The notes beneath the pieces are model-generated. The model was not told where the DNA came from. It searched no databases and was given only the letters and a program-made list of their open reading frames with translations. A program made the translations under genes and the position numbers. A stretch of 64,000 nucleotides of DNA from Synechococcus sp. WH 5701. GTDB taxonomy: Bacteria; Cyanobacteriota; Cyanobacteriia; PCC-6307; Cyanobiaceae. The stretch covers positions 701,499 through 765,498 of the forward strand of contig NZ_CH724160.1 in NCBI RefSeq assembly GCF_000153045.1, written 5' to 3'. Below are positions 1-64,000 of this stretch, piece after piece; the stretch's first letter is position 1, and each line of letters begins with the position of its first letter.

Positions 1-793
1 CCTGGAGGACGTAGGCCCCCCCGGCCACCAGCAGAACCAGGGCACTGAGACGGGTGAGCGTGGCGCCATGGTGCAGCAGCCTCCGGGAGGCACCCATCAG
101 GCCGGCCCAGAGGCTGGTGGCCGTGATCAGGGCGGTGTACCCCAGGGCGTAGCTCACCATCGTGATCACCGACAACACACCGGAGCCGGTGGCGGCAGCG
201 GCGGCCAGCACCGAGAACAGCACCGGACTGGCGCAGGGAGAGCTGACCAGGGCGAAACCGATGCCCACCAGAAACGGCCCACCGGACGGGGGCAGTTCGG
301 GCATGCGGGGCAGGCGCAGCGGCAGCCAGCCCCGCAGATGGAGGCCCATGGCCAGGATGACCAGTCCCACGGCCAGATGCACCGGGCCGCGGTGGTCCAC
401 CACCACGGCCGAGGCGAACGAGGCGACGAGGCCGTAGAGGCTCAGCACCGTGACGGTGCCGGCCACGAAGCCTCCCACCCGGACAACGGCCTGCCGCCGG
501 CTGAGCGGACCGAGGGTGCCGATGTAGCCGAGGTTGAGGGGCAGCATCGCCAGCACGCAGGGCGACACGCTGGCCAGCAGCCCGCCGGCGAACGCTGCCA
601 GCGGAACCACGATGGGGGAAGGGCTCCGGGCCTCGAACCATTCGGCGTAGGCCTGGGACGCGGACAGGATCACCTGATCCAGCCAGGCGCCGAGCTGCGG
701 CAGACCGTGCACAGCCAGCCCCGCCGCCAGGGCCGTCAGGGCCAGCAGCACCAGAGCCGCCGCCCCTCTGCGGCGCAGGGGGGAGCGGATCAT
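1..793 (-). CDS. ccdA: CcdA-type cytochrome c biogenesis / thiol-transport membrane protein (partial)
   Basis: The reverse strand reads as a polytopic membrane protein of the CcdA/DsbD-beta family, which passes reducing equivalents across the thylakoid or plasma membrane to thioredoxin-like partners for cytochrome c maturation. The frame starts at ATG 793 and runs off the left edge, so the C-terminus is missing. Visible features are an N-terminal hydrophobic segment, the family Cys-Pro motif in ASVSPCVLAMLPLNLGYIG, and a second cysteine in the paired motif SSPCASPVLFSVLAA about 110 residues later, each within a transmembrane stretch. The start overlaps the stop of the upstream thioredoxin-like gene (ATGA), which implies one translationally coupled operon and a donor-acceptor pair. 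Family assignment is firm; the thylakoid location is inferred from cyanobacterial homologues. Confidence 0.88.
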   Translation of the reverse strand, partial: MIRSPLRRRGAAALVLLALTALAAGLAVHGLPQLGAWLDQVILSASQAYAEWFEARSPSPIVVPLAAFAGGLLASVSPCVLAMLPLNLGYIGTLGPLSRRQAVVRVGGFVAGTVTVLSLYGLVASFASAVVVDHRGPVHLAVGLVILAMGLHLRGWLPLRLPRMPELPPSGGPFLVGIGFALVSSPCASPVLFSVLAAAAATGSGVLSVITMVSYALGYTALITATSLWAGLMGASRRLLHHGATLTRLSALVLLVAGGAYVLQ

Positions 794-1275
794 CGCCGGA
801 TCATCGCCTGAACCTTGTTGATCGCCGCGGTGTAGGCCGCTGCATCGGTGCTGGCCCGGAAGGTCTTCGCCGTGGTGCCTGTGGCCGGGTCGATCACCGC
901 CACCAGGGAGGTCTGGCTGCGGTTGGCCTCCAGAAAGGCGCCCAGTCCGAGCGCCCGGGCCCGTTCACGGGAGGCCTTCAAGGTGGCGGCATCGGACACG
1001 TCCAAGGTCACGAAGGTGGCCTTGCCGGCCTTGCTCTGCTGCAGAGAGCGGAGGGTCGGGGCGATGGTGCGGCAGGCGGGACACCAGCTGGCGTAGATGT
1101 CGACCACCACGGGTCTGCCCTGCAGGGAGGGGGCGAGGGCCCCGGTCTGTTTCTGAGCCACCCAGCCTGCGGTAGCCGGGATCCGGGGTGGGGCGCCGAC
1201 AGAGACCAAGCCAGGCAGGCCGACGGGCTGAGAGCTGCCGACGGTGAGCAGCAGGGCGGCAAGGGGCAGGGACAT
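790..1275 (-). CDS. Thioredoxin-like protein, membrane-targeted (TxlA/HCF164-like)
   Basis: A 161-residue protein with a hydrophobic N-terminus that looks like a signal sequence or anchor, followed by a thioredoxin fold. The redox motif is WCPAC at about residues 64-68, preceded by VVVDIYAS. Later come the strand ATFVTLDVSD and a region with LVAVIDPATG. Such proteins accept electrons from CcdA and reduce apocytochrome or other lumenal or periplasmic thiols. The gene is the first of a two-gene minus-strand operon and its stop overlaps the ccdA start by four bases. The ATG at 1275 is used because the hydrophobic leader follows it directly. The exact client protein cannot be told from sequence. 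Confidence 0.82.
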   Translation of the reverse strand: MSLPLAALLLTVGSSQPVGLPGLVSVGAPPRIPATAGWVAQKQTGALAPSLQGRPVVVDIYASWCPACRTIAPTLRSLQQSKAGKATFVTLDVSDAATLKASRERARALGLGAFLEANRSQTSLVAVIDPATGTTAKTFRASTDAAAYTAAINKVQAMIRR

Positions 1276-1449
1276 CGCGGCGGAGTCGTCGTTCGCCTGA
1301 TCTACCAGCGAACCTTCCCGGCGGATTGGGGGCCCAGGGCCAGGTCACGTCACCAGCAGCCGGTCGGTCTGGCTGGGTTCGTGCTGCGTGAAGAGGCACG
1401 GCAAGACCCGCCAGGATTGGGCAACCTGAAGCCAGCTGGACGTATCCCG

Positions 1450-1908
1450 GTGCCTCTTCGCTCGGCCACAGAGTTTCCGGTCACGCCGGATGCAGAGGCT
1501 CTTCAGACGACGTACCAGGAATGCCGCGCAGCCCTCGTCTCGGCCAACCGCTCACGAGGGATCCTCAAGGCGCAGAGCGACCGGCGGGGGGTGGTGATTG
1601 CCGAGCTTCAGCGCGAACTGGTGGAGCTGGAGGCGGATCTGGCCGACGAGGCGCGGGCCAAGGCCCGGCTTCATGCCCTGAACGCCAAGCTCGGCACGGT
1701 GATCCGCGAACTGGAGGAAACGGGCGACGCGATGGTGGGGCTCATTGACGAGAGCGAGCGCCAGAGCGGCTTCTGGCTCGTGGAGATGTTCCGCCGCTTG
1801 ATCGAGCAGGCCAAGCGCTGGCGCACGGTGAAGGCCAGGGCCGCGGCGTTGGCTTCAGAAGCAGATGCGGTCCGGAATCCCTCCAATCAACTCGGCGAGC
1901 GGCCATGA
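1450..1908 (+). CDS. Coiled-coil protein of a duplicated two-gene cassette (copy 1)
   Basis: Function unknown. The GTG start at 1450 is chosen because the product then matches, over its full 152 residues, the paralogue at 7272-7730; by eye there are only about 20 substitutions. A longer reading from 1381 has no counterpart in copy 2. The centre (about residues 30-95) is heptad-rich and charged (QRELVELEADLADEARAKAR and neighbours), predicting a long coiled coil, followed by a conserved patch GLIDESERQSGFWLVEMFRR. No enzymatic motif is visible. The stop overlaps the start of the next gene (ATGA), so the two are probably made together. It lies at the left border of the defence island, upstream of hipBA. 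Confidence 0.7.
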   Translation: MPLRSATEFPVTPDAEALQTTYQECRAALVSANRSRGILKAQSDRRGVVIAELQRELVELEADLADEARAKARLHALNAKLGTVIRELEETGDAMVGLIDESERQSGFWLVEMFRRLIEQAKRWRTVKARAAALASEADAVRNPSNQLGERP

Positions 1909-2285
1909 GCGCGGGCCCGTCGATCGCCGATCTTCTGGAGCAGACCAACCGGGACCTGGCGGGCACCGATGCCCGGGTGTACCGGCGGGTGGGCGCGCAT
2001 CTCCAGCGGACTGGAACTGCTCTGCAGTCCCTGCAGGATCCCGAGTCAGCAGGAGCTCAGGCCACGAAAGCCCTGCTGGGGAAGGGCAGTTTCCTGAAGC
2101 AGTCTGTGGCGAGCCTGAAGCGGCTTTGCAAGGAACACGGGATCAAGGGCTACTCAAAGCTGCAGAAGGTTTCTCTGGCCAAGGTCCTGGAGCACCATGG
2201 CGTCACCCCGCCCCCGCCTCCCCTGGAGAGTTTCACGAAGAAGGAGCTGGTTGCTCTTGTGAAGCAATTGCTTGGCGATGGTTGA
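1905..2285 (+). CDS. Small SAP-like, putative DNA-binding protein of the duplicated cassette (copy 1)
   Basis: A 126-residue protein paralogous to that at 7727-8107. The N-terminus is MSAGPSIADLLEQTN. The middle contains LKRLCKEHGIKGYSKLQK, which resembles a SAP or Rho-N-like helix-extended-helix DNA-binding motif. A proline run (TPPPPP) then links to a second similar helix pair, FTKKELVALVKQLL. The likely role is nucleic-acid binding in partnership with the coiled-coil protein encoded just upstream (four-base overlap). The SAP assignment rests on motif resemblance only. Downstream lies a convergent relic of a DUF3427 gene. Confidence 0.65.
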   Translation: MSAGPSIADLLEQTNRDLAGTDARVYRRVGAHLQRTGTALQSLQDPESAGAQATKALLGKGSFLKQSVASLKRLCKEHGIKGYSKLQKVSLAKVLEHHGVTPPPPPLESFTKKELVALVKQLLGDG

Positions 2286-2289
2286 GGGG

Positions 2290-2570
2290 GGCGGCAGGCA
2301 ACGGTTGAACAGGCCCTTCGCCGCCGATCCGAACAGCTCGAGCCGATCCAGCCCGCCGGGATCGGCTGCTGCAGCCACCAGCGATTCCCATCGGCCGCTC
2401 GCCCTGGTGGCTCTGATAGTCGGCACATCCCAGGCACAGGAACGGCAGCGTCACACCACCCCGTTTGTTCTCCTCTCGTACTTAGCCGAAGGTTTCCGCG
2501 AAGCAGTGGGTGGCGAACACCTCGGCGCGGATGGCGGCCGCTGCCACAGAGCTGGGCCATCAGGATCGAG
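2290..2570 (-). pseudogene. Relic R1: 3-prime end of a DUF3427-type restriction/helicase gene
   Basis: The reverse strand holds broken pieces of the C-terminus seen intact at 5651-7120. One frame gives VTLPFLCLGCADYQSHQGER, and another piece, MAQLCGSGRH, matches MAQLWGSGRH in relic R2 (4355-4853). Frameshifts and internal loss prevent any continuous product. It sits convergent to the first SAP-like gene, directly after its stop. This is the most decayed of three such relics in the first 7 kb. Confidence 0.6.
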
Positions 2571-2702
2571 AGCCAAGGGGCGTAGCAGCTGAACCACCCG
2601 TCAGCACAACCGTTGCGGGCGGTCCAGGTGCAGCTGCCCCTGGTCAACCCATTGTGAGCGGACAGTGTCGCTGCAAAGCACCAGAAGATCCCTTTAGGAT
2701 GT

Positions 2703-2721
2703 CATCAGACAACTTCTGATG
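2703..2721. promoter_or_regulatory. Candidate HipB operator (inverted repeat at the hipB start)
   Basis: A perfect 7-bp inverted repeat with a 5-bp spacer: CATCAGA at 2703-2709 and TCTGATG at 2715-2721. It covers the first possible hipB start codon. HipB-family antitoxins commonly repress their own operon through such palindromes. If this is the operator, ATG 2737 may be the true translation start. No binding data exist; this is inference from position and symmetry. Confidence 0.45.
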
Positions 2722-3078
2722 GATTTCTCGAAGCCAATGGCCCAAGCCAGCGCCATCGTGCGTCATCCGCCTGCGGCCCTGGAGCAGAGCCTGGAGCGCC
2801 TGGGTCGGAACATCCGCACGGCCCGGTTGCGGCGCCGCTGGCGCCTGGAGGATGTGGCCGAGCGCATGGGGGTGACGCGCTACACGGTGGCCGATGTGGA
2901 GAAGGGCAAGGCCGGCACCTCCGTGGCTGCCTACCTTGGGGCCCTCTGGGCTCTCGGTCTGCTCGATCAGGTCGCCGAGCTGGCTGATCCGGATCGGGAT
3001 GAGGAGGGCAAGGCCCTGGAGGGTGCCCGCAGCCCGAAACAGGCCCCCCGCTGGCGCCGGCTGGATGACGACTTCTGA
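2719..3078 (+). CDS. hipB: HipB-like XRE-family antitoxin/repressor
   Basis: The product is 119 residues from ATG 2719, or 113 from the in-frame ATG 2737. A helix-turn-helix domain occupies about residues 28-85 (LGRNIRTARLRRRWRLEDVA, then ERMGVTRYTVADVEKGK), typical of Cro/C1-type repressors that partner HipA kinases. A charged C-terminal tail ends in RRLDDDF. It is expected to bind the operator over its own start and to hold HipA inactive. The stop lies two bases before the hipA ATG, so the pair is one operon. The start is uncertain because the palindrome at 2703-2721 overlaps the upstream ATG. Confidence 0.85.
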   Translation: MDFSKPMAQASAIVRHPPAALEQSLERLGRNIRTARLRRRWRLEDVAERMGVTRYTVADVEKGKAGTSVAAYLGALWALGLLDQVAELADPDRDEEGKALEGARSPKQAPRWRRLDDDF

Positions 3079-3080
3079 GC

Positions 3081-4382
3081 ATGGCGGCTGACCAGGCTTG
3101 TTTTGTCTATGTGGTGCTGCCTGGCGACACCCAGTTCGTCACGGCCGGTCGGTTTGAGCTTCAGGAGGATCGCCAGGGCCGCAGGGTGGGCGCCTTCGTC
3201 TACGGCCGTCGCTATCGGGAGCGGCCTGAGGCCGTCGAACTCGACCCGGTGGAGCTGAAGCTGGGGACACGCCCGTTTCAGACCGGCCGTATGGGTGGCT
3301 TCTTCGGGGCGCTTCGTGATGCGCTGCCGGATTTCTGGGGCCGGCAGGTGATCGCCCGCCACGGCGGATTGGGCGAGCCCAGCGATTTCGATCTGCTGCT
3401 GTTGAGGCCGGATGATCGCGCTGGCGCGCTCGGCTTTGGCCGCAAAGTCGAACCTCCGGCACCGCAGCGACGCTTCAACCGCATGCTCGATCTGGAACGC
3501 ATCCAGCAGGCGGCGAATGCGATCCTCACGGATCAACCTCACCGGGCGGGCTCCGTCCACGATCAGGTGGATGAGCTGCTGCAGGGGGGCGGCACCTCCA
3601 TGGGTGGAGCCCGGCCGAAAACCACCGTGGAGCATGACGGTGCCCTCTGGCTCGCCAAGTTCCCTGCACCCAGCGACAAATGGAACCAGCCGAAGGTGGA
3701 GCACGCGCTGCTGCTGCTGGCACGGCAGTGCAGGCTGCAGGTGGCGGAAAGCCGGCTCACTCGGGTGGGGGAGGCCGATGTGCTGCTGGTGAAGCGCTTC
3801 GATCGTGAATGGAGTGGGGATGGTTATCGGCGCCACAGGATGGTGAGCGCCCTCACATTGCTGCGGGCCGAAGACAGCGCCACCGATCGCGAGAAGTGGT
3901 CGTATCGGTTGCTGGCCGATGAACTCCGGCGCGCCAGCGACCTGCCCGCCGAAGATCTGCGCGAACTCTTCAGCCGCATCTGCTTCAACGCGGCGGTGTC
4001 CAATCTCGATGACCACCCGCGCAACCATGCCCTGCTGGCCCGCTCCACGAGCTGGCGGCTGAGCCCCGCCTACGACCTCACGCCCGGAACCATGCGCACC
4101 GAGACCCGGCGCGATCTGGCCATGGTCTGCGGTTTGGAGGGCGGCCTACCCAGCCGTTGGGCCCACCGGGGCACGATCGTGGCTGGGGCCGCATGGTTCC
4201 TCCTGGAGCGGGAAGAGGCGGAAGCGATCGCGACGAGGGTGTTCACCACCGTGGCGGTGGAGTGGGAGCGCACCCTGCGCAGCGTTGGCGTCAGTCAGGC
4301 CGACTGCGAGATCGTTCGGGGGGCATTTCTGTATGCGGGGCTGAATCTCGATGCTCACACCGCCACCGCCAGCTCCGGGTAG
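3081..4382 (+). CDS. hipA: HipA-family serine/threonine kinase toxin
   Basis: A 433-residue HipA-like kinase, the usual family length. HipA proteins phosphorylate tRNA-synthetase-type targets and cause growth arrest when free of HipB. An N-terminal HipA_N domain covers about residues 15-110. The glycine-rich loop region is GGGTSMGGARPK. The catalytic segment NAAVSNLDDHPRNHALL (about residues 302-318) carries the conserved Asp and Asn, and the metal-binding motif is AYDLTPG (about 330-336). All key residues are visible, so it should be active. It is coupled to hipB two bases upstream. Its 3-prime end overlaps, convergently, the relic DUF3427 gene. Confidence 0.9.
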   Translation: MAADQACFVYVVLPGDTQFVTAGRFELQEDRQGRRVGAFVYGRRYRERPEAVELDPVELKLGTRPFQTGRMGGFFGALRDALPDFWGRQVIARHGGLGEPSDFDLLLLRPDDRAGALGFGRKVEPPAPQRRFNRMLDLERIQQAANAILTDQPHRAGSVHDQVDELLQGGGTSMGGARPKTTVEHDGALWLAKFPAPSDKWNQPKVEHALLLLARQCRLQVAESRLTRVGEADVLLVKRFDREWSGDGYRRHRMVSALTLLRAEDSATDREKWSYRLLADELRRASDLPAEDLRELFSRICFNAAVSNLDDHPRNHALLARSTSWRLSPAYDLTPGTMRTETRRDLAMVCGLEGGLPSRWAHRGTIVAGAAWFLLEREEAEAIATRVFTTVAVEWERTLRSVGVSQADCEIVRGAFLYAGLNLDAHTATASSG

Positions 4383-4853
4383 AAGGCGCCCGGAATCGCC
4401 CGCTGCAGCCGCCAGCGAATCGCCATCGGCCGCTCGCCCTCGTGGCTCACGTAATCGGCAAAGCCCAGGCACCGAAACGGCAGCGTCACCTGGCCTCTCC
4501 TGTTCTCCTCCCGGACAAACAGCAGCACCCGGCTGCCGCGCGCGGTGGTGGATGTAGCGCTGGCCGGTGGCGGAAGCTTCCCGGGTGCTGCTCTGGCTCT
4601 CCCAGTGGAACTCCCGCGGGGAGATGGCGTAGTCGTTGTAGCGGGTGGTGGGGGAGAAGAGGCGCTCGGACTTCTTGAGGGTGATGAAGAAGACGTCGCA
4701 CTGGGTGGCCTCATCGAAGAACACTCCCTCGCGGCCGGGGAAAGGGCGGGCCTCGTTCAACAGCCCGAACGCGGCGAACACCTCGGCGCGGGGCAGGTGG
4801 TGCCGGCCGCTGCCCCAGAGCTGGGCCATCAGCAGGGGAAAGCCTGCCTTCAT
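4355..4853 (-). pseudogene. Relic R2: frameshifted C-terminus of a DUF3427 gene
   Basis: Two reverse-strand frames together rebuild the last part of a DUF3427 protein. The upstream frame gives AEVFAAFGLLNEARPFPGRE and FITLKKSERLFSPTTRYNDY. After a frameshift near 4540 the other frame gives GSRVLLFVREENRRG and SHEGERPMAIRWRLQRAIPG. The same sequence, unbroken, ends the larger relic at 5651-7120. The 3-prime end overlaps hipA by about 28 bases. No upstream helicase part is present. This looks like a displaced 3-prime end left by insertion or recombination. Confidence 0.75.
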
Positions 4854-4966
4854 CTGCTGGTGCAGCCGTGCAGGCGGCGGATCTGCTCGCGGCGGTGGCC
4901 TGTGGGCTGTACGTCTGGGTGGAGAGGCCGGCTACCCTCAGAGGGAATCATGGTTGGGGTGCACCC

Positions 4967-5209
4967 TTGACCACCATCGAGATCACCCTCCCTGATGCGC
5001 TGGCGGCGGAAGCCAGCGGAGCTGGTCTGCTGGCGCCAGAAGCGATCGAGCGTCTGCTGCGGGACAAGCTGGCTTCAGACCGCATTGTCCGTCTGCAAGA
5101 CGCCAGGGCTGCTCTTGCTGCTGACCCGCCGGAGGTGCTGACCAGGCAAGAGATCAATGAGGAGATCAGCGCTTACCGCAAGGGGCAACGACTTGCGGCT
5201 GGTTCTTGA
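4967..5209 (+). CDS. Antitoxin of a PIN-domain TA pair
   Basis: Start at TTG 4967, giving an 80-residue protein beginning LTTIEITLPDALAAEA. The reading can be extended upstream to 4868, but that part is antisense to the relic's leader and unlike any antitoxin. The N-terminal strand plus helices (LLAPEAIERLLRDKL) and an acidic tail (LTRQEINEEISAYRKGQ) fit small VapB-like antitoxins that pair with PIN toxins. It overlaps the toxin start by at least 17 bases. A short palindrome CCCTC-A-GAGGG lies at 4935-4945, just upstream, and could be its operator. The exact antitoxin family is not recognised. Confidence 0.6.
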   Translation: MTTIEITLPDALAAEASGAGLLAPEAIERLLRDKLASDRIVRLQDARAALAADPPEVLTRQEINEEISAYRKGQRLAAGS

Positions 5210-5633
5210 CACCAACACGGCTCTTTCTGGCCTGATCTGGCAGGGAGTTCCCGGGCAGCTCATGGATGCGGCTGTCGTTGGGCGGGTTCGGCTGATCAGT
5301 ACCGTTCCTCTCCTCGCTGAGTTGGAAGGCGTGCTGCAGCGACCGAAGTTCAGAGAGCCCATTTTTCGGCTCGGTGTGAGGATTGCCGATCTGTTTGATG
5401 GCTATGCCGCCCTGGTTGAGCGCGTGGAACCTGCTGATCTGAGAGGTCCCGTCAGTAGGGATCCCGACGACGATGAGGTCTTGGCTGCGGCCGTTGGTGG
5501 CCTCGCCGATCTGATCGTCTCTGGCGATGACGACCTCTTGGCCTTGGGCAACTTTCAAGGGATTGCGATTGTTCTTGCCAGGGAGGCCATGAGGCGCCTG
5601 CAGGAACCAGAGAGCCAATGGGATAAGCCTTGA
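5193..5633 (+). CDS. PIN-domain ribonuclease toxin (VapC-type)
   Basis: The TTG start at 5193 places LRLVLDTNTALSGLIWQG at the N-terminus, the normal start of PIN toxins; an ATG at 5157 would add 12 unrelated residues. The acidic residues expected for Mg2+-dependent RNase activity are present: Asp in LVLDTN, Glu in LLAELEGVLQR, and the later DPDDDEVLAAA and VSGDDDLLAL. About 146 residues, normal for the putative toxin PIN subfamily (COG1569-like). It overlaps the antitoxin gene. It is followed by a convergent DUF3427 relic, repeating the arrangement seen after hipA. Confidence 0.82.
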   Translation: MRLVLDTNTALSGLIWQGVPGQLMDAAVVGRVRLISTVPLLAELEGVLQRPKFREPIFRLGVRIADLFDGYAALVERVEPADLRGPVSRDPDDDEVLAAAVGGLADLIVSGDDDLLALGNFQGIAIVLAREAMRRLQEPESQWDKP

Positions 5634-5650
5634 TCAGCGGCTCCACGCCC

Positions 5651-7120
5651 TCAAACCGCCAACGCCAACTCCGGCACGAACGCCGCCGGAATCGCCCGCT
5701 GCAGTCTCCAGCGAATCGCCATCGGCCGCTCGCCCTCGTGGCTCACGTAATTCGCAAACCCCAGGCACAGGAACGGCAGCGTCACTCCACCGCGCCTGTT
5801 CTCTTCCCGCACGAACAGCAGCACCCTGCTGCCACGCTCCACATGGTGGATGTAGCGCTGCCCGGTGCCGGAGGCTTCCCGGGTGAGGCTCTGGCTCTCC
5901 CAGTGGAACTCCCACGGGGAGATGGCGTAATCGTTGTAGCGGGTAGTGGGGGAGAACAGGCGCTCGGACTTCTTGAGGGTGATGAAGAAGACGTCGCACT
6001 GGGTGGCCCGATCGAACAAGACCCCCGACTGGCCGGTGGTCTGCTGGGTATCGGTGATCAGCCCGAAGGCGGCGTAGATCTCGGCGCGGCTGTAGCGGGC
6101 GTGAAGGGCCAGGGGCACGGGCTGCTCCCAGTCCATGGGAGGGGCGAGGTGGTCGGTGCGCTCCAACAGGAGGGTGCACAGTTCGCGCAGCTCATCGAGA
6201 AAGGCTGGACAGGCCCAGAGACGGTCCAGGGCGTCTTGCAGGGCAAGGCGATCCGGCGACGTTCCCCAGAGCTGGAGCAGCAGCATGCGCCAACGCCGGC
6301 GGTCCGTTTCGCTCAGGCTCTGCACCACAGGCGGCTGCCTGTGGGCGAGACCATGCAGGAGGAAGGAGAGGCGATCGGTGTCGTCCAGGTGGAGCAAACG
6401 CCCAACGCCTCGCCCCAGCCGCTTTTCATCGTCGCTGGGCTCCCCTGAGCCCACCCCGGCTACCCAGCCCAGCTCCCGCTGCAGCAGCGCCCACGACCCC
6501 GCCACCCGGTAGAACTCGCCCAGCTCCATGCCGAGCCCGTCGAGCAGGGCCGCCAGGGAACAGCGCCCGAGGATGCGGGCTTCGGCGAGCAGCTGGGGCC
6601 GGCGGCTGGGCAACGACTCCCGCAGGTTCGCCAGCACCCGCTCGCTCGACACCCGATCGAGCTGGAGGCTGCAGCCGGCCGGCAGGAAGCGGAAGTTGCG
6701 GTGGGCCTGGCCGATGAAGTCCAAGACCGTGAGGCAACTTTTTGAGGGGTGCAGGCGCAGCCCGCGGCCGAGCTGCTGCAGGAACACGATGGCGCTCTCG
6801 GTGGGCCGCAGGAACAGCACCGTGTCGATCTCGGGAATGTCGAGGCCTTCGTTGAACAGATCAACGGCAAAGAGGATCTGCAGCTCGCCGGCGCGCAGGC
6901 GGCGGATCTGCTCGGCGCGCTCGTCGCGGGGGCTGGTGGCATCGAGGGCGGCGGCGCGCAGGCCAGCGGCCACGGACTTGCGGGCCATCCAGCGGGCGTG
7001 CTCCACGCTCACGCAGAAACCCAGGGCCCGCATCGAATCCAGGTTGGTCATCTTGCCCTCGACTTCGCGCAGGATCAGGCGCAGGCGGCTGCAATAGATA
7101 AAGGCGCAGAGCAGGACGAC
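5651..7120 (-). pseudogene. Relic R3: N-terminally truncated helicase with DUF3427 C-terminus
   Basis: This is the C-terminal helicase lobe and DUF3427 region of a superfamily 2 helicase of the restriction type. Visible are the end of motif V and motif VI (DLFNEGLDIPEIDTVLFLRP; QQLGRGLRLHPSK), then the DUF3427 part SERLFSPTTRYNDYAISP and HEGERPMAIRWRLQRAIPAA. The ATP-binding lobe with Walker A and DEAD motifs, and any PLD nuclease domain, are missing. Recognisable sequence begins near SRLRLILREV (about 7115). The open frame continues to 7333, but that part is antisense to the leader of the downstream cassette and looks unrelated. It is probably non-functional as a translocase. Confidence 0.78.
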
Positions 7121-7271
7121 CCGCTGGGCGGAATGGTTGTTGCAAGGGCTGTCTTGTCTTGGCTGCAGAAACCAGAGGACTCCCGCTTGAAGCCTGATCG
7201 CCCCTTCCACCAGCTGACCCAGCCAAAACGGCTCAAAATCGGCAATCCTGGAGTGAGACGTACGAATCCAG

Positions 7272-7730
7272 ATGCCCCTCCGCTCGGCCACTGAATTCCC
7301 GATCACGCCCGATCCAGAGGCTCTGGAGGGCACCTACCAGGACTGCCGGGCGGCCCTGGTGTCGGCCAACCGCTCCCGGGGCGTGCTCAAGGCCCAAAGC
7401 GACCGTCGGGGGGTGGTGATCACCGAGCTGCAGCGGGAGCTGGTGGAGCTGGAGATGGATCTGGCCGATGAGGCGCGGGCCAAGGCTCGGCTCCATGCCC
7501 TCAACGCCAAGCTCGGCAGCGTGATCCGCGAGTTAGAGGAAACGGGCGATGCGATGGTGGGCCTGATCGACGAGAGCGAGCGGCAAAGCGGCTTCTGGCT
7601 CGTGGAGATGTTCCGCCGCTTGATTGAGCAGGCGACGCGCTGGCGCACGGTGAAAGCCAAGGCTGCTGCGTTGGCCGCCGAAGCGGTCGAGGAGACCAAT
7701 TCCTCGAACCAGCTTGGTGGGCAGCCATGA
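7272..7730 (+). CDS. Coiled-coil protein of the duplicated cassette (copy 2)
   Basis: A 152-residue paralogue of the product of 1450-1908, starting at ATG 7272 (PLRSATEFPITPDPEAL). The conserved blocks are AALVSANRSRG, KAQSDRRGVVI, ELVELEMDLADEARAKAR and the invariant-looking GLIDESERQSGFWLVEMFRR. Coiled coil is predicted over about residues 30-95. Conservation is stronger in the coiled coil than in the C-terminal tail, where the copies diverge (VEETNSSNQ versus DAVRNPSNQ). It is coupled to the SAP-like gene by an ATGA overlap. It stands just upstream of hsdM, on the same strand. Function unknown. Confidence 0.72.
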   Translation: MPLRSATEFPITPDPEALEGTYQDCRAALVSANRSRGVLKAQSDRRGVVITELQRELVELEMDLADEARAKARLHALNAKLGSVIRELEETGDAMVGLIDESERQSGFWLVEMFRRLIEQATRWRTVKAKAAALAAEAVEETNSSNQLGGQP

Positions 7731-8107
7731 GCGTGGGCCCGTCGATCGCCGACTTGCTTGCGCAGACCAACCGGCAGCTGTCAGGCACCGACGCCCGGGT
7801 GTATCGCCGGGTGGCCGACCATCTGCAGCGCTCCAGTGCGGCGCTCCAGGACCTACAGGATCCCCAGCCTGCAGGCAATCAGGGCCCAAAAGCCTTGCTG
7901 GGCAAGGGGAGTTTCCTCCAGCAACCTTCGGCCAGCCTCAAGCGGCTTTGCAAAGCGCATGGCATTAAGGGGTACTCCAAGTTGCCAAAAGCCGCTCTGG
8001 CCCAGCTGCTGGAGCGTCATGGTGTGACCCCACCGCCGCCGCCTCTGGAGAGTTTCACCAAGAAGGAGTTGATTGCGCTGGTTCGTCAGATGCTGGGGGA
8101 GGGGTAG
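7727..8107 (+). CDS. Small SAP-like protein of the duplicated cassette (copy 2)
   Basis: A 126-residue paralogue of 1905-2285, equal in length. It shares PSIADLL, GTDARVYRRV, KALLGKGSF, LKRLCKAHGIKGYSKL and the proline linker followed by ESFTKKELIALVRQML. The pattern of two short helix-hairpin-like motifs around a proline run suggests nucleic-acid binding. The gene ends 85 bases before hsdM, so it could be co-transcribed with the restriction system. A HIP1 octamer lies just after the stop (8108-8115). Confidence 0.67.
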   Translation: MSVGPSIADLLAQTNRQLSGTDARVYRRVADHLQRSSAALQDLQDPQPAGNQGPKALLGKGSFLQQPSASLKRLCKAHGIKGYSKLPKAALAQLLERHGVTPPPPPLESFTKKELIALVRQMLGEG

Positions 8108-8115
8108 GCGATCGC
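8108..8115. repeat. HIP1 octamer (GCGATCGC)
   Basis: A perfect highly iterated palindrome, typical of many cyanobacterial genomes. Further copies lie at 10570-10577 and 61013-61020. It is used here as taxonomic evidence and is not assigned a local function. Confidence 0.8.
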
Positions 8116-8192
8116 CACGCACGTGCCTGAGTACCCCCAAACGGCCCCCACAGCAGGCAGACTCCCCCTAGCGACGACGACCTGATCCATCC

Positions 8193-10004
8193 GTGCCCGA
8201 TCCGGATCAGCTGAACGACTTCCTAGAAGCCCTGGAACAGGCCGGCAGCCCCGCCAGAAACCCCGCCCTTCGGGAGGTGCTCGGCTGGGATGAACCCCTC
8301 TACGAAGAGGTGAAGGCGGCTCTGGTGGCCAAGGGAATCGTGTCGCGTGGAAGGGGTCGCAGTGACAGCGTGTCTCTGGTGGGCGCCGAGCCGGTGGCCC
8401 AGGCGGCGGCACCTGCCAGCAACGGCCGCAAGGCCAAGGCCTCCGGCAACGGCACCGCCAACCTCGGCTTCGAGGCCAAGCTCTGGCTCACGGCCGACAA
8501 GCTGCGCAACAACATGGACGCGGCCGAGTACAAGCACGTGGTGCTTGGCCTGATCTTCCTCAAGTACATCTCCGACAGCTTCGAAGAGCACCGCGCCAAG
8601 CTGCTGGCCGGCGAGGGCGACTACGAGGGAGCCAACCCGGAAGACCCCGACGAGTACAAGGCCGAGAACGTGTTCTGGGTGCCGGCCGAAGCCCGCTGGA
8701 GCCACCTGCAGGCCAACGCCAAGCAATCCACGATCGGCAAGCTGGTGGACGACGCCATGGTGGCGATCGAGCGCGACAACCCGCGCCTCAAGGGGGTGCT
8801 GCCGAAGGACTATGCCCGTCCCGCCCTCGACAAGCAGCGGTTGGGGGAGCTGATCGATGTGATCGCCACGATCGAACTCACCGCCGCGAGCGAGGGCGAA
8901 CAAACCCATCGCTCGGTGGATCTGCTGGGCCGGGTGTACGAATACTTCCTCACCCGCTTTGCGTCAGCCGAGGGCAAGAACGGCGGCCAGTTCTACACGC
9001 CGAGCTGTGTAGTGCGCTGCCTGGTGGAGATGCTAGAGCCCTACAAGGGCCGCATCTACGACCCCTGCTGCGGGTCCGGCGGCATGTTTGTGCAGAGCGA
9101 GAAGTTCGTGGAAAGCCACGGCGGCAAGCTGGGCGACATCTCCATCTACGGGCAGGAGAGCAACGCCACCACCCGCCGGCTGGCGGTGATGAACCTGGCC
9201 CTGCGCGGCATCGAGGCCGATTTCGGCCCCGAGCACGCCGACAGCTTCCGCCGCGACCTGCATCCAGACCTGCGCGCGGATTACGTGCTCGCCAACCCGC
9301 CGTTCAACGATTCCGACTGGTTCCGCAAAGACGATGACGTGCGCTGGCAGTTCGGCGTGCCGCCGAAGGGCAATGCCAACTTTGCCTGGGTGCAGCACTT
9401 CATCCACCACCTGGCGCCGCAGGGCATGGCCGGCTTTGTGCTCGCCAACGGCAGCATGAGCTCCAACCAGAGCGGCGAAGGCGAGATCCGCAAAGCCCTG
9501 ATCGAGGCGGATCTGGTGGACTGCATGGTGGCGTTGCCAGGCCAGCTCTTCTACAGCACCCAGATCCCGGTATGCCTCTGGTTCCTGGCGAAGAGCAAAG
9601 CTGCCGACGGCCAACGGGGCTTCCGCGATAGGCGCGGGCACACCCTGTTCATCGATGCCCGCAAGCTCGGCACCTTGATCGATCGTGTGCATCGGGAACT
9701 GCTCGAGGCTGATCTGGCGAAGATCAGCAGCACGTACCACCGCTGGCGATGCACCAACGGCGAGGGAAGCTACGAGGATGTGCCGGGGTTCTGCAAATCG
9801 GCCACCACCGCTGAGATTGCTGCCCATGGCCACGTGCTGACGCCGGGGCGGTATGTGGGGGCGGAGGAGGTGGAAGACGACGGCGAGCCGTTTGAGGAGA
9901 AGATGCCGCGGCTGGTGGCGGAGCTGGAGGCCCAGTTTGCCGAGTCGGCGAAGCTGGAGCAGGCCATCCGAGCCAACCTGAGGGGGCTGGGTTATGGTTG
10001 TTAA
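8193..10004 (+). CDS. hsdM: Type I restriction-modification DNA methyltransferase, M subunit
   Basis: A 603-residue N6-adenine methyltransferase subunit. With HsdS it methylates the recognition site, and with HsdR it forms the restriction complex. GTG start at 8193. An N-terminal extension of about 85 residues, unusual for the family, precedes the HsdM_N helical bundle ([20 protein letters not shown]). The SAM-binding motif I is [10 protein letters not shown] (about residue 290) and the catalytic motif IV is NPPF in [11 protein letters not shown] (about 370). All motifs are intact. The stop overlaps the hsdS start by 11 bases. hsdR lies 7.3 kb downstream, separated by inserted defence genes. 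Confidence 0.95.
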
Positions 10005-11436
10005 AGAGGCAGGCTTCGGAACAGGAAGAACGGGAGGGCGTGAAGCTACTACGGGAGTGATTCCCGGTCGTATTGCTCTTTCCGTTGGGTGTCCTGACCT
10101 TGAATCTCCGAAGGGCTGGACATGGACTCCCTTGAGCAGCGTTGCGCAGCTTGAAAGCGGACACACACCAAGTCGGAAGAATCCAGAGTATTGGGACGGC
10201 GGTATTCCCTGGCTTGGAATCAAGGATGCGACCGATAATCATGGACGCACGCTTTCGGACACCTATCAACATGTCAGCGCGCTAGGCCTCGAAAACTCAT
10301 CGGCTCGCCTGCTTCCAGCAAATACTGTTTGCCTTTCTCGCACCGCTTCAGTTGGGTTTGTTGTTGTTATGGGTCGCCCGATGGCGACCAGCCAAGACTT
10401 TGTGAACTGGGTTTGTGGGCCGAATATTGATCCGCATTTTTTGAAATACGTTCTACTTGCTGAGAACGAAGCTTTGTGGCGCTTTGCTAGTGGCACCACT
10501 CATCAGACGATTTATTATCCCGAAGCAAAGGCATTCCACGTTTGCCTGCCACCCCTGCCCGAGCAAAAGGCGATCGCGGCTGTGCTTGGGGCGTTGGACG
10601 ACAAGATCGAGTTGAACCGGCGGATGAACGCGACGCTGGAGAAGATGGCGCGGGCGCTGTTTCAGAGCTGGTTCGTGGATTTCGATCCTGTGCGGGCCAA
10701 GCTTGATGGGCAGCAGCCTGTTGGTCTTGATATGAGTACCGCCGCGCTCTTCCCCGAACACTTGGAAGACTCGCCGCTCGGCAAAAAGCCCAAAGGCTGG
10801 GAAGTCACTACGCTCGAAAGCGTACTAGCTGTCTTGGAAACAGGCGGTCGACCAAAAGGTGGAGTTTCTGGAATCACGAGTGGTGTCCCCAGCATTGGGG
10901 CAGAAAGCATCGTGAGTGTCGGCGTCTTCGACTTCGGCAAGACGAAGTTCGTGCCAGTCGAGTTCTATGAAGGAATGAAGAGGGGCCACATCGAGAGCCA
11001 CGACGTTCTGCTCTACAAGGACGGCGGACGCCCCGGGGAATTCGAGCCACATGTGAGTATGTTCGGCGATGGATTCCCGTTCGAGGAATGCAGCATCAAC
11101 GAGCATGTCTATCGACTGCGGAGCAACGGACTCCTTAGTCAAGAGTACCTCTACTTTTGGATGAGCTCCGAGTTCGCCCTCGCCGAGATGCGAATCAAAG
11201 GAACGGGCGTTGCCATCCCCGGCCTTAACTCGACTGCCGTCCGCTCGCTTGGCGTGCTGGTTCCACCGAAACCTGTTATGGAAGCGTTCACAAAACAAGT
11301 CGCGCCGCTAGTTACCCAAATCCTCTCCAACGCAAAGCAATCGCGGACTCTCGCCATTCTTCGCGATACGCTGCTGCCGAAGCTGCTGAGCGGTGAGTTG
11401 AGTTTCCTGCCCGACAGAGCTACACCATGCAGCTGA
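9994..11436 (+). CDS. hsdS: Type I restriction specificity subunit
   Basis: A 480-residue HsdS with two target-recognition domains at about residues 40-180 and 265-420. A central conserved helix region ([20 protein letters not shown], then [20 protein letters not shown]) and a C-terminal one ([20 protein letters not shown]) separate and follow them. It sets the DNA sequence recognised by the M and R subunits. The coding sequence is visibly less G+C-rich than hsdM, especially in the recognition domains, consistent with replacement of specificity by transfer. The start overlaps hsdM; the stop overlaps gajA by ten bases. Confidence 0.93.
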
Positions 11437-13133
11437 CCAAAATCGCGATCAAAAACTTTCGTGGAATCGAGGAACTCGAAATTGATCTTGCACCATGCAC
11501 TGTCCTTATCGGCGAGAATAATACAGGTAAGACAAGTATTCTGGAAGCCATTTACACGTGCTTAAGCCGGAACTTGGCACGCAAGGTGGTTCCATTTGGG
11601 GATTATGATTTCCACCTCACGGCGGCCATGCCAGACCCTAGCTCTTCGCCGCCAATAGAACTTAACTTTACGTTTGTCGAGTCAGAGGAAGGTGAATGGC
11701 CGGATGCAATAGTCCAAGCCTTCGACAAGGCTTATCAAGCACGTGCTGATAACAGGCTGGAAATTCGCTTTCGGGTCGTTGCTGCTTACGATCCTGCCTC
11801 GAAGGACTTCTTTCTCGATTGGACCTTTCGGGACCTGGCTGATAACGAATTGACAGGAGCTAAAAGTCCGCAACTTGTAAGAGAGCTTCAGCAACTCAAC
11901 CCAGTGTTCTTTTTGGCTGCTGTAAGGGACGCGGGCCATCACTTCCAGGGACGCTCTCAGTTTTGGGGATCCTTTACGAAGAATCCGCAGATCGATGACG
12001 CCACTCGTGCTGAACTAGAAGAGCAGATTGAAGCAATCAATCAGATAATTCTCGATTCACATACGCCGTTTGACGAGGTGAAGACTCAAGTCGCGAAGAC
12101 TGGCAGACTGGTTCCATTGGCTTCGACAGATCTCGTAAGTGTAGAGGCAATTCCAGCGCGCATATTCGACATGCTGAACAAGACGCAGGTAAAGCTTGCG
12201 GCAAGAGGCGGAGCAAAGTTGCCTATCACCCAGCATGGAGCAGGAACGCAGAGCCTTTCGGTGTTGTTCCTTTTCGAAGCGTTTCTCAATTCACGGCTGG
12301 CTGAAGCGTACGATCCAGATTCGGAACCACTACTTACTCTTGAGGAACCCGAGTCGCATCTTCATCCGTCTGCGGTGCGATCGCTGTGGCAAGTGCTGAG
12401 TGGGATCAGGGGCCAGAAGATTATTGCGACCCATTCTGGCGAATTGATTGCCGCCGTCCCTTTGCACTCTATTAGACGCTTGGCGCGGAAAGCCGGGAAG
12501 GTTGAAGTTTTTCAGGTGAATGAAGGCACGCTCAGTCCCGACGACGAACGTAAGATCAACTACCATGTTAGAGCTAAACGTGGGAATCTGCTTTTCGCCA
12601 AATCGTGGCTGCTCGTGGAGGGTGAGAGCGAGTTTTGGTTTCTACCTGAAGCTGCACGTCTTCTCGACTTAGATCTCGAACTCGAGGGAGTGTGTTGCGT
12701 CGAGTTCGCCCAGTGCGGTCTCGCTCCCCTAATCAAGCTTGCAACTGAGCTTGGTATTGAGTGGCACGTTTTCGCGGATGGAGATCCCGCTGGACAGAGA
12801 TACGCAACAGTCGCGCGGGGATTACTCGGTGCAACACCTGAAGCCCAGAGGCTCACCCTCTTGGCAGAGAAAGACATTGAGCACGCCATGTGGTCTCATG
12901 GGTACTCAGCCGTTTACGACTCAGCTGTTGGTGCTCCGCAACGGGCCAACATCACAGCTATCCCTGGTACTCCCGATTATACTGAGCAGACAATCCGCAT
13001 GGCGATTAGCTCAACCTCTAAACCACACCTCGCAATCGAGGCTGTGGAAGCTGCCCGGCAGGCAGGCTCGCCGGGCCTTCCTGCCGCGATTGAAACCGCA
13101 ATTACAACAGCTGTGAACAACGCGCGACTATGA
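11427..13133 (+). CDS. gajA: Gabija endonuclease GajA (OLD-family ATPase with TOPRIM)
   Basis: A 568-residue protein with the length and layout of GajA. An ABC-type ATPase domain has Walker A GENNTGKTS (residues 29-37), a signature region HGAGTQSLSVL, Walker B LLTLEEPESHLHP (about 302-312) and the switch His in ATHSGE. A C-terminal TOPRIM nuclease domain follows, with the Glu motif LLVEGESEFWFL (about 396-407) and the acidic pair in FADGDPAGQ (about 448). GajA is a sequence-specific nicking endonuclease controlled by nucleotide levels. The immediate overlap with a UvrD-like helicase gene (four bases) defines Gabija. Less G+C than the flanking genes, which indicates transfer. A solitary OLD nuclease is ruled out by the partner. 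Confidence 0.88.
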   Translation: MQLTKIAIKNFRGIEELEIDLAPCTVLIGENNTGKTSILEAIYTCLSRNLARKVVPFGDYDFHLTAAMPDPSSSPPIELNFTFVESEEGEWPDAIVQAFDKAYQARADNRLEIRFRVVAAYDPASKDFFLDWTFRDLADNELTGAKSPQLVRELQQLNPVFFLAAVRDAGHHFQGRSQFWGSFTKNPQIDDATRAELEEQIEAINQIILDSHTPFDEVKTQVAKTGRLVPLASTDLVSVEAIPARIFDMLNKTQVKLAARGGAKLPITQHGAGTQSLSVLFLFEAFLNSRLAEAYDPDSEPLLTLEEPESHLHPSAVRSLWQVLSGIRGQKIIATHSGELIAAVPLHSIRRLARKAGKVEVFQVNEGTLSPDDERKINYHVRAKRGNLLFAKSWLLVEGESEFWFLPEAARLLDLDLELEGVCCVEFAQCGLAPLIKLATELGIEWHVFADGDPAGQRYATVARGLLGATPEAQRLTLLAEKDIEHAMWSHGYSAVYDSAVGAPQRANITAIPGTPDYTEQTIRMAISSTSKPHLAIEAVEAARQAGSPGLPAAIETAITTAVNNARL

Positions 13134-15043
13134 GCATCGACCTCTCATCACTCAACGAGAGGCAACTTGAAGCCGTTCGGTGGAATGAGGGGCCTTTACT
13201 CGTCCTTGCCGGTCCCGGTTCAGGAAAGACTCGCGTGTTGACTTACCGTATCGCACGCCTACTCAACGATACAGCTGGCGAGCGCTTCAGAATCCTTGGC
13301 GTGACTTTCACGAATAAGGCGGCGGGGGAAATGAGATCTCGATTAGAAGGCCTACTGGATGTCAGCAAAGATCGGGCGCTCCTGACAACTTTCCACTCTT
13401 TTGCGGCAGAGATCTTGCGGCAGCATGGACATTACATTGGTCTTAGGCCAGACTTCACGATTCTGGTTGAACAGGCGGACCGTGAGGCAGTAGCCACTGA
13501 GGCGATGAAAATGCTCAGTGAGGATGTCGCGGATACAATCCCAGGAGCGTCTAATGCTTTACCACTTATTGATAAGATGCTTGCAGAGTGCTCGAATCCT
13601 GAGGAACTGGCCGAGAGGCTAGGCGAGCATAAGCACAAAGAGTTTCTGTCCCAGCTTTTCAATGCTTACCGTTCCAAGCTCATTAAGGGCAACCACTTGG
13701 ATTTTGCGTCCCTTATCGGCATGGCGGCACAACTTCTCGAAGAACGCCCAGCAATCGCAAGGCAGTTTCAACGTGTTTATCGCTACATATGTGTAGATGA
13801 GTTCCAGGACACAAATAAGACCCAATTTAGGCTCCTCTGCTCACTCGTTCCGGAAGAGAGGCCAAATCTGTTCGTTGTGGCAGATGATGATCAACTAATT
13901 TACCAGTGGAACGGAGCCAATCCCAAGCGCCTCCAGGAGCTTCAGAATCGCTTCTCGGTGGAGATTGTGCAGTTGCCTGAGAACTATCGCTGCCCGCCAG
14001 CTGTGATTGAGTTGGCAAATAATTTAATTATCCACAATCTGGACCGCTCTGCCGGCAAGGAGCGCCTCAGAGCACATAAGGTTTCAACGGCTGATACCCA
14101 TTTAAGAGTATTCTACTTTGGTGATTTCAGGCAAGAAGTCGAATGGGTGGTTGACGAGTTGAAGAAAACTCCTCCTGACAGCCGTAACAGCACCGTCGTT
14201 CTTGGTAGAAGTAAAAAGCTTTTGGACGCTGTGATTACAGAGTGCAAGCAGCAAGGCTTTCCTGCATACATCTCCATACGCAAAAGTCAGTTTATCAGTG
14301 CGCCTGTCACTTGGCTGCACGCGGCATTAAGACTTGCAAATGCAAGGCAGGACAGAGAACAGCTTCGAAGAGTCTGCAAAGCTTTCTTCTCCCTAGAAGG
14401 GAATAATATTAGGGTAGAAGATGTAGTAGCGACATCCTCATTCCAGGGTGGGGACTATCTTCGCGGCTGGCTTGAAGCCGCACTAGATCAGCAAACTGTT
14501 TCAGTTGCCACGCGCGGTTTTCTTGAGCACATGAAGAACACTCTGCTCGAGCGGCTCAATCACTGGCTATTCATCGATTCCGCATTCCGGTGGCTTGATG
14601 CAATTCAGAATCAGCCCGCCGCCACGGATAATGCCTTCGATGAGTATCAGGTGGAAAAGGATGTCTGGTTCTTATTGCAACAGGAGGTAATCCAGCAGTA
14701 CGGAAAAGACGAGGTAAGCCTTCACTCTCTGCTTCAAGAGTTTGATCTACGGTCAAAAGAGGCCCCGCCACCCAAGGACGCAGTGCGCTGTATGACAATA
14801 CACAGTTCAAAGGGCTTAGAGTTTAAGCGTGTTTATCTCCTGGGCTTGGTTGAGGACCAGCTTCCGAGTTGGGCGGCCAGAAAGAAAGGCGATGATAGCT
14901 TTGAAATGAGCGAGGAGCGCAGAAACTGTTTTGTCGCCATTACACGAGCAGAAGAAGAGCTTATCTTGTCTTACTCAGATAGATACTTTGGATATCCAAA
15001 GACTCCGTCGCGCTTCCTTACCGAAATGGGAATCAAGATATAG
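13130..15043 (+). CDS. gajB: Gabija helicase GajB (UvrD/REP-like)
   Basis: A 637-residue superfamily 1A helicase. Motif I is LAGPGSGKTRVLTYRIA (residues 27-43), motif Ia TFTNKAAGEMRSRL, motif II DEFQDTN (about 223-229), motif III DDDQLIYQWNGA, motif IV LPENYRCP, motif V TIHSSKGLEFKRVYLLGL (about 555) and motif VI FVAITRAEEELILSYS. In Gabija, GajB is thought to sense DNA ends or termini and act with GajA in a complex. It is somewhat longer than the best-known GajB. All helicase motifs are complete. It is coupled to gajA and lies inside the type I restriction operon. Confidence 0.86.
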   Translation: MSIDLSSLNERQLEAVRWNEGPLLVLAGPGSGKTRVLTYRIARLLNDTAGERFRILGVTFTNKAAGEMRSRLEGLLDVSKDRALLTTFHSFAAEILRQHGHYIGLRPDFTILVEQADREAVATEAMKMLSEDVADTIPGASNALPLIDKMLAECSNPEELAERLGEHKHKEFLSQLFNAYRSKLIKGNHLDFASLIGMAAQLLEERPAIARQFQRVYRYICVDEFQDTNKTQFRLLCSLVPEERPNLFVVADDDQLIYQWNGANPKRLQELQNRFSVEIVQLPENYRCPPAVIELANNLIIHNLDRSAGKERLRAHKVSTADTHLRVFYFGDFRQEVEWVVDELKKTPPDSRNSTVVLGRSKKLLDAVITECKQQGFPAYISIRKSQFISAPVTWLHAALRLANARQDREQLRRVCKAFFSLEGNNIRVEDVVATSSFQGGDYLRGWLEAALDQQTVSVATRGFLEHMKNTLLERLNHWLFIDSAFRWLDAIQNQPAATDNAFDEYQVEKDVWFLLQQEVIQQYGKDEVSLHSLLQEFDLRSKEAPPPKDAVRCMTIHSSKGLEFKRVYLLGLVEDQLPSWAARKKGDDSFEMSEERRNCFVAITRAEEELILSYSDRYFGYPKTPSRFLTEMGIKI

Positions 15044-15135
15044 CCAAGAACTACTCTCTTTCGCTTTTCCTCCAAGCGACCTAATCCTGTTTTGTTCAGG
15101 ATTTGATGTGCTCGCTAACCACCAGCCCCCGGTAA

Positions 15136-15597
15136 ATTCATCCCACGCCCAGACGCCGTTTTTGGCTCAGCTCCCCGATTTTGGTCCTCAGCTCCCCGAT
15201 TTTGGTCCTCAGCTCCCCGAATTTGACTCCCAGCTCCCGGAATTTGGCCGAGCAGCGAGACCCTGACCGCTGCTTGTTCTCAGAGCAGCTGCCTGTCGTG
15301 GATGATCTGGAGGCACTCTCCAAAGCGTTCTGCTCGCGTCTCGAAGCGATGGCCTCGGAGCCCCGAGCCAAGGGCAAGGTCGATCGTCAGGTGCTCATCG
15401 ATGTCGTGATGAGCCTTTGCCAGGTGCGGTTAACCACGCTGCGTTGCCTGGCGGAGCTGGTGAACCGGAAACCAGACACTCTCCGGGACCAGTACCTCAA
15501 AACGCTCTACCGCCAGCGGCAGTTGAACCTTGCCTTCCCGAAAACGCCCAACCACGAGCGCCAGGCCTACACAACCGACAAGCTGTCCACTCCATGA
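15136..15597 (+). pseudogene. C-terminal remnant of an AlbA_2-type ATP-binding / winged-helix protein
   Basis: The frame is open from just after a stop at 15133-15135 but has no good start; only a TTG occurs at 15181. The N-terminal part is a repeated linker (SSPILVLSSPNLTPSSRNLA), like the short serine-rich repeats that link the two domains of AlbA_2/divergent-AAA proteins. The rest matches their C-terminal winged helix (LAELVNRKPDTLRDQYLKTL, then LAFPKTPNHERQAY). The AlbA_2 domain itself is gone. The stop overlaps the start of the GIY-YIG gene (ATGA). It could still be translated as a small DNA-binding protein. Confidence 0.6.
15168..15251 (+). repeat. Four tandem 21-bp repeats in a serine-rich linker
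   Basis: Four successive 21-bp units begin CAGCTCC(C), with core CCGATTTTGGTCCT in the first two and diverged in the last two. They encode seven-residue linker repeats in the remnant above. The unit length divisible by three indicates growth as coding sequence. No spacers are present, so it is not a CRISPR. Confidence 0.75.
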
Positions 15598-16478
15598 CCA
15601 CTCCCCGCCCTTTCGCCCTGCGCTTGTTCGTGCCCTCCGGGCTGCCGGAGGGCATGCGAATCGTGGAGAAGACGAACTGGAGCGGCATCGGTTATGTGAT
15701 CCCTCGCTCCCAGCTAAAGGAGTTCACCCAGCGCCCGGAGGCCGGTCGTCCTGGCGTGTACGTGCTCACGGGTCCCGACCCTGAGGACGGCGGCGCCGAC
15801 CTCGCGTACATCGGCGAGGCCGACCCCCTCGGGCGGCGCCTGGAGCAGCACCAGGCCAAGGAGTTCTGGACCACGGCCTACGCCTTCACCTCCAAGGACG
15901 GCTACCTCAACAAGGCCCACGCCCAGCACCTGGAGGCCCGGCTGATCGGCCTGGCCCAGGCGGCCAAGCGCTGCCGGCTGGAGAACGTGGTGCAGGGCCA
16001 TGCTGTGAACCTGGCCGAGATGGACCGCGCTGAGGCCGAAGGCTTCCTGGAGGAAGTGCTGGTCTGCTTTCCGGTGCTGGGGCTCAGGGCCTTCGAGCAG
16101 CCGCCCACCTTCCCCTCCAGCAACCCCAGCAACCTCTTCTTCCTAAGTGGTCCGGAAGCCGAGGGCCGGGGATACGAGTCTCCTAACGGGTTCACCGTTC
16201 TCAAGGGGGCCAAGGGGCGCCGTGACTTCGTCGCCAGCTCTCCCGACGGCCTGATGCGCACGCGGGAGCAACTCATCCAGCAGGGCGTCCTCGCGAAGCA
16301 GGACAACCAGGTGGAACTGCTCCAGGACTACGAGTTCAAGTCTCCCTCCCAGGCGGCGGGGCTCTTACTCGCCCGCAGTGCCAACGGCAGGCTCGAATGG
16401 AAGGATGCCGCCGGGATCACCCTCAAGGAGCACCAGGAGCTGGCGGCGGCGGCGGCCTCCGCAGACGCTGAGCCGTAA
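15594..16478 (+). CDS. GIY-YIG nuclease domain protein with DUF4357 C-terminus
   Basis: 294 residues from ATG 15594, which overlaps the stop of the preceding remnant. The GIY-YIG core covers about residues 45-150: GVYVLTG followed by LAYIGEADPLGRRLEQH with the catalytic Arg, and HLEARLIGLAQ with the metal-binding Glu. The C-terminal part (SPNGFTVLKGAKGRRDF, then SPSQAAGLLLARSANG) is the DUF4357 substrate-recognition-like domain often found in such stand-alone nucleases. Within a type I restriction locus it probably adds another nuclease-based defence activity, although its target is unknown. It is followed by a terminator-like hairpin. Confidence 0.85.
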   Translation: MTTPRPFALRLFVPSGLPEGMRIVEKTNWSGIGYVIPRSQLKEFTQRPEAGRPGVYVLTGPDPEDGGADLAYIGEADPLGRRLEQHQAKEFWTTAYAFTSKDGYLNKAHAQHLEARLIGLAQAAKRCRLENVVQGHAVNLAEMDRAEAEGFLEEVLVCFPVLGLRAFEQPPTFPSSNPSNLFFLSGPEAEGRGYESPNGFTVLKGAKGRRDFVASSPDGLMRTREQLIQQGVLAKQDNQVELLQDYEFKSPSQAAGLLLARSANGRLEWKDAAGITLKEHQELAAAAASADAEP

Positions 16479-16509
16479 GGGCCAAGCTTGAACTTGCTAT
16501 GTCCATCAA

Positions 16510-16531
16510 CCCAGCCCTCCGATGGGCTGGG
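16510..16531 (+). terminator. Terminator-like hairpin after the GIY-YIG gene
   Basis: A perfect 8-bp stem, CCCAGCCC (16510-16517) with GGGCTGGG (16524-16531), and a 6-base loop, 32 bases after the stop. No T-tract follows, so factor-independent termination is uncertain. If it acts, the Gabija block and the following TA pair plus hsdR are separate transcripts. Confidence 0.5.
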
Positions 16532-16585
16532 GATTGCATGGCAAGGCTGATGACATCAGGCACACAGCGTCGCTAGGCTTGGCTG

Positions 16586-16879
16586 ATGAAGCCCTTCGCA
16601 TGGAGACCAGAGAAAAATGCTCAACTCCTGGCCGAGCGGCGGCTGTGCTTCGAGGCGGTGGTGGTGGCGATCGAGGCCGGCGATCTGCTCGACGTGTTGG
16701 AGCACCCCAACCCGCAGCGCTACCCAGGGCAGCGCATTCTCGTGGTGCGCCTCCATGGCTACATCCACCTCGTGCCGATGATCGAAACCGAAGAGCACCT
16801 GTTTCTCAAAACGATCATCCCCAGCCGCAAGGCCAACCGCGTCTACAACCCATCCACGCCCCCCGGGCCTGAATCATGA
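16586..16879 (+). CDS. BrnT-like toxin
   Basis: 97 residues. The N-terminus FAWRPEKNAQLLAERR followed by FEAVVVAIEAGDLLDVLEHP, and the C-terminal strand FLKTIIPSRKANRVY, resemble the BrnT/RelE-like fold of small ribonuclease toxins. The subfamily has a long insert (PQRYPGQRILVVRLHGYIHL). The stop overlaps the start of a CopG-like antitoxin gene (ATGA), the toxin-first order typical of BrnT-BrnA. It sits between the Gabija block and hsdR. A promoter must lie in 16532-16585, but no clear box is seen. Confidence 0.65.
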   Translation: MKPFAWRPEKNAQLLAERRLCFEAVVVAIEAGDLLDVLEHPNPQRYPGQRILVVRLHGYIHLVPMIETEEHLFLKTIIPSRKANRVYNPSTPPGPES

Positions 16880-17175
16880 CCATCCCCTCTTCACCTGATC
16901 TGGAGCCTGCAGAGCAGCAGCTTCTCGCTGATTTCGAGGCCGGCGAACTGCGCAGTGTGGCCATGCCGGCTCTTCTCAGCCAGCTCCAGGAAGCAGCGAA
17001 GGCTACGGGCCTGAAAGACCAGCGGATCAACATCCGTCTCTCCAGTGCTGACCTCCAGGCCATCCGCACCCGCGCCCTGCAGGAAGGCATTCCCTATCAG
17101 ACGCTGATCAGCAGCGTGCTGCACAAGTACGTGAGCGGCACTTTGCCGGAACGTACAGAGGCAGGGCGAGATTGA
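16876..17175 (+). CDS. CopG/BrnA-like antitoxin
   Basis: 99 residues. An acidic N-terminal half ([19 protein letters not shown]) can bind the toxin. The C-terminal half, [20 protein letters not shown] with [18 protein letters not shown], is a ribbon-helix-helix DNA-binding domain of the CopG/BrnA kind. The start overlaps the toxin gene by four bases. The pair probably autoregulates. It stands 115 bases upstream of hsdR and could stabilise the island. Confidence 0.78.
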
Positions 17176-17290
17176 GCTGGCAGCCTCTCACCATGTCAGC
17201 TCAACCTGGTGGAACGTCACAGATCACCGCAAGGAAGGCGAGCAGCACCCAAAGGCAACCAGTGCACATGTTGCACAGGTTGGATCCGCC

Positions 17291-20200
17291 ATGACCCTCA
17301 ACGAAGCTCTCATCGAAGAGGCGGCCCTCGGCTGGTTCCAGGAGCTGGGCTACGCGGTGCTCCCTGGCCCCCAGCTGGCTCCCGGCGAATCGGCGGCGGA
17401 GCGGGAGTCGTTCAGCGATGTGGTGCTCGTGGGCCGGCTGCGCGAGGCCATCGGCCGCCTCAACTCCGCCATTCCCGAGGAGGCCCGGGAAGAGGCCCTG
17501 CGCAAACTGCTGCGCCTGGCCACACCCTCGTTGGTGCAGACCAACCGCGCCTTTCACCGCCTGCTGCGGGAGGGTGTGCCGGTGGAATACCCCCGGCCCG
17601 ATGGCAGCATCGCCGGGGACCATGTGCGGCTGGTCGACTTCGCCGCCGTTGCGGCCAACGACTGGCTGGTGGTGAACCAATTCTCCGTCAGCGACGGCCA
17701 GCACAACCGCCGCCCCGACCTGGTGGTGTTCCTCAACGGTCTGCCCCTGGGCCTGATCGAGCTGAAGAACGCCGCCGCTGAAGGCACCACCATCTGGAGC
17801 GCCTACGCCCAGCTGCAAACCTACAAAGCCGAAATCCCCACGCTCCTTCAGTACAACGCTGCCCTGGTGGTGAGTGATGGGCTGCAGGCCCGCATCGGCT
17901 CGATCACCGCCAATCAGGAGTGGTTCAAGCTGTGGCGCAGCATCGATGGCGAGGCTGACGCCCCGGCCACGGCCCTGGAACTGGAAACGCTCATCCGTGG
18001 TGTGTGCGAGCCGCAGCGCTTCCTTGACCTGCTGCAGCACTTCATCGTTTTCGAGGAAGACCCCGACTCGGGCGCCCTGCACAAGATCATTGCCGGCTAT
18101 CACCAGTTCCATGCCGTGAACGCGGCCGTGGAGGAAACCGTGCGTGCCAGCGGCCTGGGACCCGCCGCGCGTAGCCAAGGCGGCCGGCCGGGCGACCGCC
18201 GCGCCGGCGTGGTGTGGCACACCCAGGGCAGTGGCAAGAGCTTCTCGATGCTCTTCTATGCCGCCCGCATTGTGCGCCACCCGGCGATGCAGAACCCCAC
18301 CCTGGTGGTGCTCACCGATCGCAACGATCTCGACGACCAGCTCTTCGGCCAGTTCCAGCGCTGCGCCGACATCCTCGGCCAGACGCCCGTGCAGGCCGCC
18401 AGCCGCGACCACCTGCGCGAACTGCTCAACCGGGCCAGTGGCGGCGTGGTGTTCACCACCATCCAGAAGTTCATGCCGGACAAGGGCGAAGCGATGCCCG
18501 AGCTGAGCGCCCGGCAGAACATCGTGGTGATTGCCGATGAAGCCCACCGCAGCCAGTACGGCTTCGGCGGCAAGCTGAACGCAAAGACCGGCGACATCTA
18601 CTACGGCTTCGCCAGCAACCTGCGCGATGCCCTCCCCAATGCCTCCTTCATCGGCTTCACCGGCACGCCGATCGAGCAAACCGACGCCAACACCCGAGCC
18701 GTGTTCGGCGAGTACATCTCCATCTACGACATCCAGCGCGCCGTGGCTGACAAGGCCACCGTGCCGATCTACTACGAGAGCCGCATCTCGAAACTCTCCC
18801 TCAATGCCGCCGCCCTGCCCAGGCTCGACGCGGAGTTTGAGGAGATCACCGAAGGGGAGGAGCTCACCCAGAAGGAAAAGCTGAAAACCAAGTGGGCTGC
18901 TCTCGAAGCCCTGGTGGGCGATCCCAAACGCCTCGCCCTGGTGGCCGCCGACCTGGTGGCGCACCTCGAGAAACGGCTGGAGGCCATGGACGGCAAGGCG
19001 ATGGTGGTGTGCATGAGCCGTCGCATCTGCGTGGACCTTTACAACGCCCTGATCCAGCTCCGGCCCGAGTGGGCGCACGACACCCTCAAGGTGGTGATGA
19101 CCGGCAGCGCCGATGACGGCCCTGACTGGCAGCCCCACATCCGCAGCAAGGAAGCGCGCCGCCAGCTGGCCAACCGCTTCAAGGACGCCGCCGACCCCTT
19201 CAAGATCGTGATCGTGCGTGACATGTGGCTCACCGGCTTCGATGCCCCCTGTCTGCACACCATGTACGTCGACAAGCCGATGCAAGGCCACGGCCTCATG
19301 CAGGCCATCGCCCGCGTCAACCGGGTGTTCCGCGACAAGCCGGGCGGCTTGGTGGTGGATTATCTCGGCCTCGCCGATCAGCTCAAGCGGGCCCTGGCCA
19401 CCTACACCGAAAGCGGCGGCCAGGGCGACCCCACCTTCGACACCGCCCAGGCCATCGCCGTGATGCTCGAAAAGCACGGCGTCGCCACCGATCTCCTGCA
19501 TGGTTTCGACTGGTCGGCCTGGACCAGCGGCACCCCCAGCGAGCGCCTGCAGCTCCTTCCCGCTGGCCAGGAGTTCATCCTCCAGCAGGAGAACGGCAAG
19601 CAGCGCTGGTTGCAGGTGGTGGCCGAACTTTCCCGTGCCTTCGCGCTCTGCGCCGCCAGCGACGAGGCCACCGCCATCCGCGACGATGTGAGTTTCTTCC
19701 AGGCCCTGCATGCCGCCCTCTCCAAGCAATCCAGCAGCACCAGCAAAACGCCCGAGCAGATCGACGTCGCCATCCGCCAGCTGGTGAGCCAGGCCATCAC
19801 CACCGATGGCCAGGTGATCGATGTGTTCACCGCCGCCGGCCTGCCCAAGCCAGACATCTCGATCCTCAGCGACCAGTTCCTCGCCGAGGTGCGCGGCCTC
19901 AAGCACAAGAACGTTGCCGCCGAACTGCTCGAGAAATTGCTCAAGGATGAACTCAAGGTGCGCTCCAAGCGCAATCTCGTGCAGAGCCAGGTGTTCTCCG
20001 AAAAGCTCAAGGCCACCCTCAACGCCTACCACAACCGCGCCATCACCACCGCCCAGGTGATTGAGGAGCTGATTTCCCTCGCCAAAGAGCTCGATGCCGC
20101 CACCAAACGCGGTGAATCCCTCGGGCTCAGCGACGACGAAGTCGCCTTCTACGACGCCCTCGCCACCAACGACAGCGCCATGCAGGCCATGGGCGATGCC

Positions 20201-20407
20201 AAGCTCAAAGTGATCGCCGCCGAACTGATCACGCAGGTGAAGAAGAGCGTGTCGATCGACTGGACCCTACGCGAAGGTGCCCGCGCCAAGATCCGCGTGA
20301 TGGTGAAACGCATCCTCAATAAATATGGCTACCCCCCGGATCTCCAGGCAGAGGCCATAAAAACCGTGCTGGCGCAGGCGGAGCTGCTCTGCGCCCACTG
20401 GGTGTAA
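17291..20407 (+). CDS. hsdR: Type I restriction endonuclease, R subunit
   Basis: A 1038-residue HsdR, the normal family length. An N-terminal nuclease domain has the PD-D/ExK motif [20 protein letters not shown] (Asp143, Glu157 and Lys159 by my count). A translocase follows: Walker [13 protein letters not shown] (about residues 309-320), motif Ia [16 protein letters not shown] in [12 protein letters not shown] (about 413-424), motif [16 protein letters not shown] and motif [20 protein letters not shown] helical C-terminal domain docks to HsdM/HsdS. All motifs are intact. It is separated from hsdS by 5.9 kb of other genes, so HsdR has its own promoter region (17176-17290). Confidence 0.95.
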
Positions 20408-20469
20408 TCCAGGGCGGCCACAGCTCTTGAGGCACCGGTGGCACTGGCCTGTGCAGCCGCCCCAATGCC

Positions 20470-20841
20470 TTGGCAACTCGCGCCGTCTACTCCTTCACCG
20501 GCTTTCCTGGTGATCTGGAGCGCCATCTCTACCTCCACCACGACGGGTACCCCACCGGCGCCGCCTGGCGCTTTGCGACAGCCCTTCGCGAAGCTGCTGA
20601 CGCCTCCAGCTTCCTCGCCTCTTTTCTGAGGACCCAGCACCAAGCGGAACCTCTGGCCAGCCCAGAGCAGGCCGTCGATGCTGGGTATCGCTACCGGGTG
20701 CAGCTACACCCGGGCAGCGATCCCCGTCTCCAGGTGCAGTGCTGGCGTCGGATTCCAGGCGGAGGCAGCTGGATCTCCCGCTGCGGGCCCATGCCCCTGG
20801 CGACCTTTATCCAGCGCTTCCTGCCCGGTGATCAGCTTTGA
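20470..20841 (+). CDS. Conserved hypothetical protein
   Basis: A 123-residue reading from TTG 20470 (MATRAVYSFTGFPGDLERHL). No earlier in-frame ATG or GTG is evident. It contains a compact globular sequence with YLHHDGYPTGAAWRFATALR and ends FIQRFLPGDQL. I do not recognise a family with a known function; the aromatic and His-rich first part suggests a folded domain and not a random frame. The 3-prime end overlaps the frameshifted brnT by 14 bases, which supports real coding. Confidence 0.55.
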   Translation: MATRAVYSFTGFPGDLERHLYLHHDGYPTGAAWRFATALREAADASSFLASFLRTQHQAEPLASPEQAVDAGYRYRVQLHPGSDPRLQVQCWRRIPGGGSWISRCGPMPLATFIQRFLPGDQL

Positions 20842-21099
20842 CCCGGCCAAGCGTCTGCGAACCCTGGAGCAGCGTGGCCTGGACTTCCTCGATGCGGAGG
20901 ACGTCTTCGCTGGCCCCACGATCGAATTCCCCGATTGCAGGCGAGACTATTCTCTGAAGTCAGAATCGTCTGTTTGGGAGTGCTTCGAGGCCGCGCCGTT
21001 ATCGTGGTCTACACAGAGCGCAACGGCACTAGGCACATCATCTCCATGCGAAAGGCCAATGAGCGAGAACAACGTCGTTTTCTCCAACACCTCTACTGA
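20828..21099 (+). pseudogene. brnT: BrnT toxin gene with a frameshift
   Basis: The first half (GTG 20828) reads ISFDPAKRLRTLEQRGLDFL and continues to FPDCRRDY. The second half is in another frame near 20950 and reads SEVRIVCLGVLRGRAVIVVY, then RHIISMRKANEREQRR with the BrnT C-terminal motif. Joined, they form a complete BrnT ribonuclease toxin. A one-base loss or two-base gain at about 20946-20952 separates the halves, so no intact toxin is predicted unless the frameshift is a sequencing error or is bypassed. Confidence 0.75.
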
Positions 21100-21265
21100 C
21101 GGCGAGATCCACTCTGATCTGCGGCGTGTGGATGACCATGTCATCCAACCTGAAGAGTATGAGGAAATCCCTGAAATCATGGAGGATGATCTTGCGCACG
21201 CCGTGATCAAGCGTCCTGGCCAGCCGGATCAGCCTTTCCTGAAGGCACAAGCCCACGAATCCTGA
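21059..21265 (+). CDS. brnA: BrnA-like antitoxin, possibly truncated
   Basis: ATG 21059, 68 residues, starting MSENNVVF. The acidic middle (DDHVIQPEEYEEIPEIMEDD) followed by AVIKRPGQP matches the N-terminal toxin-binding part of BrnA. The usual C-terminal ribbon-helix-helix DNA-binding segment is absent or altered (ending KAQAHES), so autoregulation may be lost. It overlaps the 3-prime part of brnT, as in intact brnTA operons. With the toxin broken, the antitoxin is probably a leftover. Confidence 0.6.
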   Translation: MSENNVVFSNTSTDGEIHSDLRRVDDHVIQPEEYEEIPEIMEDDLAHAVIKRPGQPDQPFLKAQAHES

Positions 21266-21276
21266 ACGAATCGACC

Positions 21277-22218
21277 TCAGTACCTCAGCGCTTCTCGGTG
21301 AGCACTCAGAAAGGCCTCCTGCTCGCGGCTGAACGGCCGGATCAGATTCGCCCCCTCGATACCCCAGCACCGCAAGGCCTCCCCAGCTGCCTCGTGCTGC
21401 CAGATCAGCTCGCCGCCTGAATCGAAGCTGATCCAATGGCGATCAAACAGCTTGTCCACATGGGGGGAAAGCAGCAGGCCATTGGCGCCGCTCAGCCGTT
21501 CGCTGTTGTCGCAATCGCGCCAGGGCTTGATGTGGCTGGCCACCAGAAACTCCTGCCTCGCCAGGCCCGTGACCCGGCAGGCCGGCTCCAGCTCCGACAC
21601 CCGATGGCGAAACAACCCCTGCCCCAGCCGCGCCTTGGTGAGCGCATCGCGTTCCGTGCTGCTGGGCACCTCCCGCAACCGCTGCATGTCATCGAGCAGC
21701 GCGGCGGTGTACTCCCCCTCCTCCGCCAGCACCACCAGGTGCACCCGCACCGCCGGATCGGCGTGCTCCTCGATCAACTGGAGCAACAGCAGCCCCAGGC
21801 TTTCGTTCAGCCCTGCCAGGTACACCCCCTGGTTGCCCCGGCCCGTGCTGGTGCTAATCGGGCTGTGGCGTTCGGGAAGCAGCGGTTGCAGCAGCTCAAA
21901 GAACGTCTGCGGCACCAGGGCCTGGCGCAGCGGCTGCCAGTTCACCCGCACCAGCCAGCCCTCCTGGCTCCAGTTCTCCCCCGCTGAGCCGAACTCCGGC
22001 GGCTTGGTGGCCGTGATCGCCGCCGTTTCCACCAGGCCCAGCTGGCTGATCCGCCCATTGGCATAGCTGAACACCACATCCCCCCGCTGGCAGCGGCTGA
22101 GGTTGTCGTAGGTCACGTTCCGGGCGCCGTTGGCATTGGCCTTCGGCGACCAGATGTAGCCGCCGTCGGTCTCCTGCCGGTAGGTCTGTTTGTGGTTCAC
22201 CCACCAGTAGGAGGGCAC
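21277..22218 (-). CDS. EVE-like / HNH endonuclease
   Basis: GTG start at 22218 gives 313 residues. The N-terminal part (SYWWVNHKQTYRQETDGGY, then GDVVFSYANGRISQLGLVE) is EVE-like, a domain that binds modified bases. The C-terminus is an HNH nuclease of the PF13391 kind: HIKPWRDCDNSERLSGANG followed by LLLSPHVDKLFDRHWISF. The combination fits a modification-dependent restriction enzyme. The frame is open upstream and fused to the HNH-HIT gene only because of a 28-bp duplication there; on its own this start matches the family. It lies tail-to-tail with the brnA-like gene, 11 bases apart. Confidence 0.78.
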   Translation of the reverse strand: MPSYWWVNHKQTYRQETDGGYIWSPKANANGARNVTYDNLSRCQRGDVVFSYANGRISQLGLVETAAITATKPPEFGSAGENWSQEGWLVRVNWQPLRQALVPQTFFELLQPLLPERHSPISTSTGRGNQGVYLAGLNESLGLLLLQLIEEHADPAVRVHLVVLAEEGEYTAALLDDMQRLREVPSSTERDALTKARLGQGLFRHRVSELEPACRVTGLARQEFLVASHIKPWRDCDNSERLSGANGLLLSPHVDKLFDRHWISFDSGGELIWQHEAAGEALRCWGIEGANLIRPFSREQEAFLSAHREALRY

Positions 22219-22268
22219 GGATCCGGCCCGTACTTGTGACTTTGTAGCCGAGGTGAGGCTGGCTGTCT

Positions 22269-23298
22269 TCAGTAGGACCGTCTCGACGGGATCACCCCCC
22301 GCACCCCACCCCGTGGCTGCTGACAATCCCCCTCCCGCCTCGGGATCAGATGCCAGTGCGCATGGAACACCGTCTGCCCCGCCGCTTCGCCTGAGTTCAG
22401 CCTGCCCCGCCGCTTCGCCTGAGTTCAGGCCCACGTTCCAGCCGCTGATCGTGGCTTCCTGGGCGCTCAGCTGCTCCCGCCGCAGCTTCAGCAGCGCCAC
22501 CACGGCGTTCCACTCCGGCTGGTGCAGCTCCAGCCCGTCGGCCACCTGCCGACGCGGGATCACCAGGCTGTGCCCCTCGCTCACCGGGTAGGCGTCGGCG
22601 ATGCAGAGCGCCAGCTCGTTCTCCAGCAGCACCCGGCCGCTGCCCTCCAGCGCGCAGAACACACAACCCGCTTCGCGGTGGCCGTAACTGGCCTGCACAC
22701 CGCGGAAGTCGGTGCGATCGGTGTCGCGTTTACCGGCGTTGCAGCGGAAGCAGAGGGCCTGCAGGTTGGTGATGGCGTCGGAGCCGCCCTGGTTCTTGGG
22801 GATGATGTGGTCCACCTCCAAGGCCCGCTGGTGCTCGTGAGCGCCGCAGCACTCGCAGCGGCCCCGGGCGCGGGTGAGCACTCTGTACTTCACCGAGCCG
22901 CTGATCGGGGTGCGGTGGCGGCTGCGGTGGGCAAACACCTCTTCGCCGCGCTGCTCGTGGAAGGCATCAAGGCGCTGGCGGCACAGCTGCTGCAGCGCGT
23001 CGCGCTCGGCGTCACTGAGTTCATCGCCGCCGATCAGGGTGTAAGTGCCATTGCCGTACTGCGTGATGCCGTTGCCGGTGAGCACCTTGCCCACCATCCG
23101 TTTCACCCGTTCCGTGTAGTAGTCGATCTGGGTCACGTCTTCGCCCAGGATTCGCCGGGCCACGTCCTGCGCTGGGGCGGGGCTGTGGCGGCCCAGCAGT
23201 TCCATGAGCATCAGCGGTTGGTAGATGTGGCTCATGCGCATCTGCTTGGCGATGTAGTCGCGCAGGCGAAGGAAGGCAGCGGAGGGGCTGTTGGCCAT
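22269..23298 (-). pseudogene. HNH-HIT fusion nuclease gene, frameshifted by a 28-bp duplication
   Basis: ATG 23298 (MANSPSAAFLRLRDYIAKQM). Residues about 1-110 are an N-terminal domain with RRILGEDVTQIDYYTERVKR. Then comes an HNH nuclease: CECCGAHEHQRALEVDHIIP with CFRCN, i.e. Cys pairs around DHI. The HIT domain follows (CVFCALEGSGRVLLENELAL, then GHSLVIPRRQV). The HIT triad HAHWH is present in DNA near 22350 but out of frame because of the tandem duplication at 22374-22429. Removing one unit restores a reading ending at TGA 22269. As sequenced, the frame instead runs on into the EVE-HNH gene, giving a 673-residue hybrid. Decayed copies of this gene punctuate the TA array that follows. Confidence 0.82.
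22374..22429. repeat. 28-bp tandem duplication breaking the HIT domain
   Basis: Two adjacent 28-base units, 22374-22401 and 22402-22429, identical for 27 bases. The length is not a multiple of three, so it shifts the reverse-strand frame just before the HIT catalytic motif. A recent slippage or recombination event is likely; an assembly artefact is possible. Confidence 0.9.
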
Positions 23299-23633
23299 GG
23301 AGGGATGGTGGCGGCTGCCGGCCACCAGGGCCAGGTTTGGTTTTGGGTGGCCCGTCAGGCAGGCGACTCTGCTGGCTTCCCCTCTGGCGTGGGCATGCGG
23401 CGGCTGCAGCCAACCCGGCTCAGGGAGCTGGTGTGCCACCCCAGCTCCGTTCATCCGCGGGACCGATGGGCAGGCCACGGCAACGCCTGGGCCTCACCCG
23501 GCGGGGGAACGGACAAGAGGATTTGCTCCACCCCCTTGGCCACCTTCGCTGCCGTGGTCCGACAGGGACCAAAGCCGTTGTGTGACGACGCCTCCGTCAG
23601 GAGGCTGGCCGCGTGCCGCTTCCGGGGTGATGT
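23299..23633. other. Leader of the HNH-HIT gene and intergenic repeat region
   Basis: No gene seen. The first 150 bases are the upstream region of the HNH-HIT gene. They recur beside the relics at 29895-30015, 31467-31575 and 33667-33735 (shared stretches such as CCAGGTTTGGTTTTGGG and the GTCAGGCAGG region). The remainder contains a 31-bp repeat at 23592-23622. Confidence 0.6.
23592..23622. repeat. 31-bp dispersed repeat, copy 1
   Basis: Begins CTCCGTCAGGAGGCTGGCCG and matches 24684-24714 with one substitution. It contains the small palindrome GCCTCC-GTCA-GGAGGC. The two copies flank the DUF2283 three-gene module and its adjacent relic. Confidence 0.75.
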
Positions 23634-23849
23634 TCAGGCCGGCTGAAGCACAGGAGAAATCGGAAGCAGGGTCTCGATCGTGCTGCTGTCGCTGATCTGG
23701 GAGTAGTGCTCCAGCGTCACACCCACCGGCTTGCCAAGCTCATCAAAGTCCACGATCACGTTGTCGCTCACCGCCTCTGAGCGGCTGCTCGCCCGGTCGG
23801 CCAGCTCGATGTAGAGGGTGTCGGTATCGGGGAAGTAGCGGATCTTCAT
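23634..23849 (-). CDS. DUF2283 family protein (candidate antitoxin)
   Basis: 71 residues, MKIRYFPDTDTLYIELADRA followed by VSDNVIVDFDELGKPVGVTL, a clear DUF2283 beta-sheet domain. Members are very often the second gene of small TA-like pairs, suggesting an antitoxin or accessory role. It overlaps the upstream gene by four bases. No catalytic motif. The function is inferred from context only. Confidence 0.75.
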   Translation of the reverse strand: MKIRYFPDTDTLYIELADRASSRSEAVSDNVIVDFDELGKPVGVTLEHYSQISDSSTIETLLPISPVLQPA

Positions 23850-24127
23850 GGCTCAGGACGCTCAGCAGGTGGGGAGGTCTTGGACCGGTTTCGGGCCTTG
23901 AGGAAGCCCCGATCAAAAAAGGCGTTGTGCACGGTCTCTCTGTCCTCAAGGGTAATGACCCTGAGCGCACGGTTCTGTACCTCCGGCACCAGGCCCCACA
24001 AGGCGTAGCGACCGTCGGCCTGCCTGCGTTGTTCGAGCGGTTCGGCCATCACCCGCTGGATCCACTCCTCCTCAATCCCTGGGTGCTTCTGGACCACCAC
24101 ATCACGGAAGTAGGCCGTTGTCTTCAC
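23846..24127 (-). CDS. Small putative toxin next to DUF2283
   Basis: 93 residues. The sequence YFRDVVVQKHPGIEEEWIQR, with YALWGLVPEVQNRALRVITL and ETVHNAFFDRGFLK, resembles small alpha/beta proteins regularly encoded upstream of DUF2283 genes and thought to be toxins. The compact size, the conserved WIQ and RVITL blocks and the four-base overlaps on both sides support a TA role. I cannot name the family securely. Confidence 0.6.
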   Translation of the reverse strand: MKTTAYFRDVVVQKHPGIEEEWIQRVMAEPLEQRRQADGRYALWGLVPEVQNRALRVITLEDRETVHNAFFDRGFLKARNRSKTSPPAERPEP

Positions 24128-24315
24128 GCACCCAGCACCTCGTTGGCATCAAGGCCCGGGTCGCCGTCTGCCAGGAACCGCCCCAGCCGATGATCGATCA
24201 GCTCGCGATCGGATTCTGTGAGTTCCGGGCCGATCTGCTCGTCAGCGATGGAATCCCACAGGGTATGGACCAACTCAAGCCGTTGAGCCAGAGGCAGGGT
24301 CAACAGGTCTTTCAC
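24124..24315 (-). CDS. RelB-like putative addiction module component
   Basis: 63 residues: MKDLLTLPLAQRLELVHTLW, then DSIADEQIGPELTESDRELI. This is the short helical addiction-module family (TIGR02574/PF09720), which normally precedes a RelE-type toxin. Here it precedes the 93-residue protein instead, by a four-base overlap. A hybrid three-gene module or a lost RelE gene are both possible. Confidence 0.75.
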   Translation of the reverse strand: MKDLLTLPLAQRLELVHTLWDSIADEQIGPELTESDRELIDHRLGRFLADGDPGLDANEVLGA

Positions 24316-24400
24316 AACATGCCACTCCGGCCAGGCAGGAAACCATCGAATCCCAAATTAGCGATGGTGCTTGGCAGCAGCCGGGATCAGCGCGGGCATG

Positions 24401-24610
24401 GGTGAACACCCGGACTTTCTCGCCGCGCTGCTCGCGGAAGGCATCGAGGCGTTGACGGCACAGCTGCAGCAGCTCGTCGCGCTCGCTGTCGCTCAGCTCA
24501 ACTGCTTCACAGTCTTCGGCTAGTGCATCAGCGGTTGGTCGATGGGGCTCATGCGCATCCGCTCGGCGATGAACTCGCGCAGGCGCTGGTCGGTGGGGGG
24601 CGCGGGCGAG
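24401..24610 (-). repeat. HNH-HIT relic a (decayed 5-prime segment)
   Basis: Matches parts of 22920-23280 of the full gene: the block around CGCCGCGCTGCTCGCGGAAG, then after an internal deletion the block containing CATCAGCGGTTGGTCGATGG and CTCATGCGCATCCGCTCGGC. It has no reading frame of its own. It separates the DUF2283 module from the Fic remnant. Confidence 0.75.
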
Positions 24611-24683
24611 CTTGCCGTGCTGGTGTCAGAGTGGGTTTGACGTGTTGTAAGCCATGGTCAGCTCCGATCCAGGTCTCCAGCGG

Positions 24684-24714
24684 CTCCGTCAGGAGGCTGG
24701 CCGTGTGCCGCTTC
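24684..24714. repeat. 31-bp dispersed repeat, copy 2
   Basis: Second copy of the element at 23592-23622; 30 of 31 bases are identical. It lies in the gap between relic a and the Fic remnant. Confidence 0.75.
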
Positions 24715-24813
24715 GGTCTCGGATCATTCGTGCAGTGGCCAGCTCCACAGCCATCGAAACGGGCTAGTCCATCGCCTTAATTGAAGGCCAGCTTGCGGCT
24801 CGGCGAACCCCTC

Positions 24814-25263
24814 CTAATCACCCCCACCAGGCAACACCAGCCTGAACAGCTGCTGCATCGGAGCGTTGTTCAACACAGCCCCGGCACGGATGGCGGCGAA
24901 ATGGGGATCAAGGGGTGTGCGTTTGTTGAGCTGTTCGCGTTGAAAGGCCTCCAGAAGATCGGGCAGGAGATGGGCACTTGCAAAGGCAAAGTTCCCTTTG
25001 CTCAGGTTGAACTGGCGCACCTTTCCTGCCCATGGATAGACAGCCTCCAGCCAGCGCCGGTGCCATTCGATCACTTCCGCGACAGTGAGACGATGAGGTT
25101 CATCCCCGTTGATGAATATCCCCTCATAGAGCTGAAGCAGCAGATCCTGTTCCAGTGACCCCATGACCCCTGGATCTGTGATTCCCAATCGGTTACGCAG
25201 AACCAAGCCGTTCGAGCCAGGCTCACATTCAGCGGCCGATCCAGAAACGGTGTACCGGTTCAT
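24814..25263 (-). pseudogene. Fic-family gene truncated before the active site
   Basis: The N-terminal 120 residues are Fic-like: YTVSGSAAECEPGSNGLVLR, LGITDPGVM, then LTVAEVIEWHRRWLEAVYPW and AGKVRQFNLSKGNFAFASAH. The frame then ends in unrelated residues (LFRLVLPGGGD) before the catalytic HPFxxGNGR motif should appear. That motif is absent downstream in all frames I checked, so AMP-transfer activity is lost. It is a 3-prime-deleted Fic/Doc toxin gene. Confidence 0.75.
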
Positions 25264-25293
25264 CGGCAGGCGATCCGTAGAAGGCCTTCCGGC

Positions 25294-25624
25294 TCAGACA
25301 GCACCATCCAGCAACCGCCCCTCCCGGAACGCCCTGCCGATCACGTGAGTGCGCCACTGGCGGCGTTCCTCGCACTCCCGCTCGGAGTACAGCAGCAGAT
25401 CCAGCGACACATCCGCTCGCGCCAGCAGCTAGCCAGGCATCCGGGGCCGTGATCAGCAGATCGATGTCCGACTCAGGGCCAGCGGTGCCCCGGGCCCTGG
25501 AGCCGTAGCCGCAGGCTTCTCCGCAGGAGTACAGGCGCACCTCCGAGCCAGGGATCACGCCATGGATCACAGCCGCCATCTCCTGCAGGCGGCTGTCGAT
25601 CGGTAGCGCAACTGGAGTGTTCAT
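25294..25624 (-). pseudogene. MNT-type nucleotidyltransferase gene, interrupted
   Basis: ATG 25624 begins MNTPVALPIDSRLQEMAAVI. The nucleotidyltransferase motif GSRARGTAGPESDIDLLITA (GS plus DxD) is present. A 24-base in-frame insert puts eight extra residues (SCGEACGY) just before GSRARG. A frameshift after PDAWLA then moves the C-terminus (LARADVSLDLLLYSERECEE, ending REGRLLDGAV) to another frame. It is related to the intact gene at 27931-28281. No HEPN partner is seen next to it. Confidence 0.72.
25508..25531. repeat. 24-bp palindromic insertion in the MNT gene
   Basis: The segment begins GCCGCAGGCTTCTCCGCAGG and splits the codons for LYGSRARG. GTA occurs on both sides (25505-25507 and 25529-25531), resembling a 3-bp target duplication around a 21-bp insert. 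A 14-bp core, GCCGCAGGCTTCTC, recurs in an insertion within relic g at 31099-31112. Confidence 0.6.
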
Positions 25625-25627
25625 GCC

Positions 25628-25860
25628 CTGCATTCTGATTCCACTCGCTCGGCGTCGCTCAGCTCGTCGCCGCCGATCAGGCTGTAGGCGCCGTTGCCGT
25701 AGGCGGTGATGCCGTTGCCGTAGGCGGTGAGGCCGTTGCCGGTGAGCACCCTGCCCACCATCCGCTTCCCAGGATCCGCCGGGCCACGTCCTGCGCGGGG
25801 GCGGGGGCATGGGGGCATCCTGGCTGGGGTGTGACGGGGGTGGCACTTGTGGAGGAGAAG
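25628..25860 (-). repeat. HNH-HIT relic b with conserved leader
   Basis: Contains the segment around GCCGATCAGGCTGTAGGCGC with a local 15-bp tandem duplication (GTTGCCGTAGGCGGTGA), the GCCGGGCCACGTCCTGCGC block, and the leader CATGGGGGCATCCTGGCTGG at 25808-25827. Its 5-prime end abuts the plus-strand DUF6883 gene 26 bases downstream. Confidence 0.75.
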
Positions 25861-25885
25861 CCCCGGCGATCAACCTGGCCCAGGA

Positions 25886-26215
25886 ATGCTCCCCCATGCA
25901 GACCACGCGATCGTTGACGATGCCAAGGTCTGCGACTACCTGCTCTCAGACATGCATCCAGTCGGTCGCTTCAAGGCCAGGGTATTTCGTTCACTCGGCT
26001 ACACCGTTGAATACTGGATACGACTTCGTGATGATCTGCTCCACCATGGGCAGACTGGGACGGTTCAGCGGATCGAGATGAGCGCCTATGGGATGAAAGT
26101 TGTCATCAGTGCTACGTTGAAAGGCCCCAACGGTGCATCCAGACCATTCAGAACGGTCTGGCTGATCTCTGATCATTCCAGGCAGCCAAGGCTCGTCACC
26201 GCATTTCCGGAGTAA
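25886..26215 (+). CDS. DUF6883 family protein (candidate toxin)
   Basis: ATG 25886 preceded by CAGGA; 109 residues. MLPHADHAIVDDAKVCDYLL, SDMHPVGRFKARVFRSLGYT and a C-terminal strand VWLISDHSRQPRLVTAFPE match DUF6883, a small domain found alone beside DUF4926 genes or as the C-terminal tip of polymorphic toxins. A toxin role is therefore plausible but unproven. The next gene starts four bases after the stop. Confidence 0.72.
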   Translation: MLPHADHAIVDDAKVCDYLLSDMHPVGRFKARVFRSLGYTVEYWIRLRDDLLHHGQTGTVQRIEMSAYGMKVVISATLKGPNGASRPFRTVWLISDHSRQPRLVTAFPE

Positions 26216-26218
26216 GTC

Positions 26219-26452
26219 ATGTTTGCCTTGCACCAGACAGTTGCTCTCACCCAGGACATTCCCGAGACTGGTCTTCAGTCGGGCGATCTCGGTGCTGTTG
26301 TTGCCATTCACGATCCTGAAACCTATGAGGTTGAGTTCGTCGCCGCATCAGGACGCACGCAATCTCTCCTGATGCTTTCCTCAGCCAGCCTCCGAGCGAT
26401 TGGTGATCAGGATCTGATCGCTGTGCGTTCGCTCGCCACGGCCAAGCATTGA
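26219..26452 (+). CDS. DUF4926 family protein (candidate antitoxin/immunity)
   Basis: 77 residues: HQTVALTQDIPETGLQSGDL followed by GAVVAIHDPETYEVEFVAAS. This is the small SH3-like beta-barrel DUF4926, recurrently the downstream partner of DUF6883. The gene spacing of three bases implies one operon. The likely role is neutralising the partner; no direct evidence. Confidence 0.75.
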   Translation: MFALHQTVALTQDIPETGLQSGDLGAVVAIHDPETYEVEFVAASGRTQSLLMLSSASLRAIGDQDLIAVRSLATAKH

Positions 26453-26515
26453 GTTTCGGACGTGCTCATCGACCCTAAGCATCCGCTCGGCGATGGGCTC
26501 TCCATGCTGTGGGTT

Positions 26516-27205
26516 TGATCTGCACCCGGCCGCTGCCCTCCAGCGCGCAGAACATGCAGCCCGCTTCGCGGTGGCCGTAGCTGGCCTGCACACCGCGGAA
26601 GTCGGTGCAGTCGGTGTCGCGCTTGCCGGCGTTGCAGCGGAAACAGAGCGCCTGCAAGTGGCTGATGGCGTCGGAGCCGCCGTGGTTTTTCGGGACGATG
26701 TGGTCCACCTCCAGGGCCCGCTGGTGCTCGTGCGCGCCGCCCAATTCGCAGCGGCCCCGGGCACGGGTGAGAACCCTGTATTTCACCGAGCCGCTGATCG
26801 GCGTGCAGTGGCGGCTCGGTGGGCGAACACCTCCTCGCCGCGCTGCTCGCGGGAGGCGTCGAGGCGCTGGCGGCACAGCTGCTGCAGCGCGTCGCGCTCG
26901 GCGTCGCTCAGCTCGTCGCCGCCGATCAGGCTGTAGGCGCCGTTGCCGTAGGCGGTGATGCCGTTGCCGGTGAGCACCATGCCCACCATCCGCTGCCCAG
27001 GATCCGCCGGGCCACGTCCTGCGCTGGGGCCGGGCTGTGGCGGCCCAGCTGTTCCATGAGCATCAGCGGTTGGTCGATGTGGCTCATGCGCATCTGCTTG
27101 GCGATGGTGTGCCTCAGGCGCTCGTAGGTGGGGGAGGGGTGCTAGGGCATGGGGGCATCCTGGCTGGGGTGTGACGGGGGGTGGCACCTGTGGGGCAGAA
27201 GCCCT
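26516..27205 (-). repeat. HNH-HIT relic c (longest decayed copy)
   Basis: Nearly the whole N-terminal and HNH coding region is recognisable in two reverse frames: GNGAYSLIGGDELSDAERDA in one, and RALEVDHIVPKNHGGSDAIS in the other, separated by a base deletion near 26815. The first Cys pair is changed (CELGG instead of CECCG), and the HIT part is cut off near 26516. The 5-prime end has the type-2 start (MPPCPSTPPPP) and the leader at 27147-27203. hicB starts 57 bases beyond. Confidence 0.8.
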
Positions 27206-27261
27206 GCGGCGATGCCATGCCCTTTGTCACCCCTTCGGAAAGACTTGGCGAGTTGCCTACG

Positions 27262-27501
27262 ATGAATCCACTGAAGGCAGCAGAGACTGTGCGTACGTTC
27301 TCCGCCGTGATCGAGCGCTGCGCGGACACGGGCCTGCTTGTGGGCTACGTCCCTGGCTTCCCCGGCGCTCACAGCCAGGGGGAGACCCTTGATGAGCTGC
27401 AGGCCAACCTCCAGGAGGTGATCACCATGCTCTTGGAGGACGGCGAGCCGGCCCTGGGGAGCGACTTCGTGGGCCTGCAGCAGATCGTGGTGCCGGCCTG
27501 A
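27262..27501 (+). CDS. hicB: HicB antitoxin
   Basis: ATG 27262, 79 residues: VRTFSAVIERCADTGLLVGY with VPGFPGAHSQGETLDELQAN, the degenerate RNase-H-like HicB fold. A separate DNA-binding domain is not present, so this is the short HicB form. The longer upstream reading overlaps relic c's leader and is not needed. hicA follows two bases after the stop. HicB binds and masks the HicA active site. Confidence 0.86.
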   Translation: MNPLKAAETVRTFSAVIERCADTGLLVGYVPGFPGAHSQGETLDELQANLQEVITMLLEDGEPALGSDFVGLQQIVVPA

Positions 27502-27503
27502 AC

Positions 27504-27728
27504 GTGGGCTCAACCCCCGTCCTCAAGTTCTCTGAGGTGGCGGACATCCTTCGGAAACTGGGCTTCGATGTGGTTCGTCAGCGCGGCTCCCATCTGCAGT
27601 TTCGTGATCCTCGCGGACGCTGCACCACAGTTCCAGTTCACAAGGGACGTGATATCTCTCCTCCGCTGCTTCGTCAGATCGCCAAGGACATCGGCATGAC
27701 CCTGGAGGAGTTCCTCAGCCACCGCTGA
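27504..27728 (+). CDS. hicA: HicA mRNA interferase toxin
   Basis: GTG 27504, 74 residues, the usual HicA length. The dsRBD-like fold shows LKFSEVADILRKLGFDVVRQ followed by RGSHLQFRDPRGRC with the catalytic His (GSH), then TTVPVHKGRDISPPLLRQI. The module looks intact. The antitoxin-first order is less common than hicA-hicB but is known. Confidence 0.88.
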   Translation: MGSTPVLKFSEVADILRKLGFDVVRQRGSHLQFRDPRGRCTTVPVHKGRDISPPLLRQIAKDIGMTLEEFLSHR

Positions 27729-27782
27729 GCACCGAATCGTTGATGTGGCGCAGGCGACGCAGTTGGTGGGTGAGTGGTGATC

Positions 27783-27944
27783 TCAGGCGAGTTGCAGCAA
27801 CCAGGCTTTGAGGGCCTTCTCCAGACACTGCTGCGCGGCCCAACCCCAGCTGGCTTGCTCCACCTCTGGATCCAGCAGGCGGCGGGCCATCCTGAGGTCG
27901 CGGCGTGCGATGCGCAGCAGCCGCAGCGCTTCAGGCCTGGCCAT
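27783..27944 (-). pseudogene. Truncated HEPN-domain gene
   Basis: From ATG 27944 only 53 residues, MARPEALRLLRIARRDLRMA through AAQQCLEKALKAWLLQLA, then a stop. This is the first two helices of a HEPN domain, which normally extends to about 125 residues with the RxxxxH ribonuclease motif. The truncation removes that motif. The gene overlaps the 3-prime end of the MNT gene by 14 bases, the usual MNT/HEPN linkage. Confidence 0.7.
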
Positions 27945-28281
27945 CGAGCAGAACGCCCTCCCGCATGGCCTCGTACACCAGGGAGCCTGGCTCCTTGGCT
28001 CGGCGGGCCACTTCGCTGCTCGAGTGGAGCACCAGGTCGACCGACAGATCCGGCTGGGCCACGGCACCCCAGAGGTCAGCGAGCAGCCCAAAGCGGTCGC
28101 GTTGCGCCAGCCAGGCATCAGGCACGGTGATCAGCAGGTCCACATCGGAGTCGGCCCGGCCATCTCCGCGGGCCCTCGATCCAAACAGACGCACATCAGC
28201 AGCAGGGATCAGCTGGCGAATGCCGGCAACCATGCCCGCCAGCCTCGGCTCGATCGGTTTGGAGGCTGTCGTGGAAGTCAT
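27931..28281 (-). CDS. MNT-domain nucleotidyltransferase
   Basis: ATG 28281, 116 residues (an upstream ATG at 28329 lies in the relic). LIPAADVRLFGSRARGDGRA with DSDVDLLITVPDAW gives the GSxARG and DxDLL motifs of minimal nucleotidyltransferases. Such proteins AMPylate or otherwise modify HEPN RNase toxins and act as antitoxins. The motifs and length are intact, but its HEPN partner downstream is truncated, so this is an antitoxin without a working toxin. Confidence 0.82.
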   Translation of the reverse strand: MTSTTASKPIEPRLAGMVAGIRQLIPAADVRLFGSRARGDGRADSDVDLLITVPDAWLAQRDRFGLLADLWGAVAQPDLSVDLVLHSSSEVARRAKEPGSLVYEAMREGVLLDGQA

Positions 28282-28334
28282 GGATCCATTCTGATGGCCA
28301 CTGGGTTCGCCCGGAAGCAGGCTCACCATCGCTG

Positions 28335-28432
28335 CGGTCTGGATGAAGGCGCGCAGGCGCCCGTAGGTGGCGGAGGCATAGGCATCCTCGCTGGGGTGAG
28401 ACGGGGGGTGGCACTGGTGGAGGGGAAGCCCT
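28335..28432 (-). repeat. HNH-HIT relic d (5-prime end and leader only)
   Basis: Contains GCGCGCAGGCGCCCGTAGGTGG, equivalent to the N-terminal coding part, and the leader GGCATCCTCGCTGGGGTGAG with GTGGCACTGG and GGGAAGCCC. It ends 56 bases before tacA. Confidence 0.65.
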
Positions 28433-28488
28433 TGCGTGCGTCGTTTGTACTAACGTTGTCGAGCTACTCAAGGTGGAGACGGTTCGCC

Positions 28489-28782
28489 ATGGCTGCCATC
28501 GGAGCTTCGCCTCCTGCGCGCTCAGCCCGGCTCGGCCTGCGCGCCACGCCGGAGCAGGAAGCCGTGCTGCGCCGTGCCGCCGAGGCGACCCACAAGTCGC
28601 TCACCGACTTCATCCTCGACAGTGCCTGTCTCGCTGCCGAGCAGACGCTCCTTGATCAGCGCCTGTTCATGGTCTCGGCCTCCCAGGCCCAGGCCCTGAT
28701 GGATCTGCTGGACCGCCCCGAACAGGCCAACGAGGGTCTCCGTGATCTGTTCGCCAGGCAGGCACCCTGGGACGCCCAGTGA
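28489..28782 (+). CDS. tacA: TacA-like DUF1778 antitoxin
   Basis: ATG 28489, 97 residues. RLGLRATPEQEAVLRRAAEA with KSLTDFILDSACLAAEQTLL is the ribbon-helix-helix DUF1778 domain. The C-terminal part (ALMDLLDRPEQANEGLRDLF) wraps the acetyltransferase toxin. The stop overlaps the toxin start by four bases. Autoregulation by the RHH domain is expected. Confidence 0.88.
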   Translation: MAAIGASPPARSARLGLRATPEQEAVLRRAAEATHKSLTDFILDSACLAAEQTLLDQRLFMVSASQAQALMDLLDRPEQANEGLRDLFARQAPWDAQ

Positions 28783-29279
28783 CCTGGCGGCCGCCGGAGC
28801 CGCTGGCCGTCCAGCACCAGCTGGAAGGCTTTGACTGCGGCAGGCCCACACTGAATCACTGGCTACTGCACCACGCCCGCCAGGCGCAGACCAGTGGCTC
28901 GGCCAGAACGTTCGTCGTTGCCGACGAGGCGAATCGCGTCGCCGGCTATTTCAGCCTCACCGTGGGCCAGGTCGACACGGTGGAGGCCCCAGAGCGCATC
29001 CGTCAGGGCATGGGGCGATTTCCGCTGCCCGTGGTCATCCTGGCCAGGCTCGCCGTGTCACGGGAGAACCATGGACGAGGCCTCGGTGTCGGGATGCTTC
29101 AGGACGCGATCCGTCGGACGCTGGTGATCGCCGAGCAGGCCGGAATTCGGGCGATCCTGACCCATCCCATCGACGAAGACGCGGCACGCTTCTACACCCG
29201 GTTCGGATTCACCGCATCGCCACTGCGCCAGCAGCAGCTGCTCCTGCTGCTCAAGGACGCGAGGAAGATCCTCCGGTGA
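28779..29279 (+). CDS. tacT: TacT-like GNAT acetyltransferase toxin
   Basis: 166 residues. The GNAT fold shows LEGFDCGRPTLNHWLLHHAR, the acetyl-CoA-binding LARLAVSRENHGRGLGVGML (RGxG/A-type loop) and the C-terminal AARFYTRFGFTASP with the conserved Tyr. TacT toxins acetylate the amino group of charged aminoacyl-tRNA and stop translation. Complete and coupled to tacA. The stop lies directly against relic e. Confidence 0.88.
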   Translation: MTWRPPEPLAVQHQLEGFDCGRPTLNHWLLHHARQAQTSGSARTFVVADEANRVAGYFSLTVGQVDTVEAPERIRQGMGRFPLPVVILARLAVSRENHGRGLGVGMLQDAIRRTLVIAEQAGIRAILTHPIDEDAARFYTRFGFTASPLRQQQLLLLLKDARKILR

Positions 29280-29333
29280 GCATGGGGGCATCCGGCTGGG
29301 TGAGACGTAGGTGGCATTTGTAAGAGGAGGAAC
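29280..29333 (-). repeat. HNH-HIT relic e (leader fragment)
   Basis: Only the leader remains: CATGGGGGCATCCGGCTGGG followed by TGAGACGTAGGTGGCATTTG. It begins within a few bases of the tacT stop. Confidence 0.6.
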
Positions 29334-29379
29334 ACAGGCAAGTCAGGCCGCCATGTCAGCGCGTGATCGCCGTTGCCCG

Positions 29380-29589
29380 GCCCCACTGCCTGGCGTGCCT
29401 ACGTCCAGCGGGGGTATCGTCAAAGGGCGGCGGGCGATCACTGCCGACACCGATCTGCGCCTGTGCCGTTTCTTCGGTCTGAGTGATGGTTTCTGGCTGC
29501 GGATGCAAGGGAGCCATGACCTGAAGCTGGCCAAGCAGGTTCTGGCGAATGTGTTGCCGGCGATCGAGCCAATCCAGCCAATGGCTTGA
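29380..29589 (+). pseudogene. higA: HigA antitoxin fragment
   Basis: The reading GGIVKGRRAITADTDLRLCR followed by FFGLSDGFWLRMQGSHDLKL is the C-terminal half of a HigA/VapI-type XRE antitoxin. The first helices of the DNA-binding domain are absent, and no HigB toxin is found next to it. The frame extends upstream to 29311 without matching residues. A non-functional remnant is most likely. Confidence 0.72.
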
Positions 29590-29611
29590 GCAGGGTTGGC
29601 GGCTCGGTGCC

Positions 29612-30015
29612 AGCTGATGCCGCCCTCTGCGTCGCTCAGCTGCTCGCCGCCCACCAGGGCGACGGTGCCCTTCTCGCAGTGGGTGATGGCGTTGCCGGTG
29701 AGCACCTTGCCCACCATGCGCGTCCCAGGATCCGGTGGGGGCCACGTCCTGCGCTGGGGCGGGGCTGGCTGTTGCCTGGCAAATCTGTGGCCCAGCAGTT
29801 CCATCAGCATCAGCGGTTGGTCGATGGGGCTCATGCGCATCCGCTTGGCGATGGTGTGCCGCAGGCGAAGGAAGGCAGCGGAGGGGCTGGAGGCCATGGA
29901 GTGATGCTGGCGGCTGTCGGGCGAGCGGGCCAGGTTTGGTTTTGGGCGGCCTGTCAGGCAGGTGCCCCTGCTGGGATCCCTTCTGGCGTGGGGGTGCTGA
30001 GGCTGCAGCAGGTCG
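29612..30015 (-). repeat. HNH-HIT relic f
   Basis: Covers the ALxGGEQLSDAE-coding part through the start and leader of the type-1 form (GCCATGGAGTGATGCTGGCG; CCAGGTTTGGTTTTGGGCGG). It shares a private insertion, GGCTGTTGCCTGGCAAATC, with relic g, so f and g are sister copies. It ends 58 bases before mntA. Confidence 0.78.
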
Positions 30016-30073
30016 GCTAGGTAGGGGTGTCGTGTCCATCGCCCTCGGCGGGGATGCAGTCCAGAATGGGACC

Positions 30074-30388
30074 ATGGCTGTCCCGTCGAACCAGGAAACT
30101 TCCCTTTCCCAGCGGCTCCGGGCCGCCCGCGAGGAGGTGCTTGCCGTGGCTCACCTCCATGGGGCCCGCAACCTGCGGATCTATGGCTCGGTGGCCCGCG
30201 GCCAGGATCGGCCCGGCAGCGACCTTGACCTTCTCGTGGATCTGGAGCGGGGCTGTTCCCTGCTGGAGGTGATCGCTCTTCGGCAGGAGCTGGAAGCTCT
30301 GTTGAATTGCCAGGTGGATCTGGCGGAAGCAGCGCAGTTGCATCCATTGATCCGTGATCAGGTCATCGCGCAAGCAACGGCGTTGTGA
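30074..30388 (+). CDS. mntA: MntA-type nucleotidyltransferase antitoxin
   Basis: ATG 30074, 104 residues. The motif LRIYGSVARGQDRPGSDLDL carries GSxARG and DxD, followed by LLVDLERGCSLLEVIALRQE. MntA inactivates HepT by adding AMP to a conserved tyrosine. The stop overlaps the hepT start by four bases. Both genes are complete, making this the only evidently intact MNT/HEPN module of the three or four in the array. Confidence 0.9.
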   Translation: MAVPSNQETSLSQRLRAAREEVLAVAHLHGARNLRIYGSVARGQDRPGSDLDLLVDLERGCSLLEVIALRQELEALLNCQVDLAEAAQLHPLIRDQVIAQATAL

Positions 30389-30726
30389 GCAAGGATCTCC
30401 TTTACCTCACCAGCATTGGCGAAGCCCTTGAGCGCATCACTCTCTACACCATGGAAGGCCGCGCAGCTTTTCTTGCTTCCACGCTTCTGCAGGATGGAGT
30501 GATACGCAATCTGATCGTGATCGGCGAGGCCGTGAAGAATCTGTCGGCCGACCTTCGCGAGTCCGAAACGACTACTCCTTGGAAGTCCATCGCCGGCATG
30601 CGGGACGTTCTTATTCATGATTATCTGCGTGTGAATCTGGAGCAGGTCTGGGAAACCGTGGCGCGTGACCTACCACCCCTCGGTCTCACCGTTCGCTCAC
30701 TGATTGAACGGCAAAGGAACGATTGA
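30385..30726 (+). CDS. hepT: HepT HEPN-domain ribonuclease toxin (DUF86)
   Basis: 113 residues: YLTSIGEALERITLYTMEGR, VIRNLIVIGEAVKNLSADLR and the catalytic motif RDVLIHDY (R-x4-H with the Tyr target two residues later) at about residues 73-80. HepT is a tRNA- or mRNA-cleaving RNase held inactive by MntA. Family length is normal. Downstream, 30727-30844 has only a short unexplained frame (MNPLDYQKRVILPLPVPG). Confidence 0.9.
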   Translation: MSKDLLYLTSIGEALERITLYTMEGRAAFLASTLLQDGVIRNLIVIGEAVKNLSADLRESETTTPWKSIAGMRDVLIHDYLRVNLEQVWETVARDLPPLGLTVRSLIERQRND

Positions 30727-30844
30727 TCTGCAAAGCGAGCATCGTCTGCTGCCCAAGAGACCCACCATGAACCCCCTGGATTACCAGAAGCGGGTGATCC
30801 TGCCGCTGCCCGTCCCTGGCCTGCAGGTAGTTGGTGCGGCCCTC

Positions 30845-31575
30845 TCGCCTTGGCCATCACCATCGCGCTTGCCGGCGTTGCAGCGAAAGCAGAGCGCCAG
30901 CAGGTTGCTGATGTCGTCTGGGCCGCCGTGGTTCCACCGCTGCGCGGAAGGCTTCGCCTACGGGATGATGTGGTCCACCTCCAGGGCCCGCTGGTGCTCG
31001 TGCGCGCCGCAGCACTCGCAGCGGCCTCGGGCGCATCGGTGAACCCGGTACTTCACCGAGCCGCTGATCGGGGTGCGGTGGCGGCTGCGGTGGCCGAAGC
31101 CGCAGGCTTCTCAACAAACAAACAAGTCATCACTTCGCCGCGCTGCTCGCGGAAGGCATCGAGGCGCTGGCGGCACAGCTGCTGCAGCTGGTCGCGCTCG
31201 GCGTCGCTCAGTTCGTCGCCGCCGATCAGGCTGTAGGCGCCGTTGCCGTAGGCGGTGATGCCGTTGCCGGAGAGCACCTTGCCCACCATCCGCTGCCCAG
31301 GATTCGCCGGGCCACGTCCTGCGCTGGGGCGGGGCTGGCTGTTGCCTGGCAAATCAGTGGCCGAGCAGTTCCAGCAGCATCAGAGGCTGATCGATGGGGC
31401 TCATGCGCATCCGCTCGGCGATGAACGCGCGCAGGCGAAGGAAGACAGCAGAGCGGCTGGAGGCCATGGAGTGATGCTGGCGGCTGCCGGGCGACCGGGG
31501 CAGGTTTGGTTTTTGGCGGCCCGTCAGGTTGGCACCCCTGCTGGGATCCCTTCTGGTGTGCCACCCCAGCCGCCT
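30845..31575 (-). repeat. HNH-HIT relic g
   Basis: Covers the HNH region (GCGTTGCAGCGAAAGCAGAG, TGATGTGGTCCACCTCCAGG) through the N-terminus and type-1 leader. Two palindromic insertions interrupt it: GCGGAAGGCTTCGCC at 30944-30958 and GAAGCC-GCA-GGCTTC at 31096-31110. The leader ends just before the mazE operator repeats. Confidence 0.8.
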
Positions 31576-31580
31576 GAGGC

Positions 31581-31600
31581 GTCTATACCTCTGTCTATAC
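31581..31600 (+). promoter_or_regulatory. Direct repeats upstream of mazE
   Basis: GTCTATAC occurs at 31581-31588 and 31593-31600, a 12-base offset, immediately before the mazE start (31606). The offset is near one DNA turn, suiting cooperative binding by an AbrB-fold antitoxin. Candidate operator; inference only. Confidence 0.45.
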
Positions 31601-31605
31601 GCCTG

Positions 31606-31872
31606 ATGTCCATGGCCGCCACCCCTTCGCGCCAGGCCCTGCGCCGCTGGGGCAACAGCCTTGGCATTCGCCTGCCTGCAGCCATCGCCCGGGAGGCTCG
31701 GCTGCAGGAAGATCAGGCCGTGGAACTCTCCGTCGTGGAAGGTAGGGTGCTGATCCGGCCGGTTCAGCCTCGCCTGTCTCTGGCCGAACGGCTGGCGGCC
31801 TACGAGCCCATGCCTGGCGAACCCACGGAGGCCATGGCCTTCCCTCCGGACGGGGCTGAGGTCGTCGAGTGA
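31606..31872 (+). CDS. mazE: MazE-like AbrB-fold antitoxin
   Basis: ATG 31606 (or 31612), 88 residues. The swapped-hairpin DNA-binding domain is RRWGNSLGIRLPAAIAREAR with AVELSVVEGRVLIRPV, followed by an acidic C-terminal toxin-binding tail. The stop overlaps the mazF GTG start. It should repress the operon through the repeats upstream. Confidence 0.88.
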   Translation: MSMAATPSRQALRRWGNSLGIRLPAAIAREARLQEDQAVELSVVEGRVLIRPVQPRLSLAERLAAYEPMPGEPTEAMAFPPDGAEVVE

Positions 31873-32219
31873 ACCCCCGCCGAGGGGGCCAGGCGTGGGT
31901 GCCCGATCGCGGTGACGTGATCTGGATCGATCACCACCCTTTTGCGGTGCTGTCCACCGCCTCCTTTCACGCCACCGTGGGCCTGGTGGTGGGCTGTGCG
32001 ATGACCTCAGCTCCCTACAACAGTGGTTCCACCTTTGCTGTGGATCTGGGCCCGATCCACGATCGTCCGGGCGCTCACAGCTATGTGCTGTGCCAGCAAC
32101 TCAAATCCTTCGACTGGCGCGCCAGGGGCGCTCGCCTCCATCCACTCGGGCGACTGAACGACTCCCAACTGGAGGAGGTGATGGCGATTGTGGGGCAGAT
32201 CCTTGGCTTGGTGGTGTGA
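31869..32219 (+). CDS. mazF: MazF mRNA interferase
   Basis: GTG 31869 overlaps the mazE stop; 116 residues. The fold motifs are RGDVIWIDHHPFAVLSTAS with an unusual loop after GDV, GLVVGCAMTSAPYNSGSTFA, the catalytic-region strand SYVLCQQLKSFDWRARGA and the C-terminal LEEVMAIVGQILG. MazF cleaves single-stranded mRNA at short motifs. Intact by length and core motifs. Confidence 0.88.
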   Translation: MNPRRGGQAWVPDRGDVIWIDHHPFAVLSTASFHATVGLVVGCAMTSAPYNSGSTFAVDLGPIHDRPGAHSYVLCQQLKSFDWRARGARLHPLGRLNDSQLEEVMAIVGQILGLVV

Positions 32220-32339
32220 GTCAGGGGCCTTCAGGTGAAACCCCTGGGCGCGAGGTCTCCCGGCATCGACGTCCTTGCTGCTCAGCAGCTCTGGAACGAT
32301 TCGGAGCTCCTGGAGCTTCCCGCCCGCACCACGACCGCG

Positions 32340-32463
32340 ACCAGTGCATTCGATTGATTTCCGTTCGACAGTCCAGACCAGAGGAGGTGGAGCTCGGCGT
32401 CACACGTCAGTCGATCATCAAGGTGTGGCTGGCGGAGCGGCTGGAGCCGCGGACGTCTGCTTG
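32340..32463 (+). pseudogene. Remnant of a CopG-like antitoxin gene with internal deletion
   Basis: The leader TTGATTTCCGTTCGACAGTC, continuing into CAGACCAGAGGAGGTGGAGC, equals that of the gene at 33382. It then jumps, missing the start and about 150 bases, to the C-terminal codons for VTRQSIIKVWLAERLE. It preserves the unshifted C-terminus that the 33382 copy has lost. Confidence 0.72.
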
Positions 32464-32482
32464 AGCGCGGAGCGCGGAACGA

Positions 32483-32866
32483 TCAGGAGGCCATCACCTC
32501 CACATGGCAGCGCAGTCCAGGTGCCCGGGCAGCACGGCTGTCGCCGGTGAGAAGTGTGGCTCCCAGCTCTTCGGCCAGGGCCACGTAGAGGGCGTCGTAG
32601 GCCGTGAGGTTGCTGCGCAGCTCCCAGGCCCGTGGCCAGAGGTGGCGGCTGACATGACGACGCAGGCCAAGCCGTTGGGCCGTGGCCAGGGCCTGCAGCG
32701 CGTGCTGCTCAGCAAGCTGATCGGCCAGCACCAGCCGGCGCAGCACCGAGAGCAGCTCGGCATCGATCAGATCAGGCGCCTGGAGGTTGGCCTCGGCCAG
32801 CCTGTCCCTGGCTGCGCCTTGGATCAGCAGCGCATCCACCAACACCGAGGCATCCACCACCACCAT
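32483..32866 (-). CDS. vapC: VapC-type PIN ribonuclease toxin
   Basis: 127 residues: MVVVDASVLVDALLIQG with the first Asp, DLIDAELLSVLRRLV with Glu, and TAYDALYVALAEELGATLLT with the two later Asp. All acidic residues of the PIN site are present. It overlaps the antitoxin gene (ATGA). VapC toxins cleave initiator tRNA or rRNA. Confidence 0.88.
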   Translation of the reverse strand: MVVVDASVLVDALLIQGAARDRLAEANLQAPDLIDAELLSVLRRLVLADQLAEQHALQALATAQRLGLRRHVSRHLWPRAWELRSNLTAYDALYVALAEELGATLLTGDSRAARAPGLRCHVEVMAS

Positions 32867-33090
32867 CAGCGTTCTGCCCGGATCTGCCGCAGTGCCTCCA
32901 GGATCCTGCCGTGGTCGATCGGAGCCGATGGCAAGGCATTGAGCAGGTCTGCGTTGTCGGCGCGGCGAGCGGTTTCGCTGAGTTCGCGCAGGGCGAAGGT
33001 GCTCAGGGGCAGCCCAGCGCGGTTGGCCAATCTTTCGAGCCGCTCCGCCACGTCATCGGGAACGTGGCGGATGTAGAGGGTGCGCGGCAT
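32866..33090 (-). CDS. vapB: VapB/FitA-like antitoxin
   Basis: ATG 33090, 74 residues. LYIRHVPDDVAERLERLANR with AGLPLSTFALRELSETARRA is a FitA-like ribbon-helix-helix domain. The tail (SAPIDHGRILEALRQIRAER) binds the PIN toxin. The upstream extension to 33405 lacks similarity and crosses another remnant. Confidence 0.85.
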   Translation of the reverse strand: MPRTLYIRHVPDDVAERLERLANRAGLPLSTFALRELSETARRADNADLLNALPSAPIDHGRILEALRQIRAER

Positions 33091-33122
33091 CTCTGTCAGG
33101 CTGCTTGCTCGCTGCTTGCAGC

Positions 33123-33323
33123 CTAGTGGCTGGTGGCTCGTTCCTTCTGTTCGATCAACGCTTCGGCTCTGTCGCACCAGGCTGCGCGATCCAGGCTGAG
33201 ATCTTCGGGTTCGTCGTCGTAGCAGTACTGCACAGCGAAGGTGGTGAAGGCACGGGCAGCAGCAGGCGGGAGATGTCGTGGGTAGACGGTGGCGTTCTGT
33301 CGAGATGGTGCAGCCAGGCCCAC
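33123..33323 (-). pseudogene. C-terminal HEPN-domain fragment
   Basis: The frame reads ARAFTTFAVQYCYDDEPEDL followed by SLDRAAWCDRAEALIEQ, resembling the final helices of HEPN-domain proteins; the N-terminal helices are not present. It complements in kind, though not necessarily in origin, the truncated HEPN at 27783. No nucleotidyltransferase is adjacent. Confidence 0.5.
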
Positions 33324-33381
33324 TACCAGAGCATCCGATTGATTTCCGTTCGGCGGTCCAGACCAGAAGAGGTGGAGCTCT

Positions 33382-33611
33382 ATGAACAGTTCTGATTTCG
33401 ATCAACGTTTCGATGACGGCGAGTCCGTTCTCGAGGCCCTCGACCTCGGCGGTGCCCGTCGCCGTCGGCTGGAACAGAAACGCGTCAATGTCGACATCCC
33501 TGTGTGGATGATCGACCAGCTCGATCGCGAAGCCAGCCGCCTCGGCGTCACGCGTCAGTCGATCATCAAGGTTGGCTCGCGGAGCGGCTGGAGCAACGGA
33601 CGTCTGCTTGA
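33382..33611 (+). pseudogene. CopG/BrnA-like antitoxin with a C-terminal frameshift
   Basis: ATG 33382 after a good ribosome site (GAGGTGGAG). SDFDQRFDDGESVLEALDLG, then KRVNVDIPVWMIDQLDREAS and RLGVTRQSIIKV, are typical of ribbon-helix-helix antitoxins of the CopG/BrnA kind. A one-base deletion near 33570 (AAGGTTGGC for AAGGTGTGGC) replaces the final WLAERLE helix. The read-through frame ends at 33675 inside relic h. No toxin gene remains upstream. Confidence 0.72.
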
Positions 33612-33637
33612 GCGCAGTGCTGTGACTTCTATCCAGA

Positions 33638-33735
33638 AAGATGAGGCAGCAGAGGGGCTGGAGGCCATGGAGTGATGGTGGCGGCTGCCGGGCGTTTCGG
33701 CCAGTTCTGGCCTTGGGTGGCCCGGCCAGGGGGAG
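33638..33735 (-). repeat. HNH-HIT relic h (start and type-1 leader)
   Basis: GAGGCAGCAGAGGGGCTGGA, then GGCCATGGAGTGATGGTGGC and the altered leader CCAGTTCTGGCCTTGGGTGG. Here the relic abuts the 3-prime end of a minus-strand TA module, unlike the other relics. Confidence 0.7.
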
Positions 33736-33742
33736 CAGTCCC

Positions 33743-34144
33743 TCATGTTGCGGCTGCCGCCATGAACCGCACCGGCCCCGGATACGCCGCCAACTGGCTG
33801 TCGGCCGTGATCAGCAGCAGTCCGTCGACCGTGGCCTGGGCCAGCAGCAACCGGTCGAACGGGTCGCGGTGCAACGGCGGCAGCTGGGCCACCGCCAGGG
33901 CATGACGCGCTTCGATGGCCAGCTCCTGCCAGTTCCCCTCCAGCAGGGCCCGGCGCAGCACGGCGGGCTGCACGTTGAAATCAGGCCGCCCCGGGCCCTG
34001 CTTGATCACCAGCTCCCACAGGCTCGCCACGCTGAACACCGGCGTGTGGCGCGGATCTTCCAGCATCTCCGCCAGCCCGGGTGGCAGCCGTTGGGGCGAC
34101 CCCATCGCCCACACCACGAGGTGCGTATCGAGCAGCAGATCCAT
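33743..34144 (-). CDS. PIN-domain toxin of a Phd/VapC pair
   Basis: ATG 34144, 133 residues. MDLLLDTHLVVWAMGSPQRL, VFSVASLWELVIKQGPGR and RDPFDRLLLAQATVDGLLLI followed by TADSQLAAYPG carry the Asp and Glu residues of the PIN active site; the LLLDTHxxxW start is typical of the type that partners Phd antitoxins. The antitoxin gene ends eight bases upstream. Confidence 0.88.
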   Translation of the reverse strand: MDLLLDTHLVVWAMGSPQRLPPGLAEMLEDPRHTPVFSVASLWELVIKQGPGRPDFNVQPAVLRRALLEGNWQELAIEARHALAVAQLPPLHRDPFDRLLLAQATVDGLLLITADSQLAAYPGPVRFMAAAAT

Positions 34145-34152
34145 GGCGCCGA

Positions 34153-34413
34153 TCAGCCGCCTTGCCCAGAGCCCTCGAACAGATCCGCAATCGTGCCGGC
34201 CGCCATCCGATCGAAGTCGTCGGGCACCTCGCACTGCCCCTGAAGCAGGCCCAGGCGGCGTCGCTCAGGCTCGGCGTTGCCGGCGTCAGCCAGGGCAGTG
34301 ACGCGCACCATCGGCCGGCCGGCCTTGCAGATCACGAACCCTTCACCCGCCGCCGCCGCCTCCACAAGGCGGGAGAGGTGGGTCTTGGCTTCGTGCATGT
34401 TCACCTGACGCAT
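34153..34413 (-). CDS. Phd/YefM-family antitoxin
   Basis: ATG 34413, 86 residues. MRQVNMHEAKTHLSRLVEAA followed by GEGFVICKAGRPMVRVTALA is the Phd fold that binds operator DNA and, through its tail, the PIN toxin. Complete. It marks the right edge of the TA array. Confidence 0.88.
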   Translation of the reverse strand: MRQVNMHEAKTHLSRLVEAAAAGEGFVICKAGRPMVRVTALADAGNAEPERRRLGLLQGQCEVPDDFDRMAAGTIADLFEGSGQGG

Positions 34414-34507
34414 GGCATCCACCAGCGGATCCACTCCAACCAGCTTAGTCGACCCGCTGCGTCCTGGCGCTCCTCGTAGGTGGGTGGGGGGATGGGAACG
34501 GGCCACC

Positions 34508-35662
34508 ATGGGAGAGGTGAATCCCCCGCGCGTCGTGAAGCCGGCTGCCTGGCTGCTCCTTCTGCTCGCCCTGCTGCTGCCCGCCGGCTGCGCGCGGGCC
34601 CAGGGGTTCCGGCAGACGGAGCTGGTGCGAGGGCTGGAGCATCCCTGGGGCATGGCCTGGCTGCCGGATGGCAGCCTGCTGATCAGCGAACGGCCGGGCC
34701 GGCTGCGCATCGTCCGCAACGGGGTGCTCGATCCCCGGCCGATCCCCGGGGTGCCGGAGGTGCTGGCCGCCGGCCAGGGCGGGCTGCTTGATGTGAGCGT
34801 CCATCCGCGCTTCAGCGAGAACCGCTTCGTGTATCTCACCTATGCGGCGGGGTCAGCGGAGGCGAACCACACCCGGCTCGCCCGCGCCCGTTTCGACGGC
34901 CGCGTTCTCGGGCCGCTGGAGGTGCTCTTCGCGGTGCCGCAGCTCAAGAGCGGCACGCAGCACTTCGGCTCCCGCATGCTCTGGCTGCCGGATGGCACCC
35001 TGCTGCTCGCGATCGGCGACGGCGGCAACCCACCGATCGCGCTCGACGGCGAGCTGATCCGGCTGCAGGCCCAGAAGCGCGGCAGCGCCCTGGGCAAGAT
35101 CCTGCGCCTCAACGACGACGGGACCGGGGCGGACGTGTGGAGCCTCGGGCACCGCAACATCCAGGGCCTGGCCCTCGATCCGCTCAACGGCAGGGTGTGG
35201 GCGAGCGAGCACGGCGCCCGTGGGGGCGACGAGCTCAACCTCATCCAGCCAGGCCTCAACTACGGCTGGCCCCTGGTGACCCACAGCCGCGAGTACACCG
35301 GCCCCGCGATCAGCGCCCGCCGCACGGCGCCGGGCCTGGAGGATCCCCGCCGGGTGTGGACCCCGGCGATCGCCCCCTCCGGCCTGGCCGTGGCGAGCGG
35401 CCGGCGGGTGCCCGGCTGGCGGGGCCAGCTCTTCGCCGGCGGTCTGGTCTCGGGCGACGTGCGCCGCCTGAGCCTCGATGCGCAGGGCCGCGTGCTGGCG
35501 GAGGAGGCGATCACGATCGGCGCCCGGGTGCGCGATGTGCGCGAAGGTCCTGAGGGCTTCCTCTACGTGCTCACCGACGAGGCCCCGGACGGCCGCCTGA
35601 TTCGCCTGGAACCCGCCGACTCCCACACCGAACCCTCCGGTGCCGGACCCCGCGGCGGATGA
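34508..35662 (+). CDS. PQQ-dependent sugar dehydrogenase (Gdh/YliI-like), lipoprotein
   Basis: ATG 34508, 384 residues. The signal peptide ends in a lipobox-like LLPAGC, so it is probably exported and lipid-anchored. The six-bladed beta-propeller of soluble aldose dehydrogenases is evident: LEHPWGMAWLPDGSLLISER, QGGLLDVSVHPRFSENRFVY and HRNIQGLALDPLNGRVWASE with HGARGGDELN and INYGWP-like NYGWP. These enzymes oxidise sugars with PQQ in the periplasm. No PQQ biosynthesis genes are nearby. Confidence 0.88.
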   Translation: MGEVNPPRVVKPAAWLLLLLALLLPAGCARAQGFRQTELVRGLEHPWGMAWLPDGSLLISERPGRLRIVRNGVLDPRPIPGVPEVLAAGQGGLLDVSVHPRFSENRFVYLTYAAGSAEANHTRLARARFDGRVLGPLEVLFAVPQLKSGTQHFGSRMLWLPDGTLLLAIGDGGNPPIALDGELIRLQAQKRGSALGKILRLNDDGTGADVWSLGHRNIQGLALDPLNGRVWASEHGARGGDELNLIQPGLNYGWPLVTHSREYTGPAISARRTAPGLEDPRRVWTPAIAPSGLAVASGRRVPGWRGQLFAGGLVSGDVRRLSLDAQGRVLAEEAITIGARVRDVREGPEGFLYVLTDEAPDGRLIRLEPADSHTEPSGAGPRGG

Positions 35663-35768
35663 TCGCTGAGGACACCGTCCGGTGTTTCGCCGCCAGCCGC
35701 AGCGCAGCCAGGGCCCCGCCGGCCGGCCGCCTGAGACAATCCACCCTCGCCTGCTTCCGCGGAAACCC

Positions 35769-36293
35769 ATGGCCGTTCTCGGGAGAGAGGCGATCCTGCA
35801 GGCGATCGAGCAGGGCGCCATCACGGTCACGCCCTTCGATCCCGAGCGGCTGGGCCCCGCCTCGCTCGACCTCACCCTCGCCCCCACGGTCCGCGTGTTC
35901 CGCAAGGTGCACGCCGTGATCGAGGTGCGCGAGCACACCGATTACAGGCAGCTCACCGAGAAGATCGAGGTGCCAAAGGGCCAGCACATCCTGATCATGC
36001 CGGGCGAAACGGTGCTCGGCATCACCCAGGAGCGGCTGCGCCTGGGGCCCGGCCTCTGCGGCTGGCTGGAGGGTCGCAGCCGTTTCGCGCGGCTGGGCCT
36101 GATGGTGCACATCAGCGCCCCCTTCATGGGGCCGGGCATCGACAGCCAACAGGTGCTGGAGATGAGCAACTTCGGACCCGCCCCCCTGGCCGTGCATCCC
36201 GGCACCGCGATCTGCCAGTTCGTGTTCCAGAATCTGCAGGGCAGCGAGTTCTACGCCGGCCGCTTCGCCGGTCAGACGGAAGACTCCTTCTGA
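35769..36293 (+). CDS. dcd: dCTP deaminase
   Basis: ATG 35769, 174 residues. It makes dUTP from dCTP for dTMP synthesis. The trimeric dUTPase-like fold shows GPASLDLTLAPTVRVF, GLCGWLEGRSRFARLGLMVH, FMGPGIDSQQVLEMSNFGP and HPGTAICQFVFQ. The catalytic Glu equivalent is in the LEMSNFGP strand. Somewhat short but complete for the cyanobacterial form. A single gene, same strand as the dehydrogenase, 106 bases apart. Confidence 0.88.
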   Translation: MAVLGREAILQAIEQGAITVTPFDPERLGPASLDLTLAPTVRVFRKVHAVIEVREHTDYRQLTEKIEVPKGQHILIMPGETVLGITQERLRLGPGLCGWLEGRSRFARLGLMVHISAPFMGPGIDSQQVLEMSNFGPAPLAVHPGTAICQFVFQNLQGSEFYAGRFAGQTEDSF

Positions 36294-36342
36294 GCGCCCC
36301 TGCCTTCAAGTATCTCCCTTGGTTGCTCCAGGTCAGCTGAGA

Positions 36343-36597
36343 TCAGAAAATCCCCAGCGTTTTCTTCTTGCAGTAGCCCGCCCCGATGTTCATCCATCCC
36401 GAGTCACAGGGCTTTCCGTAAGTGGGCCTCACCTCGTAATAGATGGGTGAATTGCAATGCTGCTTCAGGTCATTCACATAACCAAGCGGACACTGGTCAT
36501 ATCCCGGGAGTTTGGGAATCCGCTTCTGAGCCAGTGCCGGGCCAGGAATCAGCAACGGAAGGGCCAGAAGCCCAGTGGCCAGTCCGAGGGGACGCAT
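36343..36597 (-). CDS. Small secreted cysteine-containing protein
   Basis: ATG 36597 places a signal peptide (GLATGLLALPLLIPGPALAQ) at the N-terminus; mature part about 60 residues. Four cysteines lie in YDQCPLGYVNDLKQHCNSP and GKPCDSGWMNIGAGYCKKK, probably two disulfides. The paired CPLGY and CDSGW elements suggest an internal repeat. Family unknown. Confidence 0.65.
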   Translation of the reverse strand: MRPLGLATGLLALPLLIPGPALAQKRIPKLPGYDQCPLGYVNDLKQHCNSPIYYEVRPTYGKPCDSGWMNIGAGYCKKKTLGIF

Positions 36598-36825
36598 CTG
36601 CACTGGGGGAACAATCAACTGATCAGACCCTAGGCGTAGGGGGCGGGCAAGTGGCTGCATCGTATGGAGGCTGACGCTGACGAGGCCGAAGCGATCCCGA
36701 TAGCCTGAAGAAAAGATGTTTTATTCCTTGACGTTGCCTCTGGCATCCACCTCACGGGTCGGCTCCAGGTATCAGCGCTGCAGCACGCTTCACCCATCCG
36801 ATCCTGCCGGAACGACACCTCAGCC

Positions 36826-38280
36826 ATGAGCCACCACGCCCTGCCGCCGATCGCCGGCTTGGAAGCCGAGATCCTTGCGCTTGTTCAGGATTCCGGCCCG
36901 GTCTTCCTGCCACACACCAATCTGAACCTGGAGCAGATCCGCTCAGGCTTTGCCTGCGCGCTGCACATGCACCAGCCCACGATTCCAGCCGGGACGCATG
37001 GAGAACTCATCTCCCATCTGCAATACATGCTGGAGCATCCAGGCGAGGGCGACAACCACAACGCCGAACCCTTTGCCCAGTGCTACAAGCGTCTGGCAGA
37101 GATCATTCCCCAGTTGATTCAGGAGGGCTGTAATCCCCGGATCATGCTGGATTATTCCGGCAATCTGCTCTGGGGTGTTGAGCAGATGGGCCGCCACGAC
37201 ATTCTTGACGCCCTCAAAAAGCTCGCCTGCGATCCCACCCTTCAACCCCATGTGGAATGGCTCGGCACTTTCTGGGGCCATGCCGTGGCCCCCTCCACGC
37301 CCATCCCCGACCTGAAGCTGCAGATCCTGGCCTGGCAGCACCAGTTCTCGGCCCACTTCGGCCGTGAGGCCCTGCAACGGGTGAAGGGATTCTCGCCGCC
37401 GGAGATGGCCCTGCCCAACCACCCCGACACGCTCCATGCCTTCGTGAAGGCGCTCAGGGAGTGCGGCTACCGCTGGCTGCTGGTGCAGGAGCACAGCGTT
37501 GAAAATCTCGATGGTTCACTTCTGAACCATGCCCAGAACTTCATCCCCAACCAGCTGCTGGCACGCAGCTCCAGCGGGGACATCGCCACCATCACCGCGC
37601 TGATCAAAACCCAAGGGTCAGACACCAAGCTGGTGGGCCAGATGCAGCCTTATCACGAAGCCCTGGGGCTCGGCCGGCAAGTGCTTGGTGCCACAACGGT
37701 TCCTGCGCTCGTCTCCCAGATAGCCGACGGAGAAAACGGTGGCGTGATGATGAATGAGTTCCCGCCGGCCTTCATCCAGGCCCACCACGCCATCGCCTCC
37801 AACGGGAGTGATCCAGCCACAGTGGCGATCAATGGCACCGAATATCTCGAGTTGCTTGAGGCCGCCGGCGTGCCGTCAGCGGATTTCCCGACGATTCAGG
37901 CGGTCGGTCAACACAGGCTGTGGCAACGGGTCGGCAGCCCACCCACCCCGGAGGCCACCGAAGCGGCCATCGCCGACCTCCAGGCCAGCGATCCCTCCTT
38001 CTCGATGGCCGGCGCCTCCTGGACCAATGACCTCAGCTGGGTGGAGGGCTACGCCAACGTCCTGGAGCCGATGAACGCCCTCAGCGCCCGTTTTCACCAG
38101 CTGTTTGACCCCCTGGTGGCCCAGGATCCCGGCGTGACCCGCACGCCGCACTACCAGCAGGCGCTGCTGCACCTGCTGCTGTTGGAAACCAGCTGCTTCC
38201 GCTACTGGGGCCAGGGCACCTGGACCGACTACGCCCGCGAGATCCACCGGCGGGGCGAAGCCGCGATCGCCAACCCGTAA
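36826..38280 (+). CDS. Glycoside hydrolase family 57 protein
   Basis: 484 residues. The GH57 alpha/beta barrel is recognisable from HMHQPTIPAG (the first HxHQP-like motif), VEWLGTFWGHAV, GFSPPEMALPN with the candidate catalytic Glu, and the ADGENGGVMMNEFPPAFIQA region. The family includes amylopullulanases and branching enzymes acting on alpha-glucans. The precise substrate is not evident. It stands alone in orientation with the next gene 10 bases downstream. Confidence 0.8.
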   Translation: MSHHALPPIAGLEAEILALVQDSGPVFLPHTNLNLEQIRSGFACALHMHQPTIPAGTHGELISHLQYMLEHPGEGDNHNAEPFAQCYKRLAEIIPQLIQEGCNPRIMLDYSGNLLWGVEQMGRHDILDALKKLACDPTLQPHVEWLGTFWGHAVAPSTPIPDLKLQILAWQHQFSAHFGREALQRVKGFSPPEMALPNHPDTLHAFVKALRECGYRWLLVQEHSVENLDGSLLNHAQNFIPNQLLARSSSGDIATITALIKTQGSDTKLVGQMQPYHEALGLGRQVLGATTVPALVSQIADGENGGVMMNEFPPAFIQAHHAIASNGSDPATVAINGTEYLELLEAAGVPSADFPTIQAVGQHRLWQRVGSPPTPEATEAAIADLQASDPSFSMAGASWTNDLSWVEGYANVLEPMNALSARFHQLFDPLVAQDPGVTRTPHYQQALLHLLLLETSCFRYWGQGTWTDYAREIHRRGEAAIANP

Positions 38281-38290
38281 CCCAGGCCCC

Positions 38291-39466
38291 ATGCCACCAC
38301 GCCGGACTTTCAGCATCACCACGGGGGGCCAGGGGCTGGTGCTGGCGGTCGCCATGGCGGTAGCCATCCCCGTGGCCGCGGCGGCGCTGGAGCCGGGGGT
38401 GCGGCTGGAGCCCTCACCCCCGGTGTTGCGGGTGGGCGTGGTGGATGGTGCGCCGCCCTGCAGCTACCGCGATGCCGGTGACTGGCGCGGCCTGGCCGTC
38501 GATCTGTGGGGCCGGATCGCCACCCGCGAGCGGCTCCCGTATGTGGTGTCGGAGTGGCCATCCGTGCAGGCGATGCTGGAGGCCAGCCGCAATGGCGGAC
38601 TGGATGTGGCGGTGGGCTGCATCAATGTGTCCCCGGACCGCCTGGAGCGTTACCGCTTCAGCCTCCCCTTCCAGGAGGACGGGCTGGCGGTGATGGTGCT
38701 GCAGAGCCGCCTCGATCTGGGGCGTTCCTTCCTCTCGGCGCTGCTCACCCCCACGCTGCTACAGCTGCTGGGCGGCTACCTGGCGGCGATCGGGCTGCTG
38801 GCCCTGCTCACCTGGCGGGTAGAGCACTACGCCCAGCAGCCCCAGACCCTCAGCCACGGGCGCCTGCGCAGCTTCAGCGCCGTGTTCCAGGTGCTCGCCA
38901 CCGGGCCCGGCAGCAACGCGCTGGTGGCCACCACCCGCGGCAACGGCATCGTTCTGATGGCCTATCTGGTGAGGATCGTGTCGGCCTCCCTCCTGGTGGG
39001 CTACCTCACCGTGAACGTGGCCCGTCAGGTGCAGGGAACGCCCAGCGCCAGGATCCGCTCCGAGGGCGATCTGCGCGGTCTGCGGGTGGCGGTGCGCAGC
39101 GGCACCGTCAGCGAGGCCTTGCTGCGGGAGCTCAACGCCCGCAGCAGCGCCCCGAAGGCCACGATCGTGCCCCTGACCAGCATCCGCTCGGGGGTGGATC
39201 TGCTGGTCTCCCGTCGCGTTGACGCCGTGCTGGGCGACAACCTGCAGCTTCGTTATCTGCTGATCAACGCGCCGTTGCAGGGCTCCCGGCCCAGCCTGGC
39301 CCTGCAGGGGATCCGCCCCGAATCCCAGGCGTTTGCCCTGGCCCCTGGCCTGCCGGCCGCCACCGCCGAGCGGATCGACCGGGCGATCAGCGCCCTCAAG
39401 CGCAATGGCGTGGTGACCGCGCTGCGCCAGCAGGCCACGGAGCCTGGCGGCTCCCCCGCCCGCTGA
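38291..39466 (+). CDS. GluR0-like ligand-gated ion channel / periplasmic-binding receptor
   Basis: 391 residues. A signal sequence is followed by the first lobe of a solute-binding domain (LRVGVVDGAPPCSYRDAGDW; SPDRLERYRFSLPFQEDGLA). A membrane block then runs from about residue 150 to 245, with a hydrophobic helix, a pore-like hairpin (FSAVFQVLATGPGSNALVA) and a second helix. The second lobe follows (LRGLRVAVRSGTVSEALLRE; RVDAVLGDNLQLRYLL). This split-domain order is that of prokaryotic ionotropic glutamate receptors. The pore lacks the TVGYG-like K+ filter; ATGPG is in its place. Confidence 0.8.
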   Translation: MPPRRTFSITTGGQGLVLAVAMAVAIPVAAAALEPGVRLEPSPPVLRVGVVDGAPPCSYRDAGDWRGLAVDLWGRIATRERLPYVVSEWPSVQAMLEASRNGGLDVAVGCINVSPDRLERYRFSLPFQEDGLAVMVLQSRLDLGRSFLSALLTPTLLQLLGGYLAAIGLLALLTWRVEHYAQQPQTLSHGRLRSFSAVFQVLATGPGSNALVATTRGNGIVLMAYLVRIVSASLLVGYLTVNVARQVQGTPSARIRSEGDLRGLRVAVRSGTVSEALLRELNARSSAPKATIVPLTSIRSGVDLLVSRRVDAVLGDNLQLRYLLINAPLQGSRPSLALQGIRPESQAFALAPGLPAATAERIDRAISALKRNGVVTALRQQATEPGGSPAR

Positions 39467-39522
39467 GCGGCTCCGCTGGATGGCAGCATCATGGGCAGCC
39501 GCCGACCTTCTCCGGCCCAGTG

Positions 39523-40611
39523 ATGACTGTCTCCCTCGGCGCTCAGGACGATGCGCGCCTCGAGGTCCTGCGCCGGGAGTTCGAGCATGAGGCCAGCTTC
39601 AACCTGGTGTTCGTGGTGCTCACGGTGGGGGCCACCCTGATCGCCACCCTGGGCCTGCTGGCCAACAGCGCCGGTGTGGTGATCGGCGCCATGGTGGTCG
39701 CCCCCTGGATCCTGCCGCTGCAGGCCATGGCCTTCGAGATCCTGCGCGGCCGACTGAAGATGTTTCTGCGGGCCCTGCGCACCCTGTTGCTGGGCGTGGT
39801 GATCTGCGTGCTGCTGGCGATGGGCGTGGGCCATCTGGTGGCCTTCCCCAGCTTCGGCAGCGAGGTGATGAACCGCACCAGCCCCAACCTGCTGGATCTG
39901 GGGGTGGCCCTGGTGGCCGGAGCGGTGGCGATGTTCGCCAAGCTCAGGAAGGACGCGATCTCGGCCCTGGCCGGCCTGGCGATCGCCGTGGCCCTGGTGC
40001 CGCCGATGTGCGTGGTGGGCATCCTGCTGGCCTCGTCCTACTGGGTCCAGGCCTACGGGGCGCTGCTGCTCTTCACCACCAACCTGCTGGGGATCATGGT
40101 GGGCGCGATGGCGGCCCTGGCCACCCTTGAGCGGGTGTATCGGGGCCGCCTGCTCCGCAGCCGCCTCGGTCTCACCAGTGTGGCGCTCACCACCCTGCTG
40201 GTGCTCCCCCTCGGCACGAGCTTCTTTCGCATGCTGGAGCGATCCCGGCTGGAAGCGAAGGCTGAGCAGCTGCAGGCCTTGATCGAACAGGAGGTGCGCA
40301 GCAGCACCATCACCCTCGGAGGCGATCCCGCCATCGAACTGGTCGGGATCGCCATCGACTGGCGGCAGAACCCGCCTCTGATCCGGGCCCGGGTGCGGGT
40401 CACCGATCCCAAGCTGCCGACGCCCAAGCAGGTGGCGGGGGTGCAGGACTTCATCAACAGGAACCAGGCGCCCCTGCGCTTTCGGTTGGTGGTGCAGCGC
40501 TCAGCGGTGGACCTGATCGGCCCGGAAACCGCTCCCAATCCGCCTGAGTTGGAGGTGCTGCCTCCACCGGCGCTGCCGCCCTTGCCCGAGGCGGAGCGCC
40601 AGGAGGAGTAG
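39523..40611 (+). CDS. DUF389 (TIGR00341) membrane protein
   Basis: 362 residues from ATG 39523 (GTG 39520 is also possible). Six or more membrane helices make up the DUF389 domain: LVFVVLTVGATLIATLGLLA, NSAGVVIGAMVVAPWILPLQ and ALVPPMCVVGILLAS. A soluble tail with SSTITLGGDPAIELVGI follows, and a proline-rich C-terminus. Function of the family is unknown; transport is suspected. Confidence 0.85.
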   Translation: MTVSLGAQDDARLEVLRREFEHEASFNLVFVVLTVGATLIATLGLLANSAGVVIGAMVVAPWILPLQAMAFEILRGRLKMFLRALRTLLLGVVICVLLAMGVGHLVAFPSFGSEVMNRTSPNLLDLGVALVAGAVAMFAKLRKDAISALAGLAIAVALVPPMCVVGILLASSYWVQAYGALLLFTTNLLGIMVGAMAALATLERVYRGRLLRSRLGLTSVALTTLLVLPLGTSFFRMLERSRLEAKAEQLQALIEQEVRSSTITLGGDPAIELVGIAIDWRQNPPLIRARVRVTDPKLPTPKQVAGVQDFINRNQAPLRFRLVVQRSAVDLIGPETAPNPPELEVLPPPALPPLPEAERQEE

Positions 40612-40661
40612 GAGCTGGGATCGGCCAGCACCCTGCGGCGCCAGTCTTCTGCCGGAGAGGC

Positions 40662-41357
40662 TCACGTCAGCGGCGGCACTTCCGGGAAGTGCTCCGCCAT
40701 GCACGCCTCGCAGACCCCGTGGGAGAACTCCACATTGTCGTGGCTCTTGATGAATGCTTCCACGGTTCCCCAGAAGCCCTCGTCGTTGCGGATGCCCTTG
40801 CAGTACGAGCAGATCGGGATCAGCTCCTCCATCACATTGATGCGCTCGAGGGCGCCGGCGAGCTGATCGGACACCCGTTTCAGTTCCATCTGAAGCACCA
40901 CCTGCCGGGCCAGCGCTTCGAGGGAGCGACGTTGCACGTCGTTGAGGTCACGGGGACGGCGATCGATCACGCAGAGGGTGCCGATCCGGGCGCCTTCCGG
41001 TGTCGACAGCGGAACCCCCGTGTAAAACACGATGTGGGGCTCGCTGCAGACCAGGGGATTGTCCCGGAAGCGTTCGTCCTCGCGGGCATCGCGGACCACG
41101 AGCGTCTCCTCGCCGAGAATCGCATGGGCGCAGAAGGACACATCCCGGCTCGTTTCCCGCACATCGACGCCCACCCTGGATTTGAACCACTGACGCTCGG
41201 CATCCACGAGGCTGATCAGGGCGATCGGCACATCGCAGAGCTGAGAGGCCAGCAAGGTGATGTCGTCGTAAGACTGCTCCGCCTCCGTATCGAGGATGCG
41301 GTAGCCCTGCAGCGCCGCCAGGCGGGCCGCTTCGCGGGGGGCCACATTCGGGCGCAT
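40662..41357 (-). CDS. GAF-domain signalling protein with a C-terminal Cys motif
   Basis: ATG 41357, 231 residues. The GAF domain shows DTEAEQSYDDITLLASQLCD, PIALISLVDAERQWFKS, SFCAHAILGEETLVVRDARE and IVFYTGVPLSTPEGARIG. A helix linker leads to the tail IPICSYCKGIRNDEGFW with CEACMAEHFPE, four cysteines that may bind zinc. It probably senses a small ligand or redox state; no output enzyme domain is attached. Confidence 0.82.
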   Translation of the reverse strand: MRPNVAPREAARLAALQGYRILDTEAEQSYDDITLLASQLCDVPIALISLVDAERQWFKSRVGVDVRETSRDVSFCAHAILGEETLVVRDAREDERFRDNPLVCSEPHIVFYTGVPLSTPEGARIGTLCVIDRRPRDLNDVQRRSLEALARQVVLQMELKRVSDQLAGALERINVMEELIPICSYCKGIRNDEGFWGTVEAFIKSHDNVEFSHGVCEACMAEHFPEVPPLT

Positions 41358-41678
41358 GGGAGGCCGACCGGGATGCAGTGAACCATGGGCCTCAAGGGCC
41401 CCTTCAGAACGTAGGGACGACCCTCCGGCGCTCTGGCGGGGGTTCACATCTCCTCATGCCCTCCGGTGCCCCGTGTCAGGCGGCGCTTCCGAGGTTGACG
41501 AGGAGTTCATCCCTGGCGCTGGGGTTCCCCCCGTGAGGTTCGCGCAGAATCACCCGATGCCACCAGGATGGCCGGCAGGCGCAACGTCACCACTAGCTGC
41601 GAGCCGGCTGGAGCGATGCTGGGCATCGTTCACCCCTCTCCATCGATCAGGACCGGGATCAGTGACTGAGGAACGTCG
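41358..41678. other. Intergenic region, no gene seen
   Basis: About 320 bases between the divergent GAF gene and the small membrane-protein gene. Open frames here lack plausible starts or similarity. The region should hold promoters for both neighbours, but I see no convincing boxes, hairpins or RNA genes. Confidence 0.5.
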
Positions 41679-41840
41679 ATGGGAAGGTTCCAGAGGCCGT
41701 CAGGACGGCGCCACCAGATCTCTTGGGGGGTCGTGGCCGTCATCACCCTGGTCCTGGCCGCCGGGGCGATCGTGATCTTCAACCTGCAGCAGGCCGGCCA
41801 TCACCCCCTCAAGATCCGCCGGGAACTCCGTAAGTTCTGA
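41679..41840 (+). CDS. Small single-pass membrane protein
   Basis: A 53-residue frame from ATG 41679: a basic N-terminus (MGRFQRPSGRRHQ), one hydrophobic helix (WGVVAVITLVLAAGAIVIFN) and a basic tail (KIRRELRKF). The positive-inside pattern with a clean transmembrane helix suggests a real small protein. Function unknown. Confidence 0.55.
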   Translation: MGRFQRPSGRRHQISWGVVAVITLVLAAGAIVIFNLQQAGHHPLKIRRELRKF

Positions 41841-41915
41841 GCAGATCCCGGTGATCGCCGCTGCCGTTGGGCCTGCCTCTGATCCGTTCGACGTCACGCT
41901 CCCCTACTGACTGCC

Positions 41916-42722
41916 ATGCCGCTTCCGGATGCCTTGCTGGGAGCCGGCGATCCGGACGTGTTCCGCATCGTCGGCTCAGGCGGCCGCTCCTCCGTGCTGC
42001 TCACCGCCGATCACGCCGGCCGTGCCATCCCCGGCCGCCTGGCCGGGCTTCAGCTCGGCCCCGGGGTGCTCGACACCCATGTGGCCTGGGATCTGGGGGT
42101 GGCAGGGCTGGGCGAGCGCCTGGCGGCCCGGCTGGATGCCTTCCTGATCCTGCACAACTACTCGCGGCTGGTGATCGACGTGAACCGTCCGCCCTGGGCG
42201 CCGGACTCGATCGTGAGCCTCAGCGAGCACACGCGGATCCCGGCCAATGACGCGCTCTCCACTGCCGAGCGTGAGCAACGGCGGAGCGCGCTCTTCGATC
42301 CCTACCACCACCGCATCGCCGCCGAGCTCGATGGGCGCTCCCGCCGCGGCCAGCCCACTGTGCTGGTGGCTCTGCACAGCTTCACGCCGGTGCATGCCGG
42401 CCAGGAGCGTCCCTGGCACGTGGGTGTGCTGCATGGCCGTGACGGGCGCCTGGCCCGGCGGCTGTTGCGGGAGCTCAGGCGTGAACCTGGCCTGCAGGTG
42501 GGCGACAACGAGCCCTACGCGGTGAGTGATGCCAGCGACCACACGCTGGTGGTGCACGGCGAGCAGCGGCGGATTCCCCACGTGGAGCTGGAGGTCCGCC
42601 AGGACCTGCTCGCCACGGCGGCGGGGCAGCAGGAGTGGGCCGAGCGCCTCGCCGCCGTGCTGGACACCTCCCTGGCGGAGGAATTGCCGCCGCTGCCGGG
42701 CGGTCCGTCGTCCCTAGGCTGA
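41916..42722 (+). CDS. N-formylglutamate amidohydrolase family protein
   Basis: 268 residues: VLLTADHAGRAIPGRL, DTHVAWDLGVAGLGERLAAR, LILHNYSRLVIDVNRPPWAP, VALHSFTPVHAGQERPWHVG and HVELEVRQDLL. These are the conserved blocks of the FGase/HutG-like zinc hydrolases. No histidine-degradation genes are adjacent, so the substrate may be another N-acyl amino acid. A transglutaminase-like gene starts three bases after the stop. Confidence 0.85.
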   Translation: MPLPDALLGAGDPDVFRIVGSGGRSSVLLTADHAGRAIPGRLAGLQLGPGVLDTHVAWDLGVAGLGERLAARLDAFLILHNYSRLVIDVNRPPWAPDSIVSLSEHTRIPANDALSTAEREQRRSALFDPYHHRIAAELDGRSRRGQPTVLVALHSFTPVHAGQERPWHVGVLHGRDGRLARRLLRELRREPGLQVGDNEPYAVSDASDHTLVVHGEQRRIPHVELEVRQDLLATAAGQQEWAERLAAVLDTSLAEELPPLPGGPSSLG

Positions 42723-42725
42723 TGC

Positions 42726-43565
42726 ATGGACTCACAGCACCATCCCGCCCCAAGCCCGTCTGATGCGGTCGAGATCCGTTTGGGCTTCGATCTGGAACTC
42801 CGCTGCCCGCAGCCGACGCCGATGATCGTGACCCTCGGCGTGCATGCCAGCCGGGCGGCGGATCTGCTCGAGCCCGACACGCTGCAGACGACCCCCGAGG
42901 TGCCGCTGCGCTCCTATGTGGATTCCTTCGGCAACCACTGCCAGCGGCTGCTGGCACCTGCCGGTGTGCTGCGGTTGCAGGCCAGGGGGCTGGTGGCGGA
43001 CTCGGGCCGGCCCGATCCGGTGCTGCCAGAGCTGCAGCAGCGGCCGGTGGATGAACTGCCGGACGAGGTGCTCCTGTTCCTGCTCAGCAGCCGCTACTGC
43101 GAGAGCGATCTGCTCACCGATCTGGCCTGGTCGTTGTTCGAGGAGACTCCCACCGGCTGGGGGCGCGTGCAGGCGATCTGTGATGCCGTGCACCGCCATG
43201 TGCGCTTCGACTACAGCCGCACCAGTCCCACCAAATCAGCCCTCACGACCTACCAGACCCAGGAGGGGGTCTGCCGTGACTTCACCCATCTCGCCATCGC
43301 CTTCTGCCGCTGCATGAACATCCCGGCCCGCTACTGCACCGGTTACCTGAGCGACATCGGCGTGCCACCGCCCCACTCGGCCATGGACTTCGCGGCCTGG
43401 TTCGAGGCCTACCTCGGTGATGGCTGGCACGTGTTCGACCCGCGCAACAACAGCCCGCGAATCGGGCGGATCCTGATCGCCCGCGGTCGGGATGCGGCCG
43501 ATGTGGCGCTCACCACCAGCTTCGGACCCTCGACACTGGAATCCTTCCAGGTGTGGACCGCCTGA
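42726..43565 (+). CDS. Transglutaminase-like cysteine protease-fold protein
   Basis: 279 residues. The N-terminal beta domain (IRLGFDLELRCPQPTPMIVT) and the transglutaminase core with the catalytic Cys in TQEGVCRDFTHLAIAFCRCM are clear. The segment DFAAWFEAYLGDGWHVFDPR normally carries the His (HAWFE) and Asp; here the His position is Ala, although the Asp in FDPR is kept. It is co-oriented with, and three bases from, the amidohydrolase gene. Role unknown. Confidence 0.8.
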   Translation: MDSQHHPAPSPSDAVEIRLGFDLELRCPQPTPMIVTLGVHASRAADLLEPDTLQTTPEVPLRSYVDSFGNHCQRLLAPAGVLRLQARGLVADSGRPDPVLPELQQRPVDELPDEVLLFLLSSRYCESDLLTDLAWSLFEETPTGWGRVQAICDAVHRHVRFDYSRTSPTKSALTTYQTQEGVCRDFTHLAIAFCRCMNIPARYCTGYLSDIGVPPPHSAMDFAAWFEAYLGDGWHVFDPRNNSPRIGRILIARGRDAADVALTTSFGPSTLESFQVWTA

Positions 43566-43586
43566 CCAGGCAGGCCTGGCCCGTTC

Positions 43587-44576
43587 TCACATCCCCCAGC
43601 GCAGGGCGGCGGTGTGCACCGGGGCGTCCCACAGGGCCAGCAGGTCCGCGTCCGGCAGGCACAGGCTCAGCGAGCAGCCGGCCATCTCCAGCGACGTCAC
43701 ATAGGAGCCGGTGAGGTGGCGCACCACCCGCACGCCAGCCCCATCGAGCACACGGTGAGCGGCCTGCACCATGCCGTAGAGCTCCAGCAGCGGCGTGCCG
43801 CCGAAGCCGTTCACCAGGAGCAGCACCTCCGCTCCCCGCGGCAACGCCAGATCGGCCAGCACCGGGCCCAGCAGCAGCTCGGCGATCCCGTCGGCCGGCT
43901 GCAGCGCCACCCGCTGCCGGCCCGGTTCTCCATGGATGCCCACGCCCAGCTCCATCTCGTTCTCCCCCAGCACGAAGGTGGGCACCCCGGCCGCCGGCAC
44001 CGTGCAGGAGCTGAGGGCCACGCCCATCGTGCGGGTGCGGCTGTTCACCCTCTCCCCCAGATCGCGCAGGCTCTCGAGATCGGCGCCGCGCTCCGCGGCC
44101 GCGCCCACCATCTTCTCCACGATCAGGGTGCCGGCCACGCCGCGGCGGCCCTGGGTCCAGGTGGAGTCCTCCACCGCCACGTCGTCGTTGGTCAGCACCG
44201 TGGCCACCGGACCCTCGAGCATCTCGGCGGCCATCTCGAAATTCATCACGTCACCGGCGTAGTTCTTGACGATGAACAGCACGCCTTTCTCGCTGCCCAC
44301 CGCCGCTGCCGCTGCCAGCATCTGATCCGGGGTGGGCGAGGTGAACACCTGTCCCGGGCAGGCCGCATCCAGCATCCCCGGCCCCACGAACCCGGTGTGC
44401 AGCGGCTCGTGGCCCGATCCGCCGCCGGAGATCAGCGCCACCTTCGCGGGATCGAGCTGTCGCCGCCGCAGGAAGCGGCGGCCTTCCCCCAGCACCAGCA
44501 GGTCCCCATGGGCCAGGGCCAGGCCGTCGAGGCCGTCGTGCAGGAATCCCTCCGCGCCGTTGATCAGCTTCTTCAT
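43587..44576 (-). CDS. dhaK: Dihydroxyacetone kinase subunit DhaK
   Basis: 329 residues. DhaK binds dihydroxyacetone covalently as a hemiaminal through a His, seen in GVGIHGEPGR (about residue 215). Other blocks are KVALISGGGSGHEPLHTGFV, TPDQMLAAAAAV, VLFIVKNYAGDVMNFEMAAE and VATVLTNDDVAVEDS. Last gene of the five-gene minus-strand operon. Confidence 0.95.
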   Translation of the reverse strand: MKKLINGAEGFLHDGLDGLALAHGDLLVLGEGRRFLRRRQLDPAKVALISGGGSGHEPLHTGFVGPGMLDAACPGQVFTSPTPDQMLAAAAAVGSEKGVLFIVKNYAGDVMNFEMAAEMLEGPVATVLTNDDVAVEDSTWTQGRRGVAGTLIVEKMVGAAAERGADLESLRDLGERVNSRTRTMGVALSSCTVPAAGVPTFVLGENEMELGVGIHGEPGRQRVALQPADGIAELLLGPVLADLALPRGAEVLLLVNGFGGTPLLELYGMVQAAHRVLDGAGVRVVRHLTGSYVTSLEMAGCSLSLCLPDADLLALWDAPVHTAALRWGM

Positions 44577-44631
44577 CGCCGAGCCTGTTGGTCACTGTCC
44601 TCGTGGTAGCCAGCCTTCGGCCCGGTGCCGT

Positions 44632-46251
44632 TCAGGGCGCCGCCGCGATCGTCCGTTTCACCGCCGCCACCGCCTTTGCCGGCACCGACACCGCCCGCAG
44701 CCCCAGCCGCAGCAGCCCCTCCAGCCGCGCCGGATCGGCCGCCGCCTCACCGCACAGGCACACCGGCACCCCCTTGCGGCCTGCGCTCTCCAGCGTGCGG
44801 GCGATCAGCAGCTCCACCGCCGGCCAGCCGTCGCGGCGCAGGGTTTCGAACGCCTCATCGGAGCGGCTCGCCGCCAGGGTGTACTGGGCCAGGTCGTTGC
44901 TGCCGATCGCATAGAAGTCGGCAGGAAACATCTCGCTGGTGAGGGCCGCCGCCGGCACTTCCACCATCATCCCCAGCGGTGGCCGGCGGCAGGGGAGTCC
45001 TGCGGCGCCCAGCTCCGCCACCACCTCCTCCAGCAGGGCAGCCGCCGCCACGAACTCCTGCGGCACCGTCACCATCGGCAGCAGCACCCGCAGGTCGCCC
45101 GCCACCGCAGCACGTGCCAGGGCCCGCAGCTGGGGGCGCAGCAGCTCAGGACGCCCCAGGGTCAGCCGCAGCCCGCGCAGTCCCAGCGCCGGCTCCGCCT
45201 CCGCCGCCGTGATCCCCGGCAGCGGTTTGTCGCCGCCCAGATCCAGGGTGCGCACCGTCACCGGGCGGCCGCCGGACCAGGCCAGCAGCGCCTCGTAGGC
45301 CCGCTGCTGGCTGGCCTCGTCGGGGAGGCCAGCCGGCCCGGTGGCGGCGGCAGGCTCCTGCCGGGCGGTCACCTGCAGCAGGAACTCGCTGCGTACCAGG
45401 CCGATGCCGTCACACAGCTCCGGATCCAGTCCCTCCAGTTCGGCCGGATCGCTCACGTTGAGCAGCACCTCCACCCGCTCGCCACCGGCGGTGAAGGCCG
45501 GCCCGGGGGCTCCGCCGGGGTGCGCGGGCGTCGAGCTGCCTCCCCGGGCAGCGCTCAGGGCGGCAGCACGGGCCGGGTCAGGGTCGAAGGTCACCCAGCC
45601 GCTGTCCCCCTCCACCAGCACCTGCGTGGCCTCGGCCGGCACGGCGCCCACGGCCACCACCATCGGCACCCCCCGGCCCCGTGCCAGCAGGGCCACGTGT
45701 GCGGCCGCCGACCCCTGCTCCAGCACCACGGCCCCGCCGCCGCTCCAGTCGATCGCCAGGAAGCGCGAGGGGGTGAGATCGGGCGCCACCAGCACCGACC
45801 CGGGCTGACGGGCCGGCGTGACGGAGTGGCCGGGGGCCAGCAGGCAGCGCAGCACCCGGTCGCGCAGGTCGATCAGGTCCGCCGCCCGGGCGCGAAAGGT
45901 TGCATCCTCCGAGGCCTGGTAGCCAGCGATCTCCACCTCCAGGGCTGCCCGCCAGGCCACTTCGGCCGGTGGTGCCGCGGGGCCGGTCAGGGCTGCAAAG
46001 GCCTGGGCAGCGAGGGTGTCGTCCTCAAGAAGGGCCAGCTGCACGGCCAGGATCTCCGCCGCTTCCCCCTCAAGGCCGGCCACCTCCGACGCCAGCTCGG
46101 CTCTGCCCCTGGCAATGGCCGCCCGCAGTTCTGCGGCCCCCTGCGGCGGGCCGTCGGCGGCCGCATGGCGTTCTGGCTCGGGCCACCGCCAGATCGGCCC
46201 CCAGGCCATGCCCGGTGAGGCGGGCCGCCCCTGCCGGCGGATGCCGCTCAT
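44632..46251 (-). CDS. PTS enzyme I (dedicated to the dihydroxyacetone kinase)
   Basis: 539 residues, a full-length enzyme I. The His phosphorylation site is in GSAAAHVALLARGRGVP. The PEP-binding barrel shows GIGLVRSEFLLQV, VRTLDLGGDKPLPG, LRVLLPMVTVPQEF, MVEVPAAALTSEMF, FYAIGSNDLAQYTLAASR and CGEAAADP. It passes phosphate from PEP to HPr. It overlaps the HPr gene by four bases. In many bacteria this part is fused as DhaM; here it is separate. Confidence 0.9.
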   Translation of the reverse strand: MSGIRRQGRPASPGMAWGPIWRWPEPERHAAADGPPQGAAELRAAIARGRAELASEVAGLEGEAAEILAVQLALLEDDTLAAQAFAALTGPAAPPAEVAWRAALEVEIAGYQASEDATFRARAADLIDLRDRVLRCLLAPGHSVTPARQPGSVLVAPDLTPSRFLAIDWSGGGAVVLEQGSAAAHVALLARGRGVPMVVAVGAVPAEATQVLVEGDSGWVTFDPDPARAAALSAARGGSSTPAHPGGAPGPAFTAGGERVEVLLNVSDPAELEGLDPELCDGIGLVRSEFLLQVTARQEPAAATGPAGLPDEASQQRAYEALLAWSGGRPVTVRTLDLGGDKPLPGITAAEAEPALGLRGLRLTLGRPELLRPQLRALARAAVAGDLRVLLPMVTVPQEFVAAAALLEEVVAELGAAGLPCRRPPLGMMVEVPAAALTSEMFPADFYAIGSNDLAQYTLAASRSDEAFETLRRDGWPAVELLIARTLESAGRKGVPVCLCGEAAADPARLEGLLRLGLRAVSVPAKAVAAVKRTIAAAP

Positions 46252-46538
46252 GGCGCCGCGCCTTCATCGAAGCCGGCCGAGACCAGCGCCAGCACCGCCG
46301 CCAGGGCCTCCTCCGCATCGACCCCCTCGCTGCGCACGTGCAGCACGGCCCCCTGGGGCGCCCGCACCCGCAGCACCTGCACCGGGCTTTTGGCATCGGC
46401 CCAGGGCCCTTCGGGCGCCAGCGCTACCTCCACCCGCGCCGCGAAGCGCTTGGCCAGCTGGGTGAGGCGCACGGCCGGCCGGGCATGCAACCCCACCGCG
46501 TTCACCAGCACCGCCCGGCCGATCCGTTGATCACTCAT
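46248..46538 (-). CDS. HPr-like phosphocarrier
   Basis: 96 residues with the active-site motif AVGLHARPAVRLTQLAKRF (phospho-His) and a conserved HPr fold. No clear regulatory Ser region like that of Gram-positive HPr. It overlaps both neighbours by four bases. It is expected to relay phosphate from the enzyme I to the EIIA-like DhaM protein. Confidence 0.9.
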   Translation of the reverse strand: MSDQRIGRAVLVNAVGLHARPAVRLTQLAKRFAARVEVALAPEGPWADAKSPVQVLRVRAPQGAVLHVRSEGVDAEEALAAVLALVSAGFDEGAAP

Positions 46539-46918
46539 GGCGAGAGCGCCTCGGCCATCGCCCGCACCGCCGCCAGGTCCGATCCCCCCGACGCCTCCGC
46601 CGCCGCCACCACGGCCCCCTCCACCAGCGGTGCCTCGCAGATCACCACCCGCCCCCGCCGCTCCTCCGGAAGCGCCTCCACGGCCAGCTGGGCGTGCATG
46701 GCCGCACTGCCCAGATCCACCAGCACCGCCACACCGTCGTCACTCCAGGCGGCCGCCAGGGCAGCGGCGATCGCGGCCACATCGCAGCCCAACCCGCCGC
46801 CCGGGTCACCGCCGCTCCAGGCCAGCGGCACCGCCTCGCCCACCATCTGGCGCACCATCTCGGCCGTACCTTCCGCCACCTTCGCCGAGTGGGACACCAC
46901 CACGATCCCCACCGTCAT
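46535..46918 (-). CDS. dhaM: DhaM EIIA-mannose-type phosphotransfer subunit
   Basis: 127 residues: TVGIVVVSHSAKVAEGTAEM with the phospho-His in VSHSAKVAEG, then GVAVLVDLGSAAMHAQLAVE and VVICEAPLVEGAVVAAAEAS. This is the DhaM EIIA domain alone. It hands phosphate to ADP bound on DhaL. Four-base overlaps on both sides. Confidence 0.92.
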   Translation of the reverse strand: MTVGIVVVSHSAKVAEGTAEMVRQMVGEAVPLAWSGGDPGGGLGCDVAAIAAALAAAWSDDGVAVLVDLGSAAMHAQLAVEALPEERRGRVVICEAPLVEGAVVAAAEASGGSDLAAVRAMAEALSP

Positions 46919-47538
46919 GGTGCCGACTCCGGGGCTTCGAGCACGTCGGTCACGGCGGCCACCAGCAGGGCACAGGAACGGGCGCCCGGGTCCACATGGC
47001 CGATCGAGCGCTCCCCCAGGAACGAGGCCCGGCCCCGCTGGGCACGCAGGGGTTTGGTGGCTTCCGCCGCCTCCAGGGCCACCGCCCGGATCTCCGCTGC
47101 CGTGGCGCCACGCGCCAGGGCGGCGTGCACCGGATCGAGCACGTCGAGCAGGGTTTTCTGGCCGGCATCGGATCGGCCCCGTGCCTTCACCGCATCCACG
47201 GCCTGCCGCAGGGCCGCCGTCAGATGCGCGCGATCAGGGGGGGCGTCGAGCGCCGGGCCTAGGGCCTGGCCCAGCGCCATCAGCAGGGTGCCGTAGAGGG
47301 GCCCCGAGGCACCTCCAACCTTCAGCACCAGTTCCATGCCCGCCTGGCGCAGCAGTTGCGGCAGCGGCAGGGCCGCCAGCGTGCTCTGCTTCGCCCGCAC
47401 GGCGTCCAGACCGCGCTGCATGTTGAGCCCGTGGTCGCCGTCACCGATCGCCCGGTCGAGTTCGCTGAGCTCCTCGGCATGGGCCGCCACCGCGGCTGCC
47501 GCGGCCTCGATCAGTGCGGCTTGGGCGAGGCGCGCCAT
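46915..47538 (-). CDS. dhaL: Dihydroxyacetone kinase ADP-binding subunit DhaL
   Basis: ATG 47538, 207 residues (a start at 47568 is also open). DRAIGDGDHGLNMQRGLDAV carries the Asp residues that bind the nucleotide metals; KVGGASGPLYGTLLMALGQA and KTLLDVLDPVHAAL follow. First gene of the operon dhaL-dhaM-HPr-EI-dhaK. Confidence 0.93.
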   Translation of the reverse strand: MARLAQAALIEAAAAAVAAHAEELSELDRAIGDGDHGLNMQRGLDAVRAKQSTLAALPLPQLLRQAGMELVLKVGGASGPLYGTLLMALGQALGPALDAPPDRAHLTAALRQAVDAVKARGRSDAGQKTLLDVLDPVHAALARGATAAEIRAVALEAAEATKPLRAQRGRASFLGERSIGHVDPGARSCALLVAAVTDVLEAPESAP

Positions 47539-47598
47539 GGAGAGGAGGCAGCGGGCGTGGGCGGACACCCAGTATGGAAACGTGCCGGGGTGACCCCT

Positions 47599-47781
47599 TC
47601 AGGGGAGGGTGAACCCTGAGGTGTTCAGGTGCTTGAGATCGAGCATCACGATGCTGAGCCAGCCCAGCAGCGCCAGACCGCCAAGGACAGCCAGGACGAC
47701 CAGAACACCAGACAGCACTGATCTGGCAGCGCCATTTTTGTTCGTCACAGGCTGATGTTGTCGGAGGATGAAGTATGCCAC
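47599..47781 (-). CDS. Possible small membrane protein
   Basis: 60 residues with one strong hydrophobic helix (VLVVLAVLGGLALLGWLSIV) after a polar N-terminus. It lies upstream of dhaL on the same strand. No similarity recognised; the clean helix makes coding plausible. A small hairpin CCCCTTCAGGGG follows its stop. Confidence 0.4.
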   Translation of the reverse strand: MAYFILRQHQPVTNKNGAARSVLSGVLVVLAVLGGLALLGWLSIVMLDLKHLNTSGFTLP

Positions 47782-48168
47782 GGCCAGGTATCACGTTGCT
47801 TGATCGCTTGAGCCAGCGCTGGATTGTTTCTGAGTGATCCACTGACAGGATGATTCGCTATAGGTTCACACCGCCAGGGGCTCCCATCACTGCGGGTTCA
47901 GATCAGCGCGCCTTCAGATGTTCAGGCAGAGGATCAGTCTGATGACGACATCCTCTGGATGGTCGAGAGTCTCTGGAGGATTGAAGCGGCCTCAGGCCTG
48001 ACGCGCTCAGGGTGAGGGTCGGTCTCCCGCACCTTCTCAGGCGCTCGAGGCGGATCGAAAGTGAAAACAAGAGGGATCCACCCGGCGGTTGGCGCCGAAC
48101 CAGGGTTCGGAGCGGCCATACCGATGTGGAGCACATCCTCACCACCCTTTCTCCCAGGAGGTCGCACC
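47782..48168. other. Intergenic region upstream of hsp20
   Basis: No gene seen; open frames here are short and unsupported. It should contain the hsp20 promoter. I looked for a CIRCE operator (TTAGCACTC-N9-GAGTGCTAA) and do not see one. The ribosome site CAGGAGG precedes the hsp20 ATG. Confidence 0.5.
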
Positions 48169-48621
48169 ATGGCACTCTTGAAACGCGAATCGCTCAAGGA
48201 TGTCGAAGATCTGTTCGACCGCTACGCCCTCGGGCTCCCTTGGCCGTTCGGCCGCAGCAGCTCCGCTCTGGCGAACGGGCCCCTGCACGACTGGCACCCG
48301 CGCGTGGACATCACGGAATCCGACACGGGTTATGAAGTGCGGGCCGACATCCCCGGAGTCCGCAAGGAGGACCTGAAGGTCACCCTCCAGGATGGTGTCC
48401 TCACCATTCAGGGTGAGCGCCAACAGGAGCACAAGGAGGAGTCTGAGCGCATGCACCGGGTCGAGCGTGCCTACGGCAGCTTCAGCCGCAGTTTCACCCT
48501 CCCCGATGATGCCGACGCGGCAGCAATGACCGCCACGGCCAACGATGGCCAGCTGACGGTGTCCCTGCCCCGCAAGGGCACAAGCCCGAGTGAGGAACCG
48601 GTCCAGATTCCGGTTCAGTGA
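48169..48621 (+). CDS. Small heat-shock protein Hsp20/IbpA family
   Basis: ATG 48169 after CAGGAGG; 150 residues. Alpha-crystallin domain: HPRVDITESDTGYEVRADIP, GVRKEDLKVTLQDGVLTIQG, SERMHRVERAYGSFSRSFTL and the GQLTVSLPRK strand. It is an ATP-independent holdase that forms oligomers. A terminator-like palindrome follows the stop. Confidence 0.93.
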   Translation: MALLKRESLKDVEDLFDRYALGLPWPFGRSSSALANGPLHDWHPRVDITESDTGYEVRADIPGVRKEDLKVTLQDGVLTIQGERQQEHKEESERMHRVERAYGSFSRSFTLPDDADAAAMTATANDGQLTVSLPRKGTSPSEEPVQIPVQ

Positions 48622-48625
48622 TCAC

Positions 48626-48645
48626 GGACGGGCCATGGCCCGTCC
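48626..48645 (+). terminator. Terminator-like perfect palindrome after hsp20
   Basis: GGACGGGCCATGGCCCGTCC, a 20-base perfect palindrome four bases after the stop, able to form a GC-rich hairpin. No strong T-tract follows. Confidence 0.55.
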
Positions 48646-48687
48646 ATCGTTGAGGCCACACCTCCGGTCGCTTGCGATCCTTGCCGG

Positions 48688-50109
48688 ATGAGTCCCCCTG
48701 CCGCCAAAGCCGTTGACGCCGTGGTGGTGGGAGCCGGACTCTCCGGCCTGGTGGCGGCCCGTGCTCTGCAGGCCGCGGGCCGCTCGGTGCGGCTGATTGA
48801 GGCGGCCGCCACGGTGGGGGGGCGGATGACCGGTGAGCGTCTGCAGCTGGTTGCTGAGGCCCCTGAGGCTGGATGTTGCAGCGCCTGGATTGACCTGGGT
48901 GGCCAGTGGGTCGGCCCCACCCAGACCCGTGTGCTGGCCCTCCTGGACCGCCACGGCATCCGCCGTTTCGAGTCCCCCCATGCCGGCGACACGGTGCTGG
49001 TGTTCGGCGGGAGCCGCTGCACCTTCGCCGGCTTCTTCCAGGGCTTCCCCGAAGGCCAGCCTCCCGCCGTGCCCAGCGCCGACTGGGACGACGCCATGGC
49101 GGCCCTGGAGCGGTTCCAGACGCTGGTGGCCCAGCTGCCGGAAGGCCACCCCCACCGCCATCCCGCCGCCGCCGAACTCGATCGCCGCAGCTTCCAGGAC
49201 TGGATCGACGAGAACACCCACACGCCCTTCGCCGCCTGGTACTTCGCTTACTTCTGCCGCGCCGTCGGCTTTCTCGGCCCCGCTGAGCCGGAGCAGGTGT
49301 CGCTGTTGCATGTGCTCTGGGGCCAGCGCACCGCCCCCCAGGGCGAGCATCCGGAGGAGTCCCTGCTCCACGGCGGTGCCGGCCAGCTGCCGGCCCTGCT
49401 GGCCGGCGAGTTGGGGGAGGGGGTGCTGCGGCTGGGCGAGCCGGTGCGTGCCATTGAGCAGGTGTCCCCTGAGGCCGGGCAGCCGGTGCGGGTGCACACC
49501 GATCGGGCCACCTATCCCTGCCGGGCCGTGATCGTGGCGATGCCGCCGGCGCATGCGGCCCATCTGCGCTTCTCGCCGGAGCTGCCCGATGACCGCCAGC
49601 AGCTCAACGACGAGATGGCCATGGGCGCCTGCGCCAAGGTGATGGTGGTGTACGCCAGCCCCTGGTGGCGGCAGCAGGGGCTGTCGGGGATCGCCATCGG
49701 CGATCGGCCCACCGTGGAGCTCTGCGCCGACAGCTCCGATCCCGAAAACGGCTGTGGCGTGCTGGCTGCCTTCGTGGTGGGGCATCGTTACCAGCGCTGG
49801 GCCGCTCTGGACGAAGCCAGGCGCAGGCAAGCGGTGCTGGCTGATCTGGCCGCCTACCTGGGACCCCAGGCCCTCGAGCCCCTGGCCTATGTGGAGAAGG
49901 ACTGGCCGTCGGTGCCGTTCGTGGCTGGCGCCTATGCCGGCTGGATGCCGCCGGGGCTGTGGACCCGCTGCGGTGAGGCCATGCGCCGGCCCCACGGCCG
50001 GGTGTTCTGGGCCGGCACCGAGGTGGCCGAGCGCTGGCCCGGTTTCTTCGAAGGCGCGGTGCGCAGCGGTGAGGAGGCAGCGGCAGCAGTGGTGCAACGG
50101 CTTGGCTGA
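48688..50109 (+). CDS. Flavin-containing amine oxidase
   Basis: 473 residues. The N-terminal FAD-binding motif is AVVVGAGLSGLVAARALQAA, then EAAATVGGRMTGERL, and the C-terminal FAD block FWAGTEVAERWPGFFEGAV. A 'GGQWVGPTQTR' segment is typical of monoamine/polyamine oxidases. The substrate is unknown; putrescine or another primary amine is likely. It overlaps the next gene by eight bases. Confidence 0.88.
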   Translation: MSPPAAKAVDAVVVGAGLSGLVAARALQAAGRSVRLIEAAATVGGRMTGERLQLVAEAPEAGCCSAWIDLGGQWVGPTQTRVLALLDRHGIRRFESPHAGDTVLVFGGSRCTFAGFFQGFPEGQPPAVPSADWDDAMAALERFQTLVAQLPEGHPHRHPAAAELDRRSFQDWIDENTHTPFAAWYFAYFCRAVGFLGPAEPEQVSLLHVLWGQRTAPQGEHPEESLLHGGAGQLPALLAGELGEGVLRLGEPVRAIEQVSPEAGQPVRVHTDRATYPCRAVIVAMPPAHAAHLRFSPELPDDRQQLNDEMAMGACAKVMVVYASPWWRQQGLSGIAIGDRPTVELCADSSDPENGCGVLAAFVVGHRYQRWAALDEARRRQAVLADLAAYLGPQALEPLAYVEKDWPSVPFVAGAYAGWMPPGLWTRCGEAMRRPHGRVFWAGTEVAERWPGFFEGAVRSGEEAAAAVVQRLG

Positions 50110-50608
50110 ATCCAGATCCCCGCAACTGCGCGAACGCGATCCCCGTGAGCTGGGTTGGCGGCTCTGGAGCCTGCATGCCCTGCGCACGGCCCTGGCGGCT
50201 GGTGTCTCGATGGCCGTGGCCAGCGGCCTCGGCCTGTCGGATCCCTACTGGTCACCGATCACCACGATCATCGTCACCCAGTCGACCCTGGTCGACTCCT
50301 GGCTGATCTCACGCCGCCGGCTGCTGGGCACGGCCCTGGGTGTGGTGGTCGGCGCCGCTCAGGTGCAGTGGCTGCCTGCGGGGCTGCCGGCCTATGTGGC
50401 CGCCGTCCTGCTGCTGGGGCTGCTCTGCGGCCTGCTGCGACTGCACCAGAGCGCCTACCGCTTCGGGGGCATCGCCCTCACCATCGTCAGCCTCGTGCCC
50501 CACGCCTCACCCGTCTGGAGCCTGGCCTGGTTCCGCTTCGTCGATGTCAGCCTCGGCATCCTGGTTAGCCTGGCGATCACCCTGGTCTGGCCTGAGCGCC
50601 TCAGGTGA
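50102..50608 (+). CDS. FUSC-family membrane protein (aromatic acid exporter-like)
   Basis: TTG 50102, 168 residues. Four to five hydrophobic helices: LRTALAAGVSMAVASGLGL, DPYWSPITTIIVTQSTLVDS, LLGTALGVVVGAAQVQWLPA and YVAAVLLLGLLCGLLRL. This is the FUSC N-terminal membrane module without the usual long cytoplasmic domain. It overlaps genes on both sides, so one operon with the amine oxidase and methyltransferase. Confidence 0.75.
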   Translation: MAESRSPQLRERDPRELGWRLWSLHALRTALAAGVSMAVASGLGLSDPYWSPITTIIVTQSTLVDSWLISRRRLLGTALGVVVGAAQVQWLPAGLPAYVAAVLLLGLLCGLLRLHQSAYRFGGIALTIVSLVPHASPVWSLAWFRFVDVSLGILVSLAITLVWPERLR

Positions 50609-51729
50609 TGGCTGTCCGGCAGCACCGACATGCGCTGATCCCCAGGGCCAGGACCCCGGAGCCTGAACAGGCTCTGATGGAGGCCTCGAGGACGTTTCGC
50701 GCCTCCTTCCAGCAGCTCCTCCAGGGCCGCATCGGAGAGGTCCTTGGCGAGGATTCCCTGCCAGCTCGGGAGTTGCACCGGCGCTGGCCGGAGCTGCGCC
50801 GGCAGCTCGATGCCTGCCCGCAAATCCAGGCGGCCCATCAGCGGCGTGCGGCCCTGCAGGACCAGCTCTGGGCCACGGTCAAGGCGGCGATCGCGGACGA
50901 CCGCCAGCGCCTGGAGGCGGTGGCCGACAGCCAGCGCCGGGGACCGGGAAGCCTGCAGCTGACGGCCGATCTGGCCATCCCCTCCCACCAGCTCAAGGCC
51001 GACATCCACCGCATGCCGGGGGGCTACCTCAACGCACAGGAGGAAGAGGGTGTCGTCACCGGTGCCCTCTACGACCATGGCGTGTTCCTGTACGGCCAGG
51101 GCTGGTTCGGTCCTCTCAACGATGCTCCCGGCAGGACCGTGATCGAGCAGGTGCTGGCCCGCCATCACGCCGGCCTGCGGCCGCGGCGGATCCTCGATCT
51201 GGGCTGCGGGGCGGGCCACAGCACCCTGCCCTATGCGGCGGCCTTCCCCGAGGCCGAGGTCTGGGGGATCGATCTGGGGGCCTCCCTGCTGCGCTATGCC
51301 AGTGCGCGGGCGCGGCTGCTCGATCACGCCGTTCACTTCGCCCAGCAGGATGCCGAACGCACCGGCTTCGGGGATCGCAGCTTCGATCTGATCGTGAGCC
51401 ACATCCTGCTGCACGAGATCCCGGCTGCCGCCAGACGGCGCCTGTTCGCCGAAGCCCATCGCCTGCTCAGGCCACAGGGGGTGATGGTGCATCTCGACAG
51501 CGCCCTCTTCCTGCGCCCCTCGACTCCGGCCAGTCGTTACTTCCGTGACACGGAGGTCTGGGTGAACTCGGAGCCCTATCTGGCGTCCTCCCCGGATCAC
51601 GCCTTCGCGGCCTATGCCCTCGAGGCCGGCTTCGCCCCGGATCGCTTTCAGGTTCATGAGCTGCCGGGCCCCACCGCTGAGGCCGGCGGCACACCCCAAT
51701 GGCTGGCCTTCTGCGCCCGGAAGAGCTGA
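50608..51729 (+). CDS. Class I SAM-dependent methyltransferase
   Basis: ATG 50608 (GTG 50605 is also possible), 373 residues. A helical N-terminal 170 residues precedes the Rossmann core with motif I RILDLGCGAGHSTLPYA, acidic residue in VWGIDLGASLLRYA, and SFDLIVSHILLHEIPAAARR. The substrate is not recognisable. Coupled to the FUSC gene. Confidence 0.85.
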   Translation: MAVRQHRHALIPRARTPEPEQALMEASRTFRASFQQLLQGRIGEVLGEDSLPARELHRRWPELRRQLDACPQIQAAHQRRAALQDQLWATVKAAIADDRQRLEAVADSQRRGPGSLQLTADLAIPSHQLKADIHRMPGGYLNAQEEEGVVTGALYDHGVFLYGQGWFGPLNDAPGRTVIEQVLARHHAGLRPRRILDLGCGAGHSTLPYAAAFPEAEVWGIDLGASLLRYASARARLLDHAVHFAQQDAERTGFGDRSFDLIVSHILLHEIPAAARRRLFAEAHRLLRPQGVMVHLDSALFLRPSTPASRYFRDTEVWVNSEPYLASSPDHAFAAYALEAGFAPDRFQVHELPGPTAEAGGTPQWLAFCARKS

Positions 51730-51808
51730 GCCCGCCGGCGATCGGGCCGGGTTGTGCACAACACTCCAGGCGCCGATACGCTGGCGGACCCTCCTCAGCA
51801 CAGGTGCC

Positions 51809-52015
51809 ATGGCCCCCAGGGTCTCCCTAGCAGCCCGCAGCAGGCGAGTGAGCCGGGAAGACGCTCTGGAGGAGCTCGATCTGGCGACCCTGGCCCAGGC
51901 CTACCGCTCCGGCCATCCGGTGTACCTCGGCCGCGGCGACTTCTGGGTCTGGTCGCAGGACGGCATCCCCTCCTGGCTGGTGCCCCGGTTCGAGGATCTT
52001 GGCTTCCTGCCCTGA
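51809..52015 (+). CDS. Small conserved hypothetical protein
   Basis: ATG 51809, 68 residues. It ends with HPVYLGRGDFWVWSQDGIPS and WLVPRFEDLGFLP, an aromatic-rich compact segment. No family is recognised. Confidence 0.5.
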   Translation: MAPRVSLAARSRRVSREDALEELDLATLAQAYRSGHPVYLGRGDFWVWSQDGIPSWLVPRFEDLGFLP

Positions 52016-52071
52016 TGCTCCGGGGGGCCTGCACCTAGCCTCGGCTCGCGCTGAGGTTCAAGGACATCCCC

Positions 52072-52581
52072 ATGGAACTGAGCATGTACACGGCCTCCGT
52101 GCCGCCCCTGCGCCGGACGCTCACCAACCTGATTGCAGTGCTGGGCAAGGGCCTGGTCCATGCCGAGACCCAGGGGTTCGATCCCGCTGTGCTGGTGACC
52201 AGCCGCCTCTATCCCGACATGTTCCCCCTGTCACGGCAGGTGCAGATCGCCTCCGACCTGGCCCGCCGCGGCGTTGCCCGCCTGGCTGGCCTGGAGGCGC
52301 CGCCGCTGGAGGACACGGAAACCAGCTTCCCCGAGCTGATCGATCGCCTGCAGCGCTCGATCGCCTATCTCGATGGCTTCCGCGCTGATCAGATCGACGG
52401 CAGTGAAGACCGGGAGATCACCGTGCCGATCGGCCGCGGCGAGACCATCACCATGGCGGGATGGCCTTTCCTCTTGATGTTCGTCCTGCCCAACGTCTAT
52501 TTCCACACCACCACCGCCTACGCGATCCTGCGTCACAGCGGTGTGGTGCTCGGCAAGCGCGATTACCTCGGCGAGCCCTGA
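52072..52581 (+). CDS. DUF1993 (DinB-like) protein
   Basis: 169 residues. SMYTASVPPLRRTLTNLIAV, SRLYPDMFPLSRQVQIASDL and LPNVYFHTTTAYAILRHSGV with GKRDYLG are clear DUF1993 blocks. The four-helix bundle with His in FHTTTAY resembles DinB-type metal proteins. Function unknown. Confidence 0.85.
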   Translation: MELSMYTASVPPLRRTLTNLIAVLGKGLVHAETQGFDPAVLVTSRLYPDMFPLSRQVQIASDLARRGVARLAGLEAPPLEDTETSFPELIDRLQRSIAYLDGFRADQIDGSEDREITVPIGRGETITMAGWPFLLMFVLPNVYFHTTTAYAILRHSGVVLGKRDYLGEP

Positions 52582-52595
52582 GCTCGCGGCTCTGA

Positions 52596-53198
52596 ATGCC
52601 CACCGGTGATCCGGTCATCACCGCCCAGGCCAGTGTGGCCATCGCCCTGGGGGGCAACCTCGGCGACCCCATCGCCACCCTCACGGCTGTGCGCCCCCTG
52701 TTGATCCGTGAGCTGCACGGCTGGGCGGCGCGGGCTGCCACTCAGCTGCTGCTGGGGTGGTCGCCCCTGTTCCGCACGGCGCCGGTTGGCGGGCCGCTGG
52801 GGCAGCCGCCCTTCGTCAATGGGGTCCTGCTGGTGGGGCGCGCAGCCGGGGGCCGCGAGCCCTGGCCCGATGCGCTGGCCCTGCTGATGCGTCTGCAGGA
52901 CCTGGAGGCGCGCTTCGGTCGCCAGCGTCTGGAGCCCTGGGGTCCCCGCAGCCTCGATCTCGACCTCCTCTGGTGCGGCAATGCCCGCTGCAGCAGCCCC
53001 CAGCTGGAGCTTCCCCATCCGTGCCTGCGCCAGCGCGCCTTCGTGATCGGCCCCCTGGCGGCGATCGACGCGCAGCTGGTGCTCCCCGGTGGCCACCAGA
53101 CCGCCGCCGCCCTGCTGGCTGAGCTGCTGAGCAGCCCCGGCGCCGAACCACCGCCGCTGCCCCTGCCCGCTCGGGAGGGCTGGCCCGAGGCAGTCTGA
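52596..53198 (+). CDS. folK: 2-amino-4-hydroxy-6-hydroxymethyldihydropteridine pyrophosphokinase
   Basis: 200 residues. FolK transfers pyrophosphate from ATP in folate synthesis. Motifs: VAIALGGNLGDPIATL, FRTAPVGGPLGQPPFVNGVL and GPRSLDLDLLWCGNAR, with the metal-binding Asp pair, then LPHPCLRQRAFVIGPLAAID. Followed on the same strand by a NUDIX gene, an arrangement common in picocyanobacteria. Confidence 0.93.
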   Translation: MPTGDPVITAQASVAIALGGNLGDPIATLTAVRPLLIRELHGWAARAATQLLLGWSPLFRTAPVGGPLGQPPFVNGVLLVGRAAGGREPWPDALALLMRLQDLEARFGRQRLEPWGPRSLDLDLLWCGNARCSSPQLELPHPCLRQRAFVIGPLAAIDAQLVLPGGHQTAAALLAELLSSPGAEPPPLPLPAREGWPEAV

Positions 53199-53266
53199 AC
53201 CACGCGGCCTGAACCGCGCCGGCTTCGGCTGGCGGTCACACTGGTGGGCCTGCTCCAGCTCCCTCC

Positions 53267-53830
53267 ATGGCTCCCCTGCCGCCGCCAGAGCCCTCCACCC
53301 ATCTGGAAACCACGGCAGTCCTCGAGGCCCGCAAGCTGCGCTTCGAGCTCAACCGGGTGATGCTGCCGATGGGTGTGGAGGGCACCTACGGGATCATTCG
53401 CCATCCCGGCGCTTCCCTGGCGGTGCCGGTGCTGGCCGACGGGAGCGTGGTGCTGCTGCGCCAGTACCGGTTCGCGGTGGAGCGGCGCATCCTCGAGTTC
53501 CCCGCCGGCACCCTGGAGGACGGCGAGGATCCCCTGGAGTCGATGCAGCGGGAGCTGGGGGAGGAGGCGGGCTACAGCGCCAGCCGCTGGGATTCCCTCG
53601 GCCTGATGCTGCCCTGCCCCGGCTATTCCGATGAGGTGATCCACCTGTTCCTGGCCCGGGATCTCACTCCTCTCAGCGAGCGTCCCGCGGGCGACGACGA
53701 CGAGGATCTGGACGTGCTCTTGCTGGCGCCCGCCGCCCTCGATGCGGCTCTGGCCAGTGGCGATGAGGCCCTCGACGGCAAGAGCGTCACCGCCTGGTTC
53801 CGGGCCCGCCAGCTGCTGGGCCTCGGATGA
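53267..53830 (+). CDS. NUDIX hydrolase (ADP-ribose pyrophosphatase-like)
   Basis: 187 residues. The NUDIX box is GTLEDGEDPLESMQRELGEE followed by AGY, with the preceding strand RILEFPAG typical of ADP-ribose pyrophosphatases. The upstream EGTYGIIRHPGASLAVPVLA and VVLLRQYRFAVERR fit the family. The stop overlaps the photolyase start by four bases. Confidence 0.9.
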   Translation: MAPLPPPEPSTHLETTAVLEARKLRFELNRVMLPMGVEGTYGIIRHPGASLAVPVLADGSVVLLRQYRFAVERRILEFPAGTLEDGEDPLESMQRELGEEAGYSASRWDSLGLMLPCPGYSDEVIHLFLARDLTPLSERPAGDDDEDLDVLLLAPAALDAALASGDEALDGKSVTAWFRARQLLGLG

Positions 53831-55326
53831 ACCCGCCGCGCTGGCTGTTCTGGCACCGCCGCGATCTGCGCCTGGCCGACAACCTGGGCCTGGCCGCCGC
53901 TGCCCGCGCCACCGCCGCCGTCACAGGCGTGTTCGTCTTTGATCCGGCCCTGCTGGACGCCCCCGATCTCTCCCCGGCCAGGCTCTGGTTCCTGAGCGAG
54001 AGCCTGCGGGAGCTGCAGGGCCGCTGGCGGGAGGCCGGCTCCCGTCTGCTGCTGCTGCGCGGGGATCCGGCTGAGGTGCTGCCGCAGCTGGCGCAGGCCG
54101 CCGGCGCCCAGGTGGTGGCCTGGAACCGCGATGTGGAGCCCGATGGCCGTGCCCGCGACCGCCGCGTTGCTGAGGCCCTGCGCGCCGGCGGCTGCAAGCT
54201 GCTGGCCGACTGGGATCAACTGCTGGTGCCCCCCGATGCCCTGGCCACCGGCGCCGGCGATCCCTATCGGGTCTATGGCCCCTTCTTCCGCTCCTGGCGA
54301 CGGCGGATCGAGCAGGCCGGCGCCGAGGCCTGCGCTCCCGTTGCCGCTCCGGCGAGCCTCATCGACCTCGACCCTGCTGCCCTGCCCGCTGAACGCCGCC
54401 GGCTCTGGGACCAGCTGAACTGGCTGGAGACGGTGCCCACCCCCGGCGATGGTCTGCCCGGTGCACCCTTCGCGGGCGCCGATCTCTGCCCCTGCCGCCC
54501 CGGGGAGGCCGCCGCCGCCGCCCAGCTGGCCGCCTTCGCCGACGGACCCCTCCTGGGCTACGAACCGGGCCGTAACCTGCCGGCGGAGCCGGGCACCTCA
54601 GGTCTGAGCGCGGCGCTCAGGTTCGGCACCCTCAGCCCCCGCCAGGCCTGGGCCGCCGCCCAGCAGCAGCGCCCGCGGGCCCGCAGTGAGGAAGAGCTCC
54701 AGTCGATCACGGTCTGGGAGCAGGAACTGGCCTGGCGCGAGTTCTACCAGCAGGCCCTGTTCCATTTCCCCGAACTGGCCGAGGGTCCCTACCGCCCCCA
54801 GTGGCGCCACTTCCCCTGGGAGAACGACGAGGGCCGTTTCGCCGCCTGGTGCGATGGCCTCACGGGCGTGCCGATCGTGGATGCCGCCATGCGCCAGCTC
54901 AATGACTCCGGCTGGATGCACAACCGCTGCCGCATGATCGTGGCCTCCTTCCTGGTGAAGGATCTGATCGTGGACTGGCGCTGGGGTGAGCGCCAGTTCA
55001 TGCGCCTGCTGGTGGACGGTGACCTGGCGGCCAACAACGGCGGCTGGCAGTGGAGTGCCAGCAGCGGCATGGACCCCAAACCCCTGCGCATCTTCAACCC
55101 CTACACCCAGGCGGCCCGCTTCGATCCCGAGGCCACCTACATCCGTCGCTGGTTACCCGAGCTCTCGCGTGTGGCCACGGCTGATTTGATCCGTGGCGAA
55201 ATCGCCCCCCTGGAGCGCCGGGGCTATCCGGGCCCGATCGTGGATCACAAGCTGCAGCAGGCCCGCTTCAAGGCCCTGCACGCGGCCTCGGTGGCTGCGC
55301 CTCAGGAGGCCAGGCTGAGGGGCTGA
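53827..55326 (+). CDS. phrB: Deoxyribodipyrimidine photolyase (class I)
   Basis: 499 residues. The N-terminal antenna domain begins LFWHRRDLRLADNLGLAAAA. The FAD-binding C-terminal domain shows TVWEQELAWREFYQQALFH, VPIVDAAMRQLNDSGWMHNR, RFMRLLVDGD-like FMRLLVDGDLAANNGGWQWS and the GMDPKPLRIFNPYTQAARFD block. It repairs UV-induced pyrimidine dimers with light. Coupled to the NUDIX gene; its end overlaps the convergent aminotransferase by 25 bases. Confidence 0.93.
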   Translation: MNPPRWLFWHRRDLRLADNLGLAAAARATAAVTGVFVFDPALLDAPDLSPARLWFLSESLRELQGRWREAGSRLLLLRGDPAEVLPQLAQAAGAQVVAWNRDVEPDGRARDRRVAEALRAGGCKLLADWDQLLVPPDALATGAGDPYRVYGPFFRSWRRRIEQAGAEACAPVAAPASLIDLDPAALPAERRRLWDQLNWLETVPTPGDGLPGAPFAGADLCPCRPGEAAAAAQLAAFADGPLLGYEPGRNLPAEPGTSGLSAALRFGTLSPRQAWAAAQQQRPRARSEEELQSITVWEQELAWREFYQQALFHFPELAEGPYRPQWRHFPWENDEGRFAAWCDGLTGVPIVDAAMRQLNDSGWMHNRCRMIVASFLVKDLIVDWRWGERQFMRLLVDGDLAANNGGWQWSASSGMDPKPLRIFNPYTQAARFDPEATYIRRWLPELSRVATADLIRGEIAPLERRGYPGPIVDHKLQQARFKALHAASVAAPQEARLRG

Positions 55327-56507
55327 GTCACCAGCTGCCGCATCACCGCGGTCACGGTGGCCTGCTGGGCGGCGCTCAGTTCCGGGAAGATCGGCAGGCT
55401 GAGCACTTCGGCGGTCAGCCGCTCGGTGATCGGCAGGCTGCCGGGGCCATAGCCCAGCTCCGCGTAGGCCGGCTGGCGGTGGATCGGGATCGGGTAATAG
55501 ATGATCGTGTTGACGCCGGCTTCGGCCAGGGCCTGCTTCAGCCAGTCGCGGCAGCAGCTCTCCGGCAGGCCATAGGTGGCGCTGTCGCTGGAGGGCACAC
55601 AACCACCGCCGCAGCCCGCCTCGGCTGACGGGCAGCGGGGCACGCGCACCACGAACTGGTTCCAGCTGTGGCCGCTGGGCCCTTCCGCCGGCAGCATCAG
55701 ACCCTGCAGATCAGCCAGCTCGCTGCGGTAGGTGGTCGCCAGCTGCCTTCGCTGCTCCACCCAGCCGGCCAGGTGGGGAAGTTTCACGGAGAGCACAGCC
55801 GCCTGCATCGCGTCGAGGCGGCTGTTGTACCCAAGTGAGGTGTGCAGGTAGCGGCGCGGCATGCCGTGCACGGCCAGCTCGCGGATGCGGGCGGCCAGCG
55901 CCGGATCCCGGCAGGTGACCGCACCGCCGTCCCCGGCGCCGCCGAGGTTCTTCGTGGGGAAGAAGCTGAAGCAGCCCGCATCGCCCCAGCTGCCCACCGG
56001 CCGCCCGGCCCAGCTGGCGCCGGTGGCCTGGGCGCAGTCTTCGATCAGCAGCAGGTCGTGGGCGGCGGCGATCGCCCCCAGCCGCTCCATGTCCACCGGC
56101 CGCCCGAACAGGTGCACCGGCATCACGGCCTTGGTGGCGGGCGTGATCGCCGCCTCGATCCGATCGAGATCGATCAGATAGGTGGACTCCTCCACATCCA
56201 CGAATACCGGCGTGGCACCCACGGCGCTGATCGCTTCAGCGGTGGCGAAGAAGCTGAAGGAGCTGGTGATCACCTCATCGCCTTCACCGATGCCCAGACC
56301 CCTCAGAGCCAGAACCAGGGCGTCGGTGCCGCTGTTGCAGCCGATGGCGTGGGGGGTGCCCACAGCCTCGGCGAACTGTTGCTCGAAACGGGCAATCGTG
56401 GCGCCCCCGATGTATTGCCCGCTGCGCAACACCTGCAGAACGGCGTCTTCGAGGGCCTCACCCAGTTGATGAAGCTGCTCGGTGAGATCGAAGGGGGGCA
56501 CCTGCAT
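55302..56507 (-). CDS. DegT/DnrJ/EryC1-family PLP aminotransferase
   Basis: ATG 56507, 401 residues. Substrate-sugar aminotransferase fold: SGQYIGGATIARFEQQFAEA, AIGCNSGTDALVLALRGLGI, PVHLFGRPVDMERLGAI and the PLP lysine in FSFFPTKNLGGAGDGGAV. It makes amino sugars for surface polysaccharide or a cofactor. A cysteine-rich insert (CPSAEAGCGGGCV) near residue 300 is unusual for the family. Confidence 0.9.
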   Translation of the reverse strand: MQVPPFDLTEQLHQLGEALEDAVLQVLRSGQYIGGATIARFEQQFAEAVGTPHAIGCNSGTDALVLALRGLGIGEGDEVITSSFSFFATAEAISAVGATPVFVDVEESTYLIDLDRIEAAITPATKAVMPVHLFGRPVDMERLGAIAAAHDLLLIEDCAQATGASWAGRPVGSWGDAGCFSFFPTKNLGGAGDGGAVTCRDPALAARIRELAVHGMPRRYLHTSLGYNSRLDAMQAAVLSVKLPHLAGWVEQRRQLATTYRSELADLQGLMLPAEGPSGHSWNQFVVRVPRCPSAEAGCGGGCVPSSDSATYGLPESCCRDWLKQALAEAGVNTIIYYPIPIHRQPAYAELGYGPGSLPITERLTAEVLSLPIFPELSAAQQATVTAVMRQLVTQPLSLAS

Positions 56508-56540
56508 GGCAGCAACCTTAAGCCCCTCCAAGGGTCAGGC

Positions 56541-57104
56541 CTAGGCCGGCTCCAGCCCCGGGTGCCACTTGATGTTGCAACCGATTGCAGGCTTTTGCGC
56601 GGTGCCCAGCGGCCGCCCCGCCAGCAGGGAATCGAGGGCCGATCGCAGGTCGGAGCCATCCGCCGGTTGGCTGTTGCCCGGGCGGCTGCCATCGAGCTGG
56701 CCCCGGTACACCAGGCGCTGCTCCGCATCGAACAGAAACAGATCCGGAGTGCAGGCTGCCTTGAACGCTTTGGCCGCGCTCTGCTCCGGATCGAGGAGAT
56801 AGGGGAAGCTCCAGCCGCAGCGGCGGCGCTGCTCCGCCAGCTGCTCCGGCCCGTCCTGGGGGTGCGTGATCAGGCTGTTGCTGGCGATCGCCAGGATCGT
56901 GATCCGATCGCTGTAGTCGTGATCGATCCGGCTCAGTTCCGCCTCGATGTGCTTCACGAAGGGGCAGTGGGCGCAGAGGAACAGCACCAGCAACGGCCGG
57001 GGCGCCAGACCGATGCTGCTCACCAGCTCACCGTCGAGGGTCTCCAGCGCGAAAACGGGCAGGGGGTGCTCCAGCGGCAGCATCGTCGAGGGAGTCAGTG
57101 CCAT
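56541..57104 (-). CDS. Thioredoxin-fold peroxiredoxin-like protein
   Basis: ATG 57104, 187 residues. LLVLFLCAHCPFVKHIEAEL carries the redox Cys pair CAHC; CTPDLFLFDAEQRLVYRGQ and PAIGCNIKWHPG at the end complete the thioredoxin-family (AhpC-TSA) form common in cyanobacteria. It is probably a cytosolic thiol peroxidase or reductase. Same strand as the aminotransferase, 33 bases away. Confidence 0.88.
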   Translation of the reverse strand: MALTPSTMLPLEHPLPVFALETLDGELVSSIGLAPRPLLVLFLCAHCPFVKHIEAELSRIDHDYSDRITILAIASNSLITHPQDGPEQLAEQRRRCGWSFPYLLDPEQSAAKAFKAACTPDLFLFDAEQRLVYRGQLDGSRPGNSQPADGSDLRSALDSLLAGRPLGTAQKPAIGCNIKWHPGLEPA

Positions 57105-57122
57105 GGATGAGCCGTCGCTGAA

Positions 57123-57755
57123 GTGATTGTCGCGTCCATGGCCGCGGCGCGCCCGGGGCAGGATCCCCTCACTCGCAACCAGCTCTTGGCCCGGCCCCCC
57201 CATCGCCCGGCATCAACCCTGGTGGCGCTGGCTGTCCTGGTGGGGCTGGTCGCCGTGGCCGGCTGTGTCCCCGCCGACCGCCGCCCCACCTGGCGCCTGT
57301 TCCCCCTGCAGCGGCAGCAGCCCCACGATGGCCTGGCGGTGGTGAGCCAGCCCGATGGCTACGGGCTGCACATCTGGCTCGAAACCGACACCCGCCGCCA
57401 GGGTGTCTGTCGCCCGCGCTGGCTGCCGGATCCGGCGCGGCTGTTCAACGGCAACGGCAGCCACCCCTTCAGCTCCGGTCTGGCCAGCCGCGAGGAGTTC
57501 TTCGCCGCCGTCGCCCGCCGCGACGTGCGCCGCGCCCTGCGCAGGGAGCTGGAAGCCCTTTGCCTCAGCCGCGCCCCGCGCAGCACCTGGGAGTGGATCG
57601 AGCCGCCCCTGAATCCCTCCCAGGTGAAGGTGGAGAAGCTGCCGATGCTGGAGGAGAAGGATCTGCTCACCGATCCCGAGACGATTCGCAAGCAGGAGCA
57701 GGACCCCGAGAAGGAGAACGTCACCGAGCCGCAGGCGGGCGCTGCGACCCCCTGA
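57123..57755 (+). CDS. Conserved cyanobacterial lipoprotein
   Basis: 210 residues. A hydrophobic segment ends in the lipobox VAVAGC, then a soluble domain with WRLFPLQRQQPHDGLAVVSQ, YGLHIWLETDTRRQGVCRPR and STWEWIEPPLNP. The C-terminus is charged. No function known. Divergent from the thioredoxin gene with only 18 bases between starts, so one start may lie further downstream. Confidence 0.65.
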   Translation: MIVASMAAARPGQDPLTRNQLLARPPHRPASTLVALAVLVGLVAVAGCVPADRRPTWRLFPLQRQQPHDGLAVVSQPDGYGLHIWLETDTRRQGVCRPRWLPDPARLFNGNGSHPFSSGLASREEFFAAVARRDVRRALRRELEALCLSRAPRSTWEWIEPPLNPSQVKVEKLPMLEEKDLLTDPETIRKQEQDPEKENVTEPQAGAATP

Positions 57756-57764
57756 ATTCAGGGC

Positions 57765-58433
57765 TCAGAGCAACGCGAGGCTGCCGGCATAGCCCTCCGG
57801 CAGGCGCAGATCGTGCAGCTCAAGGCCTGGTGGTGGCGGGGCGCCGGCTGCGGCCAGGCCGAGTCCCGTCGCTTTCAGGCCCGCCTCCAGGCGGCACCAG
57901 TGCTGAAGGAAGCCGCTGAGCTGCTCCCCCGGTGGCAGCGCCTCAAGGACTTCAAGGCAGCCGCTGGGCAGGTGGCGCCTGGCGATCGGACGCCAGTTCA
58001 GGCCTGGCCGTTGGCACTCCACATCCACCCCCACCGGCCGCTCGGGGTGGAGGGCCAGCAGCACCAGAGCGCCCGAATGGGCCAGGTTGAACTGCAGGGT
58101 GTCCTGGCTTCCCAGTCCCTCCAGGGCCGGCTTGCCCTGGGGCCCCAGGCGAAAGCGCAACCGGGCGGGCTCCAGCCCCATCGCTTCCCCCAGCCTCTGC
58201 CGCAGCAGGCCCCGTCCCAGCAGGAAACGGTCCTGGTCATCGCTCTGACGCCAGCGCCGCAGCCGCTGATGCTCGTCGCTGGAGAGCAGCGCCAGCAACT
58301 CCTCCCGCCGCTGGGGGGTGAGCCAGCCCAGCCCCGCCAGCCAGACCGTGGCCGGCAGCCCGGGGTGATCCAGCCGGTGCGGCGCAGCCTGGACGGGGTT
58401 GCCGGGGGCGGGGGGCTTGCTGGGATCGATCAC
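57765..58433 (-). CDS. 4'-phosphopantetheinyl transferase (Sfp-type)
   Basis: GTG 58433 overlaps the stop of the upstream gene; 222 residues. The motifs RPVGVDVECQRPGLNWRPIA (Asp and Glu for metal) and HWCRLEAGLKATGLGL (W-x-x-x-E-x-x-x-K) define the family; QFNLAHSGALVLLAL is the third block. It attaches phosphopantetheine to acyl carrier or peptidyl carrier proteins. Last gene of a three-gene operon. Confidence 0.87.
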   Translation of the reverse strand: MIDPSKPPAPGNPVQAAPHRLDHPGLPATVWLAGLGWLTPQRREELLALLSSDEHQRLRRWRQSDDQDRFLLGRGLLRQRLGEAMGLEPARLRFRLGPQGKPALEGLGSQDTLQFNLAHSGALVLLALHPERPVGVDVECQRPGLNWRPIARRHLPSGCLEVLEALPPGEQLSGFLQHWCRLEAGLKATGLGLAAAGAPPPPGLELHDLRLPEGYAGSLALL

Positions 58434-58879
58434 GAGTGCTCGTCTGGCCCGGCGTGATCCGGCCGCAGCCGGGGCCCGGCTGAGCGCCAGTAGCGGCTGA
58501 AGCGGCGCAGGTCCACTGGCTGCGGCAGGGCCACGAAGGGTTCGGGCTCCAGCACCTGCAGGGGCAGGGCGGCGGCCACAGTGGCCGCGATCTTCCCCAG
58601 CTGTGGGTCCACCCAGGAGCTGGTCACCACCCCATCGGCCTGGTGGCGGGCGGCGAAGGTCAGCACCTCCTCGGCTCCATTGCCCTGGCGGATTGTGACC
58701 GGCAGCTCCAGCAGGCACTCGTAGAGGAAGACGATCCGTTTGAGGCTGATCGGCCCGGCGGCGCCCCCCAGCAGCCCCGGCTCGAAGACGAACATGGCCG
58801 GCCGGCCCGGATGGGCCAGCAGGGCGGGATTGGTCGGACCCAGGGCCTCGGCGTGGATCCAGAGAACCGGACAGTCCAT
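58430..58879 (-). CDS. Photolyase N-terminal-domain-like protein (separate gene)
   Basis: 149 residues. CPVLWIHAEALGPTNPALLA, RPAMFVFEPGLL, RIVFLYECLLELPVTIRQGN and EEVLTFAARHQADGVVTSSW resemble the alpha/beta antenna domain of photolyase/cryptochrome. The FAD domain is encoded by the next upstream gene, two bases away. The pair looks like a photolyase split into two genes. Confidence 0.72.
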   Translation of the reverse strand: MDCPVLWIHAEALGPTNPALLAHPGRPAMFVFEPGLLGGAAGPISLKRIVFLYECLLELPVTIRQGNGAEEVLTFAARHQADGVVTSSWVDPQLGKIAATVAAALPLQVLEPEPFVALPQPVDLRRFSRYWRSAGPRLRPDHAGPDEHS

Positions 58880-58881
58880 GC

Positions 58882-59781
58882 TCAGGCCACCTCGCCCTGC
58901 GGCGCGGAGAACAGGCGGGCCTGCAGATCCTCGTAGCTGGCCTCGAAGGGGCAGTTCTCTGCCGCCGGGCAGCCCGGGCAATGGCGCCCCGCTCCGAAGC
59001 GCTCCAGGTTGGCGCGGTTGAACAGGTAGGGCTTGGCGCTGAAGCTACTGGCCACCCACTGCCAGCTGAGGTTGTTGCTGGCGGGATCGCCATCGAGCAG
59101 GTGGCGCAGGAACCAGTGGGCCCCCGCCTGCCAGCGCACCCGGCGCCAGTGCACCACGTAAGCGGCCAGCCACATCCGGGCGTGGTTGTGCAGCCAGCCG
59201 GTGTCGCTCAGCTGGCGCGCGAAGGCATCGATGCAGGCCAGGCCGGTGCGGCCCTCGTCGATGTCGCCGGGCAACTCGGGCGCGTAGGCCGCCTCAGGGT
59301 GGCCGGTCTTGAGCGGCTCCAGGTTCTCCCAGAGGCCATCGCCCAGCCGGAGCCAGAGCCGCTGCCAGTAGTCGCGCCAGGCCAGCTCCTGCAGCAGCTT
59401 CTCGCTCACGGGCTCCGGCCCCCCGGCCATGCGCTGCTGCACCAGATCACGCACCTGCGCCAGGCTCACCACCCCGTGGCGGATGTAGGGGGAGAGTCCG
59501 CTCACGGCACCATCGAGGTGGTTGCGGCTGGCGGCGTAGCGCACCGGATCGAGGGCCTCCAGCGCTGCCAGAGCCGGCTTCGAGCCCCCCCGGATCGGGC
59601 TGGCGCCACCGCTGGCCTGGGGGAACCGTGCCGCCAGCTCCTTGATCAGGGCCTCGCGGCCTGGGAACCGGCGCGGCAGATCGCCGCTGTCCCCGGGCCA
59701 GCCCAGAGGCATGCCGGCGAGGGCCGCGGCGCTGGGCTGATCGGAGGCCGTCGGATCTGGCAGGGGAGCGGGTGCTGTCAT
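58882..59781 (-). CDS. FAD-binding photolyase/cryptochrome-domain protein
   Basis: 299 residues. SGLSPYIRHGVVSLAQVRDL, LQELAWRDYWQRLWLRLGDG, CIDAFARQLSDTGWLHNHAR, DGDPASNNLSWQWVASSFSA and KPYLFNRANLERF are the FAD-pocket and DNA-binding blocks. A C-terminal CPGCPAAENCPFEASYEDLQ adds three close cysteines, possibly for an Fe-S cluster. The antenna domain is absent here and lies in the next gene. Photoreceptor or repair role unknown. Confidence 0.8.
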   Translation of the reverse strand: MTAPAPLPDPTASDQPSAAALAGMPLGWPGDSGDLPRRFPGREALIKELAARFPQASGGASPIRGGSKPALAALEALDPVRYAASRNHLDGAVSGLSPYIRHGVVSLAQVRDLVQQRMAGGPEPVSEKLLQELAWRDYWQRLWLRLGDGLWENLEPLKTGHPEAAYAPELPGDIDEGRTGLACIDAFARQLSDTGWLHNHARMWLAAYVVHWRRVRWQAGAHWFLRHLLDGDPASNNLSWQWVASSFSAKPYLFNRANLERFGAGRHCPGCPAAENCPFEASYEDLQARLFSAPQGEVA

Positions 59782-59873
59782 CGGCGGATGCGGGATGGGC
59801 TGGCTCGGGGCTGCCGGAAGCGGTGGAGGAGAATCCCCCCACTGTCCCCTGGCCGGTCCTCGGCATCTCCCCC

Positions 59874-60656
59874 ATGCTCCTCGATCTGCGCGGCAAGAAA
59901 GCTCTCGTCACGGGCATCGCCAACAACCGCTCGATCGCCTGGGGCATTGCCCAGCAGCTGGTGGCAGCAGGCTGCGAGCTGGGGGTCACCTATCTGCCCG
60001 ACGAGAAGGGCCGCTTCGAAGGCAAGGTGCGCGAGCTCACCGCGCCATTGAACCCCAGCCTGTTCGAGCCTCTGAATGTGCAGGAGCCTGCCCAGATCGA
60101 GGCCGTGTTCGAGCAGGTGAAGGAACAGTGGGGCTCGATCGATGTGCTCGTGCACTGCCTGGCTTTTGCCGGCAAGGAGGAGCTGATCGGCAACTACTCC
60201 GACATCAGCCCCGAGGGTTTCGCGCGGGCCCTGGAGGTGAGCGCCTATTCCCTGGCGCCCCTCTGCCGCCATGCCAAGCCACTCTTCAGCGAAGGGGCCA
60301 GCGTGATCACCCTCAGCTATCTCGGGGCGGAGCGGGCGATTCCCAATTACAACGTGATGGGCGTGGCCAAAGCGGCCCTGGAGGCCTCGGTGCGCTATCT
60401 GGCCGCCGAGCTGGGACCCGGGAAACAGGTGCGAGTGAACGCGATCAGCGCCGGCCCGATCCGCACCCTGGCCAGCTCGGCGATCGGCGGCATTCTCGAG
60501 ATGATCCACAACGTGGAGGAGAAGGCTCCGCTCAAGCGCACCGTCACTCAAGACGAGGTGGGGTCCACCGCCGCTTTCCTGGCCAGCCCCCTGGCCTCCG
60601 GCATCACCGGCCAGGTGATTTATGTGGATGCCGGCTATTGCATCACGGGGATGTGA
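59874..60656 (+). CDS. fabI: Enoyl-[acyl-carrier-protein] reductase (NADH)
   Basis: ATG 59874, 260 residues, the normal length. The nucleotide motif is ALVTGIANNRSIAWGIAQQL; the catalytic Tyr-x6-Lys is in YNVMGVAKAALEA. ISAGPIRTLASSAIGG and [15 protein letters not shown] finish the short-chain dehydrogenase fold. It completes each cycle of fatty acid elongation. An upstream in-frame extension to 59772 has no homology. Ends convergent with the carbonic anhydrase, overlapping by 14 bases. Confidence 0.95.
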   Translation: MLLDLRGKKALVTGIANNRSIAWGIAQQLVAAGCELGVTYLPDEKGRFEGKVRELTAPLNPSLFEPLNVQEPAQIEAVFEQVKEQWGSIDVLVHCLAFAGKEELIGNYSDISPEGFARALEVSAYSLAPLCRHAKPLFSEGASVITLSYLGAERAIPNYNVMGVAKAALEASVRYLAAELGPGKQVRVNAISAGPIRTLASSAIGGILEMIHNVEEKAPLKRTVTQDEVGSTAAFLASPLASGITGQVIYVDAGYCITGM

Positions 60657-61332
60657 GCAGGGCTTCCGAGCGCATCGGCATCACCGATCCCATCCAGTCG
60701 ATGCTCGTGGTGTGCAGGTTGTAGAAGGCGGCCTCCACCTGCAGGCGGCCGCCGCGCATCAGGTCAGTGAGCAGCACGCTGGAGTCGACGAGGTTGCGGG
60801 CCGCGTTGAGGGTGTGATGGCGGGAGGCCTGGTCCAGATCGTGGTGGCCGCCGAGGTTGATCAGCTCCATGCGCAGCTGGCCCACCAGCTGGGCCAGGCT
60901 CGGTGTGAGCGTGAGCGCCGGATTGAGGGCCGCCTCCACGGCGCCGCAGCGTTCATGGCCCAGCACCACGATCACCGGCACCCCCAGGTGAGCCACGGCG
61001 TACTCCAGCGAGGCGATCGCGGCGGTGGTGGAGAGGGTGCCGGCGTTGCGGACCACGAACAGGTCGCCGAATCCGGTGTCGAACAACAGCTCCACCGGCA
61101 CCCGCGAATCCGCGCAGCCCAGCACCGCCGCGGTGGGGTGCTGGCCCGATTCCACCTCGAGCATGCGCTCACGGCTGCTGTGGGGATGGAGCGATTCACC
61201 GTCAAGGAAGCGTCGGTGGCCGGCTCGCAGCTCGGCGAGCACCGCCTGGGGACAGTTGTTCAAGCAGCGGCCGGCTCGGTGCTGGCGATTGTGGACCGAT
61301 TCCGGTCTTTGGCTTCGGCATGATTGGTACAC
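60643..61332 (-). CDS. Beta-class carbonic anhydrase
   Basis: Up to 229 residues; the start is uncertain because ATG 61332 overlaps the divergent hisB start. Zinc ligands: Cys in [18 protein letters not shown], then His and Cys in [37 protein letters not shown] is also conserved. It interconverts CO2 and bicarbonate; I see no carboxysome-targeting extension. Confidence 0.9.
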
Positions 61333-61997
61333 TCCCGCCCCATTGCCCTGTGTCCTCCCTTCCGGACTTCGATCACGGCAGCCCCGGCGGCCGCAGCGGC
61401 AGTGTCCACCGCGTCACCGGTGAAACCGACGTGCGCGTGCGCCTGGGCCTCGATGGCCGCGGCCGCTGCCGGGTGAGCACCGGTGTGCCCTTTCTCGATC
61501 ACATGCTCCACCAGCTCGCCAGCCACGGCCTGCTGGATCTGGAGATCAGCGCCGAGGGTGACACCCACATCGACGACCACCACACCAACGAGGACGTGGG
61601 CATCGCCGTGGGGCAGGCCCTGGCCCAGGCCCTGGGCAGCCGCAAGGGCATTCACCGCTTCGGGCACTTCAGTGCACCGCTGGATGAGGCTCTGGTGCAG
61701 GTGGTGCTGGATTGCTCCGGCCGCCCCCACCTCAGCTATGGGCTGGTGATCCCGGGCCAGCGCATCGGCACCTACGACACCGAGCTGGTGCGCGAGTTCT
61801 TCGTGGCGGTGGTGAACAACTCCGGGCTCACCCTGCACATCCGTCAGCTCGACGGTCTCAATTCCCACCACATCGTGGAGGCCTGCTTCAAGGCCTTCGC
61901 CCGGGCCCTGCGCCAGGCGGTGGAGATCGATCCGCGCCGCGCTGGCGAGGTGCCCAGCAGCAAGGGCGTGCTGGAGCAGGCGGGAGTCCTTGGCTGA
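61320..61997 (+). CDS. hisB: Imidazoleglycerol-phosphate dehydratase
   Basis: ATG 61320 (225 residues) or, more in keeping with the family, GTG 61350. Motifs [40 protein letters not shown] and [20 protein letters not shown] give the manganese ligands. It makes imidazole-acetol phosphate in histidine synthesis. The phosphatase domain found in enteric HisB is absent, as in other cyanobacteria. Confidence 0.95.
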
Positions 61998-62077
61998 AGC
62001 CTGGGTGGCTGCGGGCGGCGAATCGCGTCGTCACACTCCGTTACGTGATGATGGAAGCATTCCCGCGTGAGTGAGCG

Positions 62078-63607
62078 ATGACCATCGCCCCCAGTCGACC
62101 CGAACCCGGCAAGGCCGCAGCAGCCTCCTCGCCCGGTTACGACCGAGCCGACTGGGCCAGTGCGTTCCGCAATGTGGGCACGGAACTCACCTCCGTGCCC
62201 CTGGCCGCCGCCAGTGGCACCATCCCCTCCGAACTCAGCGGCAGCCTCTACCGCAACGGTCCCGGCCGCCTGGAGCGCGGCGGCCGCTGGGTGCACCACC
62301 CCTTTGATGGCGACGGCATGATCACCGCCGTGCGCTTTGAGGGCGGTGCGGCCGAGCTGAGCAACCGTTTCGTGCGCACGGAGGGCTGGCTGGCGGAGGA
62401 GAAGGCCGGCAAGGTGCTTTACCGCGGCGTCTTCGGCAGCCAGAAGCCCGGCGGACCGCTCGCCAACGCCTTCGATCTGCGCCTCAAGAACATCGCCAAC
62501 ACCCACGTGGTGCGGCTGGGCGAGAAGCTGCTGGCCCTTTGGGAGGCCAGCTCGCCCCACAGCCTCGACCCCACCAGCCTCGAAACAGAGGGTGTCGAAC
62601 TCCTCGGCGGCGTGCTTGCCGATGGTGAGGCCTTCAGCGCCCACCCCCGCTTCGATCCAGGCCACCACGGCCAGCAGCGCATGGTCACCTTCGGCGTCAA
62701 GGCCGGTCTGCGCAGCACCATCCGCCTGATGGAGTTCGACGCCAGCCCCGGTGCCGCCGCCGGGACGCTGGTGGCGGACCAGAAGCGCAGCTTCAACGGC
62801 TTCGCCTTCCTCCACGATTTCGCCATCACCCAGAACTGGGCGGTGTTCCTGCAGAACGCCATGAGCTTCAACCCGCTGGGGTTCGTGCTCGGCTGGAAGG
62901 GGGCTGCCCAGTGCCTCGACTCCAAGCCTGGTGAGCGCGGCCAGTTCTGGTTGATCCCCCGCTCGGGCGATGGTGAGCCGCTGCAGGTGAGCGCCCCTGA
63001 GGGGTTCGTGTTCCACCACCTCAATGCCTTCGAGGATCCCAGTGCCGGCACGGCCGGGCAGGTGGTGGTGGATTCGATCTTCTACGACGATTTCCCCTCG
63101 ATCGGTCCTGGCGTCGATTTCCGCGCCGTCGATTTCGACAGCCTGCCGATCGGCCAGCTCAAGCGTTGCCGCATCGATCTGGCCAGCGGTGAGGTGAGCA
63201 CGGAGTTGCTGGAGGAGCGCTGCTGCGAGTTCGCCATGGTCAACCCCCGGCGGGTGGGTCTTGAGGCCCGCTACGCCTGGATGGCGGTCACCGAGCAGGA
63301 GCGGGGCAATGCCCCTCTGCAGGCCATCGAGAAGCTGGATCTGAGCAACGGCGAGCGCCTCGTCTGGAGCGCCGCTCCCCGGGGCTTCGTGAGCGAGCCC
63401 GTGATGGTGCCGCGCCCCCGGCAGGACGCCGAGGGCGATCAACCCGCCGAAGACGACGGCTGGATCCTCTGCGTGGTCTGGAACGGAGCACGCTGCGCCA
63501 GCGACCTGGTGATCCTCAACGCCGCCGACCTCTCGGAGCAGGCGGTTCTGCCCATGCCCCTGGCCCTGCCCCACGGCTTGCACGGCAGCTGGGCGGCTGC
63601 AGCATGA
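62078..63607 (+). CDS. Carotenoid cleavage oxygenase (RPE65/apocarotenoid family)
   Basis: 509 residues. The four iron-binding histidines are visible in FSAHPRFDPG, AFLHDFAITQNW, FVFHHLNAFED and PHGLHGSWAAAA. The N-terminal GSLYRNGPGRLERGGRWVHH and the propeller strands fit lignostilbene/apocarotenoid oxygenases. It cleaves carotenoids, perhaps to retinal-like products. The stop overlaps the next gene (ATGA). Confidence 0.92.
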   Translation: MTIAPSRPEPGKAAAASSPGYDRADWASAFRNVGTELTSVPLAAASGTIPSELSGSLYRNGPGRLERGGRWVHHPFDGDGMITAVRFEGGAAELSNRFVRTEGWLAEEKAGKVLYRGVFGSQKPGGPLANAFDLRLKNIANTHVVRLGEKLLALWEASSPHSLDPTSLETEGVELLGGVLADGEAFSAHPRFDPGHHGQQRMVTFGVKAGLRSTIRLMEFDASPGAAAGTLVADQKRSFNGFAFLHDFAITQNWAVFLQNAMSFNPLGFVLGWKGAAQCLDSKPGERGQFWLIPRSGDGEPLQVSAPEGFVFHHLNAFEDPSAGTAGQVVVDSIFYDDFPSIGPGVDFRAVDFDSLPIGQLKRCRIDLASGEVSTELLEERCCEFAMVNPRRVGLEARYAWMAVTEQERGNAPLQAIEKLDLSNGERLVWSAAPRGFVSEPVMVPRPRQDAEGDQPAEDDGWILCVVWNGARCASDLVILNAADLSEQAVLPMPLALPHGLHGSWAAAA

Positions 63608-64000
63608 GAACCACCACCTTCCGCCCCCTGAGGCTTCTTTCACTGCTGGGAGCCCACCTGCTGGTCTGGCTGTTGCTGCTGGGCCACCCCGGCGCCGCCC
63701 AGGCCTCCCTGCTGCATTTCTCCGGTGCGCCGCCCGCGGATCTGGGTCTGCATGATGGTCGGCTCAGGCCCTGCCCAAGCCCGGCCCACTGCGCTCGCCA
63801 GGACTGGCCGTTGGCCAACCCCGCAGCGGCTCTCCAGCAGCTGGCCCTGGAGCTGGAGACCACCCCTGGAGTGCAGATCGAAGCCAGAGTGGGATCCCCC
63901 CAACTGAGCTATCTGCATGCCACAGCCGAGAGCCGGCTGTTCGGCTTTGTCGATGATCTGGAACTGGCGCTGGATGCCTCCGGCACCGGCCTTCAGGCGC
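63604..64000 (+). CDS. DUF1499 family protein (partial, cut by right edge)
   Basis: ATG 63604. A signal peptide (LLSLLGAHLLVWLLLLGHPG) precedes LRPCPSPAHCARQDWPLANP and YLHATAESRLFGFVDDLELA, the DUF1499 core. The C-terminus lies beyond the window. Coupled to the carotenoid oxygenase gene. Function unknown. Confidence 0.8.
   Translation, partial: MRTTTFRPLRLLSLLGAHLLVWLLLLGHPGAAQASLLHFSGAPPADLGLHDGRLRPCPSPAHCARQDWPLANPAAALQQLALELETTPGVQIEARVGSPQLSYLHATAESRLFGFVDDLELALDASGTGLQA

What the first reader, a model, noticed from the sequence alone, without database searches (positions are those of the whole stretch)
23299..34413. TA-module array punctuated by eight decayed copies of one HNH-HIT nuclease gene
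Seen: minus-strand segments at 24401, 25628, 26516, 28335, 29280, 29612, 30845 and 33638 all match the N-terminal/HNH part or leader of the gene at 22269-23298, in varying states of decay. Different TA modules lie between them. Six plus-strand modules (DUF6883/4926, hicBA, tacAT, higA fragment, mntA-hepT, mazEF) begin beside the 5-prime end of a relic. Inference: the unit 'nuclease gene, divergent leader, TA module' was amplified, and the relics serve as homology for swapping modules, a cassette-like TA capture site without a visible integrase.
Basis: partly seen in the sequence, partly recalled or inferred. Interest (0 to 1): 0.88.

Follow-up and report, generated by a model that had tools for sequence, protein, structure and literature searches.

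The report
Toxin-antitoxin cassettes shuffled through gene relics
Picocyanobacteria carry arrays of toxin-antitoxin genes separated by decayed copies of one nuclease gene, and comparison of dozens of genomes shows the toxin-antitoxin pairs being swapped like cassettes by recombination in those copies, which looks like a gene-cassette system that works without an integrase.

Summary
Relics of an HNH-HIT gene, one orientation, alternate with different TA modules at 22.3-33.8 kb (best match 744 bits; at most 34.6 in 100 shuffles). It is no local oddity: in 59 loci 338 of 338 relic segments lie on one strand. Of 208 inter-relic intervals in 42 genomes, 202 share a module with another genome, 1267 of 1274 HSPs same-direction; yet of internal relic pairs 272 share the 5'-side module, 217 the 3'-side one, only 8 both. 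A relic's 3' end follows the module on its 3' side, its 5' end the module on its 5' side; otherwise ends agree about as often as in random pairs. Breakpoints inside relics are scattered, though many sit at relic edges; two close strains differ by three modules, with both breaks at relics. Relics thus act as recombination joints. Corrections: the modules are a pool shared across genera, not a local amplification; intact HNH-HIT genes exist elsewhere; the genome also has integron integrases, and in 8 loci of 7 relatives HNH-HIT abuts an attC site, but no attC was found between relics.

The parts
22269..23298 (-). Head copy of the HNH-HIT gene, broken by a 28-bp tandem duplication (22374-22428)
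   Evidence: Pfam HNH 1.1e-14 and HIT 6.4e-6; duplication; frame shift; full-length model match, first unit of the array
21277..22230 (-). HNH_2 gene directly 3' of the head copy
   Evidence: Pfam HNH_2 7.3e-14; follows 17 of 44 HNH-HIT 3' ends in named loci
23299..23410 (-). Leader type A of the head copy
   Evidence: repeats at 29873-30009, 31443-31570, 33644-33724
23634..24315 (-). Module: DUF2283, unnamed ORF, Unstab_antitox
   Evidence: Pfam
24398..24598 (-). HNH-HIT relic 1
24814..25263 (-). Module: Fic/DOC-like ORF, Pfam under cut-off
   Evidence: 18.7 vs 24 bits
25646..25870 (-). HNH-HIT relic 2 with leader type B
25847..26452 (+). Module: DUF6883 + DUF4926
   Evidence: Pfam 1e-25 and 1e-18; 90-97% copies in G007, G013, G078
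26380..27213 (-). HNH-HIT relic 3 with leader type B (its 3' end overlaps the end of DUF4926)
27181..27728 (+). Module: hicBA
   Evidence: Pfam HicA 1.3e-18; HicB-like 1.4e-5, under cut-off
27783..28329 (-). Module: HEPN + nucleotidyltransferase, minus strand
   Evidence: Pfam
28342..28432 (-). HNH-HIT relic 4 (5' tip plus leader type B)
28489..29279 (+). Module: TacA antitoxin + GNAT toxin
   Evidence: Pfam TacA1 3.9e-24, Acetyltransf_7 7e-9; 95% copy in G067
29280..29329 (-). Leader type B remnant only
29311..29589 (+). Module fragment; related modules carry HTH_3
   Evidence: no Pfam hit here; HTH_3 in related modules
29596..30009 (-). HNH-HIT relic 5 with leader type A
30074..30726 (+). 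Module: mntA-hepT type (nucleotidyltransferase + HepT-like)
   Evidence: Pfam; 91-92% copies in G007, G013 (two pieces), G061, G063
30692..31570 (-). HNH-HIT relic 6 with leader type A
31606..32219 (+). Module: MazE + PemK/MazF
   Evidence: Pfam
32483..33090 (-). Module: PIN toxin gene (32483-32866) and a small ORF upstream of it
   Evidence: Pfam PIN 5.4e-12; the small ORF was not tested
33644..33791 (-). HNH-HIT relic 7 (start codon region and leader type A), distal end of array
33743..34234 (-). PIN-domain gene beside the last relic
   Evidence: Pfam PIN 8.4e-10

Best explanation
The locus is a toxin-antitoxin cassette array. Its units are TA modules; its joints are directly repeated, decayed copies of an HNH-HIT gene and leader. 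General homologous recombination between the joints, within an array or with incoming DNA from other strains, deletes, inserts and swaps modules, leaving joints whose two ends have different histories. Shown by sequence: the shared orientation, the scrambled order, the independent relic ends, dispersed breakpoints and cross-genus sharing. Inferred: that RecA-type recombination does it, that TA addiction prunes deletions and so explains why most Pfam-labelled cargo is TA, and that each module was first joined to an HNH-HIT copy by a rare illegitimate event whose scar is the module-specific 3' truncation. The HNH-HIT protein seems not to be needed for upkeep here, since this genome's head copy is broken.
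For: Relics 338 of 338 on one strand in 59 loci, 51 of which hold two or more units. Module HSPs of 150 bp or more: 1267 same-direction vs 7 opposite; 202 of 208 intervals shared between genomes; internal relic pairs 272 share the 5'-side module, 217 the 3'-side module, only 8 both. Pairs sharing only the 3'-side module: 3' end agrees within 15 in 80 of 209 (random pairs 3.6%), 5' end in 40 of 209 (random 16.0%). Pairs sharing only the 5'-side module: 5' end agrees in 121 of 264, 3' end in 12 of 264. Breakpoints for pairs of 93% or more: right side 57 of 69 have a change point (LLR 10 or more), 33 of them inside relics, over model 153-1131; left side 68 of 78, 23 inside, over model 60-953. Close strains L084/L088: blocks of 95.7% and 96.1% run colinear up to and from the relics, with three modules (4.6 kb) extra in L084 between them. 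A 683-bp module duplicated in one array at 98.1% loses identity within 20 bp of the relic edge on both sides. Three window modules sought in 61 family genomes: the 8 full or near-full copies at 90% or more besides our own lie in relic arrays, in several genera; the 4 diverged homologues fetched (68-74%) have no relic in the fetched stretch; other short weak hits were not fetched. 152 of 215 relics carry a frameshift indel against the closest of 10 intact genes.
Against: Many breakpoints lie at the relic edge rather than inside (24 of 57 right, 45 of 68 left), so exchange at a preferred place near the start codon, or older overlaid events, cannot be excluded. Ends of blocks of 95% or more are only moderately enriched in relics: 81 with both, 24 with one, 43 with neither, of 148, where relics +-40 bp cover 40.6% of the arrays. 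No recombination was watched; recA dependence is untested. TA genes of these kinds also occur outside arrays: by my reading of the coordinates 8 of 27 HicA hits in 9 genomes lie in arrays.
Confidence: 0.78

Rival explanations
1. The array is a degenerate part of a chromosomal integron: IntI acting on attC sites put the modules in and orders them.
For: TIGR02249 integron integrase over cut-off in 9 of 9 genus genomes, 0 of 14 controls, and in 22 of 24 further genomes that carry the HNH-HIT gene. With an attC covariance model (17 sites), an attC starts 1-11 nt from the HNH-HIT 3' end in 7 of the 44 copies that reach the 3' end, and in one more that one search counted as 'other' under L095 (the same place is L042, where one search finds the attC): 8 loci, 7 genomes (L055 and L080 are one genome). 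All 22 attC hits in array loci share one orientation relative to HNH-HIT. L089 has IntI, attC and the array in a row; L105 and L052 have IntI 5' ends near relics.
Against: None of the 22 attC hits lies between relics (against the relic positions); window array with filters off: best E 1.6. Own genome: 14 attC sites listed, none in the window (150 of 1371 candidates scored). 19 integrase loci of the genus (278.6 kb) hold 0 relics and no match of 120 bp or more to the 208 array modules. Under attC exchange a relic would keep its 3' end with its 5'-side module: 12 of 264 do, close to random. As the origin of the fixed orientation it remains possible.
Confidence: 0.12
2. An unidentified site-specific recombinase, perhaps HNH-HIT itself, acts at a preferred place near the HNH-HIT start codon.
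For: Recurrent 5' ends: model 166-170 in 59 and 299-304 in 31 of 338 segments; 45 of 68 left-side change points at the edge; intact HNH-HIT proteins conserved (11 compared).
Against: Inside-relic breakpoints are spread; the 166-170 boundary is about where a second leader type begins, and the 301 boundary occurs with both leader types; head copy broken in this window.
Confidence: 0.08
3. Plain tandem duplication and decay of a gene with TA modules inserted once, no swapping.
For: Relics are direct repeats in various states of decay.
Against: Scrambled order and independent relic ends across 42 genomes; a module copy 95% identical in another genus.
Confidence: 0.03

Closest known systems
Sedentary chromosomal integron / superintegron with TA cassettes (Vibrio cholerae)
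   Same: A directional array of small cassettes that reorder; TA cassettes, which in the V. cholerae superintegron stabilise the array (PMC11551772, passages)
   Different: Joints are relics of an HNH-HIT gene, not attC sites; breakpoints are dispersed; no integrase gene in the window; most Pfam-labelled cargo is TA, against 19 TA among 179 cassettes there
CALIN (attC cluster without integrase; name recalled)
   Same: Cassette array with no integrase beside it
   Different: No attC found within the arrays
Homology-driven silent cassettes such as pilS or vls (recalled, not tested)
   Same: Exchange by general recombination through repeats
   Different: Here whole independent modules are exchanged, not variants of one gene
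TA genes in genomic islands of Synechococcus CB0101 (PMC5498466, passages)
   Same: Type II TA pairs in islands of a picocyanobacterium
   Different: No array or relic joints in the passages seen ('HNH' 0 occurrences in the text)

Membership tests
Integron | intI integrase gene at the array | tested here: not met
   In the window's genome the integrase matches over cut-off lie at C8:270004 and C8:930797; the array starts at C8:723768. Present in line with the array in L089 and near relics in L105 and L052
Integron | attC sites between cassettes | tested here: not met
   Window best E 1.6 with filters off; 22 hits in 62 sources (940 kb), none between relics; positive control 35 hits in 19 integrase loci, 17 of them training sites, 2 weak
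Integron | Cassettes in one orientation, order variable between strains | tested here: met
   1267 vs 7 HSPs; 8 relic pairs with both neighbours kept
Integron | IntI-catalysed exchange | not testable with these tools
   needs an intI mutant
CALIN | two or more attC sites without intI | tested here: not met
   no attC in the window
Type II toxin-antitoxin modules | toxin and antitoxin domain pairs in adjacent ORFs | tested here: met
   Pfam on window proteins; tallies over 438 ORFs
Type II toxin-antitoxin modules | toxicity and neutralisation | not testable with these tools
   bench assay needed
Homologous-recombination cassette exchange | breakpoints dispersed over the repeated tract, leaving joints of mixed origin | tested here: met
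   but many breakpoints sit at the tract edge
Homologous-recombination cassette exchange | recA dependence | not tested
   bench experiment

The most novel reading that the evidence does not exclude
An integrase-free gene-cassette system, living beside true integrons in the same cells: a lineage-specific HNH-HIT nuclease gene supplies, by repeated copying and decay, the recombination tracts of a cassette pool shared among picocyanobacterial genera, and its intact product in some strains cuts the relics to start exchange, while TA addiction keeps what is captured.
Probability: 0.3. Interest if true: 0.92.

Novelty: new variant of a known kind. Interest (0 to 1): 0.78.

Why it matters
Gene-cassette arrays are usually equated with integrons. 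Here a cassette pool circulates between genera with decayed gene copies as joints and, as far as sequence can tell, ordinary homologous recombination as the engine, in genomes that also hold integrons with full-length integrase genes. That gives a natural comparison of two ways to run a cassette array, a possible explanation of why TA modules cluster (only addictive cargo survives between direct repeats), and a direct test of the idea that TA genes stabilise repeat-flanked DNA.

Tried and rejected
Single-site crossover at the minimal 45-bp relic core (model 301-345): considered, dropped because inside breakpoints are scattered. Carriage on phages or plasmids: 50 phage and 16 plasmid records match, none covers 80% of the protein. 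Structure of HNH-HIT: AlphaFold model poor (pLDDT 48.4), not used. NCBIfam gave only IscB-HNH, HinT and similar hits under cut-off. A search for attC by core motifs was too loose (37 candidates in 308.6 kb of arrays, several inside relics, against 58 in 278.6 kb of integrase loci) and was replaced by a covariance model; a first alignment had six sites in reverse and was redone. Comparison with flanking genes: 78 of 152 module pairs exceed flank identity by more than 3 points, median excess 3.4; suggestive of transfer only, as flank genes may evolve faster. Literature: in the listings of searches (no paper; no paper), 101 and 102 of the open PMC library I saw nothing describing such arrays; passages were read of PMC5498466, PMC9716671, PMC3108266 and PMC11551772. 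Subscription papers and preprints were not searched.
Full report
WHAT IS THERE. The HNH-HIT gene with its leader matches the minus strand of 24.4-33.8 kb repeatedly, in one orientation only. Nine hits of at least 45 bits, best 744, stand against a best of 34.6 bits in 100 dinucleotide shuffles. Two leader types exist. Between the relics lie TA modules: DUF2283/Unstab_antitox, a weak Fic-like ORF, DUF6883/DUF4926, HicBA, HEPN/NTase, TacA-GNAT, an HTH-like fragment, NTase/HepT, MazE/PemK and PIN genes. The head copy is itself frame-shifted by a 28-bp tandem duplication.

IT IS A LINEAGE-WIDE SYSTEM. One scan of named genomes gave 56 loci, 55 cyanobacterial by title and one weak Anaerolineales match without relics. 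With 7 loci of genomes already held removed, 59 loci hold 269 relic units, 51 loci two or more; 338 of 338 segments are on one strand. The site recurs: an HNH_2 gene follows 17 of 44 HNH-HIT 3' ends in the named loci, and relatives of the window genes at 35682 and 36826 lie in 13 and 12 of 59 loci (I call them dCTP-deaminase-like and GH57-like; the first label rests on one Pfam DCD hit among relatives' ORFs, the second is recalled). Arrays occur in the single-contig genome G004 and in the complete chromosome of SynAce01 (L090), so misassembly is not the cause. Where an array of three or more units has a full-length copy, that copy is at the head in 17 of 20 (4.27 expected; loci were fetched by that gene, so some bias).

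INTACT GENE. Eleven intact HNH-HIT proteins were aligned (10 of 333 aa, one of 334; two shorter ones of 326 and 319 aa were left out); they keep the HNH cysteines and histidine and the HIT HxHxH motif. Differences between 10 intact genes fall 22/17/61% on codon positions 1/2/3; relics against the closest intact gene give 26/22/52%, and 152 of 215 carry a frameshift indel. So the source is a selected gene and most copies are decaying.

CARGO. Pfam tallies over 438 ORFs of at least 65 aa in the intervals of 10 genomes (intervals over 3 kb left out; two of four lists capped at 25 families) give HepT/NTase, HEPN, PIN, VapB, TacA-GNAT, BrnT, HicA/HicB, HigB, HTH_3, MazE/PemK, ParE, CopG, Unstab_antitox, DUF433/DUF5615 and DUF6883/DUF4926, and a few others (DUF5996, TMEM175, NOV_C, hydrolase, ADH, MPAB, DCD). 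Most ORFs scanned are chance frames without any match. Of 208 intervals the best-scoring ORF is divergent from HNH-HIT in 111, the other way in 25, unclear in 72.

MODULES ARE CASSETTES. In 208 intervals of 42 genomes (loci grouped by record name), 1267 HSPs of 150 bp or more run the same way and 7 the other; 202 intervals have a counterpart in another genome. Order is scrambled: of internal relic pairs 272 share the 5'-side module, 217 the 3'-side one, 8 both. The ends of a relic follow different neighbours: with only the 3'-side module shared, the 3' truncation agrees within 15 positions in 80 of 209 (random pairs 3.6%), the 5' end in 40 of 209 (random 16.0%); with only the 5'-side module shared, the 5' end agrees in 121 of 264 and the 3' end in 12 of 264. 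Copies of three window modules at 90% or more in 61 family genomes (8 besides our own, one as two pieces) all lie in relic arrays; the four diverged homologues fetched do not; other short weak hits were not fetched.

WHERE BREAKPOINTS FALL. For pairs at 93% identity or more, change points with LLR of at least 10 occur in 57 of 69 on the right and 68 of 78 on the left; 33 and 23 are inside the relic and scattered, 24 and 45 are at its edge. Array L088 (Synechococcus sp. BO 8801) lacks three modules of L084 (Cyanobium sp. N.Huapi 1H5); the colinear blocks (95.7 and 96.1%) end 17 bp inside one relic and begin at the edge of another. The relic at the join is nearer the left L084 relic before about 12340 and nearer the right one after, but only at roughly 85-88%, so it is not a clean two-parent hybrid. 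Against the model, ends of blocks of 95% or more are in relics on both sides in 81 of 148, on one side in 24, in modules in 43, while relics cover 40.6%: an enrichment, not a rule.

THE INTEGRON QUESTION. Integron integrase is over cut-off in 9 of 9 genus genomes and 22 of 24 others with the gene. A covariance model from 17 attC sites beside those integrases listed 14 sites in the window's own genome, none in the window; with filters off the best match in 20.5-36.5 kb has E 1.6. In 62 array sources there are 22 hits, all outside the relic span and all in one orientation relative to HNH-HIT. In 8 loci of 7 genomes the attC starts 1-11 nt from the HNH-HIT 3' end: 7 are counted, the eighth is L042/G003, which filed as 'other' under L095 because L095 was not in the attC search. 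The 19 integrase loci hold no relic and no match of 120 bp or more to an array module. I read this as two cassette economies that meet at the HNH-HIT gene: the relic array may owe its orientation to an integron origin, but its present joints are not attC sites.

MECHANISM, graded. Shown: directional relics, scrambled shared modules, relic ends with independent histories, dispersed breakpoints. Inferred: general homologous recombination as the engine; TA addiction as the filter; one illegitimate joining per module as the birth event. Open: what the intact HNH-HIT enzyme does, why relic 5' ends pile up at model 166-170 and 299-304 (59 and 31 of 338), and how modules enter the pool.

Noticed in passing
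G000:C8:270004-270942 and C8:930797-931555 (outside window): The window's genome carries integron integrase genes and 14 listed attC sites, some far from either integrase.
   Followed up: partly
L055, L057, L061, L072, L074, L080, L089, L042: attC sites 1-11 nt from the HNH-HIT 3' end, on the side where a following cassette would begin (the standard attC orientation is recalled).
   Followed up: partly
L080 and L061: Here the attC-bearing side and relatives of the window's right-flank genes lie on opposite sides of the HNH-HIT copy, so integron and relic array may share one chromosomal site.
   Followed up: no
window 32329-32468 and 33314-33620: A second, unrelated direct repeat (87-93%) near the distal end of the array.
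   Followed up: no
relic model positions 166-170 and 299-304: Recurrent relic 5' ends; the deletion from the start codon to model 301 occurs with both leader types and in several strains.
   Followed up: partly
window 22374-22428: Perfect 28-bp tandem duplication that puts the head gene out of frame.
   Followed up: yes
L071 (Synechococcus sp. 8F6) and L080: Single HNH-HIT copies (intact in L071, 5'-truncated in L080) with about 10 kb upstream free of relics: possible ancestral or emptied states.
   Followed up: no
L050:8593-9044 (G002:C54): A lone HNH-HIT relic away from the main array of G002.
   Followed up: no
L107: Weak match in an Anaerolineales MAG, HIT part only, no relic.
   Followed up: no
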